DNA of 64,000 nt from the NCBI GenBank assembly GCA_947561395.2, contig OX387185.1:20548366-20612365 (forward strand), read 5' to 3'. This DNA comes from Buxus sempervirens (lineage: Eukaryota; Streptophyta; Magnoliopsida; Buxales; Buxaceae). A model generated the notes under the pieces. It was not told where the DNA came from, made no database searches, and saw only the letters and a list, made by a program, of their open reading frames with translations. Of the stretch, positions 1-64,000 are shown one piece after another. Within the stretch, counting starts at the first letter, position 1. Each line of letters opens with the position of its first letter. The position numbers and the translations under genes were made by a program.

Positions 1-43
1 ACTATCTCAAATGAAAAGAAACAACTAAGATATATCTCAATAG

Positions 44-127
44 TCACTCGACAAAGTAATCCTCTCCTCTATACTCGGGGTAATCCGCGTCTGGCTCAAC
101 CCCACGTATATCGTCATCACCAGGATC
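44..127 (-). other. LTR-conserved acidic Tyr-rich mini reading frame after an acceptor-like site
   Basis: Read on the minus strand, TTTTCAG (127-134) is followed by an open frame of about 27 codons rich in D and E that ends in YRGEDYFVE and TGA. Equivalent frames, in the same phase relative to the AG, occur at 13653, 20944, 28660, 30767 and 37225. There is no upstream ATG in the visible frame, so translation would need splicing. Function unknown. Confidence 0.45.
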
Positions 128-154
128 TGAAAACAAAACAAATCAAAACGGAAT

Positions 155-170
155 GAGATACGAATATCCC
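155..170 (-). other. conserved LTR hairpin with TTCG loop
   Basis: On the minus strand the sequence is GGGATATTCGTATCTC: a 6-bp stem with one G-T wobble closed by TTCG. The same hairpin sits just upstream of the acceptor-like site in most Tekay-like LTRs of the window (7184, 8351, 13211, 13757, 21048, 28765, 30725, 35389, 37184). Confidence 0.55.
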
Positions 171-419
171 AGCAAGTAATACATGCGTGCACAAAACCTT
201 TATATCAGCTCTAAAACATGCTCCAATAGTAAAACATGCATCAGTAATGATAACCAACATTTAAGAGTAATCCGAGTAATCCAAATACAACATATATACT
301 GATAAAGGCAATATCAACAATCAATGCATAACAGCAATTCATAAGTGAAATCATAAAAACAAGTCCACCGTGGACTCATGAAATAAGATTGCCCTTAACT
401 AGGTAATGCCGAAGTTCAC

Positions 420-860
420 TATGCCACCTCCCGGCTTAGGTGCGAAGCCGAGTACACGATCATCGTCTTATTGCGGGAGAACCCATCCAGTGCAGTGATG
501 AGTTGGCATGTACTAATCCAGTCACAGTCCGAGTACACGATAAAATGAGGGATAGCCGCAGCCAGCCGAGTACACGATCAAGCCTCACCGAGTACACGGT
601 GGAAACGCGTGCGTGAACAACTCATTACAACTAGCAAAGAAAACAATCTATTCCACTACCTAGCTCTTAACTTGACAAATGTGGATCCACACCGAGCTAT
701 GCCATCTAGACTCGAGCTAAAGCCAAAAACAGAAATATCAATAATATCAACTTGTTCCAGACCCAAAACATGCTATCTCGAGCACACAGCCATCTCTGAG
801 TACACAGAGGAACCAACCCCCCAAGTACATGGGCATCCCCGAGTACACGGAGGTAAGGTA
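420..860 (-). repeat. array of AGTACA stem-loops with varied stems
   Basis: Repeated AGTACA hexamers are each flanked by short complementary arms that differ from copy to copy: CACCG/CGGTG at 586-601, CTCTG/CAGAG at 794-809, CCCA/TGGG at 820-833. The array flanks a GGATCC...AGCTATGCC core at about 680-705. The solo LTR 8910-12590 has a homologous array. Confidence 0.6.
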
Positions 861-2966
861 ACCATCCATCCATCAAGAATCCCAAAACATCGTTCAAGTG
901 TATGGAGAAAACCAAATAATCATATTTATCCAAAATAACTTGACTTAAAGTTCTTTTTCAAAGTATTGCATTGAATTTATTTTTATAGTCAAAGTTTTGA
1001 TGAAAATTTCTCAATTTCGGTTAAACCGGCAAATCTGAGTATTGAAACCAAAATCCAACTATGCTACTTAAATCTGCCTTATAGGGTTTGCTTACATACA
1101 TCCTAAACAGTAAGCGACAAGTAGAATTTATACTCATATCCCTCTTATTTGGCCTACATTTCCAATTCCTTCTTTAACACTTTTAGTTTCTCTAAACTCA
1201 CCACTTTCTTAAGAAATTCTGTTTTAACACTTTACTTTTCCAGATATGTTTTCCCTTTAGTGGCTTTAGTTCCCTACACTCCCTTGTCATCATTTCCCTT
1301 TAGTGCTGTAGGTAACTCAATCTCTTAAGTTTCACAAATAACACATGCTAGTGCTGAGAATATTTCAGCAATCAAGAAAACCAAGATTATAACATAACTG
1401 AATTTGAGTACCTTATTTGGAACCACAGTGTGTGCACCTAAAACCTGGATCCTAGATTGCACACCGGGCGCACCTTCAGTGTGTGCCTCGGGACTTTCGG
1501 AGTCGCCACTACCTAAGAGTGCAGGCAGACACGGTTTTGCCCTAATCGGGTCTAAGTCTGGTTTGCGGCTTTTCAGAGTTCTAGCTAAGTCCTCGGTTAC
1601 GATCCGGGGAAGTCCTAAAGACACCTCGGTCCGCCCCGTTGGTTCGACGGGTCCCTCGGGTCTCCCTGGTTTTTTGAGTCAATTTCACCCTTTTCCTAGA
1701 CCAGCATGCTACCTTGTTAGGTCTGGCGGGGCCCTCTAGAGGTGTGGGTCCCTTTTTATTTGATTTTATCTTTTTCATTTATTTAAGTGAAGTAGGTCGG
1801 ACCTGGGTCCCGTTGGAAGACCTGTGGGTTGCAATGGTTGGGCCTTGGGCCCAGTTGGGTTATTGGGTAACCCATTTGGTTATTTTATTTATTTACAACT
1901 TACTTGGGCTTAATGGGCTTGGAATGGGCCCATGAGCCAAAGATCAAGTGGCCTTGGGCCCGTTTTATTGAAAACGGGCCGGGGTTGGGCCGGTCTAAGA
2001 TGGGCCCCACAATTGGGCCCAGGGTGGTCTTAGTGGGCCCGTTTGGGCCTATAGTCCAAAAATGGGCTTAAGATAGCCCAAGTTATTTAAGAGACTGGTT
2101 CAGGCCGATTTGGGTCGAAGTGGGTTCAACCGGGCCACATAAATTAGTTTTTTAGTCATTTTTCTAATTTGACCGCACTCTTAGTGCGGTTTGGTCAGAA
2201 CCGTTCTGTGTGTGCGGTTGCTACTCAGTTTCACTTGTTTGCGTCGATTTCAATCTGGATCACTTTGGTGACTTTTCTGGGACTTCTGGCAACCTCCGCC
2301 GGGCTTCTGCTTTCCTTCCAGGTCTTACATTTTCTTCATTTGGCTTATAAAGCCATTTCTTCTCTTTTCACTTTCTTTGGAGTCATGGGCTTCCTTCTTC
2401 TTTTTGTTTGCTCAAACGACCACAGCCATCATTCAAGAGGAAAAGGGGAATTTACAAGGGTATAATTGTTTTTTAAAGAAAGGTGAAAGTAAAGAGCTTA
2501 GTTGAATGAGAACATTTTTTCTTCTTTTTAAGGCAATCTCTTCCCATCCTTTTTTTTTTAATGAAATCTCCACCTTGAATTGGAACTCTTTGAGATACTC
2601 AACAAATCAACAAACAGGTTAAATGTAATAAAACAAGTTTATAAAAAGAGAAATTGTAAAAAGAAATACTTACAATAGGTCCTTTTACTTATTTTGTTGT
2701 TGTGATTCTTCCAATCAAGTTGGGCAGCGCTTCCGCGCCTCTACTGATTTCTTGAGATGATTTGAACAGGGTTTGGTTGGGTTCCTCAGTCAAATGGGTG
2801 AAAGGAGAGAGTTTAGGCAAGTTTAGAACAAGGTAAGGGTATTTTGGGCATTCCAATGTTTGGGATTGGGTGCTACAGCATCTGGACAGAGTTTCGGATG
2901 AGCAGAGGACAGGGAGAGGGTGTGGGGACCGAGGGACCAGCTTGTCTCAAATGGGGGGCTGGCCCT

Positions 2967-2976
2967 CTATTTATAG
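2967..2976 (-). promoter_or_regulatory. TATA box of the Tat-type solo LTR
   Basis: The palindromic CTATTTATAG lies in the context CCTCTATTTATAGGC. The same decamer in the same context occurs in all four Tat LTRs of the window, about 0.4-0.85 kb from the LTR 5' end. Confidence 0.6.
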
Positions 2977-2999
2977 GCAAAAAAGTGCCGGAACCGTAC

Positions 3000-3220
3000 T
3001 TTAAGTGCGGTTTGGTCACAACCGTTCTTAAAGTGCGGTTGTGACAAAATTGCACTAAAAAAACAAAAACCGTACTTTAAGTGCGGTTGGCATTCAACAC
3101 GTGCAAATCGGCGCGAATCTGCCAGCTGTCGCCGTACAGGACACGCGTCCACCTTCTAGAAGATCGAACCGTATCTGAAGTGCGGTTCGGACCAAACCGT
3201 TCTTCAAGTGCGGTTTCGCA
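3000..3220 (-). promoter_or_regulatory. cluster of AACCGCACTT motifs upstream of TATA
   Basis: AAGTGCGGTT (reverse AACCGCACTT) occurs five times (about 3004, 3035, 3077, 3178, 3207), with a sixth related copy near 2186 on the other side of the TATA box. In LTR sense the cluster lies immediately upstream of the TATA box. A cis-regulatory role is inferred from position and repetition only. Confidence 0.4.
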
Positions 3221-3930
3221 CGTTTTTTAAATGCCGGATTTCAAACAGTTTATGAAATTTGATTTTTAATAACGATTTTATTCGATTTTATTATTATTTT
3301 ATTATAAAATCCGAGATTCTTTATAACTATATTATTAAAATATTCAAAATATCTAAAATTATTTTATTAAAACATTAATATATGATTATTTTATTTATTT
3401 TTTCATTTATTTTGCTTTATTCTGCTGTTTTTGCCAAACGGGCAGTTTTCTTGAAATTTCAACTGCCCATAACTTCTTCATCTGGTGTCCGATTTGAGCA
3501 AACTTAATGTCGTCGGAATCATCTCGGAACCAGTTATCTATTGAGATCAATTTTGGCAATTGGATTGGGGCCGAGCAAAAAGTCAACTTTTTGCTTTCTG
3601 GAAGTTTGACCGGGCCATATTTTTCTCACCTGGACTCCGATTCCAGCAAACTCAGTTGCGTTAGAACCGTGTCAAAATGCTCTTTTCAATGATGTAAAGT
3701 TTGATGGCCAAATTATCTTGAATCAAAAAGTCAATTTTTTGACCCCCTCAGGGTTTGACTAAAAGTTTGACTTTTCATTTTTTGCCATTTTAGGGGTGCA
3801 AAAATCAGGTGTCTACACACAGCATGCTCCAAATCAGCATTTCTTTCATACCTTTAAAAACCCCAATTTAATAGGAAGATAATTTCCCAATGAAGACCCA
3901 ATGTAGGTTTAATACCCCTTGAATATAAGC

Positions 3931-3951
3931 TTATATATATATATATATATA
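3931..3951. repeat. (TA)n microsatellite
   Basis: A run of about ten TA dinucleotides within the outer LTR, just right of the nested solo LTR. Confidence 0.8.
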
Positions 3952-5880
3952 ACCAGCTGCACGTAACAGCACCAAGCACCCACACTCTCCTCTAGTTCCA
4001 GATTGTTACACTTCCATTACCTTCAATTCAGCTTCTTTTATTTCCTAACAGTAAGAATTAAGACATTGATTCGCAACCTAATGAGCATGAGTTGAGCGCC
4101 ACTCAACAATGTTCCACAATCTTGGACACTCTAGTTTAACAGTCCTTAGCAACATGAGGTCCCTTCTAACTTACTGATTTGTTTATATATAGACAATCTT
4201 TTAAGTAACTTTCCAGGTTTAGTTTGCAAATAATTGTATGCCTTGGAGAAGGTTTCAGCATTCAGATATCTCATTTAAATATCATTTCCCACATTCAATT
4301 TCATTTCAATTTATCAAATAAAGAACTGCATAAGAAATTATACCCCAAATCTGAGTTCAAACAATCATGCATATTTGTGCTGGAAATAATTCAAACAGCA
4401 ATCGTGATTTGATGAAAAAAAAAAAGAACTAGCATATTAATTCCATTTAATTTGACATTTAGTCCGAACAACTCCAGTTCCTTGAAGAAGAAGAACAATT
4501 CAATTGAAATCTGGTTTGTACTCATAGTTCAGAAAATCTAAAACACAAAATACTTGATTCACATGGTAGAAAAACTTTAGTGCAAATATAAATCAGAAAA
4601 GGAAGTTTGACACTCAGTTCCATTACATAATCTCCTCTCCTCTACATTCATTAGGTTATAGGCGATTAGAGCTAGTACAGAACCTATGATTCCCTTTTTA
4701 TGTTACTTGAAACAAAATTAGAAGTTAACAAATTTCAGAATTAATCATTAAGTAGCTAGCTGCACATGACAAAGAAAGAGTGCATGGGCGCCAACCTACA
4801 GATTTGCTGATTCCAACAATGGTTCAATTAAATTCTTCAGAAAACTAATTGTGTAAATCTTTAACTTCTAACCACAACAACCTAATGCTAATCTTTAGTT
4901 TACTTCATAGATAAAATGTTTTGAGCTTTAGTCAATCAAAATCTGGTGCAACAGCCGCACTTGGCTGAGGTGGAAAAAGACTGGGCGCTGACCTCTATTT
5001 AGTTATGTAACCAGCGCCAACCTAAGCCATCCTTCAATTTTAAACAATCAAAATTCTCTACTGTGCTACAGCCGTACTAGACTAGAAAGGACTGAGTGGA
5101 AAAGACTAAGACTGACTTGACTATTTATACCCAAACTGGTTTCAATATACTCCTATCCCTCTAACCTGACTTTAACCACTCATTCAAGTTTAATTGTATC
5201 ACTAAAATCAATACCAATCGCTTAAGTCGTCCTTGTGTTCCTTTCTCTCAATTTCAGCAACCAAAGGTAACTACCACAGTAAGTTTATAACTTAATCAAA
5301 TCCATAATGACACTCCTCTACAGCAGACCAATATGCAGATAAGGAATCATTTATCATGTAAGTAAACATAATTATATCATAAAATCCAAGCCATTTCAGT
5401 CTAGATATCTAACAGTCCAGAACAGGGGATCGGCTATAATTCCTACTCATGCTATACCAGAATTTCAGTTCAGCTCATACAACTCAACTCAGAAGTTTCT
5501 ACTTATATTTGATTTACCATTGAAACACTAAACCAAAAGACAAGTCATCCAAACCATTATTTCCAGCAAAACAGTCATAAACTTATACATTTATATATAT
5601 ATACATGAATCTGATCAAGCTTCTCAAATTCCAATACCAGAATTCAAAACTCCATTAAGAAACCCACAATCATGCTTTAGAATATTTTAAAACAATTTCA
5701 ATGTTGTCCATATCTCTAAAGAAATAAAAATCAGAAAGTTTGTAAACACTACAGGTTTCATTTAGACACCAATTTGAACTTCCTTAACTTACAGTAGCAC
5801 CTTATCATACAGTAGACGTCCATATTTAAAACTAAACAAATTTCTCGATTAAAAACAGCTAAAATGAGATTTGATAGTGC

Positions 5881-5891
5881 TACTTACCTGG
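5881..5891 (-). promoter_or_regulatory. consensus splice-donor-like site in LTR
   Basis: On the minus strand it reads CCAG|GTAAGTAGCAC, a perfect plant 5' splice-site consensus. A second one, TTAAG|GTAAGTAGCAG, is at 6228-6238. The GTRAGTAGCA motif recurs in the other Tekay-like LTRs. Confidence 0.45.
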
Positions 5892-6966
5892 AAATCAAGT
5901 TTATGAGTTTCTGGAAATTGATTTTACTGAACTAAGAATCTAAAGAAAATTTCTAATGGTACACTCGTCCTATCTCTGCAGATCTGAAGTTTAATTCGAA
6001 ATTTACTGCAAACAACTCTTCACTAATCAAAGGTTTACTTACAAATTTCTTCCAGAAAAATTCTAAGTCTCCACTTTATAATTTTAACCTACTTTAGGTT
6101 TAATTAAGTCATTCAGCACTTTACACAAACAGCAGCACCTCATATCCTTCGATCAAACCAGATTTACTTTATCTATCAATTTCATGCTTCAAATCCAACC
6201 ATACGAAAACCAAAAGAGGGAAACTGCTACTTACCTTAAATGCTCATGCCAATTCTCTAATAATTTTCCTCAATTCCTCAATTGCTTCGACAATTTCTCT
6301 GCCTCCAAAACTGAACGACCAACAAAAATCTGGATTTCATAATCGGATCAGATCTCTTCCGATGTAAACTTTGCTTGATAAAGTAACCATATGAACATCA
6401 TTCGAACTCCTTCCTTACCTGAACTCCAGATTAAAACTCTCCAGATTTGCAGCACTTAGCTGAATTCCATGTCTACCGAAATGACCTCCTCGACTTTCTC
6501 TCTCGAACAGAACTTCAGTAGCACCAAACAAACTCAAATCGCTCCACACATCCAGATCTGCTCCAGCAATCGCAGTTTCCACTACTCCTCTCTGAAATTC
6601 CAAGATCGGTTCTAACAAATGCCAAAACGAACCAACAATTTCTAATGACCTGGTTTTATAGTTGCCGCTCAACAGCAACTTAAATCATTATCCGCTGATA
6701 AGCCACACCACCAAGTTCCCTATATCAGCAGCTCAATTCAAGTTAGCTTCACTTAATTTTTGCCACCTCATCCGAGCATAAAATTTCTAAAAAAAATTAT
6801 GAAATTTCTCATACCTTTTAGACTTTTAAATAGTCCATCATGCTCAAGCAACCTTTCCGAATTTATCCATAATCCCTTTTCTCTGCAAAAACACTAATTA
6901 TCCTTAATTTAATCCCTAAGAAAATAAGTTTTTAATTTTTCAGAAAATTAGGGATTTTACACTCGG

Positions 6967-7476
6967 CTCCATATCATGTAAGCTCATGAGGTGGCAAACT
7001 TGGGCACAGGAGTAGCTTATCAAGTGGTTTCAATTTATGAGTCTTGTCATGTCACATATACGTGGTTTGATTTGATGAATGTTTTGAATATTATTATCGT
7101 GATTTGGTTTTATTGTTATACCTCATGATTTTATTTTTGTAAAAAAATTAGACTGTTTTAATTCATACATCTTGCTACTTGTTGAGATTTATATCTCACT
7201 CCGGCTTTTACTATTTTTCAGGTACTCTTGGTGAGATCGACAAAAATTGGGATAGTATGTAAAAGGGGTAGCCAATTAGTTGTGAACCAGTTATGAGTTC
7301 AAAAGCAAATTGTAAATGTTCAGATTAATTGTGAATGAATTTTATTTTATGTTCCGCATAATAACTTTGATAAAGACATGAATAAAAGTTTTAAATTATT
7401 CTGGATTTTAGTTGCTTTGGCCAACATACACTAACACTTCGGGGTTGGACAATTGATCCAGAACCGGGGCGTTACA
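6967..7476 (+). mobile_element. 3' part of a plus-strand Tekay-like LTR
   Basis: This is the right-hand remainder of an LTR broken by the LTR 1-6961. It shows the GAGATTTATATCTC hairpin (7184-7197), the pyrimidine tract with CAG at about 7219, and ends CCGGGGCGTTACA at 7476, the usual end of these LTRs. The acidic mini frame is degenerate here. The next bases (TTTTGGTTCCAAAAG) resemble a decayed PBS only weakly. Confidence 0.6.
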
Positions 7477-8803
7477 TTTTGGTTCCAAAAGGGAATTTGA
7501 TCTTAAATTTGATTTGTTTTATAAATTATTGGTTTCTACACTTGCAAAAGAATGTTTTAAGGATGTTTTAAGTTTTGGAATAGTAAGAAAGTATTTTTCT
7601 ACAAATTTTGGTAGATTAAGCCTATTTCTCGGATTTTGACAATTTTGTGTAATATTGGTTTTTTCCATGAAGGAGATGATTTTACTTATTAATTTTCTCC
7701 ATGATGGAGTATATCTTTCCATGAGGACAGTACACATAATTTATCTCCATGAGGGAGTGATTTGCCAAGAGGGCACTATTGATATTTGATAATTGGCCAT
7801 GAGGGCTGTGAATTCTTTGCCATAAGGGCATTACACTTATATTTGGTCATGATGACCCATGTTTTGGTTTTAATTGCGTCTTAGTGGGCATAGCTTGTTA
7901 TAGATCCATAATTTAGCTAGTAGTAAAGTCTGTCTATCTTTACTAGGATTAAATCTGGTTCCTTTATGCATTTCTTCCATGACGGATGAGCTGCAACAAT
8001 TCTATTTCCACCATGAGGGTGAGGTCTCTTTTATTCCACCATGAGGATGATGATACGGCCGGATATGTTGCAGTTTGTTCTTAGACTGGATTTGTTGGAC
8101 TAGGTCTTTACTTTTCAAAGTGGTCATATTTCACGAGTCCTATGATGTTACAACTGTTTGGTTTGGATTGATTCTCATGATGAGATTGACTGTATGGTTT
8201 GGATTTGATTTTTTTTGGAAAATATTTGTTAAATAATTATTGTTTATGGACTGTGATTAGCCGGATTTATTGCTGAATTCTTATACCTCATGAAAAGTAT
8301 TTTGATAGCAACATGTAGACTGTTTTTATTCATGCATGTTGCTACTTACTGGGATTTTATATCTCACCCCGTGTTTTAATGTTTTGTTTTCAGATCCTAT
8401 TAGTGATGACGATACTGACAGGGTAGAACCATAGGGTGTTGATCATCAGAATCAGGACAATTATTTTGATCTTATGTAGGAGTTTTATTTTGAGCAGTTG
8501 GATTTTGTTCATTATTATTGATAGGATATTATTTTGATTTGAGGTATGTTAATGAGTTGAGAGTTAGTTGGAATTTCTTATTATCCAGACTTATTATTAT
8601 TATTATTTGATCTTGGATTAGTTGATCATGTTTTTACATTTATTTGGAGAATATTAATGGAATTGAATTCGATAGTGTACTCCGTTGTTCATTTAATTAT
8701 TATTAATTATTTTTTGTCTGGATATTAGTTGCTTTGGGCCCATGGAGCTAGTACTTCGGGTTTGGATTATTTATGAGGAATATATTCGGATCGGGATGCT
8801 ATA
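7477..8803 (+). mobile_element. plus-strand Tekay-like LTR remnant
   Basis: It contains the shared LTR core TAGTGGGCATAGC followed by GATCCAT (about 7880-7910), a hairpin GGGAT...ATCTC (8351-8365), a TTTTCAG acceptor-like site (8391-8393) and an acidic mini frame with one TAG. It ends near 8803 in GGGATGCTATA, a degraded form of GGGGCGTTACA. The 5' end is missing or unrecognisable. No coding potential. Confidence 0.5.
7630..8060 (+). repeat. array of CC-ATGA-GG stem-loops
   Basis: Repeats of the form NNCC-ATGA-GGNN have matching but different arms: CTCC/GGAG at 7697-7709, GGTC/GACC at 7844-7856, CACC/GGTG at about 8009-8021, and further GCC/GGC copies at 7763-7830. They lie on both sides of the TAGTGGGCATAGC core, as in the AGTACA arrays. 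Confidence 0.5.
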
Positions 8804-8909
8804 ATAGGGTTAAACTAAAGAGTGAAGAGGTATTCTTTTCATTTGGTACTCTTAATTTGCGATCGCGCTTCCTTTGCAAGTTAATTTGCCTTAGGAGGTT
8901 TACATGTAT

Positions 8910-11900
8910 TGTAACGCCCCGAATCCAAGTTACGTAGTAAAACTGTAACGCATCTTCGGAGGTTAATATACAACACAGGATCGCAATATCAGAGTAAAGG
9001 AAAAACATGAATAAATCAATAACTATATAATTAAAGTGCACTATAAACCCAAGCTCAAAGATAAAATACCATAACCAAGTCTAACTTACATGAACCAAGC
9101 CTATACCCGCTGGTGTCATCCTTACCAGAATCTAAAAACAAAACAAAACGGAATGGAATGAGAAACGAATATCCAAGTAAGTAACACATGCATGCTTAAA
9201 TACAATTTATTAGTTCTAAAACATGATACAGTTATAAATCATGCAACAGTAGCGATAATGCATCAGTTTCGAATAATCCAACAGTAATCCATCAATCAAT
9301 CTGAGATAACATAAATAATCCAGCATAACAACAAATCTGTAACATCAAAACAACAGTCACTAAGTCACAGCAGGACTCATGAAATAAGACTGTCTTTAAC
9401 TAGGGTAATGCTAATGTCCACTATGTCACCTTCCGGCTTAGGTGCGAATGCCGAATACACATCATCGTCTAATTGCGGGAGAACCCACCCAGTACAGTGA
9501 GGGATTGGCATGTACTAATTCAGTTACAGTCCGAGTACACGATAAAATGAGGGATAGCCACAGCCAGTCGAATACACAATCAGGCCTCACTGAGTACACA
9601 GTGTAAACGCGTCCGTAAACAAAGTATTACAACTATCAAAGAACAATCCTTTCCACCAGCTAGCTCCTAAATGGATCCATATCAAGCTATGCCCACTAGA
9701 CTCTAAAACCAAAACCAGCCATGAAATCTAGCAAACACAACTCATCTCAATCTCAATCATATTATCTCGAGTACACGGGGCATCTTTGAGTATACAGAGG
9801 CATCAACATCCCAAGTACATGGAGCATCTCTGAGTACACGGAGATATAACAACTACCCAAGTACATGGGCATCACAAACCGCCACTCCAAGTACATGGAG
9901 GAAAACCAATTCCAAAACAGAAAACCAAACATCCATATTCAATTTAAAATCCTATTTCCATAAAATCCGCATAAAACCAGTTCGACGTAAAGATTTCATA
10001 ATCATAACAATCCCGTCTAATCCAAGTTGAGATCCAGTACTAATAATCAAGGTTCAACCGTATTCGCAAGATCAGAACTTTAATCCGAATAACCATCTTA
10101 AACCAAAATAATTTGTTAAAAACCTATTTTCTATAATTTTGCATAAAAGTTCCTTTTATAGTTCAAAATTTTGTAAAACTGTCAACCATGACTAAACCAG
10201 CATCTTCAAGTGCAAAATCTTAGAATTAAATCATATTTTTAAATCCAGATATGTTTTACTCATTTAAAGCTCAAAAACTGTAGATTTTACTACAAGTAGT
10301 ATCTTTAGTTCACCCACAAAAACATAGACTATTGATACCTTCTACTAACTCTTCTAATTCAATTATATGAAACCCACAGATAGACTTTACTTTGGAACTC
10401 CAATTCACTAAGATCACCTATACCATATCTAAATATTCACCCATGCTCATCAGATTAAAACCCATCTTTTAAACACTTATTTCAGCATCTCATTATTCAT
10501 TCCAATCCCCTTTATTCATCTTCAATTAATCCCTTAATGTAGATACCAAAATAGAAATTTAACAATAATTAAAATAGAGTTGTTTATAGGCAGGGCACCA
10601 ACCCAGGGAGGGTAGGCGCCCCTGAGCCTTCCTGGGCACTAATACCAGGCTAGCTTCCACAGATTAAGGTGTGATTGACCATTTTCAGCTAGGGTTGAAC
10701 TAATGCTTTGCCTTCAAATAAATTTCAGCACATTTCTAACTCTCTAAAATTACATTTAACTTACCTTTGAATTAATTAAAATATGGAAAGCTATGTTGAA
10801 TCAGAAATTCAGCCTATTAAGGTATTCATAATGGTTTTACCCATTTTAAATCCAAACAGCAGATTTTCCTAAGAAGATTATCCTTAATCCACTCTCTACA
10901 AATAAGCCATTAATGCCTTCTTCTAACATTTCCAAGTCACTTAAATAAGACCTCTAGATTCTCACTTTTAATTAACTTTAGATCTTGAATGAATCACCCG
11001 CAACAATTCCACAATTATCTCATTATATACTGCACAAGAGTAAAATCCAATGTAAAACCAGAAATAAGCAACACTTACTCACTCTAATATTCCCTTAATT
11101 CATCTCTACTTATTTCCAAATATAACTTGCACCTTAACTGAAATTGCTATAATTTATATTAGCACAAATTCACTTCTCTAAGAACAAATCATCCTTACCT
11201 AAAACCAGTTCCCAATTCCCTAAATTTAAACCTCAATTTTGATCCCATTTTCAGTGTCCCACATTCATTAAAATTTCTTTAATAACAAATAGATAAACTC
11301 CTTAAAGATAACCCCAAATCAGATTTTTAAAGCAATTACATAAACTGAAGATTAAGCTGGGCGCCAACCTCTAGGGAGGTAGGCGCTCCTTAGCAATCCT
11401 AGGCGCCCTCTCAATTTTCCACAAGTTCAAGCGCGGCTGTTGAAATTGGTCTAGGGCTGACCTACTATTTTGTATTCAAACTAGTTCTAGTATAATTCTA
11501 ACACTCTAAACATACCTTTATCGCACAATTGGATTTAATTGAGTCACAAAAACAAACCAAACTGCCATTAGCAGCCCATAATGCTCCAAACAGAATTTTG
11601 ACAACAACAAATAAAAATTCAATTTCTATATGATCTGATCTGATTTTTCTTCACCATTCCATTTCCAGCAAAACAATCCATTGTAATGCAATTGAACTTA
11701 AATTTCATCATACTTTCATGCTCCTCAATTCTAAGCACTATTAACTTACAAAAATAGGGTGCAACAAAAATCTTTGCTCAAGACTATACTAGAAATTAGT
11801 TTAAATCATGCAAATCAAAAACAGGTAGTTTAAATCATCCAAATCGAAAACAGGTTGTGCTACTCACATATTAGAAGCAAATCTCGTTTGAGAAACTCCT

Positions 11901-12590
11901 CAATTATTCAAATGAAATTCCAAAATTCTGCCTCCAGAACTGGTTGCATGAACAGGTTACTGTTAAAATCCAGTTTCTGGTTAGCTCTCTTTAGATCCAA
12001 AATTCTCTTGACAGAACTCAACTAAGTAGAATCTAATTAACCAAACTCACCTGAATTTCGGATCAAGATGGCTCAAATTTCAGCTTTTGGATGAAATTGA
12101 GTTGCTGCCGCAGGTGACTTCACTCCTCTTGAACAGCAACCAAACGGCCACCAGATAAACCCTCCGATCACCAGAAATTTTCCAGATAAAACACCAAAAC
12201 CTAGCTCTCCTTCTCCTTCTCTCTGAGATCTCCACTTCAGTTGCTCAATTGCCCAAACGAACTCACAAATTGAACAGCCTTCGGTTTTTATAGTTGTCGC
12301 CTCCAGCAACTTAAATCATGATCCCCTAAGTGACACTTCACTAAAACTCCCTATACCAGCACCCTCCTTTGTTTAATATTTAATGCATGCCATGTCATCA
12401 AACCATCTCAAACCACTCAATCAAAATTAAATAATTTTTCTGACCTTCATAATTAGAATTCTCCAATTTGGTTCACCCGAGAATCCCGATCGAACCCTTT
12501 CAATCCCAACTCTGCATAATTTTTCCAATTTGGCATTAATTAATTACTAAAATAATAAATTTTAATTTCATTAAAATTTGGGATTTTACA
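8910..12590 (-). mobile_element. solo Tekay-like LTR, 3.68 kb
   Basis: Ends TGTAACGCCCC...GGGATTTTACA are flanked by a perfect 5-bp duplication TGTAT (8905-8909, 12591-12595). It is related to LTR 1-6961 by the AGTACA stem-loop array, the GGATCC...AGCTATGCC core and GGGCGCCAACC-type motifs (10604, 11355). A donor-like TACTCAC (minus GTGAGTAGCAC) is at 11861-11867. The acidic mini frame near 9070-9135 is largely lost. No internal domain, hence a recombination product. Confidence 0.88.
9430..9905 (-). repeat. AGTACA stem-loop array of the solo LTR
   Basis: AGTACA copies have distinct complementary arms: ATCTCTG/CGGAGAT (9826-9845, one wobble), CCCA/TGGG (9856-9869), CTCCA/TGGAG (9885-9900), plus further copies near 9530-9600 and 9780. 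They flank the core at about 9665-9700. Confidence 0.6.
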
Positions 12591-13652
12591 TGTATAATAG
12601 GGACCCATTTCAGATACCAATTGCTAGTGAGCTATTCCTGTATCTGTTGATTAGTGGCTATCCCCATGTCCAGATTTTTGTGGCTGCATGCTTAGGTGGT
12701 ACATGCCAACTCCATACTTCAAATTCCAATTATTGTTATGTGAGTTCTTATCTAATAAGTCGATGTTCCGACTCCATACTTTAGATTACAGTTCCTGGCA
12801 TGAGAGTTGTATTACTGACTTCGCTCATAAGCCGTGAGGTGGCATAGTGAATGAAGAGCTTCTCTAAAAGACTTATTTTATTCGTAAGTCCTACAATTAT
12901 TGTCATGGTTTTGTTTATGAAATTGCAAATGACTTGGGATTGTTCAAATACACTAAGATTGAGATATTGTTGACTGTTCACATAAAGTAATTTAGCTTGC
13001 CTGTATGTCAAGTATTATTTTGGGATAGTTGCCGTGATATTGATGGTCGACAATATCTCCATTACAAATATGAGTTTTATATTGAGTTGTTACATGAATT
13101 TTGATTTATTTGTTGAGATTATATCGTGATTTATTATTTCTTTTGTCAAGCATGAAACTATGTTATTTTCATATATGAGAAAATGTTTATTCATACATGT
13201 GCTGCTTATTGGGATATTAGTATCTCACACCGCGATTTGTTTTGTTTTGTTTACAGCTAATCCACGTGAAGACATAGTTAGGGTTTATGCCTAGGGAGAG
13301 ATTCATAGCTGAGGACTATTATTACCCAGACTAGATTATTTTATTATTTGAGGTTATTATAGATGTTTATTTTGATGGGCACTTTATTTGGACTTGATTA
13401 TGAGAGTGAGAATTGGTAACGCCCCGGATCCGTGTTCTTCATTAAAGATATAACACGTCTCCTAGGGGTTAGTTAAGGATCTCAATAATGGTTATCGCTG
13501 GATAATCACCCGCCTTTTATATCATGTCAGAGTGCACAATTCAACATTTCTATCCAGGCAAGTTATGAAATCATCAAATGGTCCCAAGTTTACTATCTTA
13601 TTACAATCCTCAAAATTCAACTTAACAGTTTAAGACCGAGCAACCTGCTGGA

Positions 13653-13733
13653 CTAAGGTCGGTAGTAATAATCCTCCTCCCTATAGGTATCAGCCGGATC
13701 TACCCCTGTAGGCACCTCACCACGAGTATCTGA
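13653..13733 (-). other. acidic EDYYY mini reading frame in LTR
   Basis: After TTTTTCAG the frame encodes about 26 residues beginning DTRGE and ending REEDYYYRP before TAG. It is identical in the other LTR of the element (20944-21024) and nearly identical in the older solo LTR at 37225-37302. Other LTR subfamilies keep the acidic character and the final DYYY/EYYF motif. The upstream residues of the longer open frame (to 13874) are not conserved and are probably intronic or non-coding. Confidence 0.45.
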
Positions 13734-13939
13734 AAAACAAGTAACAACGAGGGAATGAGATACGAATATCCCAGCGAGTGACACATGCATGCATAAAATA
13801 GTTAACACAGTTATAAGACATGCTTCGACAAATAACCAATGATAATAACAACGTAAATTTCGATAACAACTCAAATCAGGTCAATGCCATGCATATGGTT
13901 ACATTGATTAATTTACATGCCAAGTAGACACTCCACACC

Positions 13940-14075
13940 TCCATGTACACAGTTCCCGGCCTACTCAGGGTATCGGAAACTCTGAAATGACGGCCTACTC
14001 AGGGTATCGTCATCCAGTGCCGGCCTACTCCGGGTATCGGCACTGACAACCAGGCCTACTCAGGGTATCTGGCTG
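13940..14075 (-). repeat. four stem-loops with CTACTCAGGGTAT loop
   Basis: Four copies of GCCTACTCAGGGTAT have different arms: an imperfect TTCCCG/CGGAA, a perfect ATGACG/CGTCAT (13987-14013), a perfect 8-bp CAGTGCCG/CGGCACTG (14015-14045), and CCAG/CTGG. The right LTR repeats them at 21240-21365. The related plus-strand LTR has them at 36830-36950. Confidence 0.7.
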
Positions 14076-14639
14076 CTCTACACTGGTCGTGGCAACACAC
14101 GTGACCATGCAATTACACCAACAAACACATACCATCACATTACTAAGCTTAACAAGGATCCATGGGAAGCTAAACCCAAACCGATAATTAACTGTTTAAA
14201 ATTCTGCATTAGTACACCTCACCCGTGGTTCCAACCAGAACATCAACTCACACAAGTGTTCCAACTAGAACAGAAACTCACAAGTGTTCCAACCAGAACA
14301 GAAACTAACACAAGAAATCAAATGAATAATAATTACAACCTCATTCAAAACTTGCCATCAAAACCAGGTTCCATAAACCAAATCAGGTACTAAACAATGC
14401 ATGTTTCAAGAGGAATAGAATAAAGCCCTAATAGGTGAACATCCGAGCATCCTCGAAATATTTCTCCACACTTACCTCATAAGCTTGTACTAAAACTAGT
14501 ACCTATCTCCATTGTTCTTACCAGCGAGATTTATTACCTCTAATGTTGAAATCTATTTGTTGGTTGAGTGGTTGAAGAACCCCTATTATCCAGAACACCC
14601 TTGGTTCTTGCGAAATTTTAGGATTCTGCATGAAAACCA

Positions 14640-14900
14640 CTGGGCGCTCACTTCCTGAGGTGGGCGCCAGGTGGGCGGTAAGTCCCTTTGTTTAACATGG
14701 AGCTTGCGCTCACCCGTGGACGAGTGGGCGCTAGCTAAGCGCCAGACGGGCGAGAGAAAAGCGCGAGATAGGCGCGAGAGTTGGAGGTAGGCGCGAGCTA
14801 GGCGCGAGGTGGGCGCTAGCTCGGCGCCGGGTCTGTTTTTCTTGGCGCTCACCTCCTAGGTGGGCGCTAGGTAAGCGCCAGCTAGGCGGTAACCCACTTC
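14640..14900 (-). repeat. GGCGC-rich cluster in LTR
   Basis: About 260 bp contain more than fifteen copies of GGCGC or GCGCC with linking words such as TGGGCGCTA and TAGGCGCGAG, in an otherwise AT-rich LTR. The same cluster is at 21987-22247. Single or paired GGCGC words occur at comparable places in the other LTRs (4790, 10604, 11355, 29465, 33970, 36045, 41497). Confidence 0.6.
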
Positions 14901-15825
14901 GATTTCCAGGTCTCTGTTAATGCCGGAAATCCAACTCTAGCTGTAATTTTTCAGTCTGTGACCACTTATATGGCCTCCTAATATTCCCAGGATACATCCA
15001 AACCAAATTTGAATTTAATCTAAATGATTTCCCAATTATCCCCAATTTCACTGTGCAAAACCAAAACCCTCCGTAACTAAAACCCTCCGTAACTGTGTTG
15101 CCCAGAAAACCTCAACATTAATGCAATTCAATACCATGATATCATTCAATGCATATACGAATAAATCCGAAACCTCGGTGGTAAAACAATGCCACTCACA
15201 AGTGTGCGCGATAAATCCCAGAATGATATTCTTCCTCGAAATCGGCCGATCACGATCCCGAATGCGCGAAGACGAAATGGTAGCCTAAATGTTAGTCGAA
15301 CTGTTCGCTGCTCATGACAGAGAAAACCCGCCTGAATCCAACTCGAATGAGCTTCTAGTAGTCCCTCAGACTCTTTCTCTTCCTGAGAATAACCCCAATC
15401 GCCATTTCCGCCGCAGTCGCCACAACTCTAACTCCAACGAAGATTTCCTCCGTAACTTACGCAAGTTACGCGTATCCCTACAACCCAAACCCTACTTTCC
15501 CCCTTGGGTATTTTTACCCCGCGAGACATACGCCGTTGGATGCATTTCCCCTTTTTCTCTTATCCGATGCGCGCTCGCCCACTAAAACCCCACATACTCG
15601 GCATCGACATATTAATTAAATTAATTAATACGTAAACACTATACAATAATTAATCATACGATAATACTAAATATTTTTCCGAAAAAATGGCTATATAACG
15701 CCTGTACATACGAGCATGGGCTAAGCCCTCAAACCACACTAAACACCTGATAAATACAGTTTATGTATATCAACAGAAATATAAAAAAAATGGACAACCT
15801 CACAAAAAAAAATCAGGGTCTTACA

Positions 15826-15839
15826 TCCTCCCCTCCTAC
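15826..15839 (-). other. polypurine tract of element A
   Basis: On the minus strand GTAGGAGGGGAGGA immediately precedes the 3' LTR start TGTAAGACCC. This is the plus-strand priming site. Confidence 0.85.
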
Positions 15840-15864
15840 AAAAATTTCGCCCTCGAAATTTACT

Positions 15865-16416
15865 TCAAGAAGGAACAATTAAGTCCGGATACCTCTTCTT
15901 CATCTCTTCCTCGCTTTCCCAAGTGCATTCCTCAGTGGAATGGTTTTGCCACAACACTTTCACTAAAGGTATAATCTTGGTGCGAAGGATCTGCTCACGT
16001 CGATCCAAAATCTGCACTGGCTTTTCTTCATACGACAAATCCTCCCGAATCGCTAAAGGCTCGGAATCTATCACATGACTAGGATCAGATATGTACTTTC
16101 GTAGCATGGAAATGTGAAACACGTCATGCACCCCTTCCAAGTGGCCCGGTAAAGCCAACCGATATGCTGCTGGGTTAATTTCTTTCACTATCTCATATGG
16201 ACCAATAAACCGGGGTGATAGTTTTCCTTTCTTCCCAAATCTCCTAATTCCCTTGGATGGTGAAACTTTCAAAAAGACCATACCTCCCACTTCGAATCTC
16301 AATTCTCGGTGTCTAGTATCTGCATAACTTTTCTGACGGCTTTGTGCAGTTAATATCCGCTGTCTGATGAGTTTTACTTTTTCCATACTGTCTTGAATGA
16401 TTTCTGGCCCAAAATA
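15865..16416 (-). pseudogene. integrase C-terminus and chromodomain segment of element A
   Basis: This is the last 183 codons of the polyprotein, downstream of an in-frame TAG at 16417-16419. It begins in the FGPE region that follows the integrase core, then shows the RQKSYAD and GPYEI motifs of the integrase C-terminal domain. It ends in a chromodomain-like stretch with VKVLWQNHS, CTWE and MKKRYPDL motifs and stops at 15865. A chromodomain in this position marks the chromovirus branch of Ty3/gypsy; the LTR length, PBS and motif wording favour the Tekay (Del) clade. The domain is thought to bind histone marks and steer integration to heterochromatin. Confidence 0.85.
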
Positions 16417-18504
16417 CTATTTCTCCCCAATCTCAACCCAACATACTGGTGATCTACATGTTCTACCATACAAAGCCTCATACGGTGCCATTTGGATGCT
16501 AGCTTGATAGCTATTATTGTAGGCGAATTCCACCAGATGCAAATACTTACTCCAGCCGCCACCCCAATCCAAAACACAACACCTTAACATATCTTCTAAA
16601 GTCTGGATAGTCCTTTCGGACTGTCCATCGGTCTGTGGGTGGAAACTAGTACTGAAACTCAGCTGGGTACCCATGGCCTCTTGGAAACATTGCCAAAAGT
16701 GAGATGTGAACCGGGAATCCCTATCTGACACAATAGACACTGGGACCCCATGTAACCTGACTATCTCCCGTGTATATAATTCCACCAATGATGCTAGATT
16801 TTGAGTAGTCGAATAAGGCAAGAAATGAGCGGATTTGGTCAACCTATCGACAATTACCCATATGCCATTGTGATTCTTAGCTGTAGGTGGTAACCCATTC
16901 ACAAAGTCCATTGTGACATGTTCCCATTTCCACTCAGGCACCGGTAGTGGTCTCATCAATCCTGGAGGCCTACGATGTTCTGCTTTTACTTGCTGACATA
17001 TGAGACACTTAGCTACAAACCCCGCAATGTCTTTCTTCATACCCGACCACCAATATACCCCCTTCAAATTCCGATACATCTTGGTGCCCCCCGGGTGAAC
17101 TGCATATTTAGACCTGTGACTCTCATTAAGTATCACTCCTTTGATCTCCTCGTCATTTGGAACACACATACGACCCTTAAACTTTAGCAGTCCATCCCTG
17201 ATCTCAAAGTCTCTAGCTGCTTCATCCCCCTTAGATACTAACTCTCGGGTACGTGTCAACTCCGCATCAGTCAACTGCCTATCACGAATCTGCTGTATCA
17301 ACTCAGGCTCCACCTGAACTCGTGACAAGATCAACCCATGACCGTGGGTGCTGAACTCTCCTGGCCAGTCTACCACTGTATCAACTAGAGTGCACTGACT
17401 AACCATAAAGCTAGCTAATGTGGCCACCTCCTCTTGGGAAACGCTCCTACGGCTCAAAGCATCTGCCACTACATTAGCTTTACCAGGGTGGTAATGAAGG
17501 GTAAAATCATAGTCCTTTAGGAGGTCCATCCATCTCCTCTGTCTCATATTCAACTCCCTCTGAGAAAATATATACCTCAAGCTTTTGTGATCTGAGAATA
17601 TCTCAAATGAAGCTCCCATCAGATAATGCCTCCATAACTTGAGTGCAAACACAATCGCTGCCAATTCCAGATCATGGGTAGGATAATTCTTCTCATGGGA
17701 GCGTAGTAACCTCGAAGCATACGCTACTACTCGCCTCTGCTGCATCAAAACACAGCCCAGCCCCACTCGTGAAGCATCACAATATATAGAAAATCCTTCG
17801 CTCACTGATGGAACAATCAGAACTGGAGCTGTAGACAGTTTACTCTTCAATTCCTGAAAACTGGTCTCACACTTCTCACTCCATTTAAACTTCACTGCCT
17901 TTTTAGTGAGATTGGATAAAGGTGATGCCACTCGTGAGAAATTTTCTATGAATCTCCTGTAATACCCAGCCATCCCCAAGAAACTCCGAATCTCTGTCAC
18001 AGATGAAGGTCTAGGCCACTCTACAACAGCCTGCACTTTAGCTGGATCTACTGCTATACCATTCCCAGAAATCACATGTCCTAAGAAACTCACCTCCCTC
18101 AACCAGAACTGACATTTACTGAATTTTGCATACAGTCGGTGCTCTCTCAATGTCTGTAGCACTGCCCTGAGGTGGTACATGTGATCCTCTCTACTCTGGG
18201 AATACACCAAAATATCGTCGATAAACACGACCACAAAACTGTCTAGGTAAGGGTGAAATACACGATTCATAAGATTCATGAAGACAGCCGGGGCATTAGT
18301 CAGCCCAAATGGCATAACCAAAAACTCATAATGCCCATATCGGGTGCGGAAGGCCGTCTTATCTATATCATCCGGCGCTACTCTCAACTGATGGTAACCC
18401 GATCTGAGGTCAATCTTAGAGAACCATGACGCTCCCCTCAATTGATCGAACAAATCGTCGATCCGAGGCAAAGGATACTTATTCTTAATGGTGACCTGAT
18501 TCAA
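16417..18504 (-). pseudogene. RT, RNase H and integrase segment of element A
   Basis: Open for 695 codons, in the same frame as the segments before and after it and separated from them only by TAG codons. The reverse transcriptase has the FIDD catalytic box at about residues 94-97 and MPFGLTNAP upstream. RNase H follows ([21 protein letters not shown]). The integrase has the HHCC zinc motif (HRSKYAVHP through CLICQQVK), the first catalytic Asp (MDFVNGLP), the second (SDRDSRF) and the Glu region ([13 protein letters not shown]). All catalytic residues appear intact. It would copy and insert the element if translated as part of the polyprotein. The first TAG lies between the tyrosine-arginine end of RT motif 1 and LNQV. 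Confidence 0.92.
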
Positions 18505-20550
18505 CTAGCGGTAATCTATACACATCCGCATCGACCCGTCCTTCTTTTGGACAAACAGGACCGGTGCACCCCATGGTGACACACTGGGCCTAATGAAACC
18601 CTTTGCTTCCAATTCCTCTAACTGCTTCTTCATTTCTTGGTTCTCAGGTTGTGACATTCGGTATGGAGGCTTGGACACCGGTGCCGTACCAGGTAAGAGT
18701 CGTATACTGAACTCAACCTCTCTAGATGGCGGTAAGCCCGGCAAGTCCTCAGGAAAAAGGTCCTCAAACTCTAATGCCACAGGCACACTAGAGAGACTAG
18801 GTGCCCCAGACTCTGCCTCCTCAACTTCAATGGAAGCAACCAAACTGATCCGTGCTCTTAGTCCGTCACATCGGAAACAGTGTATAGGCTGATCAGGTCG
18901 ACATACCATAACAGTACCCCGATGGCAATCTATATTCACATGATGCCTAAACAGCCAATCAATGCCCAAAATCACATCAAACTCCCCAAAGCTCAACTCC
19001 GCTAAGTCCCCTGGCAACTCTAAGGAACCTAGTCGGATCATGCAGTCTCTAAACACAGTCTGTACTCTAGTTGTCTCCCCCAATGGTGTGTGTACAAGCA
19101 ACTCAGACTCAAGTGTGGCAGGAACCAAACCAATACGAAACGCACAAGGTGGAGCAATAAAAGATCTAGAGGCACCCGAATCAAACAAACATATGGCCGA
19201 TCTACCATGTATAAAAAGAATACCTCCGACAAGCTGGGGTGCGCTCGGCTCCTCCTCCCGAGCCTCCTCTGTAAGTCCCCTCTCTGCCTCCCCCTCATGG
19301 GCTGCCACAGCATACACTCTCGTCTGCTGCTGCTGTGGGTGCATAGGTGGTGCATGCGGCCCCTGAGGTGCCTGCCTGCCCTGACGTCCGCCGCTGCTCT
19401 GACCCTGAAATCTCGGCGGTGCCGGTAATGCTGGTGCAGGTCTGGGATACTGGAATCGGGGAGCAGTATCTGACCGGTTGTCCCCCGGAACTGTGTTAAC
19501 GGTCTTGAGCAGTTGGTACGAGGCCGGGTGTGGGCATCCTGCCACGCGGTGACCGTGCTGACCACATCTGAAACAAGTTCCGGGTGGTGCTACACAGGGA
19601 CCCGGAATATGGAATCTGCCACAGTTAAAACAACCTCCATAACTCCTCCTATCTCTATCTCCATAAGACCCAGAACCTCCAGTATCAAGCCTCGGCCTTT
19701 TGTCCCTGTCAGGCATCCTTCGTGGCTCTGGAACGCTAGGCTGCGCTCTCCCTCTGCTCTGCTCTGGTCCTGAATCGCGGATCTCCCTCTCAACTCGTAG
19801 TGCTCTCCCGACTAGGTCAGAATACCTAGTGCACATCAATACTGAGACCATACGCCTGATATCGGCCCTCAACCCCCTTTCGAAGTGCTGAGTGCGTCTC
19901 TGCTCATCGTGGACGATGTGGTGCGCAAATCGAGAAAGTACCGCAAATCGGGACTCATACTGTGCCACGGTCAATGAGCCCTGAGAGATGTCCATAAACT
20001 CTCTCTCCTTCTGTAGCCTCACCTCAGCTGAGAAATACTGCTCGTAGAAAACCTGCCTAAACTGATCCCATGTCATCTGGATCCCCTCTGCTGTCCGCCT
20101 CCTCAAAGACTGCCACCAGTGTTGGGCCTCGCCCTCTAGTGTGAAAGTGGCTAATCGCACCTTCCGGTCCTCTGGGCAGTCCATGGTATCAAACATACGC
20201 TCAACCCTGGCCACCCAGCTCTCTGCCTCCAAGGGATCGGGGACTCCATGGAAGGGTGGCGCGGTCAACTTCCGAAACTGATCAATGTCCCTCAAGGACA
20301 ACTCATCTCCTCTTCGCTGCTGCTCTACATCTGCTCCCTGACCATTCCTGTGGTCATTCCCATTTCCATTTCCCGTGTGACTCATCCTTTCCTCCCTTTC
20401 CAAGGCAAGGAGGTTGGCAAGGGAGCCAACTGCAGCCCAGATATCCTCAACGGCAGGTGGAGCTCCTCGCGGAGGTGCAGGGGGCTGCTCCTGCGGTATA
20501 TCCTCCTCCTCCTGAGCTCTCGGGGGTCGGCCTCTGCCTCTGCCAGCCAT
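18505..20550 (-). pseudogene. gag and protease segment of element A
   Basis: Starts at ATG (20548-20550) with MAGRGRGRP, about 150 bp inside the PBS, and runs 681 codons to TAG. Residues about 80-250 form the retrotransposon gag domain ([27 protein letters not shown]). A CCHC zinc knuckle is at about 326-340 (CFRCGQHGH...C), preceded by a second CX2C pair. The aspartic protease motif FDSGAS is at about 456-461. The segment ends in the first part of RT (MRMCIDYR). A single-frame gag-pol is normal for this clade, so the TAG at 18505-18507 breaks it unless read through. Element B has TAG at the same codon. Confidence 0.92.
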
Positions 20551-20689
20551 GATTTCCTGAAATCAACAAACACCATATTAGTTAGGAGCTCTCTTCTATA
20601 CCTCATGGTTCACCCTAGCGTACACACAGTAATTTCCCCGGGTTTCCTAAGGTCGTACTACCTAGGAATCTCTAATTCCAGCTTTAAGT

Positions 20690-20700
20690 CTCTGATACCA
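20690..20700 (-). other. primer binding site, initiator tRNA-Met
   Basis: On the minus strand TGGTATCAGAG lies 4 bases inside the 5' LTR end (20705). This matches the 3' end of plant initiator tRNA-Met, as in most plant chromoviruses. Confidence 0.9.
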
Positions 20701-20704
20701 TCTC

Positions 20705-23176
20705 TGTAACGCCCCGGATCCGTGTTCTTCATTAAAGATATAACACGTCTCCTAGGGGTTAGTTAAGGATCTCAATAATGGTGATCGCTGGATAATCACC
20801 CGCCTTTTTATATCATGTCAGAGTGTACAATTCAACATTTCTATCCAGGCAAGTTATGAAATCATCAAATGGTCCCAAGTTTACTATCTTATTACAATCC
20901 TCAAAATTCAACTTAACAGTTTAAGACCGGGCAACCTGCTGGACTAAGGTCGGTAGTAATAATCCTCCTCCCTATAGGTATCAGCCGGATCTACCCCTGT
21001 AGGCACCTCACCACGAGTATCTGAAAAACAAGTAACAACGAGGGAATGAGATACGAATATCCCAGCGAGTGACACATGCATGCATAAAATAGTTAACACA
21101 GTTATAAGACATGCTTCGACAAATAACCAATGATAATAACAACGTAAATTTCGATAACAACTCAAATCAGGTCAATGCCATGCATATGGTTACATTGATT
21201 AATTTACATGCCAAGTAGACACTCCACACCTCCATGTACACAGTTCCCGGCCTACTCAGGGTATCGGAAACTCTGAAATGACGGCCTACTCAGGGTATCG
21301 TCATCCAGTGCCGGCCTACTCCGGGTATCGGCACTGACAACCAGGCCTACTCAGGGTATCTGGCTGCTCTACACTGGTCGTGGCAACACACGTGGCCATG
21401 CAATTACACCAACAAACACATACCATCACATTACTAAGCTTAACAAGGATCCATGGGAAGCTAAACCCAAACCGATAATTAACTGTTTAAAATTCTGCAT
21501 TAGTACACCTCACCCGTGGTTCCAACCAGAACATCAACTCACACAAGTGTTCCAACTAGAACAGAAACTCACAAGTGTTCCAACCAGAACAGAAACTCAC
21601 AAGTGTTCCAACCAGAACAGAAACTCACAAGTGTTCCAACCAGAACAGAAACTAACACAAGAAATCAAATGAATAATAATTACAACCTCATTCAAAACTT
21701 GCCATCAAAACCAGGTTCCATAAACCAAATCAGGTACTAAACAATGCATGTTTCAAGAGGAATAGAATAAAGCCCTAATAGGTGAACATCCGAGCATCCT
21801 CGAAATATTTCTCCACACTTACCTCATAAGCTTGTACTAAAACTAGTACCTATCTCCATTGTTCTTACCAGCGAGATTTATTACCTCTAATGTCGAAATC
21901 TATTTGTTGGTTGAGTGGTTGAAGAACCCCTATTATCCAGAACACCCTTGGTTCTTGCGAAATTTTAGGATTCTGCATGAAAACCACTGGGCGCTCACTT
22001 CCCGAGGTGGGCGCCAGGTGGGCGGTAAGTCCCTTTGTTTAACATGGAGCTTGCGCTCACCCGTGGACGAGTGGGCGCTAGCTAAGCGCCAGACGGGCGA
22101 GAGAAAAGCGTGAGATAGGCGCGAGAGTTGGAGGTAGGCGCGAGCTAGGCGCGAGGTGGGCGCTAGCTCGGCGCCGGGTCTGTTTTTCTTGGCGCTCACC
22201 TCCTAGGTGGGCGCTAGGTAAGCGCCAGCTAGGCGGTAACCCACTTCGATTTCCAGGTCTCTGTTAATGCCGGAAATCCAACTCTGGCTGTAATTTTTCA
22301 GTCTGTGACCACTTATATGGCCTCCTAATATTCCCAGGATACATCCAAACCAAATTTGAATTTAATCTAAATGATTTCCCAGTTATCCCCAATTTCACTG
22401 TGCAAAACCAAAACCCTCCGTAACTAAAACCCTCCGTAACTGTGTTGCCCAGAAAACCTCAACATTAATGCAATTCAATACCATGATATCATTCAATGCA
22501 TATACGAATAAATCCGAAACCTCGGTGGTAAAACAATACCACTCACAAGTGTGCGCGATAAATCCCAGAATGATAGTCTTCCTCGAAATCGGCCGATCAT
22601 GATCCCGAATGCGCGAAGACGAAATGGTAGCCTAAATGTTAGTCGAACTGTTCGCTGCTCATGACAGAGAAAACCCGCCTGAATCCAACTCGAATGAGCT
22701 TCTAGTAGTCCCTCAGACTCTTTCTCTTCCTGAGAATAACCCCAATCGCCATTTCCGCCGCAGTCGCCACAGCTCTAACTCCAACGAAGATTTCCTCCGT
22801 AACTTACGCAAGTTACGCGTATCCCTACAACCCAAACCCTACTTTCCCCCTTGGGTATTTTTACCCCGCGAGACATACGCCGTTGGATGCATTTCCCCTT
22901 TTTCTCTTATCCGATGCGCGCTCGCCCACTAAAACCCCACATACTCGGCATCGACATATTAATTAAATTAATTAATACGTAAACACTATACAATAATTAA
23001 TCATACGATAATACTAAATATTTTTCCGAAAAAATGGCTATATAACGCCTGTACATACGAGCATGGGCTAAGCCCTCAAACCACACTAAACACCTGATAA
23101 ACACAGTTTATGTATATCAACAGAAATAAAAAAAAAAAAAATGGACAACCTCACAAAAAAAAATCAGGGTCTTACA
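20705..23176 (-). repeat. 5' LTR of element A
   Basis: 2472 bp, TGTAACGCC...TCTTACA. It is longer than the other LTR by about 60 bp, mainly because of two extra 28-bp repeat units at about 21565-21655 and a longer A run near 23130. All motifs of the 3' LTR are present (acidic frame 20944-21024, TTCG hairpin 21048-21063, donor-like site 22539-22546). Confidence 0.94.
21520..21662 (-). repeat. 28-bp tandem repeat of CAACCA stem-loops, expanded
   Basis: The unit contains TGTTCCAACCAGAACA, a 5-bp stem TGTTC/GAACA with loop CAACCA, followed by GAAACTCACAAG. Five stem-loop copies are present here and three in the partner LTR (14230-14305), so copy number changed since insertion or during reverse transcription. 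Confidence 0.8.
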
Positions 23177-23395
23177 GAATTAGTTTTACCCTTGCACCGA
23201 CATGGATTATTTTATTTGATGGTTTGACATTATTGAAAGCCACGCTTATGATTTAATTAATTGAATTTTATTTCCGCACTCTAGTAATTGAATGGAATTA
23301 AATATTGTTTGGTAATTAGTTACTTTGAGCTCATAGTCCCACTTCGGATACGGGTTTGGTGCAATGTGGCATAGACCCCAATTTGGGGCGCTACA

Positions 23396-23990
23396 GGGAT
23401 TGCTGTTGGTGCTTTTCTTCTTCGAAGTTTGGATTATTGCAAAAAGAGGCAAGTATCACCTCTTTTCAATTAAACTATGCATTGATTTATTGTTAATTGA
23501 TTGAGAATGTTTTGGTGAACATGTGTGATGATTTTAGAAGTGAAACCATGTATCTGGGAAAGCTTATTCATGTGTTTAACCTATTTTGTTTTGAAGAACA
23601 TAAACTATCAAGCATGCTATATGGTGTGGTTTTATTGGGTTTTTAATTTAAAAAAACTTATGATTCAATGATTTAATGGTTTTGGAATGATTTAATATGT
23701 TTTTTGGAATGATTTAATATGTTTTGGGGATGATAATCATGATCTAGAATTGATTTAATGAGTTGGAAGTGTGTTTATTGGATTTAAATTGACATTTAAA
23801 AAAGTGCAAAAAAAAACCCAGATTTCGCGATTTAGGCAAGGCGACAGTTCGCGATTTAGGCATGGCGCCCAACTGTCGCTCTAGCGCAATGCTGCCCAAC
23901 TGTCGCTATAGCGCAATGCCACGCGTCAATGTTTAACACAATTAATTTCATTTTTTTCCACATAAAAAAACTTTTATTGAAGGAAAAACC
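23396..23990 (+). mobile_element. probable 5'-half fragment of a plus-strand LTR
   Basis: It follows the LTR end at 23395. It shows a donor-like GAG|GCAAGTATCACC (23446-23458) comparable to AAG|GCAAGTAGTAAC at 33631, and GCGCCC/TAGCGC words at 23830-23930 as in the other LTR 5' halves. Both termini are missing. No coding potential. Confidence 0.35.
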
Positions 23991-25682
23991 ATACCCTTCA
24001 CACAATCACCTGACACTTAATATATTTATACGGATGGCTGTTATACAACCGAATCAACCATGGTCCTAGTTTCCCATACGAAAAGCACCCAAGTAGAAAC
24101 CTTTCAAACTCCCTGCACCCATAGGGGTGCTGACACGCCCACAACGCATGCTATCACTGCCACCGCACCGAAAAGGCGTATAGGTGAAGCGTTAACATCA
24201 CCCCTATTCGTTAGATGGACCAGCCCTATGTTTCCACTGGAAGTTCCACCAATCAAAGGATATTAAAGAATTCTATATGCCCAAGGGACTACCAATAACC
24301 AATTTCTTTGCCATAAAGCCTAGTGCTGCAAAAACCAGTGCCTCAACCTAACTGAGAAGAATGTAGTTAAAATCCTCCTCCTATTCATCCTCAAGACAAA
24401 ACCTAATGACGACCGCTAGTTTGTTTGAGATCAATATCTGCAGTACAATAGGAAATTACACTGGCGATCAGAAATCAACATTGTTTGGGTAATTGCCAAA
24501 GACAAAGCAAGCCCTTTCCCATGAGGGATCCTCTGGTGTTATAGACATGGCATAACAGATCAAAAGACAACTTGCTCTCTCATGCCGTAGACAATACCTG
24601 ACGCCCATTAACCTGCTCTGTTTACCCCTCATCAGTTCCATATTTACCCGTCCTTCAGTGCACTCTCTCATCGGTACTGCTGCATTAATGCAGTAATGAA
24701 TACAAGGACCGTGAAGAGACATAATGTTAACCAAGATTGCTCATCCAACATGTCCCATCTAATGCCGGAATCTTTCAAAAAGGCAAAGAATACAGAATCA
24801 AAGGCAACAGAAATTTGTCCAGCCTACAAGTTATCAAGCTGAAGAACTGAAGTGTACATTCAACACCCCAAGACCTGAAATGTGAATCCATCATCAGCAC
24901 ATGTATCCAAAACTCTAATATTCAGGAACAAGCGCCAAAATCCTTCCAATACTTTTATAGTCATTTTCCCATATTGATTGAAGAACCAGTTCAGGCAATT
25001 ATTTACATAATAAACATGATCACAGGACAGGCACACATAGTCTAAACTTGGAATTCTAGGTTTCAATTTCAAGAACAAATGAGAGGAAAATGGTGCGAAT
25101 ATTTGTTATTATTACAGCTTTAGTGTTCGGTTTCTTTTTTTTTTTTTTTTGGGTGGATCCAGGCTGGAGGGTTCTTAGAACTTCTTGGGACCTCATTTAC
25201 AACAATATTTACAGAAGATTGGTGAAATAGGGATGATAGCCTGTCGCTTGTCCCTTTCCATTATATTGGATGGTCTTGGAATAGCCATGCAACTCTTCAC
25301 ATAAAGATGTACCAAGCTTGATCAACAATATTTATGTAGAGACACAGTAGGGCAATTTCTAAAACAATAAGAATCTTTCATAAAAGGGAAACTTACCCAG
25401 AAATTGAAAAGCAAAATATGTGTTTGAATGATGTAAAGATGTCTTTATAACAGGAAATTATATTCCAATAATCTGTATCAGAATATTTCTATCAATAGTT
25501 CATATTACCATTTTTCACTGTTTTGTACAATTTCTATAAATTCAGTTCTAACTGTCAAGTATCATTATCAGTTGAAATCCGTAAAAGCAAACGCAGCTTA
25601 TAACCAGCTTATGTTTTTACACATTTGGAGCACCAAATAACAAATAAGTATGTAAATTCATGACTCCTTGAAAATGATAAAG
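23991..25682. other. unassigned low-repeat sequence
   Basis: No recognised gene. Short open frames (up to 88 codons) match nothing I know. On the minus strand AATAAA followed by a T-rich stretch lies near 23965-23980, which could be an old polyadenylation signal of a degraded transcript unit. A poly-T run is at 25135-25150. Base composition and absence of LTR motifs suggest host DNA. Confidence 0.3.
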
Positions 25683-26085
25683 TGGTCATCAGACTAAGGC
25701 CATGTGTACATTAATCATAAAACAAAACAAAGAAAGGAGAAATTTGAGAAATCAAAGGGAAATGAGACAACCCAATGGCCTCCTTTTTTATTTTCATTTT
25801 ATTCTTTTAGTCAAACTGTAGACACCCCAACAATCAACTAAATACAACAATAATCATTATTTACATGCCAATAAAAGGAAATCTCCAATAGGGCACTGCA
25901 AATAAAATCAAGTAGTCATAGAATAAGGTCATATGTACATCTTCATAAAACAAAAACACAGAAATGAAAGGTTCAACAACAAAAACAAAATCAGAAACCT
26001 GATGGACTTTTTTTTTATTCAAACTGCAGTCACCCCAACAATCAACTACCTACAGCAATACCCATTATTTTCACGCTGATAATCT
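25683..26085. repeat. diverged direct duplication downstream of the TCP gene
   Basis: Copies at about 25683-25870 and 25913-26085 share the order: CAT(C/A)AGACTAAGG or AGAATAAGG, ATGTGTACAT, ATAAAACAAA, a T-rich tract, CAAACTG(T/C)AG(A/T)CACCCCAACAA, ATCAACTA. Identity is moderate, so this is an old tandem duplication. Confidence 0.55.
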
Positions 26086-27047
26086 TAGCGATTACTAAGA
26101 ATAGAGAATAAAAAGAGAACAGAATTCTTACAGACTTGAACCCAGAGCTTTTCCACAACTTATGTCCTTGGAGTTTTGCACACTAACATTTGAGATGCAG
26201 AGAGAAGGCGAGAGACAAATGTAGTCTCAGTGACAAACCCAGAACACAATATCTGGAACAAACATTGACCAAAATAAATCTCATTTCTCCATTGACAATC
26301 AGTAAACTACTGGCTGAAAAACTTTAGTCCTCATCCACCATCCAATAGAAATCCAAATTAGAAAGCTCAGCAACCTCTAAATGCTTATGAACACACCAAA
26401 ATTCCAATTCCTCCATATCAACTGCCATGATAACCAAGCTTCAGAGCCAATAGTACCCAGAACATCAATTTGCTCTCCACAAAAGATGGAGCACAGACAC
26501 TTCTTCAAACCATAATTTCATTTGCCATCAGTTTCTGTCATACACACAGGCTATTCAAGAAAGCAGTCTTGCCCCCATCAATGTATCATCAATTAAACAA
26601 CATTTTGCACTGAAACGGAAAAACTCCACTGTGTTTGCTTGAACCCCACACAACCTAGTTCCCAAATTGGATCATCCAAATACCAACTTCTACTACATCC
26701 CAAATACCATCAAAGCAAAATCATTCAAGTTTCTCGCCTCTTTGTTCACCGCCACAACCATTGTGGGCCCAATTTATCCTCCATTCACTCTCTCTCTCCC
26801 TCTCTCTCTCTCTCTCCCCCACACACACACACACACGAGTCCAAACCCTCCACGGAGAAGGAACACAATAACCCTAATTTCAACAAGGGGAAGGGAAGTA
26901 AGCAAAGTAGTAATATAACTCAATTCATTCATGACTACTTCAAAAATCGACAAACCCTAAATTTTTTTTCCCAACCACCCAATCTAAAACCCTAGCCCTA
27001 ACTCTAAATTCTCCTCTCCACACATAAATATACACACAACAGCCAAA
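26086..27047 (-). other. 3' flank and possible 3' UTR of the TCP gene
   Basis: No open frame of note. It contains adjoining (CT)n and (AC)n microsatellites at 26788-26836. The segment next to the stop codon (about 26940-27047) probably includes the 3' untranslated region, but no single polyadenylation site can be picked. Confidence 0.35.
26788..26836. repeat. (CT)n and (AC)n microsatellites
   Basis: An interrupted CT run at 26788-26816 is followed by CCCC and an AC run at 26820-26836. Confidence 0.9.
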
Positions 27048-27809
27048 TCAACGATGTTCCTTGTCTCTCCTCCCTGCCGAGGCAGGCGAGCCAGACAACG
27101 AAGCGAGCAAATTCAGATGATGCCCCTGTCCAATCGGAAGATAATTCCCAACCCTTGCCGCCGACGCTTCTCCCACAGCCTGCTGCATGAACCTCCCGGA
27201 AATCGTCGGCTGCGATGCCACCACAGGTGTCGGCATAACCATCTCCGGCGCAGCCGCGAAGCTCCAGACCTGACCGAAATCCGGCCGAGCCGGGACAGCC
27301 CAAAAAGCCCCAGCAGTGGGACCCACAGGAGAAATTGCACCAACAGCGTCGTCCTTTGCACCGTCCTCTGTATCATCGTCGGTGCTGAGCCGCTTACCGA
27401 GTATAAACGGCGTCGGACCAAGCATCGGAGCATTAGGCTTCTGATCAAGACAAGCAGACATGGACGTAGTAGTAGAAGAGCCTCTTACCGAGACCGAAAC
27501 AGTCGAGAAACTCGCGGGCGTAGTTCCAGTCCCCGTCGCTGCGATGATCGATGGCTCGGCTTGACGGAGAAGCCATTCGATAGTCTGGCCGTCGGACTTG
27601 TGGCCAAGTTCTCTTGTGAGCTGGAAAACCCTAGCGGCGCAGATGATCGGCATGCGTATGCGCCGTCCACGGCCGTCGACTTTACTGTGACGATCCTTGG
27701 ACGGCGGTTTCTTCACCGTTAGAGCCCCGTTACCCGGCGGCTGCTGCCGTTGCGGGTCCATTAGAGCACCGTTAGTTGCGCCGTTTGTTGCACCGTCGGT
27801 CTTCGACAT
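27048..27809 (-). CDS. class I TCP transcription factor, TCP7/TCP21-like
   Basis: A single-exon frame of 253 codons, ATG at 27807-27809, TGA at 27048-27050. The TCP basic helix-loop-helix domain spans about residues 34-92: basic region [17 protein letters not shown], helix I with [17 protein letters not shown], helix [20 protein letters not shown]. The class I signature is clear, including the conserved Cys at residue 57. The C-terminal half keeps the [14 protein letters not shown] motif and the [24 protein letters not shown] motif, which in Arabidopsis characterise TCP7 and TCP21 (CHE). Such proteins bind GTGGGNCCC-type sites in the nucleus and control cell growth and, for CHE, the clock gene CCA1. 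Length is normal for the group (about 240-250). The frame appears intact. Orthology to TCP7 versus TCP21 is not settled here. Confidence 0.95.
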
Positions 27810-27834
27810 GAAGATTAGAGGTCGCTGCGCGTTG

Positions 27835-27835
<1 letters not shown>

Positions 27836-27865
<30 letters not shown>

Positions 27866-27873
27866 GGAGGGAG
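27836..27873. repeat. (GA)n microsatellite in the TCP 5' leader
   Basis: A GA run starts about 27 bp upstream of the TCP start codon and reads (TC)n in the sense of the gene. CT-rich leaders are common in plant 5' UTRs. Confidence 0.85.
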
Positions 27874-28366
27874 TTTGCTAAAATGAGCTGGGGATGCGCT
27901 TGTTTTCGTTGGTTGGAGTGTGAGAGCGAAGCTTTGGGAGGGAAGAGAGAACACTAATCATTGAGCGGCAGGAGCGGGTGGAGACAGGAGGAAAGGCACA
28001 TGGGTGGTGGGGACCACTTTCCATACGTTCCCCACGAGTCATGATCTCGTGAGCTTATGCCCATTGTAGTTTGGTGGGAACGCGCTTTGGGGTTATTAAA
28101 CTATTATAACTTGTAATCTGAGCTCTTATAATCAAACCACGAGCACGAATTCAATTGGTGTATGGATATCCGAATATATGGAATGGGACGGGTTTGGTAT
28201 GATGATAATTACACGACCATTAGGAAGCCAAAGATTCACCTATTATTATTGTAGGTGCTTTTTCTAAATTCACGTCCATGTGTTCAATGTCACCTCCACG
28301 GTATCGATGACATATTTTCAGATCTAAATTATGAGTAGGAGAGGTACGTCTAACATTGGCTTAAAC
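27874..28366 (-). promoter_or_regulatory. upstream region of the TCP gene
   Basis: About 490 bp lie between the microsatellite and the first LTR. It contains a TCP-like binding word (28010-28017). No convincing TATA box was found. The retrotransposon nest begins at 28367, about 560 bp upstream of the start codon, so the proximal promoter is short. Confidence 0.4.
28010..28017 (-). promoter_or_regulatory. candidate TCP binding site
   Basis: On the minus strand GTGGTCCC fits the class II TCP consensus GTGGNCCC. It lies in TGGTCCCCACC, about 200 bp upstream of the TCP start codon. Self or cross-regulation within the family is an inference. Confidence 0.35.
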
Positions 28367-28809
28367 TGTAATACCGTGAATTTGGATCCATGCCCCAATG
28401 CACCAAACCCGAACCCGAAGTGCTATTATGGCCCAAAGCATCGAATACCAGACAATAATCACATATAATTCATCAGAATGCAGAAAATAAAACATCAAAA
28501 TCAATCAATAATTAAGCGTAGATAATTGAAACCTCAAACCATATCAACAGTAGCCACATAAAACACAAGTATGGTAAAAAGGGTTTCTATCTCACTGTCT
28601 CATCAATAAAACCAATCAAATAGTAATAATGTTAAACAATCTATAACAACCTCAACAAACTAATTGGGGTAATAATAGTCCTTTGAACGATATTCAGCAA
28701 ACTCCCCCTGTGTATCAACCTCAAGGTCGTCTTCACGTGGATCAGCTGAAAACAAAACACGGATGAAATACGAATATCCCAGTAAGCAGTACTATGCATC
28801 AATAAAACA
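28367..28809 (-). mobile_element. minus-strand Tekay-like LTR fragment
   Basis: It starts TGTAATACCGTGAATTTGG (compare TGTAACGCCCCGAATCC at 8910) and is cut at 28810 by the LTR of element B. It holds the intact acidic mini frame (28660-28747), an acceptor-like site (28746-28752) and the conserved hairpin (28765-28780). The rest of this LTR is not seen in the window. Confidence 0.6.
28660..28747 (-). other. acidic EYR..DYYYPN mini reading frame in LTR
   Basis: After TTTTCAG, the minus-strand frame is open for 28 codons, rich in D and E, ends EYRSKDYYYPN and stops at TAG. It is intact although this LTR belongs to a different subfamily from element A. Confidence 0.45.
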
Positions 28810-30724
28810 TGTAAGACCCCTAATTTTCCTAAATAATTAAAATAAAATAATAATTAATATTCTTGAGGATTTTTATTGATGGAAATAATTTATTATTGTA
28901 GGTGATATTGTTATTAGTGGAGATCAAGAGTTTGGCGTAGATCCGACCGTCCGATCGTGAGATATCGAGGTAAGATAAATGTTTTAATTCTGTTGTGTTT
29001 TGATTGGGCGAGCGTGTGGAGTTTGATGCACATGCGTTGCATGGGATTAGAGGGTATATAAATAAGTTAAATACCCTAGTTGTATACGGTGGTCATACCT
29101 ACTCATATATTGTTTTGTATTCATTAGCCACCAGAGAGAGTGCACGACTGAGAATGACCATGGATGACCAGAGAAGAAGAAGAGAAGAAGAAGGGAGAGA
29201 GTTTCTGGTTGAGTTTCATCATGCTTAGAGTGCCTTTGCATCTATGTTAGTCTCTGTTCGGAAGAGGAAGAGAGGAAACGCACGATTAAGGTAGGTAGCA
29301 CCTGTTTTGTCGCTCATTTTGTATTCCTTGGTTATTCGAGTCGTATTGCATGATTTGATGATAGATTTGTATGTATATAGCTTGATTATGATCATATATT
29401 TATGTTAGAATCGAACAAAACACTTAAAACTGGGTTTTAAGTGTTGCTTAGCCATTTTTCTATAGGCGCTAGCCTCCCTGTGCTCAGCGCCCCTGAGTGT
29501 CGATCAGTACCCGTATTAAAAACTAGATCGCCAACCATCGCTAAGATATAGTAGGTCCACATTCAAATTTTGAATTAGCGCTAACCTAGAGCGCCTAAGC
29601 ACCCTTGAGCGCCCATTGCAGAAAAAATCAAATTTTTAGAATTTAATTCCTGATTCAATACCAAACAATTTTTAATGAATTTTATTAGTTAAATGAGATG
29701 TTTTTAAGTCAAAATAAATTACCAATTACCCTGTTTTGCAGAAAAATAAAATAGGGAGTTATTTAGGGTATTAGTTGCCGAGATTTTTAAATAATGAGGA
29801 AATCTAAGTTTTATAACAAACATACTGATAAATTGGGTTAATTAAATTATGAGACATTATATTAGATATTATTAACCAGATTTCTATATATTGGACATCC
29901 ATATCAGAATTTCAACCCTGATAACCCGATATTGAACAAAATTACAGATTTACCCTTTATATGCCGATAGGCACTATTATTTACAGAAGATTAGTCCTTA
30001 GGGATTTTTGGTGTCTAGTGGGCATAGCTGGTTATGGATCCATAGTTTTGGCTAGATAGCTAAGGGATATTTCATTTGGGTTGAGTTTCTGCCTTGTGCG
30101 AGCGCATTTCCTTTGCAAGTTTGGTTGCATTGGAGGGTCCCGTGTCCGTAGGGTCATTTCGAGCCTCGCTGGTGATACCTATGCACGTGGATTAGCGGTC
30201 ATCTCCATGTATTGATTTCGATGCTGCATGCCGGTGGTTCATGCCAACTCTGTTGAGTTGTGCGCAATAAGTCGATGACTACGGCTCTTATCTAAGGAGA
30301 TGTCTCGGGTTTGAGTATCATTAGTAGCATCGCCCCTAAGCCGCATGGTGGTATAACAATTGTTTGAGAGTCATCTCAAAGGTTTATCTATCTTTGTGAG
30401 TCCTATAATGACATGGAAATCATGAATACTGATTATTATTAATTTGTCACATGCTAGAAGCATGTGTCTAATATTATACAGTTGGATGTGACTACTTAGT
30501 ACATCCTAGTTTTATTTGGACACGAAGTTGTCTACATTATTTGGATTATGCTGTTAAATTCTATATGTTGGTTCTTATTATAAATTCTGCTATTCTCTGA
30601 TACTTAGAAATGATTTAAAAGCTTATTTGTATTTCAAGATCGTTGTGAATGTTTATACGAGCCTGCTTATCCGTAATTGCTTAATCATGCATGAACTGTT
30701 TATAGCATGCATGTGTTTCCTACT

Positions 30725-30740
30725 GAGATATTTGTATCTC
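30725..30740 (+). other. conserved LTR hairpin, perfect 6-bp stem
   Basis: GAGATA-TTTG-TATCTC. It precedes the pyrimidine tract and acceptor-like CAG at 30765-30767 by about 25 bases. Confidence 0.55.
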
Positions 30741-30766
30741 ACCCTACCTCTTTATCTTATTTTTCA

Positions 30767-30859
30767 GCTGATACGCGAAAGGGGGATCATAGTGGTGATT
30801 TCCAGGGTAATTTGACTGACTTTTCACCAGAGGAGTACTATTTTCCGAATTTGATTTGA
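30767..30859 (+). other. acidic mini reading frame in LTR B
   Basis: Open for about 30 codons after the acceptor-like site. It begins ADTRKGD, ends PEEYYFPNLI and stops at TGA. It shares the D-R and E-Y-Y/F-P-N pattern with the frames at 28660 and 37225. Confidence 0.4.
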
Positions 30860-31133
30860 GGTTGAGGAGTGATGAGGACTTATTATTTTTTTATAGTTAT
30901 TTTGGTTATTTGGTTTTGATGTATCTGAGAGATTGAGAGTTTTAGTAACCCTTTTGATACCAGACTTGATTATTTGGATTAAATGGTTTATTTCATTCTT
31001 AAGTCTGGATATTTATTGATGATTGAATTGATATGGGCCCAGTAGCATCTTGGATTCGGGTTGTTACAGTAGCGAACTAGATTCGGGTTGGGTGCCAGTT
31101 TTGCACTGACTCGGGTTTGGGGCGTTGCAGAGG

Positions 31134-31144
31134 TGGTATCAGAG
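31134..31144 (+). other. primer binding site of element B
   Basis: TGGTATCAGAG lies four bases after the 5' LTR end and matches initiator tRNA-Met. Confidence 0.9.
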
Positions 31145-31254
31145 AAATGGGTCCTAACCTTTGATAGCTACCTTTAAGGGGATGGGATTGTGTGTACGCT
31201 AGTTAGAACCCCTAGAAATATTGGATTCTAACAAATGGAAATTGTATTTTGCAG

Positions 31255-32405
31255 ATGGCCAGTAAAGGGAGACCCGCACGAGCTGATGCTACTGATGAGA
31301 TAGTTGAGGCTGGGGAGTAGCAGCGGGATGCTCCATTACCACCACCTCCACCTGGAGGAGATGTTTGGGTTATAGTTGGTACCTTGGCAGAGCTTCTTGC
31401 CAAGGAGAGAGAGGAAAGAATGAGTCAGAACATCAATGGGAATGGAGGAAATGGGCATAGAGAGGTGCCTAGACATGCGAGAGAGATTCAGACGGCTCAA
31501 GATTTGGAGCAGTTCCGTAAGATGGATCCTCCTATATTTAGTGGACGACCAGACCCGATGGAGGCACAAAGATGGCTGATGAGGGTAGAGTGGATTTTCG
31601 ACGCCATGGATTGTCCAGAGGACGGGAGGGTGAGCTGGCAACATTTCTGTTCGAAGGAGAGGCAGTTCACTGGTGGACAGCTAGGAAGAGGAAGGACCCT
31701 CAGACTACTTTCATGACTTGGGATAGATTCCGGGAGGTGTTCTATGAGCAGTATTTCTCAGATGAGGTCTGACTCCAGAGGAGCGGGAGTTTATGGACGT
31801 CACCCAGGGGAGCCAGACAGTGGCACAGTACGAGTCTAGATTCTCAACTTTGTCCCGATTCGCACCCCACATGGTGCAGGATGAGAGGAGGTTGACTTCA
31901 CACTTTGAGAGGGGATTGAGGCCAGAGATACGGAGTATGTTGACTGTGTTCCTATGCACAGAGTTGAAGGACATAGTACGATGAGCCACTAGGGCTGAGA
32001 GAGATCTTGAGACTTGAGCCAGTTAGAGTAGGGCTAGACAGCCGATGAGGCTGATGGAGTAGAGAGTCTTCCTTAGTGGGAGCAAGAGGCCGAGGGACTG
32101 GACTAGAGGAGAGTCGTCAGGAGGTCAAATGTACATGCTAGCTTAGAGGGGATGTACTAGTTGTGGCAAATACCATGTTCCGGGGCCGTGTGTTGCAGCT
32201 CCAGGCACTTGCTACTGATGTGGTCAGACAGGCCACCGAATTTATGACTGTCGCTTCTCTCCAAGTTATCAGCCTTTGGCAGTGAGACGGCAAGATGTAC
32301 CAGCACCCACACTTGCAGCTATGCAGAGACCATCATTCTAGCAGCCAGCTCAGAGAGCACCCGTGGGACAGAGACCCCAGGGCCGAGGAGCAGTGCAGAG
32401 AGGAC
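31255..32405 (+). pseudogene. gag of element B, broken
   Basis: ATG at 31255 starts MASKGRPAR, like element A. A TAG at 31318 follows. The gag domain is spread over frames 31384-31716, 31572-31772 and 31793-31984 (EGEAVHWW, FYEQYFSDEV, YESRFSTLSRFAPH). The zinc-knuckle region at about 32155-32260 keeps CTSCGKYH and CGQTGH but has a TGA where element A has Arg, consistent with CGA to TGA. The rest of the linker continues after the solo LTR at 37557. It cannot encode a working gag. Confidence 0.85.
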
Positions 32406-32759
32406 TGTAAAACCCCAATTTTCTACATGATTATTATTTATGAGAATTAATAAGCTGTATATGTAAGGAAAACTTGGTGGGTGAGCGTGCACTAAATCAT
32501 GGGTTTTAAAATTGTTGAGCGGCAAAGTATATAGGGTAAGTATAAATACTTAATGTATTTAGATTCGTAGGTTTCGCATACCTTGAGTTGAAGGAGATTT
32601 CGGCTGGAGTTCTAGGGTCTTGGAGAGAAGCAAACGTGTGGTTCCTGCCGATTAGAGTGTTCAGAATCAGGGTGTTCAGAAAAACCTCTTGCGAACAGAA
32701 GGAAAACTGGGTGGAGATCGAGTGTTGGACTTGCTGTTCTAGGAGTTGCCGTTGCAAGG

Positions 32760-35746
32760 TGTAAAACCCCGAATTTCCACCTAATAAATAATAAATAAAA
32801 GAAAATATGAGTTAAGTCCTAGTTAAAATAAAAAAGTGAAGATTTAGAGGATAATTAATTCAAATAAGTCATAAGTTGTAAATAAAGAAAGAATTTTAAT
32901 GAAATTAGCCTAAAAGAATAAAAAGGGTATTTTGGTAATTTTCAGAAAAGGGTAATTAATAAATAGATCAGTAAATAATAACTAGAATTTGAAAATAGAA
33001 GGAAATAATTTATTTTGACAATTTAGAAATTAAAATAAATTAATAAAAGCCTAAAAGTGGGAAAAAGGGTAATTAGGAGATTTCACGTATTAATTTGGAG
33101 AAAATAAGGTTTTAGGTGATATTTAATGTTTAAGTGATTATTAGGCACGAAAATAGCTTGTAAAGAGTGTTTAGATAATAAGAGAATTGATTAATATTGT
33201 TTTAGTAGAAAAATAGAAGGTGGAGAAAAAGTAGGAATTAAATTAGAAGGTGTTAGACATTAATTAGACTATGGTTGGGTTAGCCCAAATTAAAGTAGCC
33301 AATTAGGGTTGGTTTAGGACTTCTAAAGCCTAGTATAAATAGGAAACTAAGGTTAGAAAAGAGGGAAATTTCGTGGGTTTATTATGGAGAGAAAAGAGGG
33401 AGAGAAAGGAAGAAGGTGGCTAATGGAGGTGTCTGACCAGCCATCATCAAAATGCGATCGGGAAAAATCCGTACGGTGGATTGCCTTCACATTTGGAGGT
33501 TTTGATCTTCACTGATGGAATGACATTGTGTACGGTGGAGATTTGAATTGGAAGACTCTAGCTTGGTGCGTTTGGGAGCAAACGTCAGGTCCAGAATTAG
33601 AAATTTCAATGGAAGAAGGATTTAGCGTATAAGGCAAGTAGTAACCCTTGGAAAACGTGAGGAATTGCATGATTTTGTTTTCTGTGATTTAATATTGATT
33701 GAACGGATTAGTCGGAACAGTATTTACATGGAATCAAATTGGTTATATGTTATTGATTGATATTCTTGAAGGATTTGTTGAAATAAAGAAGAAAACTTGG
33801 TTTAATCATGAAATTAATTATAGGATGGTATTTAATTAACATGAATTAATCTAGAAGGCTTTAGGAATGTTTTAGAATGTTATTAGATTGATTTAGACCA
33901 AAGAAACCTATGGCAAAAGCATAAAAATCCGAACTTTGTAAATCTGGAAATTTTCTGTTTAATTTTGCACGAGCGCCTAGGATCGCCCAGCCCTGTAGAG
34001 GTCGGCGCTTTAGGTAAAATTTTGCAGATTTTAGGGATTTTGTAATTTTTATAAATATCCAATAATTTTTCTGATTAGTTAAGCATGTTAGCATCTTTAT
34101 AATGACCTAATTAAGGTATAAAAATTATAAAATTAAAGGGGAAAGATTATCCAATAAATTGAAGGTTTCAATGAAAGGATTGTTTATAAAAGGGTCAAAG
34201 GGTATGGATATTGCTAGAAATAATACTACTGATACTTATAGCTTATAAACATCTTTTAGACTTCATTTTAGGTCTGTAGGACATGCTGGAAAATAAAAAT
34301 ACAGAAAAGTTAAATAGAAACTAATTTAGGTGTTAAGATAGGAAATTTGATTCTAATAAAGGGATTAATAAAGAAAACTCTAAGTAAGATTTGATTTCCT
34401 TTAATTTTAGCTTTAATATGAATATTTGTTTATGGAATTGAAGTAACATTGTTTTCTATCGAATTTATGATACATGAGCTTTACTTTGAATATATTTGGG
34501 AAATTGCATAAGGAATTCTAAAAAAGGCTTCATTTGGAGTATTAAGGATTGAATCATGATTTTCACTTGGAATTGAATATTCTGGTATGGATTGGTATGT
34601 GGTATGAATTATTAGCTTTTCTTTTACGGTTGAGTGGTACAGCTTTTGTGGTAAAGTTTGATACTATCTTTTACGACAGAGATGGGTAATCCTCTGTGTA
34701 GAGATGTGTAATTCTTTACGGGTAAAAGTGTGTATGCCTCCTACATTAGCGTGTCCTCCCGTATGTGGTTTTGTCGTGTTTTGTGTCAGTGGGCTTAGTT
34801 GTATATGGATCCATAGTTTTGGCTGGTTAGCTAAGTGGTATTTAGTTTGGGTTGAGTTACTCCTATATGCGAGCGCGCTTCCCTTGCAAGTTAGTTTGCT
34901 CTGGGAAGGTCCTATGTCTGGAGGGACATCCCGGTGTGCCGCTGGTGATTCCTTGTACATGTGGATAAGCAACCATCTCCATGTATTGATTCTGGTGCTG
35001 CATGCTGGTGGTACATGCCAACTCTGTTGAGTTCGTGCACAATAAGTCGGTGACTACGGCTCTTGTCTATAGCTGCGCTGCATGGGGCTTGAGTATCATT
35101 AAGTAGCACTGCCCTTAAGCCGCACGATGGTATAATAGTTAGTTGAGTGTCATCTCAAATACTTATCATCTTTGTGAGTCATGCAATGGCACGTGTTTTA
35201 TCGCTTTTGTCGGTTTTACCTCGTTAACATCAAGTTACTGGTATTTATACATGATCATCTGTTTTATCGCTTTACTTGGAATTACCATGGATAACTTGGA
35301 TTTCTCGTCTTATCGTTGTTTAATCGAATACCTCATGACTATTTGCTTACATTGGACTGTTTCAAGTTGCATGCACCTACTACTTGCTGAGATGTAAATC
35401 TCACTCCGTTTTCCCCTATTTTTTAGGTTGCCTGGAGAGATCGCGAAGATGGGGTTTTAATATGATGGGTAGAATTGAAATTGGTATTAATGTCACATGT
35501 TGATTAAATAAACCTTATTGTAAACTGAATTGATATTATTGAATAAAGAATTGTTTTATTGGCCACCATAACTCTGATGTAATTAATTAGTAAAGTTTAA
35601 ATTATTGTGAATCTTGGTTTGTATCTGACCCCAGATTCGTGGTAACACCTCGGGTTTGGTTGTTGAACCGGACTTGGGTTGTTACAGTAGCGAACTGGGT
35701 TCAGGTTGGGTGCCGGTTTGCACTGACCCGGGTTCGAGGCGTTACA
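32760..35746 (+). mobile_element. solo Tekay-like LTR nested in another solo LTR
   Basis: TGTAAAACCCCG...GAGGCGTTACA, 2987 bp, is flanked by CAAGG (32755-32759 and 35747-35751). It has a TATA-like GTATAAATAGG at 33341, donor-like AAG|GCAAGTAGTAAC (33631-33645), the core near 34790, stem-loop ACAGAG/CTCTGT (about 34675-34700), the hairpin GAGAT-GTAA-ATCTC (35389-35402) and an acceptor-like TTTTTTAG. The acidic mini frame is lost. Confidence 0.9.
35389..35402 (+). other. conserved LTR hairpin with GTAA loop
   Basis: GAGAT-GTAA-ATCTC, a perfect 5-bp stem. As RNA the loop is GUAA, a GNRA tetraloop. Other copies in the window have UUCG. Confidence 0.55.
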
Positions 35747-36829
35747 CAAGGCTTTGGAGCGTATAATGGTGAGTAGCATCTTTTTGATCTGATGTTTTGG
35801 GTTTTGTCTATTAGGTTTAGCCATATGCATGATCTCGGAAAATATCGATTCGCACATGGTTTTTGGAATAATTTTAGAGGCGAAAAATACATGTTGATAG
35901 ATTAATTTTGAATCGTGTCTAATAGTCTTTTGAAGATGGTAGAAGTATAGGAGAGTCATTACAGAGGTGAGAAAATGGGACAGTCATGGAGTTTTGGGAT
36001 TTACAGAGAGTCGCGAGTCGTAGGGTGTGTCCGCCGAGTTGGCACCTACCTAGCGCCAAGTGTATGAGTTAGCGCGAGATAGCGTTTTGGGTTTCGCCGA
36101 GTTGGCGCTCATCTAGCGCCAAGTATATTTTGTTAGCGTGAGTGTTATTTGGGGTTACCGCCGAGTTCACGCCGACCTGGTGCCAACTGCGCCGAGGTCA
36201 GCGCACTCACCAATAAATACAGTGAGTTGCGGCTGTTCATATTGAGTCTATTTTTGATACTTTAGGGATTAAATCTTTTTGCCAAAACCTAGATTAGGAT
36301 ACTAGAGGTATCTTAAGTTAATCAAAAACCTTCGTAGATATAATTACATGAATTGTGGTTTCTACAAGGCAAGTTTGGGAAACTATTGAATTAAATTACT
36401 GTTCTAAATGCCATGAGTTAATGACTTATTTTTCAATTATGTTTTATATTTGTTTCCAGTTTATGAACTCGTTTTAATCAGGGTTTGCGTGATTTCAAGT
36501 GCTGAGCCGTATGTGCCACATTATCTTCGTGCAAGTAGAAAAAGAGGTTTTATTACCAGTGGACTTGTGTTTTGGGATTAGAATAATTACTGAAAGTACA
36601 TGAGGTACTGTTTTGGTCTGGAGTGACCTGTGTTGAGTTGTATTGTGTTATACATGATGATGGAAATGTTTGGTTTAAATGTGATGTCAGGGTTGAGTTT
36701 ATACGATGGTTTTTCTGTTTTGGTTTAGCTTGTCCTGGATCCATGTCTAAGCTTAGTAATGTGATGGTATTATTTGTTGGTGTAATTGCATGGCCTTGTG
36801 TGTTGCCACAACCGGTGTAGAGCAGCCAG

Positions 36830-36950
36830 ATACCCTGAGTAGGCTTGGTTGGCAATGCCGATACCCAGAGTAGGTCGGCATTGGATGACGATACCCTGAG
36901 TAGGCCGTCATTTCAGAGTGTCCGATACCCTGAGTAGGCCGGAACTGTGT
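36830..36950 (+). repeat. CTACTCAGGGTAT-type stem-loop array, plus orientation
   Basis: Four copies of ATACCC(T/A)GAGTAGG. One has arms CAATGCCG/CGGCATTG (36853-36883). The matching stem in element A is CAGTGCCG/CGGCACTG, a double change that keeps pairing. The ATGACG/CGTCAT-type stem is retained in the next copy. Confidence 0.65.
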
Positions 36951-37224
36951 ACATGAAGGTGTGGATGTCTCCTTGGCATGTGAATTAACCAATTTAAGCA
37001 ATATGCATGACATTGACCTTTCGTTAATTTATTAGTATCGTGGTTGTTATTTGATGGGAACTATTATCAGACTTCTGGATTTCCATTTTGTACTTATCTC
37101 TATTGACGTATTGGTGTTGGTTATTTATCGAAGCATGTTTATAACTGTTGATAACTATTTTTGCATACATATGCTACTCGCTAAGATATTCGTATCTCAT
37201 TCTTTTGTTTTTGCTTTGTTTTCA

Positions 37225-37302
37225 GATACTCGTGGTGAGGCGCCTATTGGGGTAGATCCGACTGACACATATAGAGAGGAAGACTATTACTACAATCCAT
37301 AG
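37225..37302 (+). other. acidic EDYYY mini reading frame in solo LTR
   Basis: Begins DTRGEAP after TTTTCAG and ends REEDYYYNP before TAG. It differs from the element A version by a few substitutions, with no frameshift. Confidence 0.45.
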
Positions 37303-37556
37303 ACTAGTAGGTTTATTTTAGATTGAAACTTTGACTCATTTGATTTTGGGAAATGTAATAAAGTAGTTGATGTGGAATCGTTTGATTTTAATTAAAGATT
37401 ATCTTGGACTTCTTAGTTAATATTTGGTTGTGCACTCTGATATGGTAAATGAGGTGATTTTTCCAGCGATCACATCAGTTTTAGATCCTTATCTAACACT
37501 CCGTGAGACGTGTTATACCTTTATTGAACAACACGGATCCGGGGCGTTACAAGGAC

Positions 37557-40158
37557 AGAGGCAGGCAATACCTGCTCAGCAGCCGCAGCAGGCTAGAGCA
37601 TTTGCTGTAGTAGCACATGAGGAGGAGCTTGAGCCTGAGCCTATAGTTGAGATTGAGGTTGACCTAGAAGCACCAGAGCTGATCGGAGGTATTCTTTTCA
37701 TCTGTGTTAGATTAGCATGCTGTTTATTTGATTCTGGTGCATCGCATTTGTTTATTTCACCTGTATTTGCACGAAGTATTGGATTGTCATTTACTGATTT
37801 GGATACTGTATTGTCTGTGCACACACCATTGGGAGAGTCTACTAGAGTTGAGACAGTATTTAGAGACTGTTTGATTAGACTGGGGAGATTAGAGCTGCCA
37901 GGTGATCTGATAGCCTTGGAGATAGATTGATGTGATATTGGGAATAGACTGATTATTCAGACATCACGTCATCTTAGATTATTATACTGGGACTGTTACA
38001 GTCAGTGGGCCAGATCAGACCATCCATTGTTTCAGATGTGAAGGGCTGAGATCACATATTAGTTTGGTAGCATCTGTAGTGGCAGAGGAGCCGAGGAGTG
38101 ACACTCTTGTCATCTCCGATGTACCTGTAGTTTGGGATTTTGTGGATGTGTTCCCAGAGGGCTTACCTGGACTACCACCTACTCGAGACATTGAGTTTAA
38201 AATCTAGTTGTCGCCTGGTATAGCTCCAGTTTCAAAGCCATCCTATAGGCTTTTGAAACTTGAATAGGAGAAGTTGAAGAAACAGATAGATGAGCTTCTA
38301 GAGAAGGGATTTATCAGGCCGAGTGTGTCGCCATGGGGCGCACCAGTTCTCTTTGAGCAGAAGAAGGATGGTAGTATGCGTATGTGTATCGAGTATAGGT
38401 AGCTGAATCATGTTACTGTGAAGAATAAGTATCCGCTACCTAGGATCGATGATCTATTTGACCAGTTAGGAAGTGCATCTTGGTTTTCCAAGATAGATTT
38501 GAGGTCGGGCTACAATCAGTTGAGAGTAGTAGAGGAGGATATAGAGAAGACGGCTTTTCGTACATGCTATGGGCATTATGAGTTCTTGGTTATGCCTTTT
38601 GGGCTGACCAATGCCCTAGCTGTCTTCATGGGTCTAATGAATAGAGTCTTCCATGCATACTTGGACAACTTTGCAGTAGTGTTTATTGATGACATCCTGG
38701 TGTATTCTAAGACCAGAGAGGAGTATGTTGGGCATTTGAAGGTGGTGTTGCAGACTCTGAGAGACCACATGCTGTATGGGAAGTTTAGTAAGTGTCAGTT
38801 CTGGCTGAGGCAGATATCATTTTTGGGTCACATTATCTCAAGAGAGGGTATATCTGTGGACCCTGAGAAGGTTAAGGCAGTGGCAGATTGGCCTAGACCC
38901 ACTACAGTGATAGAGATCAGGAGTTTCCTTGGCATAGTAGGGTATTACAGGAGATTCATTAAGGGCTTTTCATGTATAGCCACACCCATGTCTAATTTGA
39001 GTAAGAAGGCAGTGAAATTCCAGTAGGATGAGAAATGTGAGCAGAACTTTCAGGAGCTGAAGCAGAGGTTGACTACCGGGGTGTGGATTGTGCCATCCAT
39101 GGATGAAGCATTTGCAGTATATTGTGATGCTTCTAGGATTGGTCTGGGATGTGTGTTGATGCAGTAGGGCAGAGTTGTTGCATATGCCTCTAGACTTTTG
39201 AGAGCGCATGAGAAGAACTACCCTACACATGATTTGGAGTTGAGCCATAGTCTTTGCATTTAAGCTATGAAGGCATTACCTATATGGGGTAGAGTTCGAG
39301 ATTTTCTCTGACCACAAGAGCTTGAGGTACTTGTTCTCTCAACGAGACCTAAACATGAGGCAGCATAGGTGGATGGATCTGCTCAAAGACTTCAAATGTA
39401 CATTATAGTACCACCCAGGTGAAGCAAATGTGGTGGCAGATGCCTTGAGCAGAAATAGTGCAGTTGAGGAGCAGCCTTTATGATGAGTCAGTGCAGATTA
39501 GTGGATTCAGTCAGAGATTGGGAGGGAGAGTTTAGCTTACCATAGGATGGAGTGATCAGAGTTGCCCGTGTTCAGATAGAGCTAGATTTGGTACAGCTAA
39601 TTCGTGAGAGATAGTTGATTGACCCACAGTTGATTCAGACCAGAGAGTTGATTAGCAGAGGATCTAAGGATGCAGTAGATTTCTCAGAGAGAGATGGGTT
39701 GTTGAGGTTTAGAGGTCGTATGTGTATTCCAATTGATGAGGAGATCAAGGAGAAGATTTTGACAGAGGGACATAAATCTAAATATGCAATGCACCCAGGA
39801 AGTACGAAGATGTATAAGAATCTTAAGGAGATCTACTGGTGGTCAGGAATGAAGAGGGAGATTGCAGAATATGTGGCTAAGTGTCTAACATGTTAGCAAG
39901 TGAAGGCTGAGCACCGTAAGCCACCTGGGCTACTTCAGTCACTTCCTATTCTAGAGTGGAAGTGGGAGAATCTGACTATGGACTTTGTTTCAAGATTGCC
40001 CTTGGCAGCGAAGAAGGAAGATGCTATTTGGGTTATTGTGGATAGACTGATGAAATCAGCACATTTCTTACCCATCAGCACCACACAGCAGTTGAAGTCT
40101 CTAGCTGAGTTATATGTTAGGGAGATGGTGAGACTTCATGGAGTGCCAATTTTCATAG
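37557..40158 (+). pseudogene. protease, RT, RNase H and partial integrase of element B
   Basis: Continuation of element B after the solo LTR. The protease region has FDSGAS (about 37730). RT follows at about 38100-39020 with MPFGLTNA and an intact FIDD box (about 38685). RNase H at 39025-39470 is frameshifted. The integrase zinc domain is at 39760-39900 (HKSKYAMHP to CLTC) and the first core Asp at about 39978. The sequence stops at the GVPIFIV position just before the second catalytic Asp. In-frame stops include TAG at 38400, in the same codon as in element A, and at about 38266, 39024, 39166, 39613 and 39894; several fit CAG to TAG. Confidence 0.85.
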
Positions 40159-40578
40159 TGTAAAACCGCGAATTTTAACCAAATAAATAAATAAAATTAA
40201 CTAGGGATATTTAATTGTTAATGAATTTGTCAAAATAAATTGGAGATTTACTATATATCATATGATTTGGTGATTTTATTGATATAATTAATTTATAAAT
40301 ATAGTTGATTGCATTGGTAGTAGAGATAAAGAGTTTGGCACAAATCAGGCCGTTCGATTGTGAGTTATCAAGGTAAAAATTAATATTTTTTTATGTTGTT
40401 GAATTCCGATTGGATGAGCATATGGGGGTTGATGCTAGTGTGTTGCATGGAATACTAGATATTTAAGTGTAGAGAGTATGCCCTAGAGAATACGGTAAGT
40501 ATTCTCTCCGTATATTGTTTTCGCTGGCGTGTTGCGGCTAAGAAAAACCCACGACCGAGAGCGACCAAACAAGGAGGA
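40159..40578 (+). mobile_element. 5' part of an LTR of the element B subfamily
   Basis: It starts TGTAAAACCGCG inside the integrase of element B (preceding bases CATAG). It is collinear with the start of LTR 28810, including TTTGGC(A/G)..ATC, CCG(T)TCGAT(T/C)GTGAG and GTTGCATGG. It is cut at 40579 by the next LTR. Confidence 0.7.
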
Positions 40579-40752
40579 TGTAAAACCCCGAATTTTTAAT
40601 AATATTAAAAATTGGATTTTCGAGATCATTAATTTATTTAAGTCATGGAAAGTTCCGAAACAGAGATTAAGCGGTTAAACTGAAATTCTCGGGTGAATTC
40701 GGGTGGAAATTCTAATTATAAAAATAAGAAGCAAATATTTATATTGTAAATT
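40579..40752 (+). mobile_element. 5' end fragment of another Tekay-like LTR
   Basis: It starts TGTAAAACCCCGAATTTTTAAT with preceding bases GAGGA. Only 174 bp are present before the next LTR start at 40753. Confidence 0.55.
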
Positions 40753-41528
40753 TGTAAAACCCCAGTTTTTAGTAGAAATTTAATTAAAGGATTAATTAAA
40801 AGATTTAATTAAATTAATTGGTGTGGAGTTTTCGGCAATTAGGGGGCAAAGAAATAAGTAGAATTTTATTAAGTGAGCGAGTACAAAAATATATATATAT
40901 AAAATAAAATAATTAGTGGTGATGAGAAAATAAATAAATAAATATTTTACGTTAACCTCAACTTTAAGGAGGGGTAGATATGGATTCCCGAGGGTTAAGT
41001 TAAGGCCAGAGATAAATTAGGTTAAGGGTTTGCGAAGTCTATAAATAGATTGCTAAGCTAAAAAAAAATTTCGGAGGTTGGGGAAAAAGAAGTCAGAGGC
41101 CGAACTCATAGGTATTTCGATTGGTCGCTGCGTGGTACCTGAGGGCGTCGGCCGATAAGCTTAAATCTCCGGAGGAGTCTATCAAAAGGGTTGGAAGCTA
41201 GAAGAAAAGTCTTCGATAACATGTGAGTAGCATCGTTTTAAAACTGGGTTTTGGATTTGATCCGTGAGTTTGGTCGAGTTGCATATGATTCTGGAAAATA
41301 CAGTTCGAGCGTGAGTTTTTTTTAAGGATTGTTAGAGATAAATATTAATGTGTTTAGAATAATTTCAAAACTAGTTTAAACGTCTTCTGGGGATAGTAGG
41401 AGGCTAGGAAAATTGTTATAGACATAAAAATTTCAGTCAATCATGGAGATCTTAAATTAACAAAGAGTTGAAAATCGTAGGGGGTATCCGCCGGGTTGGT
41501 GCCTACCTAGCGCTAACTAGATTTAGTC
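40753..41528 (+). mobile_element. 5' half of a Tekay-like LTR, cut by the LINE
   Basis: It starts TGTAAAACCCCAG with preceding bases AAATT. It has a TATA-like TCTATAAATAG (41037-41047), donor-like ACAT|GTGAGTAGCATC (41221-41236) and GTTGGTGCCTACCTAGCGC (41495), the last matching 36045 in solo LTR 32406. The LTR breaks off near 41528. Confidence 0.65.
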
Positions 41529-41531
41529 AGC

Positions 41532-41690
41532 AATCTCCATCTCCATCTCCATTGAACCTCCATCTCCATCCCATTCTCCATATCCATCTCCACCTTCTCC
41601 ATCACCACCTCCAACCCATTCTCCATCTCCACCTCCACCTTCTTCTCCACCTCCATCTCCATATCCTTCTCCATCACCATCTCTTTGGTC
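41532..41690 (+). repeat. (CTCCAT)n-like minisatellite
   Basis: Degenerate tandem CTCCAT/CTCCAC hexamers at the presumed 5' end of the LINE. Confidence 0.8.
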
Positions 41691-41694
41691 CCTT

Positions 41695-42640
41695 CTGTTC
41701 GTGATTCGTGAGTTCCCTTCTATTCGTGAAGGAGCTTGGTTTTTAATTGTTCATGAGCCTTTGTTCTTGTTCGTGAGATTGCTCTGGTTCGTGGCTTTCG
41801 GTTTGTGAAGGAGCAACTAGGGAGTGGCCAAGCTTCAAGGTTCGTGGGCAAGCAAGATCCTTAGCTGTGTCTGTTGGGAGCAGCAAGGGTGATTGCTTCG
41901 TGTTTTTGGTTCGTGAACCTTTCGTGGCGGTTGGAGCATATGATAGTTCGTTAATCTGTTCGTGAGCACCCACCTTCATCTGTTCATGGTTTCTGCTGTT
42001 GTTAGGAGTTTTGCTCGTGCTTGTCTTGCAAGTTCGTGGATTATTGTTCGTGGATTTTGTCAAGACTTTGCTCGTCTCATGAATATTGTTCATGGATTTC
42101 GTCAAGACCTTGCTCCTTTCAAGCTGTTCGTGGGGTTTTCTGGACTTCTGGATTTCTGTTCGTTGCAAGCTGTGTTCATGGGATTTCTGGATTTCTGGAT
42201 TTCAGTTCGTGGGATTTATGTTCGGTGTGATACCACCATCAGTTCGTGGGATTTTTGGATTTCTGTTCGTGGGATTTCTGGATTTCCGATCGTTGTGATA
42301 CCACCATCAGTTCGTGGTGTTACCAAGCACTGTTCGTGGATTTCTGTTCGTGGTCTTTTTGTTCGTGGGTCACCAAGAGCTGGTGAAGGAGCAGTGTTCG
42401 TAGCTTCGTGGTAGTCCTGTTCGTGGGTTTGTTGTTCGTGGGGTTTTTGTTCATGGTTTTTTGTTCGTTAGCAACTGTTTGCGACCTATCACAGCAAGTG
42501 TTCGTTGCTGTTCCTGACTTTCACAGCATGTGTTCGTTGCTATTCGCGACCTATCTCAGCAAGTTTCGCGGCTGTGTTTGAGATAGGGAGTGTGAAGCCT
42601 CTGGTCGTCATTGTGGTCGTGAAGCTGCTGTGTTTGTGAA
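41695..42640 (+). repeat. TTCGTG-rich region in the LINE 5' leader
   Basis: More than twenty exact TTCGTG words plus many one-off variants (TTCATG, TTCGTT), often in GTTCGTGGGATTTCTGG-like units of 20-30 bp. Open frames across it are by-products of this repetition. Confidence 0.65.
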
Positions 42641-42778
42641 GGGTTTCGAGCGTGAGTTTCTTCCTGCCGGTTTGGGGTATTCCGGTCGGCAGAAACAATT
42701 ATTGTTGGCAGGTTTTCATCATGTCGGGGTTTGGAACCTGGTAAGTGATTTTTGCAGAAGCGTCATCGTCTCCAGCCA

Positions 42779-44472
42779 ATGGAGAACAACTTTGATAATC
42801 TTTCAAATTTTGAGTTCCCGCCCCTGTGTCCGTTGGACACCCCATCTGTCGCAAAGGTTGACTTCGCTGCTCCTGCAAACAACCTGGAGCAGGTGCCTGG
42901 CTCCTCTTGCTCCCATGCGCAGCAAGCAACAACGATAGCTGCTGATCAAGTGCTGCCAGCTATGCCTGCCATTTAGACTGATTCGCCTGGTGCTCAGCAC
43001 CTGCTCCACTCTGATTCGGCCAGTGCTCTGTACCTGCTCCAGTCTGATTTGGCCAATGCTCAGCACCTGCTCCAGACTGATTCGTCCAATGTTCAGCAGG
43101 TTGATCCACCAAATAAGAGGCCTCTTGACTCTAGAAAAGCCTCTGGTCTTGTAGGTCCTAACAGATGGGCTTCTCTCTTCGGTCAAAAGGCTTCCAGTAG
43201 GGCAAAGCTTCATTATCACCCCCCATCGCAGGTTGATGGAAATGTTATTGTCTCCCCCCCACCAGAGGTAGCTAATGAAGGCAAAAAACTGTGGGAAGGG
43301 AGCCTCGTGGGGCACTTTCTTGATAAGAAGCTCCCCTTCGCTGTTGTTCAGAGCCTTGCTAATAGGCTTTGGGGTAGAGAGGGTGGAGTCCATGTTTCAG
43401 ACGCTAGGAATGGCTTCTTTTGATTTAGGTTTTCTAATCCAGCTACAAAGGATAAGGTTCTTCGAGATACTCCTTGGCACCTAGCTGGCAGAATTTTCAT
43501 TCTCAAGGAGTGGCACCCAGGAATGCAATTGCAAAAATCTCAATTGAATAGGTTCTGATTTGGATCAAGCTAATCAATGTCCCCATGGAATATTGGACTT
43601 CTTTAGGTCTAAGCTTCTTGGCAAGTGGAGTTGGAATACCACTATTTCTGGATGAAGCAACTGAAAGTAAAACCAGGCTCGCCTTTGCTAGGGTGTGTGT
43701 GGAGGTGGACATCGACTGTGCATTCCCTCAAAGTTTACTCGTATGCTCAAAGAAGGAGAATGATGAGGAGGAAAATTTGCAAATCGATATTGAATATACC
43801 TGGCAGCCACCTAAGTGTTCGCATTGCAAGGTGTTTGGTCATGATGGAGGGAAGTGTAAACCACGTGGCCTCAACAAGGAATGGGTCCCTACTGGCTGTG
43901 TGGTACAGAATGAAGAAAACCCTATTCAGGTTCGTGATACTGATGGACAAGTGAATGAATCTTCTCAATGGGAAGTTATCAAGGCCAAAGGAAAACAGAA
44001 ATCAAATGAGCAGCCTCGCACCAACCAAGTGGTGGTACCTGGGGAACCTAGCTCCATTATAGCGGAGATACCTGAAGTTTTGCCAGCAAGTTCCCATATC
44101 CTCGATAATGTTATCCCCATTCCCTTGGAAGTGGAGATGTCTGATGCGCCACTGCCTCAAGCTCCCTTGGAAGTCAATGATAGAGTTATGAAGGAGGCAG
44201 CGGGTGATAACTTGCATGAAAGATACTCGTCCAAACCTGGAGACAAAGCAACGCCCATTAGCCACAACAAGTTCTCGGTGTTATCGCATGATGATAATAT
44301 GGTTATGAATGACTCTTCTTCTTCAGGCAGTGAAGGAAGAAAAGCCAAGAAGAAAAAGAAAAAGGGACCGATCTTAGTTGATGAAATTGCAATGAAGGAA
44401 GCTAAGAATAAATCATTGAGAGATAAGTCTCACTCTATTTCCACTGGCGGTGGAGGCCCTTCCCTATTCTGA
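42779..44472 (+). pseudogene. LINE ORF1, DUF4283-like RNA-binding protein with zinc knuckle
   Basis: ATG at 42779 opens MENNFDNLSNFEFPP, after which a TAG occurs at 42974. A DUF4283-like domain (about 43270-43720) has the expected LPFAVVQSLANRLWG, GFF, DTPWHLAGRIFILKEW, EYWTSLGLSFLASGVG and RLAFARVCVEVD motifs. It is broken by TGA at 43421 and a frameshift near 43550. A zinc knuckle CSHCKVFGHDGGKC is at about 43818. The C-terminus is polar and ends in a lysine-rich stretch. In plant L1 elements this protein binds the element RNA. ORF2 starts two bases after its stop codon. Confidence 0.82.
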
Positions 44473-44474
44473 TT

Positions 44475-45551
44475 TTGCTTATGGTTAATTGGGGAACTTG
44501 GAACATAAGGGGCTTGAATGATCAGGCCAAGCAAGTGGAGGTCAAGCATCTAATTAGTAAGTACAGACTTAGTCTTCTTTGTATTGTGGAAACAAAGGTT
44601 AGAGAAGTTAATAAAGCAACAACACTAGCCTCAATTTGTCCCTCATGGCAATCAATTGATAATTACTCAAAAGCATTGAAGGGCCATATATGGGTGTGCT
44701 GGGATCCATCCCAGCTTGCTATTCACCCATTGTTGGTCACTAACCAGTTTATCCATTGTGGTGTCAAGATCTTGAGCACTCAGGTCCAATATATGGCATC
44801 ATTCATCTATGGAGAAAATGACATGTACCAAAGGAAAGCGCTATGGCATGATTTGAAGAGTGTGATACCTGGATGTCCATGGATTGTAGCTAGGGACTTT
44901 AACTGTGTATGATGTTCTGGTGAAAAGATAGGGGGGAAACCGAACCATTACAAGGCCTTGAAGGACTTCAACACATTCATTGATGATTGTATGTTGACTG
45001 AATTAAGACAAAAAGGGTTTTCTCATACATGGAGTAACAAGAGTTTGGGAAGCAACCTAATTCTTTGCTAACTCGACAGGGTATTGGTTAACCATGATTG
45101 GTTGCAGGCTTTTCCTTGCTCAGAAGCCGAGTTCCTTCCCCTAAACATCTCTGATCACAGTCCAATTGTAATATCTATGGCTCAAGGAGAGTACAAAGGT
45201 TCAAAACCATTCAAGTTATTTAATAATTGGTGCTCTCATGAGGATTTCTTACCCCTTGTTGAGCAAGCCTGGAGCATTGAGATTTTTGGCACACCCATGT
45301 TCAAGCTTGTGAAGAAATTGAAAAATGTCAAGATGAAGCTTAAGGAATGGAGTCGACTGAAATTCCATAAGTTGGAAGACCAAGTTGCAGCAGCAAGAGA
45401 AGAGTTATCATGCTACCAACGTAGGGTCTTTTTATATCAAGGTGACACCAATGAAGAAAAGTTCTTGGTGGAGAAGTTAGCCCGGTTAGATGCTGACCTT
45501 GAATCCACACGCTAGAAATCCAGAGTACTTTGGTTACATAAAGAGGACTCC
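44475..45551 (+). pseudogene. LINE ORF2, endonuclease part, interrupted
   Basis: It starts 44475 in a short spacer after ORF1. The AP-type endonuclease shows WNIRGLN, the metal-binding ETK, ARDFNCV (normally G-D-F-N) and SDHSPIV in order up to about 45170. Stops at 44911 (TGA) and 45069 (TAA) break it. After the endonuclease comes the linker that normally leads to reverse transcriptase, with a further TAG at 45513. The Tat LTR at 45552 ends the visible part. A functional copy would nick target DNA for target-primed reverse transcription. Confidence 0.85.
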
Positions 45552-47606
45552 TGTGAGACATGGAAAAATCACCTAGATGATTCCCTCCGTCATCACACGG
45601 GCTCAACAAAAATGGAAGAGTCGCCACCATTCAATTTTAGGTGTGAATGGGCACCAAAAATCATCAAAACAAGCAGAAAGGCAAATACTAGAGTAAAAAT
45701 AACTCTACTTGAAAATAAAATCCAGAGATGGGTAAGGGGATTAGATTATGAATGGGGGAAGGTGTTAGGCACCCCCACTCACCCACACAAGGTGGTTGCC
45801 AAGTGTTGTTCATGCTAAAAAATAAGAAAGCTTGCTAAAATAATCAAAAACCTTGAAAAAGGATTAAACAGTATGATACTTTCACATGAGAAATCCAATG
45901 AATTCCAAGATCATCTTTTATGTCAGTATCACTTCTGGGACATCACTATTAGACGAAAATCAAAACGAAATTTGAATAAAACCAAGTTGAGACAAATCCG
46001 GAAATTTTGGTAAAAGATAGAGCCATTTGTCTTGAAATCATTCAAATCCAATTTAAATTGAATCAAACCAAATCCATTTGAAAGATTTTGATAAATAGAA
46101 GACTCATGCAAATTTTCAATCAAATCCGGTTAAAACCCTAGGAGTTATGCTCCTTTTACATCTGCTGTTGGAAATCGGTAAAAGTAACAAGTGGGCAACT
46201 TTGGAAATTCATTTAGGAAAATTGGATCCATGTAAATCAGTGAATTTTTGCATGAATGAAGTTTGTAGGGCAATATTTCAAATGAAACTAGCCTCATACA
46301 AAACTTCATCCGCATGTGCCTTGGGTGACCTCCCGAACAGGCCCCAAAGATCACAGATTAACCCAGAAATGTGCTGTTGAGCAGTTCTGAGTAAATCAGT
46401 TACCCACGACACAAATGGAATAAAAAAGTTATGAAATCAACTAGATTTGAAATTAGACTTCTGAAGGAAAACACAGAAACAAAAATCACTCAAATCAGAC
46501 TTAAAACGAACACATGGTACTCATTCGAAGTGACAGGTTCAGCAATCGAACCTGAACTGTCTTGTCAACTTCGACTGAATGGTATCAAATATCCACATCA
46601 TAAAAATTGATGAAATTCTATAGACATAAACTAGACAGCCTTACCTTTCCCATGGCTTTGGAATCACTCCAAAATTCATCCAGATGCTGAAGTTATGAGT
46701 GTCTGAAGTTAGGGTATAGCTGCTATCCAGTTTAGACCTTTTAAAGTAAAATCAATCCAAAATGGTGATCAAGTGTGTGTGATCCATGCAATATAAATCA
46801 AAATCACTTGAAAAAGTGTTGAAGAACCTCTAGGAAGAAATAGGGCACAAGTTTGGCTCACCATTCTCTCCGATTGGAGAGAATATGCCAAAAACCCTAA
46901 AATTGAGCAAAAATGCCCAAAACTGAGAGGTTAGACCTAGAGGTCTTCAATACTCAAGATAAACTTGATTGAAATCAAATAGAAACATCCCAGAAATGCT
47001 TTGGGCTATTTATTTCAGATTTATCATAATGAATGCAATAGATCCGAAATACAAGTCGATTTCGACAAAAACAAGTGCAATATGTGTGTATGTGTAAAAA
47101 TCATTTCTTCAAATATAACAACATATAGCATTCATATCAATCAAATGGGGTTCTAAAAAACCTATGGTTCCATTCCATTCTCGTTTCCCTTAGTTCTCTC
47201 TCCCCGTTTTACGGTTCTTCGAGATAGTCTTGGGGTACTTTGAGTATGAAACGGTTTTCATAGAACAAAAGGCTTTTCAAAAGGGTTCTAACACTAAGGA
47301 TCAATCCTCAGTCTCGTTTCCCCTAGATCCTTCTTCACATTTTACGGCTAGAGGGAGTCTTGAGGTACTTTGAGTAGAGGAAGGGGTTGTATACACAAAG
47401 ATTAAGCCATTGTTCTACAGAAAGGTAGAAGAAAAGAGCTAACCCTAGAATGTAAAGACAGAAAAATAAAGAGGGTTTCAGGCTTATCTGGGTTTCTGGA
47501 AGTAGTGCGGCAGCGGTTCTCTTCTTCACTCGGAGCTCTTCAACCTCCAATTTATGGCAAAAATTCTTGGCAAAAGTTAATGGCCATTTGCTTGAGAAGA
47601 GGCCTC

Positions 47607-47616
47607 CTATTTATAG
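47607..47616 (-). promoter_or_regulatory. TATA box of the Tat LTR
   Basis: CTATTTATAG in CCTCCTATTTATAGGCA. The downstream donor-like site is damaged here (CCAG|ATAAGC near 47480-47500). Confidence 0.6.
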
Positions 47617-47890
47617 GCAAAGGCTAGGGTTAAGGGTGCCCTAATGCTAGACACAAAATGATGTCTAGAATCCCCCACACTTAACCCTAAGGCTATTTTC
47701 GAGATTTCCACTCCTTAAACAAAGGATATGATGGTAAAAAGTGAAAACTTTCGGAAAACCCTAATTTTGAGCAAAAACCTTGTATCTGACAACTCAGGTT
47801 GGATACAAGCAGTTTTCTTTGTATCCGACATTATCTGTCGGATAAAAAAAGAAGAAGCTTTTATCCGAATTTTAACACAAGTAATAGTTT

Positions 47891-47964
47891 TTTACATGTA
47901 ATATCATTTAAGTAAATGTCCTCAAATTTTTTAATCTCCATTTACTTAAGATATTACATGTAAA
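47891..47964. repeat. long imperfect palindrome in LTR U3
   Basis: Arms TTTACATGTAATATC(ATT)TAAGTAAATG (47891-47918) and its complement (47939-47964) match except for a 2-3 base indel, with a 20-base loop. It is followed at 47975-47988 by a run of 14 C. It lies about 0.3 kb upstream of the TATA box in LTR sense. Confidence 0.7.
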
Positions 47965-48422
47965 TAAGCAAACACCCCCCCCCCCCCCATTTGAATCCAT
48001 TAAAAATAGTTCCAGACCCAAATTTCAAGTGAATAAAAAGTCAACTTTCCAGTTCCAAGATAAATTCCGGTTTTCAGGTCTGGAAAAAAGATTCAACATA
48101 TTAAAACCAAGGTATTCGTCAAGATTTAAAATCTCAAAAAATTCTTTTATGCAATAACATGGCTAAAAACCTGATTACAGGGAAAAATTATCTTGAAATC
48201 TTGCTTTAAAAAATATTTCATTTTCTGGGGTCAAAAGTCAACAAAATTCAACCGGAAAAAGTTTGACTTTGCACAAAAGATTGCATTCGGGCCTTTTCCT
48301 TTACGGTTTTGGATTCAAATGGGTTAAGGATCTCAAACCCAATGCTAAGAATTGAAAATTCCAATAAGATATTTCTCTCTTTCATGATTTATAAAAAATC
48401 ATGCACTTTTGGGGTGTCTACA

Positions 48423-50479
48423 ACTGCCCCTCCTTGCTGAAGTTGTAAGACAAAGAACAGCAAAGAATAGACACAACTCAAAATTGCACGTTTGAAAGAC
48501 ATCTCTTTAATTGAACTTGCTTTGATCAAACAAATGAGTGATAAAAAAATGGATTTGAAGATAGCCAATGAAACCCCTGCTTGAAGTCTGATGGGGTGGC
48601 GTCTCTTCCTTATCTCAAATTTCTTGGAGCACTCGTGGCTATGAAAAGAAATCTGAGACAAGCAAATTTTGAAAAGAATGTGGATTTAAAATTGACCTCT
48701 GCAAACTCAATTGCTTTTTATGTTTTTCATCTTTACAGCTCAACAATAAGGAAGGAAATATTTTATTGAATTTTCTTGATTGATTTTTTTATTTGACATA
48801 CCTGGGTGCCATTTGATGCCCAAACCTGTGCTTGAATATTCTGCAACTTGCTTTTGCTTCTTCATCTTCTTGCTCTCTCAATAATGTTGTATGTGCCGTT
48901 GTTGCCCATAACTTGCCTTTATGCTTCTCAACTGCCCAAGTGACTGCCCTCCTCTTTGATTGATGGATTTGAAAATCATGATCTGTTGATCTAACCTCAT
49001 GCCCTTACTACCCATGATCTCTCCTTCATGCCTTCTTACTGCCCTAGTAAAATCCTTCTTCAGAATTGGAAACCCTTGCTTAAAGGAGAAAACATGAACT
49101 ACTTTGAAGCTTATTTTTTTTCAAATCCGAAGACTAAGGCTTGACTACTTCTTCCAGATGCTGTAATTTATTCCAATGAACACCCAGAGGGAAAGACTCT
49201 GAGCATGCCCCGATTTTTGGTTGCTTGAAGAAGTATTTGCCCCTCAGCAGAGATAATCCCCTTTTTTTTTTCTTTTTTTCTTTTCCTTCTTTTTTTATTT
49301 TTTATTTTTACCTTTGCCAAAAAGAAACCCTAATAAAAGAATGCAAATGCAAAAATCAGAAAATATGTTTTCTACTAGTGGCTTCAAAATTCTCTAATGC
49401 TTGCAAAACCAATGTTTTTATGAAAAGACAGATGCTCATCATAGGCCAAAAATATATATTTTTTGCTTTTCTGTGTTTTTATATTTGTTTTGAAAAATGA
49501 TCCAACCACTTATTAGCATGTAATCCAAAAGAATTAAAATCAAGTTGAATAATGAGAAGATTATTTCAGAAAATGAAGAAAGACCAAAATTAGCCTTCAG
49601 AACCTTTAGAATCATTCTCATGACCATCGGCTTATCAATTGATGCTCCAAATATGACGACTCTTTCAATCTGACTATTTTACCCCAGTCTAGAAAGACAT
49701 TTTCCTTCATCCAATTGAAGGGCAATTGTTTCTCCATTGTATCCATGATATGAGAATTTATGACTTCAACTTCAGCAATAATTTCCTAATGGCAATTTTG
49801 ATGGCCATCAACTTTTTCATAGATGATTTATATCATAGTTATGATTATGTTGCTTCAATCTTGAGAAGAGAATTTTCCTCAATCACTCGAAAAGTGACTG
49901 TATCTCAAAATAACCACCTAGATAGCTGATTATTTGCCACGTAGCGCCTTTTCGGGTTTTCACTACATTTTCTCCATTTTTTTTCATTTTTTTAATCCTT
50001 CATCACCAGCAACTATGTAGTCAAAACTGCCTTAATTCAAAATTTCTTAATCAAAGAGGACTTATGAATGGGACGAAATGAAGGCTTGGTATTTGTTTAG
50101 AAAGAAAAGGAATAAAAGGCTCAAATACCATATGATCAAATGGGTTAACTAAAATTGTAATTCTTAAGGCATTTTTTTTTTGGGAATGAATACAAAATTG
50201 CCTCCAGTAATGAAGTTCTTCCCCTACTTTGATTTCTTCATTTGAAGCTTATTCCCCAATATTGAACTTCTTTTCTCGTTCTTCTCTTCACAATTTTGAA
50301 GATATAGCATTTGATGATCTCTTTTTCTTCTTTCTTCCTTTTTTTTAATTTCTTTGCCCCCTTTTCATAAAAAACCTTCAAAATCTCTTTTGAACTTCAA
50401 TAATGCCCCTTCATTCCTTTTTTTTTTTGCCTTAATAAATTTGCCTCAGTGTGGGGTTACAATTCTCAGTTTAGGTTAC
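48423..50479 (-). mobile_element. 3' untranslated internal region of the minus-strand Tat element
   Basis: No open frames. It is rich in homopolymer T/A and GCCCC words. The polypurine tract is at 48423-48435 on the minus strand. On the minus strand the far end (50479 leftwards) shows ACTGAGGCAA, AGGCA, an A run and GAAGGGGC, resembling the start of the element C 3' region at 63890-63940 (ACTGGGGCAA, AGGGGCA, A run). Element C is therefore inserted in this region. Confidence 0.5.
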
Positions 50480-50594
50480 TGTAAACACCCCAAATTGAAC
50501 TACAAAATGAGAAAATAATGAAAAAAGTAATTGGAAATTAAAACAGGCCAAAAATGCATGAAAATGAATAATTTAAGCTTGGACTGTATTGTAT

Positions 50595-50700
50595 CTACGG
50601 GCTAAGCGCGCCCGAATTTTATATACGGGCACGCATCGCCCGTAATACATATACGGACACCTCTGGACCGTAAGGCATTTACGGGCACATCAGACTCGTG
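50595..50700 (+). promoter_or_regulatory. TACGGGC motif cluster upstream of TATA
   Basis: At least six direct or inverted copies of (T)ACGG(G)C or GCCCGTA lie in about 105 bp, 190-290 bp before the TATA box. Corresponding clusters are at 59880-59990 (solo LTR) and 53518-53640 (leader of element C). Confidence 0.45.
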
Positions 50701-50885
50701 CGAGTTCTGTTCTTCTCTCGATTTCTGAGCCTTATCTTTAATCCAATATCCCTTTAAATGAGCGAATTATATATTTTATTCGTGCGAAATATCTTTGTGG
50801 ATAAAGGATGGGCATGATCTTGTGTTTAACTCAAACTGAAACTCTATCTTGCCAAACCTTGGACAAACCATACCCTTGGGTTTGC

Positions 50886-50895
50886 CTATAAATAG
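50886..50895 (+). promoter_or_regulatory. TATA box of element C
   Basis: CTATAAATAG in GCCTATAAATAGAGGGCC. Transcription would start about 25-35 bp downstream, near 50920. Confidence 0.7.
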
Positions 50896-50986
50896 AGGGC
50901 CTTTCCTCAAGCAAAAGGCCACGAAAATTTGAAGTCTAAGGAGCTCCAAGAGAAGAGAGGAATCCCTGCTGCCTTGCCTGCTCAAT

Positions 50987-50998
50987 CCAGGTAAGTCT
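50987..50998 (+). promoter_or_regulatory. candidate 5' splice site in LTR
   Basis: CCAG|GTAAGTCT fits the plant donor consensus fully. The stretch from the predicted start site to this donor (about 70 nt) contains no ATG. The solo LTR of the same family keeps the site (minus strand, 59573-59582). Confidence 0.55.
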
Positions 50999-51059
50999 CT
51001 TTTCCCTTTTATTTTTCTGTCTTCAATTCTAGATGTAATAGGATCTTCTCTATTGCTGT

Positions 51060-51348
51060 AGAATAAGGCCATCTTTTGTACTTGTATTCTTAAACTTGCC
51101 TCTAAGTACCTCAAGAGTCTCTCTAGCCGTAAAACATGAAGAGAGAGCTAGGGGAAAAGAGAACAGGTGGATCCCTAGAATAGAACCCCATATCTGTTTT
51201 TCTCCTTTTTTCTAGAATAAGGCCTTTGATTGTGTTTGTATACTCAAACCTATCTCCAAGTACCTCAAGAATCATCTCTAGCCGTAAAACGTGAAGAGAG
51301 AGCTAGGGGAAAAGAGAACAGGTGGATCCGTAGAGTAGACCCCCATGT
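51060..51348 (+). repeat. tandemly duplicated block in the LTR
   Basis: Copies at about 51060-51193 and 51214-51348 each contain AAGTACCTCAAGA, CTCTAGCCGTAAAAC, GAAGAGAGAGCTAGGGG and ACAGGTGGATCC. The duplication is shared by solo LTR 58311 (59217-59515) and, diverged, by LTR 45552 (47170-47390), so it predates the split of these subfamilies. Confidence 0.75.
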
Positions 51349-52281
51349 GCTCTAATCTGTGAGATGTGGCTGTTTTAAATATCTTGATCATGTTTTAATG
51401 GTTTTTATGATGAATCTGAATGAATCCATGAATCTATGATGTTTATAGCATGAGATCCCCACTTTTTTATATAAAATTTGGATTTTTCACCACTTTTGCA
51501 CCTACAGCACTGTTTTCGTGATTTTTGTGATTTTAGGCTAAGATCTTGGATTTATCATGATCAATATGGTAGGTCTGGAAACAAAAGCCTGAAAGTAAAT
51601 TCTAGGGTTTCATGAAGTTGTTTTTAAATCGTTTTTCATTATTGAGAGAAGACCCTAAGGTCTAAGTTCTCCTCTTTTGATGTTCTTCATCAACGTGGGT
51701 ATTTTTGGTTTTGATTTTCTGATTTAATGTGAAATTTGGGCTATATCTATATCCTGGACTATTCAACTTCAATTTTGAAATATTTTATAAAAATCATATT
51801 TTTCTAGATTTCCAGAATTTAACTTGAAGCCAGATTTTTGGATTTTTCACTTTAAATTGATTTTATCTCAATTTTATTTTGATCATGAAACCCTAGGAAT
51901 GGTATGATCATATTTGAAAGCTCTGGATCAAACAGAATATTCGTATGAAAAAACCATACAAGTTTTGTCTTTATGTGATTTTTCATGAATTTTATAGCAA
52001 GCCCTTTTTTCTTTGAAAAACATGAACAATACCTGGTAACCGCTTTGTGTGGATGAATAGGGGTGCCTAACACCTTCCCCTGTTTATAACCTAATCCCCT
52101 TACCCATCTCTGGTTGTTTTTTTAGGAGGGTTATTTTTACCCTAAAATTGCCCTTTGAGCTTATTTAATATTTTGGTGTCCATTCACACCTAAATTGAAT
52201 GGTGGCGACTCTTTGTTTTATTTAATCCCGTGTGATGATTGAGGAAGTCATTGGGATTCGATTTTTCCCATGTCTCACAAC

Positions 52282-52299
52282 TGGCGACTCTGCTGGGGA
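52282..52299 (+). other. primer binding site of element C
   Basis: TGGCGACTCTGCTGGGGA lies two bases after the LTR end. This matches the PBS type reported for Ogre/Tat elements, thought to pair with a tRNA-Arg; the tRNA assignment is from memory. Confidence 0.75.
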
Positions 52300-54734
52300 T
52301 TTGAGGATTTCAGCCTTTTGGTGTTAGTTCATGTTTTTGATATTTTGGATTTGCTTGCTATTTTGTGTTCTTAAGTATGTTGGGTATGTTTTAAATCTGA
52401 ATTATGGCTTAAGAATTCATGGGGGTAGAAACCTGTTTAATTTTGATTTATAGGATTGTTTCTACAAACATGCGTAGGGGAGGTTCGTTTTGCTGAACCA
52501 TGTTTATTTCTTGCTATATTTTAATGATAGCATGTTTTAATTTTCAGCATGATCTCCATGATGCATTTTTGGGTGTATAATATGATCATATGTTTGCATG
52601 ATTAGATGATTTTTTTATGAGCATGTTTTAGGTGCTATAAGATTGTTTTGTGTATTTGTTTACTTTAAATATGCTTTCCTACTATGCCTTGGTTTGTTTA
52701 TGCATGGCTGCGAAAAGAGTGGCAAGGGTTTGGGACGTTGTGAATGCACCCTATTTTTACAATGCACTGTGCACATTTTATTTTTTACACAGCCTACCCT
52801 TAACCTATAGGAAGTTGAACCCGAATGTGTGTAGCTTAGCGCAACAAGGTCGATACTTCGGAAAGCGAAAGTGAAAACATTCACCTTAGAACTTTGAGCT
52901 AATGATGTGATGATAACGTGGATCTATGATTCTGGTCATCACTAGGCTTGAGCGATAAGTTGCAATTAAGCCAAAACCCAAAACCCCTACGCTTGAAGGT
53001 GGAGTTACACGTTTTTGGCTAAAGTACACAATTACGTGGGGATATGGGCTTGTAATTGTGGGAAGGCCGTTTGCATGGCTTACAAACCAGGGCATAATGC
53101 GGATGCCATAGTGAAGGTAAACAAGGTAACAAGGTAATCCTATTTTTCTATATTGTTTTCATGTCATAGGGGTGTCATGGTGTCCATCAATTCGGGATAA
53201 AATTGGTCCCAAAATATGCATGTTTCCTAAAATTGGTGTAGCCCATAGGAAGAGTTTTTAACTCTGTTTAGAATCAATCCTACCCAATGTTCATGCAAGA
53301 GTCAACAAAAGGGTACCAAATTCTTGAGTATGGTGTCAATTTGGAGGGTACATGTGCCCTCCTAAACATGTGTTTTAGCAAAAAGGTCAAGGTCCACTTT
53401 GGGACAGTTTAGAAGCTTTGCAATGGGTGAATTGTATGTTTGGATGAGCAATTAAAGTGATCAAACCATGTAAAAACTGAGAAAACATAAAAGAGCTCCG
53501 TAAAACTGCATTTGATACACGGGCTAGACTCGTCCGTATTAGTTATACGGGCTGGGTTCGCCCGAGTTTTCCATACGGTCACGGCTCGCTCGTAATTTGA
53601 ATACGGGCAGGGCTGGACCGTACTGTGTATACGGTTTTCTCAGAAAATTCAATTTTAATCAGTTTTTCCCACTAAATCTTAGTCTTTTAACCTTTAAATA
53701 ATGATAAAGGGAAATGAGTTTGAATAAAATGCTTCAAAAAAAAAAGAAATGTAAGAGAAAATCCTTTGGGCCTCTGAAAGCCTTTGAATTTCAGACTTTT
53801 TCTCAAAAACTCTTTAGGCCTCTGAAAGCCTTTGAATTTCAGACTTTTTCTCAAAAAACTCCTTGGGCCTCTGAAAGCCTTTGAATTTCAGATCTTTTGG
53901 GCCTCTGAAAGCCTTTGAATTTTAGATCTTTTTCCTTTGGGCCTCTGATAGCCTTTGAATTTCAGATCTTTTGGGCTTCTGAAAGCCTTTGAATTTCAGA
54001 TCTTTTGGGCCTCTGAAAGCCTTTGAATTTCAGATCTTTTTTTTCCTTTTGGGCCTCTGAAAGCCTTTGAATTTCAGATCTTTTGGGCCTCTGAAAGCCT
54101 TTGAATTTCAGATCTTTTTCTTTTGGGCCTCTGAAAGCCTTTGAATTTTAGATCTTTTGGGCCTCTGAAAGCCTTTGAATTTTAGATCTTTTGGGCCTCT
54201 GAAAGCTTTTGAATTTCAAATCTTTGGGCCTCTGAAAGCCTTTGAATTTCAGAATTTTTCTCAAAAACTCCTTGGGCCTCTGACAGCCTTTGAATTTCAG
54301 ACTTTTTCTCAAAAACTCCTTGGGCCTCTGAAAGCCTTTGAATTTCAGACTTTTTCTCAAAAACTCTTTGGGCCTCTGAAAGCCTTTGAATTTCAGACTT
54401 TTGTCAAAAATCCCTGGGCCTCTGAAATCCTCTGAATTTCAAACCTTTTCCAAAAATATCCCTGGGCCTCTGAAAGCCTTTGAATTTCAGACCTTTTTCA
54501 AAAATACCCCCAGGCCTCTGAAAGCCTTTGAATTTTAGATCATTTTCTCTTTATTGTGGGACCTGTTGGAAGCCCTAGAATATTCCAACAATTCAATTCA
54601 AAAAAAGAAGAAGAAAAGAAGCAAATAAAGAAACAAAATCCAAACTTGTGTTCACCCAGCTTGCACATAGGCATTCCTAGGCATGTGAATGAAATTAATT
54701 GGGCACTGATATTTTTCCTTTATCTTTTTGCTAG
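52300..54734 (+). other. long 5' leader of element C
   Basis: A 2.4 kb stretch between PBS and gag without a credible gene and with many ATG triplets. It contains a TACGGGC cluster resembling LTR U3 (53518-53640) and a 19-copy minisatellite (53768-54540). It ends in a pyrimidine tract and AG (54721-54734). Ogre elements can carry an extra ORF here; none survives in this copy. Confidence 0.6.
53768..54540 (+). repeat. 19-copy minisatellite in the element C leader
   Basis: The unit core is GGGCCTCTGAAAGCC then TTTGAATTTCAGA. Two unit lengths are mixed: about 34 bp (core plus TCTTTT) and about 46-48 bp (core plus CTTTTTCTCAAAAACTCCTT). Long units sit at both ends of the array and short units in the middle. 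Copies differ by only a few bases, which implies recent amplification. Confidence 0.9.
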
Positions 54735-54735
54735 G
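54721..54735 (+). promoter_or_regulatory. candidate 3' splice site before gag
   Basis: TATCTTTTTGCTAG|G. The next ATG downstream is 54788, the likely gag start, with no ATG between. Pairs with the donor at 50990/50991 in the proposed leader intron. Confidence 0.5.
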
Positions 54736-54787
54736 TACTAATACACTTGCAATCATAGCTCCTGTAATCAGATCAAGAGCTCGCGCT

Positions 54788-57700
54788 ATGAATCCCATTG
54801 AGGCTGAAGCTGATGCTCCTCACCCAGATATTCTCTTGCTTCAGGAGCAAGTGGCAGGACTGGCCCGAATGCTTGAAAACATCCTGTCGGTGCAGGCCCA
54901 ACAAGTGAAAGCCCAAAATCAAGCATCCACTTCCAACCCAGCACCTCCACCACAAATCAACATTCCACCTCCGGTTCAACCTATTCCTGAACCCATCTAT
55001 GAACCCACCCCTGAACCTATACTGATTAGGGATGAGACAGTGGAATCGGACAAAGCCAAGGAAAAGGAAAGGATGAGGGAAGAAGTTGAAAGGAAGTTCA
55101 TGCACAAACTTGAAATGATCCAAGACAAACTGAGTGAAGTAAAAGGGGTGAACAACTTCGGGGGCACCAATTTTGAGGACTTATGCCTGTACCCTAATGT
55201 TAACCTGCCGGCTAAGTTCAAATGCCCAGACCTAGACAAATATGATGGCACTGGCTGCCCCATGAGTCATCTAAAGTTGTACTGCGGTGCCCTATGCCAG
55301 TTCGGGCAAGATGAGGGCGTCTTGATTCAGCTCTTTCAAAGGAGCCTAACTGGAACTGCATTGATATGGTTCACCACTTTAGGCCACGGAAATATCAAAA
55401 GATGGAAGGACCTAACAGATGCCTTCTTAGCTCAGTACTGGTTTAATTCAGAAATCGTGCCAAACAGGTACGATATAATGAGAATGAGCAAAGGAAGGGA
55501 TGAATCCGTGAGGCAGTATGCTATGAGATGGAGGGAGACGGCCTCCCAGGTCAGGCCACCCATGCTAGAACAGGAAATGATTTCCACTTTCATTAGTACG
55601 CTGGGTCAACCATTCTACAGCCACCTGGTGGGTTAGACCACCACTAATTTTGCGGCTTTGGTACAAGTGGCCGACCGAATTGAAGATGGGATAAGGTCAT
55701 TTAAAATAATTGACCACTCCGCTATGGTCAGTCCGCAAGACCCCAACCTAAAGAAAGGAAGTGGGCTAAAAAAGAATGGGAACAAAAAAGAATGGGAGGT
55801 GAATATGGTACAGTCACCATCGGGCCCTAACAAGCCCATACAAATCAACATACCTGCTCACTTTCCTACTCCACCTGCCCCATCTACCCAGGCCCCCATG
55901 AGGGTTAATGTTCCAGCAGCACCCTCAGACCAAAAAAGGGTTTTTACTAAGGAGGAAAAGGATGCCTATTTCGCAGCAAGGAGAAATAGGGTTTTCACCC
56001 CTATTCCAATGACTCCTTCTCAGTTGCTGCCCACTTTATTGAAAGTAGGATATATCACTTTAAGAGAACCCAATTCGAATGCATCCAAGGGGAGAAATTT
56101 TGACCCCTCCACCACTTGTGATTACCACATAGGTGCACCTGAGCACCCTATTGACAAGTGCTGGCCTTTGAAACATGCAATTCAGGATTTACTGGACCAA
56201 AATTCCCTGTTTTTCAATACAGGGGCTCCCAATCCTCCCAGAACAGACATTGGCCAAAACCCATTGCCTCAGCATCATGGGGCAGGCCCCTCTAATGTCA
56301 TAGGGGTAATTTCCTCTGATAAAATAACTTTTGACCCATCCCAGTTAATTGCTCCTATAGGGACAACGGTCAAGGTTTATTTTGACAGAATAAATAAGGA
56401 TAAAGAAATAAATGTAATTTCAAAAGGAAATGATCGTGCTGCTGAGAGCATTAGCTCGGCTCTGGACCGGGTCTCATCCCTCATGGCCCAATTAAACATT
56501 GCAAAGCCACCTTTGGTTATCAATTGCAGTCCATCCACCCATTTTTCACCCATTCAGTCAAAACCACCATTGGTCATAAACTGTGACCATCTTAATGCAT
56601 CAGTCACTTCTACAACCCCTCAACCAAGACAACTTCCACCATTGGTTGTTAATATCCCTCTCACTCAAATTTCATCATCCAAGTCCAAACTTCCTCCCTT
56701 GGTGATAAATGTCCCTAAGCTTTCCTACTCTGAATCGGCTGTACCATGGAACTACAGTGAAGGCTATAACACTACATTCCCTGCAGCTGAGGCAGAAAGC
56801 AAGAAAGAAGTGAACCTCATGATGAGGTCAGGAAAATGTGTAGGGGTGGAAAAAAAACAAAAGGAGATAGAAAAAGAAAAGGAAGAAGAGAAAAATAAAG
56901 GAAATGCCAAGGTAGGGGAAGATGCCAGTCAGGTAACTAGTAGTGAGGCTGCTGACCTCATTAAAATCATAAAAAAGAGTGAGTTCAACATTGTCGAGCA
57001 GTTGAACAAAGTCCCTGCCCAGATCTCAATACTGGGCCTATTGTTAAATTCTGAAAAACATAGGGACTCCTTGTTAAGGATACTTCAGGGGGCCCATGTG
57101 CCTAAAAACATTGAACCAGACCAACTAGGCAAGATGGTTGGTCAGATTTTATCTCATAATGTTATAACTTTTTCTGAGACTGAAATCAGCCCAACAGGGT
57201 ACCATCATGTTGACCCATTGCACATAGCTGTGCTCAGTAAGGGTTGCATGATAGCCCGGGTCTTGATTGATAATGGGTTGGCTCTGAATGTCTGCCCGTT
57301 AATAACCTTTGTTAAGCTCGGTTTGGAGCAAAACAAAATTAAACAAAATGGAAGAATCATAAGAGCATTTGACAGCTCCAAAACACATTCCCTAGGGGAG
57401 GTTGAACTGCCGGTCACAATTGGACCGTATATTTTTAACATCACATTTGAAGTGATGGATATACCTGCAGCCTTCAACTTACTCCTAGGAAGGCCGTGGA
57501 TTCATACAGATAGGGCTATACCATCTACCCTCCACCAAAGAGTCAAATATATTAGAGGGCAAAAGGTGATTACTGTCCTAGCTGAAAATTTGGTTCCTCC
57601 CATGTGGTCCCCTGATGTACCCTACATAAACATGGAAATGACTGCTGACAAGATGACATTTCACTCTTTCCAGTTTGAAACTGTTAATTTCATACCTGGG

Positions 57701-58310
57701 GGGTATCAAGAAAAAGAAGGAAAGTTGACCTGTGCTGAGAAAATGGTCAAGAATGTGTTGGAAAAGTACAACTTTCACCCTGGAAAAGGTCTGGGGGTTA
57801 ACCTGTAAGGAAGGATAGAACCAATAAAGGTTAAGAAGATGGTCCACAGAGCAGGATTGGGGTCCAAGCCAAGGAATTGGAAAAGACAAAGACAGATGGA
57901 TGACATGAAATTCCCTCATATCAGGGAAACTTTTCCTAAGCTTTCTCACATGATTCAGCTGTCTCCTCCCCAGGATTAGTCCAAACCCCCATACTATAAT
58001 ATCAATCCATTCCAGAAACCCAAGACCTCAACCGTGCAACCATATGTTCCACCTTCACCGCCACAAGCATTGGGTGGGCTTGGGCCACAGGCAGAACAGG
58101 AGCATGATTTCTCTGAGGACATTTGAGCCTTTTTTGCCTTGACAGAAGGCAACCAAGAAGAAGTAGCAGAGGAGCTACCTTTTATTGATTGGGCTGTAGT
58201 AGAAGTCCCATCTGGGACTAGCCCTACAGAAGAAACAGGCGATGCAACTCACCCAGTACTGGTGATTTCAGATGCGGACCCTAAACTTGAGGAATAGGCT
58301 TGTATCCCTG
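54788..58310 (+). pseudogene. gag-protease of element C, broken
   Basis: The first ATG after the acceptor-like site gives MNPIEAEADAP. A proline-rich N-terminal linker and a charged coiled-coil-like stretch (about residues 100-135) precede the gag domain (KFKCPDLDKYDGTGCP, LTGTALIWF, RWKDLTDAFLAQY, DESVRQYAMRWRE). A TAG at 55634 interrupts it; the same frame then runs to 57808. A C-H-H-C motif is at about 56117-56162. The aspartic protease at about 57205-57590 has LIDNGLALN (usually DNGSA) and LLLGRPWIH. After TAA at 57806 the frame continues, with further stops, through a Gly-Leu-Gly-rich tail to the TSD of the solo LTR. Confidence 0.85.
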
Positions 58311-60089
58311 TGTGAGACATGGAAAATAAATCCAATGACTTCCTCTATCATCACGCGGGATTAAATTAAACAAAGAGTCGCCACCATTGAATTTAGGTGT
58401 GAATGGACACCAAGATATTAAATAATCACAAAAGGCAATTTTAGGGTAAAAATAACCCTCTAAAAAAAACCAGAGATGGGTAAGGGGATTAGGTTATGGA
58501 CAGGGGAATGTGTTAGACACCCCTATTCATCCACACAAGGTAGTTGCCAGGTCTTGTTCATGTTTTACAAAGAAAAAAGGCTTGTTATAAAAATCACAAA
58601 AAATCACATAAAGACAAAATTGTATGGTTTTTTCATACAAATAGTCTGATTGATCCAGAACTTTCAAATATGATCATACCATTCCTAGGGTTTCATGATC
58701 AAAATCAAATTGAGATAAAATCAATTTAAAGTGAAAAATCCAAAAATCTGGCTTCAAGTCAAATTCTAGAAATCTAGAAAAATATGATTTTTATAAAATA
58801 TTTCAAAATTGAACTTGAATAGTCCAGGACATAGATAGAGCCCAAATTTCACATTAAATCTGAAAATCAAAAACCAAACATACCCACGTTGATGAAAAAC
58901 ATCAAAATGGGAGAACTTAGACCGTAGGGTCTTCTCTCAATAATGAAAAAACGATCTAGAAGTTACTTTCAGGCTTCTGGATCCAGATCTATCATATTGA
59001 TCATGATAAATCCAAGATCATAGCCAAAAATCACAAAAATCACGAAAACAGTGCTGTAGGTGCAAATATGTGAAAAATCCAAATTTTATAAAAAAAATGG
59101 GGATCTCATGCTATAAACATCATGATCATCATAGATTCATGTATTCATTCAGATTCATCATTAAAACAATTAAAACATGATCAAGATATTCAAAGCAGCC
59201 ACATCTCGCAGATTAGAGCATATGGGGGTCTACCCTACGGATCCACCTGTTCTCTTTTCCCCTAGCTCTCTCTTCACGTTTTACGGCTAGAGATGATTCT
59301 TGAGGTACTTAGAGATAGGTTTGGGTACACAAACACAATCAAAGGCTTTATTCTAGAAAAAAAGGAGAAAAACAGATATGGGGTTATATTCTAGGGATCC
59401 ACCTGTTCTCTTTTCCCCTTGCTCTCTCTTCACGTTTTACGGCTAGAGAGACTCTTGAGGTACTTAGAGACAAGTTTAGGAATACTAGATACAAAAGATG
59501 GCTTTATTCTACAGCAATAGAGAAGATCCTATTATCTCTAGAATTGAAGACAGAAAATAAAAGGGAAAAGGGACTTACCTGGATTGAGCAAGCAAGGCAG
59601 CAGGGATTCCTCTCTTCTCTTGGAGCTTCTTAGACTTCAAATTTTCGTGGTCCTTTGCTAGAGGAGAGGCCTTCTATTTATAGGCAAACACAGGGGCATG
59701 GTTGGTCCAAGGTTTGGCAAGATAGAGTTTCAGTTTGAGTTAAACACAAGATCATGCCCATCCTTTATCCACAAAGATATTTCGCACGAATAAAATATGT
59801 AATTCGCTCATTTAAAGTGATATTGGACTAAAGATAAGGCTCAGAAATCGAGAGAAGAACAGAACTCGCACGAGTCTAGAATGCCCGTAAATGATTTACG
59901 GTCCAACGGTGCCCGTATTTCCAGTACGGGCGCGCCTGACCGTAGAGACATTTCGGGCGCGACCGGCCCGTGAATAACATACGGGCAAAGCATGCCTTGT
60001 CAGTTTTTATGCATTTTTGACCTGTTTTAAGCTCTAATTACATGTTTTTACTATTTTCTCATTCTGTAGTACAATTTGGGGTGTCTACA
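58311..60089 (-). mobile_element. solo LTR of the element C family, inside element C
   Basis: TGTGAGACATGG...GGGGTGTCTACA, 1779 bp, flanked by CCCTG (58306-58310 and 60090-60094). TATA box (minus) at 59674-59683, donor-like site at 59573-59582, duplicated block at 59217-59515, TACGGGC cluster at 59880-59990. The flanks keep the same reading phase when LTR and one CCCTG are ignored, which supports a simple insertion into coding sequence. Confidence 0.88.
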
Positions 60090-60313
60090 CCCTGCCCCAG
60101 AATCTTTTATTCTGAACAATTGGGAGGAAACTCCCCTTACTTTTGAAGCCGCGTTTGTTTGGCAAACAGACATGGCTTCCAAAAAAAAACTCCATTAGTG
60201 GAATGCCCTTTTCCTGAAGGTTTTAATAAGCCTTCGTCTTCAGGAAAAGATTTTGTAGAAGGCTCTCAGAAAACACTGATTTTTCAATTTTTTATATAAA
60301 AGATAAAATTTTC

Positions 60314-63300
60314 AAAAAGGTCCAAACCACTTATGAACCCTATAAGCAAACGGAATTGGATCGGGTTGAGTATGACTTCGACCTCGAGCTCGACTTTGAC
60401 CTAATGGGGGTTGAAGAAAAGACCGAGGACGAAGAAGATGACCCTCCAAAAGAAATCACATATCAATTGGAGCGTTATGAAAAGGGGGTCCAACCCAATA
60501 TTGAAGAGACCATATCAATAAACCTAGGGACCAAAGATGACCCAAAAATAGTGAAGATTGGGGTATGCTTATCTGAGGTACAGCGGGAGGAAATGATACG
60601 ATTCTTGGCTGATTATGAAGATGTATTTGCATGGTCGTATCGGGATATGCCAGGGTTAGACACGGGCATGGTTGTGCATAGGCTACCCATTCTACCAGAT
60701 GTTAAGCCAGTTAAATAGAAACTGAGAAGGTTGAAACCTGAATGGACATTGAAGGTCAAAGATGAAGTGGTTAAGCAATTCCAAGCTGGATTCTTGGCAG
60801 TCTCCACGTACCCTGAATGGCTTGAAAATATAGTACTAGTGCCAAAAAAGGATGGAAAGGTCCGAATGTGCGTAAACTACAGAGACTTGAATAAGGCAAG
60901 CCCAAAGGATGATTTTCCACTTCCACACATCGACATCTTGGTAGACAACACTGCTGTACATAGCCTATTCTCATTCATGGATGGTTTCTCTGGGTACAAT
61001 CAAATTAAGATGGCTAAGGAGGATTAAGAAAAAATAGCCTTCATTACACCTTGGGGTACCTTCCACTACACTGTCATGCCATTTGGACTTAAGAACGCCG
61101 GGGCAACCTACTAGAGGGCCATGACAGCCTTATTCCATGATATGATCCATAAGGAGATGGAGGTCTATGTGGATAATATGATAGCCAAATCATGTGAAGA
61201 AGAAGACCACTTGATCAATTTGAAGAAGGTGTTTGACTGGCTCAGGAAATACAGTCTAAGGCTTAACCCTGCAAAATGCGTTTTCGGGGCTACATCAGGA
61301 AAATTATTGGGCTTTATAGTAAGCATGAAGGGAATTGAGATTGACCCAGCTAAAGCTAAAGCAATCATTGAAATGCCATCACCTAGAACGGAGAAGGAAG
61401 TTCGTGGTTTTCTCGGAAGGATTCAGTACATAAGCCGGTTCATAGCACAGCTCACCGTTATTTGTGAACCAATTTTCAAGCATCTAAGAAAGAATAACCC
61501 GACAGTCTGGAATGACGATTGCCAAGAAGCCTTTGACACAATAAAGGAGTATTTATTGAACCCACATGTGCTAGTACCACCTACTCTAGGAAGACCATTG
61601 ATCTTATACTTGTCAGTTTTGGAGACGTCAATGGGGTGTGTCTTGAGACAGCATGACGATACAGGCAGAAAGGAAAGGGCGATTTACTACTTAAGCAAGA
61701 AATTTACAGAATATGAAGCAAAGTATTCTCCTTTAGAAAAGACTTGTTGTGCTTTAATGTGGGCAACTCAGAGACTGAGACATTATTTCCTTAGTCATTC
61801 CACCTTATTGATATCCTGAATGGATCCTTTGAAGTATCTATTTGAGAAACCAGCTTTAACTGGTAGGACAGCAAAGTGGCAGTTGTTACTCTCTGAATTT
61901 GACCTCACCTATATCACACAGAAAGCCATTAAGGGTCAAGCCATTGCTGATCACTTAGCTGCACACCCTTTACCAGAATACCAACCTTTGAAGACTAATT
62001 TCCCTGATGAGGCAATCCTGTTTACTGAAGAAGAAGAAGGGGAAAGCTCATGGCAAATGTGCTTTGATGGGGCCGCCAATATGAATGGAAATGGAATAGG
62101 GGTTGTTTTGATCAAACCAGATGGGGCACACATCCCGATCGCAGTGAAGTTAAGGTTCCAATGCACAAATAATATAGCAGAATACGAAGCATGCATAATT
62201 GGGTTGCAAGCTGCCTTAGACCATGAAGTAGAGGAACTTGACGTATATGAAGATTCGAGTCTTATCATCTTCCAAACAACTGGAGAATGGAAAACAAAGG
62301 ATCACAAATTGATTCCCTATCACCAGTATTCGGAAGAAGTAAGTACCAAATTCACTCGAATTTCCTTCAATTATATGCCAAGGGCCAAAAATCAATTTGC
62401 GGATGCTCTAGCAACATTGGCTTCAATGGTCAGTATGCCAGAAGGTGTTGATATTAGACCACTGGAAATTGAAGTCAGAGATGAACCAGCTTATTGCCTT
62501 GTTCTAAAAGAAACCCCAGAAGAAGAAGTACCATGGTTTCAAGATATTAAGAACTTCCTAAATGATCGGAGTCTGCCAGAAAATGTCACTTCTACAAAGA
62601 AAAGAACAATACAGAGGTTGGCAGGATAGTTCTTACTAAGTGGTGGGCAGTTGTACAAAAGATCACACAATGATATACTACTTAGATGTGTTGCCAAGAC
62701 CGAGTCAGAAAGGTTAGTTGAAACTGTACATGGAAGAGTGTGCGGACCCCATATGAACGGGCATATGCTTGCCAAGAAGATTCTGCGATTGGGATATTAC
62801 TAGTCGACAATGGAGCACAATTGCTATATACATGTCAAAAGGTGTCATTTATGCCAAGTGTATGCTGATAACAAGAATGCACCCCCAAGTGAATTTCACA
62901 ACATGACATCTCCATGGCCCTTCTCCATGTGGGGTATAGACGTCATTGGAATGATCTCTCCAAAGGCATCAAATGGACACAGGTTTATACTTGTAGCAAT
63001 TGATTATTTCACTAAATGGGTAGAAGCAGCTTCATATGCAAACATCACAAGTAGCCACGTTCTGAAATTATTGAAGCACAACATCATTTGTTGCTACGGT
63101 TTGCCAAATGCCATAGTATCAGATAATGCTTCAAACCTTAAGAACAAAGAGATGAGGAAGATGTGTGAACAATTTCAGATCACCCACCACAAGTCAGCTC
63201 CTTACAGACCAAAGATGAATGGGGCAGTGGAAGCAGCAAATAAAGAAGATCATTCAGAAGATGGTAGTGAGTTTCCAAGATTGGCATGAAATGCTGCCAC

Positions 63301-63773
63301 TTGCTCTACATGCTTACAGAACCTCGATTCGGACTTCCACAGGGGCAACCCCGTATTCTTTAGTATATGGGATGGAAGCGGTTTTACCAGTGGAAGTGGA
63401 AATACCTTCATTAAGAGTGCTAATGGAAGCTAAACTAGAAGAAGCTGAATGGATACAGTCAAGACATGATCAACTTAATTTAATAGAGGAAAAGCGTTTG
63501 AAAGCGCTTTGTCATGGCCAATTGTATCAGAAGAGAATGGCCAGGGCTTACAATAAGAAGGTAAAGCCCAGAACATTCCAAGAAGGAAATTTAATATTGA
63601 AGAAAATTTTACCCTTTTTGGAAGACCCTCGTGGAAAATTCAAACCAAATTGGGAAGGGCCTTATGTTGTCAAAAAGGTCCTGTCAGGGGGTGCTCTCAT
63701 CTTAACAGAAATGGATGGGAAGGATTTTCCTGAGCCAATTAACTCTGATGCGGTAAAGAGATATTTTCCTTGA
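60314..63773 (+). pseudogene. RT, dual RNase H and integrase of element C, broken
   Basis: The pre-RT segment (NLGTKDD, DVFAWSYRDMPGLD) leads into RT (KKDGKVRMCVNYRDLN, FPLPHIDILVDN, MPFGLKNAG). The catalytic box is YVDN at about 61168-61179 instead of YVDD, so RT is inactive. RNase H1 follows (about 61590-61840), then a second, archaeal-type RNase H (MCFDGAANMNGNG, NNIAEYEAC, NQFADALATLAS; 62055-62440), which marks the Tat lineage. Integrase has an H-H-C-C motif (62730-62865), core residues in GIDVIG, SDNAS and NGAVEAAN, and the GPYVV region near the end. Stops lie at 60716, 61024, 61111, 61817, 62627 and 62800, with a frameshift near 63240. Confidence 0.88.
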
Positions 63774-64000
63774 ACAAATATTACTAGGAAATGATCTGAG
63801 GCCATTTTTCTATATTTCCCAAAATGATCATCCCTAGTCAAGCCAATTTGAGCCTGTTCGTCTTCTTTGTTAAACCTAAACTGGACTTACAATTTTATAC
63901 TGGGGCAAGGCCAATAGGGGCAGAAAGAAAAAAAATAGGGGCAAATGAAAGCCAAATACAAAAGAAGGGGAATGGGATTGAATTCATCATGATTGTAAGT
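63774..64000 (+). other. start of the element C 3' untranslated region
   Basis: Non-coding sequence after the integrase stop with repeated GGGGCA words (ACTGGGGCAAGG, AGGGGCAGA, AGGGGCAAA). The same type of words occurs in the minus-strand Tat 3' region at 48423-50479. The element continues beyond the window. Confidence 0.6.

Follow-up and report, generated by a model that had tools for sequence, protein, structure and literature searches.

A conserved, intron-like GT-AG layout with a coding exon inside the LTRs of Tekay-type chromoviruses of Buxus sempervirens

Can a retrotransposon maintain an intron inside its own LTR? For an element that is copied from RNA such an intron is a paradox, since a new LTR made from a spliced genome would be without it. 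The question is raised by a 64,000-nt stretch of the Buxus sempervirens genome (the window, to which coordinates refer unless a contig is named), for which an earlier note had proposed a conserved intron within the 5′ LTR transcript of Tekay-like elements. Our analysis suggests that a GT-AG intron of ~1.4–1.9 kb in the LTRs of these Tekay-type chromoviruses is real and has been maintained in evolution; it would be optionally spliced and would separate translated from genomic RNA (probability about 0.75). Beyond the intron first proposed, the LTR unexpectedly contains a coding exon.

Elements of the window and the donor site

The window consists mostly of old, nested LTR retrotransposons, with pieces of several further families around the main elements. 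One element is complete (13416–23176, minus strand); its 5′ LTR (LTR F, 20706–23176) and 3′ LTR (LTR E, 13416–15825) are 96.9 % identical, and it encodes a stop-interrupted gag-pol (15865–20550, minus strand). Pfam matches in three consecutive stop-separated ORFs follow the order Gag, PR, RT, RNase H and INT, with a chromodomain at the INT end (PF00385, E value 4.8e-07, residues 125–170 of the last ORF). The clade name Tekay is the label given in the earlier note and does not derive from an RT tree. LTR H (28810–31131, plus strand, ~2.3 kb) is the 5′ LTR of an element of another family; it starts with TGTAAGACCC and is followed by a PBS (TGGTATCAGAG), from the position of which we placed the LTR end, and then by the start of gag.

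The proposed intron occupies 29291–30767 in LTR H (plus strand, 1477 nt), with a TATA-like box at 29055–29064, 21021–22546 in LTR F (minus strand, 1526 nt, GTGAGTGG...TTTCAG) and 13730–15199 in LTR E (minus strand, 1470 nt). In LTR I, the 5′ part of which is displaced, donor to acceptor spans 35769–37225 (plus strand), and LTR K carries a GC-AG version without the exon peptide described below (33634–35426, plus strand; AAG/GCAAGT...TTTTTTAG, the slash marking the exon border). The spacing of 1.46–1.53 kb originally reported for three LTRs agrees with these measured lengths of 1470, 1526 and 1477 nt, although two of the three are the LTRs of one element. Among 20 further genomic copies a donor could be assigned in 16, at a spacing of 1392–1941 nt; of the other four, two had the motif at 2.2–2.3 kb and two had no motif. 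In six more copies the donor was at the expected place in four and missing in two. Within the window, 5 of 11 acceptors have a donor at a matching distance (13729 and 21020 on the minus strand; 30768, 35427 and 37226 on the plus strand), while no donor was assigned to the remaining six. Four of the donors listed originally (5887, 6234 and 11867, minus strand; 41223, plus strand) have no listed acceptor 1.4–1.9 kb downstream.

All nine donors of that list are present at their coordinates. Seven match GTRAGTAGCAY with no or one mismatch (5887, 6234, 11867 and 15199 on the minus strand; 29291, 35769 and 41223 on the plus strand), the donor at 22546 (minus strand) has two mismatches and that at 33634 (plus strand) is the GC donor of LTR K. 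The common donor of the Tekay-like LTRs is GTRAGTRGCAY or GTAGGT. The bare motif is weakly enriched in the window, with 49 matches at up to two mismatches against a shuffled mean of 37.5 (2/100 shuffles reach 49), and the signal of the donor is its position, not its frequency. In family 1 (eight copies, pairwise identity 0.57–0.89), GTGAGT is identical in 8/8, while column identities at the six bases upstream range from 0.32 to 0.75. In family 2 (six copies, identity 0.67–0.87), GTAGGT is identical in 6/6, including LTR H (AAG/GTAGGT, donor at 29291–29296, plus strand). Mean identity in the flanks of the hexamer is 0.65 in family 1 and 0.62 in family 2. The family-2 alignment was built without requiring the motif; family-1 donors were located by a motif pattern and genomic copies were fetched by a pattern requiring YAG, so part of the site conservation is by construction. 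With these selection effects borne in mind, GT and AG are better conserved than their neighbouring bases in the family alignments, which is what the earlier note had asked of them.

Scored with a plant donor matrix, the donor ranked first or second of all GTs in 13/18 copies; low ranks were found in LTR E (16/135) and in copies L047 (12/131), L059 (17/137), L046 (15/135) and L063 (33/162), and several donors are weak on the exon side. A TATA-like box lies 132–317 nt before the donor in 13/19 copies and 370–484 nt before it in 4/19; none was found near the donor in the other two. Base composition also changes at the site: the 150 nt before the donor are 25 % T and 58 % purine, and the first 150 nt of the proposed intron are 40 % T and 48 % purine (n=18). 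Plant introns are usually T-rich.

The acceptor and the coding exon behind it

The eight acceptors listed originally are all real, with those at 8391 and 13254 on the plus strand and that at 28747 on the minus strand, and three can be added to them (9131, minus strand; 7222 and 35427, plus strand). A profile of the acceptor region found exactly 11 places in the window at E < 1e-20, two of which are the LTR pair of one element, and each has a YAG (nine CAG, two TAG). When the YAG was masked, the profile returned the same 11 places plus six in three other 10-kb stretches, with YAG in 17/17, a test that is only partly independent because pattern hits had guided the choice of the stretches and the copies used to train the profile had YAG.

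The acceptor lies about 0.2–0.5 kb before the LTR end and has a constant layout, in which a hairpin (GRGATA-UUCG-UAUCUC or a variant) is followed by a pyrimidine tract and then YAG. Examples are GAGATA-TTTG-TATCTC in LTR H, just 5′ of the tract (30725–30740, plus strand), and GGGATA-TTCG-TATCTC in LTR E (13757–13772, minus strand). Across 11 sequences 60/63 stem pairs form, and loops and stem lengths vary between families; in LTRs J, K and B the hairpin is shortened by one or two bases, evidence against a coding role of the hairpin stretch. The combined pattern of hairpin, tract and YAG has 6,446 matches (3,236 + 3,210) in the 676.5-Mb host genome and none in the reversed control, their LTR context having been checked in the fetched copies only. 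Both ends thus have the form of a U2-type intron at fixed homologous places: a GT(R)AGT donor, with the GC variant in LTR K, and a pyrimidine tract with YAG.

At the acceptor opens a small coding exon that ends in ...EDYYYP-stop, in a frame (x/NN) that is fixed relative to AG. In LTR H this phase-1 exon, the first codon base of which would come from the upstream exon, reads ADTRKGDHSGDFQGNLTDFSPEEYYFPNLI-stop (30767–30859, plus strand). LTR F encodes DTRGEVPTGVDPADTYREEDYYYRP-stop (20944–21021, minus strand), LTR E an identical peptide (13653–13730, minus strand) and LTR I DTRGEAPIGVDPTDTYREEDYYYNP-stop (37225–37302, plus strand). Corresponding exons are present in two LTRs to which no donor was assigned, LTR G (ADPREDDLEVDTQGEFAEYRSKDYYYPN-stop, 28660–28746, minus strand) and LTR A (DPGDDDIRGVEPDADYPEYRGEDYFVE-stop, 44–127, minus strand). 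The peptide, an acidic stretch with an aromatic motif before the stop, recurs in several families, with DTRGEAITGVDPAEAYREEDYYYLP and ADTREGDLLDFQGEIAEYSPEDYYYPDLF among the genomic examples. It is intact in 18/31 copies (6/11 in the window, 12/20 fetched) and broken or absent in 13/31; in the six more copies it is intact in three and broken or absent in three. A protein search with the peptide returned no candidates.

In family 1 the exon is under purifying selection and the bases just upstream are not. For the pair E/I, dN and dS are 0.10 and 0.69 in the exon and 0.29 and 0.21 in the 60 nt before AG, read in the same frame; over four disjoint family-1 pairs, pN/pS of the exon is 0.24 (Fisher p < 0.0001). 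Three family-2 pairs gave a pN/pS of 0.69, which is not significant (p = 0.15, with a crude treatment of gaps), and sliding windows gave 0.32–0.37. The distance from hairpin to AG, taken modulo 3, has all three values (14, 10 and 6 of 30 copies) with the exon frame fixed to AG; coding therefore begins at AG, as a splice acceptor predicts.

A similar arrangement appears to exist outside the host. Seven contigs in bacterial assemblies (L001–L007) encode a related RT; they are probably plant contamination and thus probable copies from other species. The window profile and motifs had no match in them, and the layout in L001, L002 and L003 was recognised by eye. L001 has CCAG/GTAAGT, with a proposed intron from 5345, and L002 has a TATA box at 6065 and AAG/GTAAGG, with a proposed intron from 6224. 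In L003 an acceptor (CCCTCCCAG) ends at 1166 behind a hairpin, GAGCAA...TTGCTC, in which two pairs are altered on both sides and so compensated; the exon peptide is absent. L002 and L003 are 99 % identical over 5.8 kb, and their coordinates, joined on paper, give an intron of near 1.8 kb. A layout of donor, hairpin and acceptor thus seems common to these contigs and the host, although the sequence differs. A viral collection, searched by motif and by RT, returned nothing usable.

What splicing would remove, and other readings of the sites

With start sites assumed, the introns of LTRs F and H contain 32 and 34 AUGs and their exons 10 and 13. GGATCC lies 900–150 nt before the acceptor in 22/31 copies and forms the centre of a 10-nt perfect palindrome in 15/22, in three versions (CTGGATCCAG, ATGGATCCAT and GTGGATCCAC); LTR H has ATGGATCCAT, with GGATCC at 30036–30041 (plus strand). 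The 10 nt are not palindromic in 7/22 (L047, L049, L052, L061 and LTRs E, F and I), as in the outer bases around GGATCC at 14156–14161 (minus strand) in LTR E. The intron of LTR E also contains four stem-loops in a row (13952–14076, minus strand), the 17-nt loops of which are near-identical (GATACCCTGAGTAGGCC and a variant differing by one base); three of the stem-loops were detected by a script and the fourth was read from the sequence. Such a row is a feature of family 1, in which the 17-nt loops are near-identical (GATACCCTGAGTAGGCC, GAAACCCTGAGTAGGCC and close variants) and the stems differ, stem 2 being TCAGTGCC/GGCACTGG in LTR E versus TCAATGCAG/CTGCATTGG in L055. The same script, which also prints many chance stems, found no row in LTRs A, C or J. 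By analogy, the GGATCC hairpin and the hairpin row are candidates for dimerisation and packaging signals that would be lost on splicing. The earlier expectation that splicing would take out the GGCGC and stem-loop regions agrees with the intron boundaries proposed here.

We consider the conserved sites to be real and intron-like, and from them we infer splicing itself and its function. One promoter, upstream of the intron, would yield both the translated and the copied RNA. Splicing would remove ~1.5 kb with its 32–34 AUGs and structured region and leave an RNA from which Gag-Pol could be translated. Packaging and copying would fall to the unspliced, intron-containing RNA, since copying of spliced RNA would yield an LTR without the intron; the complete element retains the intron in both of its LTRs. 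The candidate packaging and dimerisation signals inside the intron would be removed by splicing, as in retroviruses. The proposal of a conserved LTR intron is thus supported in part, by site conservation, the selection boundary at the acceptor of one family, the switch from purine to T and the layout in the probable other-species contigs. Its original form, a plain 5′ UTR intron, is incomplete, as it leaves unexplained the exon after the acceptor, which is coding in many copies.

Since a conserved terminal coding exon starts at the acceptor, one would expect some spliced RNAs to link it to a coding exon further upstream. Exon 1 is an unlikely partner, as in 18/19 copies the 330 nt before the donor contain no ATG in frame beyond the last stop; the in-frame ATG of L056, 265 nt before the donor, is upstream of the TATA-like box of that copy. 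Reading across the junction meets a stop directly before it in 4/19 copies (LTR H, L050, L051 and L062) and no more than three codons away in six others. A coding exon elsewhere in the LTR was also rejected: pN/pS is low mainly in windows around the GGATCC and hairpin stretch, which nearly always contain stops and which we read as RNA structure. A few further windows of low pN/pS occur near the LTR end and at −1009. The 'RSDRPILRYR' stretch before a donor-like site in the U3 of family 2 lacks a start and is separated from pol by stops. Nor does pol run into the LTR as a coding partner; in L070 its frame remains open beyond the polypurine tract as far as the first LTR codons, and in this frame the LTRs of family 2 stop after seven codons. 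With exon 1 lacking a start and the LTR windows containing stops, the partner may lie outside the LTR, in which case the acceptor of the 3′ LTR would be used.

A speculative candidate for this partner is a phase-1 donor-like site, GAG/GTATTC, at the border of Gag and protease (19218–19223, minus strand). Spliced from here (host GGA G/GT ATT) to the acceptor of the 3′ LTR, a short Gag mRNA would end in the acidic LTR peptide as its last exon and set the ratio of Gag to Pol, the 5′ leader intron being additional or a by-product. We regard this as unlikely, and the site as a partner of the LTR exon as a lead only. It would supply the phase-1 junction that the coding exon needs and for which exon 1 offers no plausible start, and a phase-1 GT is present in 9/9 sequences in which the border was found (LTR E's element, the plus-strand copy, L066, L067, L068, L001, L003, L005 and L006), a set in which L068 is near-identical to L067. 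Five distant families, with GGT shares of 0.19–0.39, all use GGT for the glycine, giving by hand a product of ~0.0014, for a site chosen after looking. Set against this, the codon lies at a conserved glycine, the donors are mediocre (GAG/GTATTC, CG/GTACGC), some of the host copies had been excised by means of this very motif, and L003 has the site without the peptide. L004 and L007, in which the protease motif was not found, are uninformative on this donor. A combined reading, in which one LTR module is used twice, seems doubtful: at the 5′ end it would be an optional leader intron with dimerisation and packaging signals, and at the 3′ end a terminal exon spliced to the Gag/protease donor, giving Gag an acidic ...EDYYYP tail and adjusting Gag to Gag-Pol in an element with a single ORF.

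To the sorting of spliced from unspliced RNA, the best-surviving alternative is that the donor matters without splicing. U1 snRNP bound there would block premature polyadenylation in the 5′ LTR, as has been demonstrated in foamy viruses, with the acceptor region acting independently in polyadenylation or as a structural element. Most of the LTR lies downstream of the donor, the hexamer of which is the best conserved block around it, and in foamy viruses the major splice donor lies inside the LTR, upstream of the polyadenylation signal, according to the source passages (PMC3694450). This reading leaves the conserved YAG, the tract of variable length and the frame fixed to AG unexplained, and we judge it improbable. 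Slightly more improbable is that the motifs are only an inheritance from the common ancestor of the amplified LTRs and resemble splice sites by chance. The copies are indeed related and the bare donor motif is weakly enriched; however, the sites are invariant in family-1 LTRs that are down to 57 % identical, the probable other-species copies have the same layout in different sequence, and selection changes at AG. We reject as very improbable an unspliced small ORF (a hydrophobic stretch with an acidic tail, the ATG just before the hairpin and the tract serving as T-rich codons), since, although such a frame runs from an ATG through the tract into the peptide in LTRs E, F, H and I and in the broken copies B and D, it is not kept across a tract that spans all three phases, is out of register in LTRs A, C and G, and has dN above dS before AG in the pair E/I.

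Known systems and implications

In retroviruses of the HIV-1 type, the packaging signal lies downstream of the major splice donor, and sequences that are spliced out mark the genomic RNA. The arrangement proposed here differs in that donor, intron and acceptor would all sit inside the LTR. MMTV sag is a protein encoded in an LTR and expressed by splicing; the likeness is one of description and concerns coding in the LTR, of which the chromoviruses would have only a terminal exon of 25–30 residues. Foamy viruses share a donor in the LTR, but they are animal retroviruses, and the source passages describe no acceptor or coding exon in the same LTR.

Introns are in general absent from the LTR retrotransposons of plants, according to the source passages (PMC12786077). 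Ogre elements (Ty3/gypsy, Tat lineage) are among the closest known systems. Spliced introns are described for Ogre, for EVADE and for sunflower Tyran and Varan, and the source passages place none of them in an LTR (PMC7730604, PMC6317226, PMC12786077, PMC3601003, PMC7644871). EVADE and other elements with a short GAG mRNA produce a subgenomic Gag RNA by alternative splicing, as the source passages state (PMC7730604, PMC12786077); EVADE differs in being a Ty1/copia element, with an intron that these passages do not place in the LTR. A literature search that covered few subscription papers found no description of an intron lying wholly inside an LTR, its sole match being a paper on a lentiviral vector.

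If the intron is maintained, as suggested by the examined copies and by acceptor matches in the thousands, these elements must separate splicing from copying. The intron would then offer a concrete, testable explanation of the way in which plant chromoviruses with a single ORF allot RNA to translation and to packaging, and perhaps of how they make more Gag than Pol. For genome annotation it is a warning, as such LTRs can supply nearby genes with a promoter, with splice sites already in place and with a coding exon.

Structured elements within the proposed LTR intron

The proposed intron of the Tekay-like LTRs harbours a row of stem-loops (window 13952-14076, minus strand) that was also found in L055, a further copy from the host genome; the 17-nt loops are near-identical, yet the stems differ, in part with compensating changes. 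A second structure, a hairpin centred on GGATCC, lies in the intron at 14156-14161 (minus) and 30036-30041 (plus) and in that of 20 more LTR copies. Among these 22 hairpin-bearing copies, 15 have a perfect 10-nt palindrome at this site, which occurs in three versions.

Additional splice-like sites and the pol frame

A strong donor-like site is positioned in U3 at 28970 (plus) and in four other family-2 LTRs (L049, L056, L060 and L065), with the main donor approximately 270-320 nt downstream; a conserved GATCCGACCGTCCGATC-like stretch adjoins this site in family-2 LTRs. A second acceptor-like CAG was identified near the gag ATG at 20557 (minus) and 31254 (plus); in these two elements and in the genomic copy L057, it coincides with the ATG or lies a few bases away. 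An additional leader intron may be present. In another genomic copy, L070 (G000:C1:18659500-18660400), the pol frame is open across the polypurine tract and reaches into the LTR; in related LTRs, it meets a stop 7 codons inside.

Other features of the window and related bacterial entries

Amid the retrotransposons, a 253-residue ORF (27048-27809, minus) encodes a TCP transcription factor domain. The window also contains a tandem array (53758-54552) with many overlapping direct self-matches, 70-83 % alike, and a further retrotransposon (61121-63289, plus) encoding an RT, a second RNase H (RVT_3) and an integrase core.

Chromovirus-like RT is also encoded on seven contigs (L001-L007) filed as bacterial genomes, under Mycobacterium, Geminicoccus, Solirubrobacter, Streptomyces, Robertmurraya and two MAGs. 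These contigs probably represent plant contamination of bacterial assemblies.
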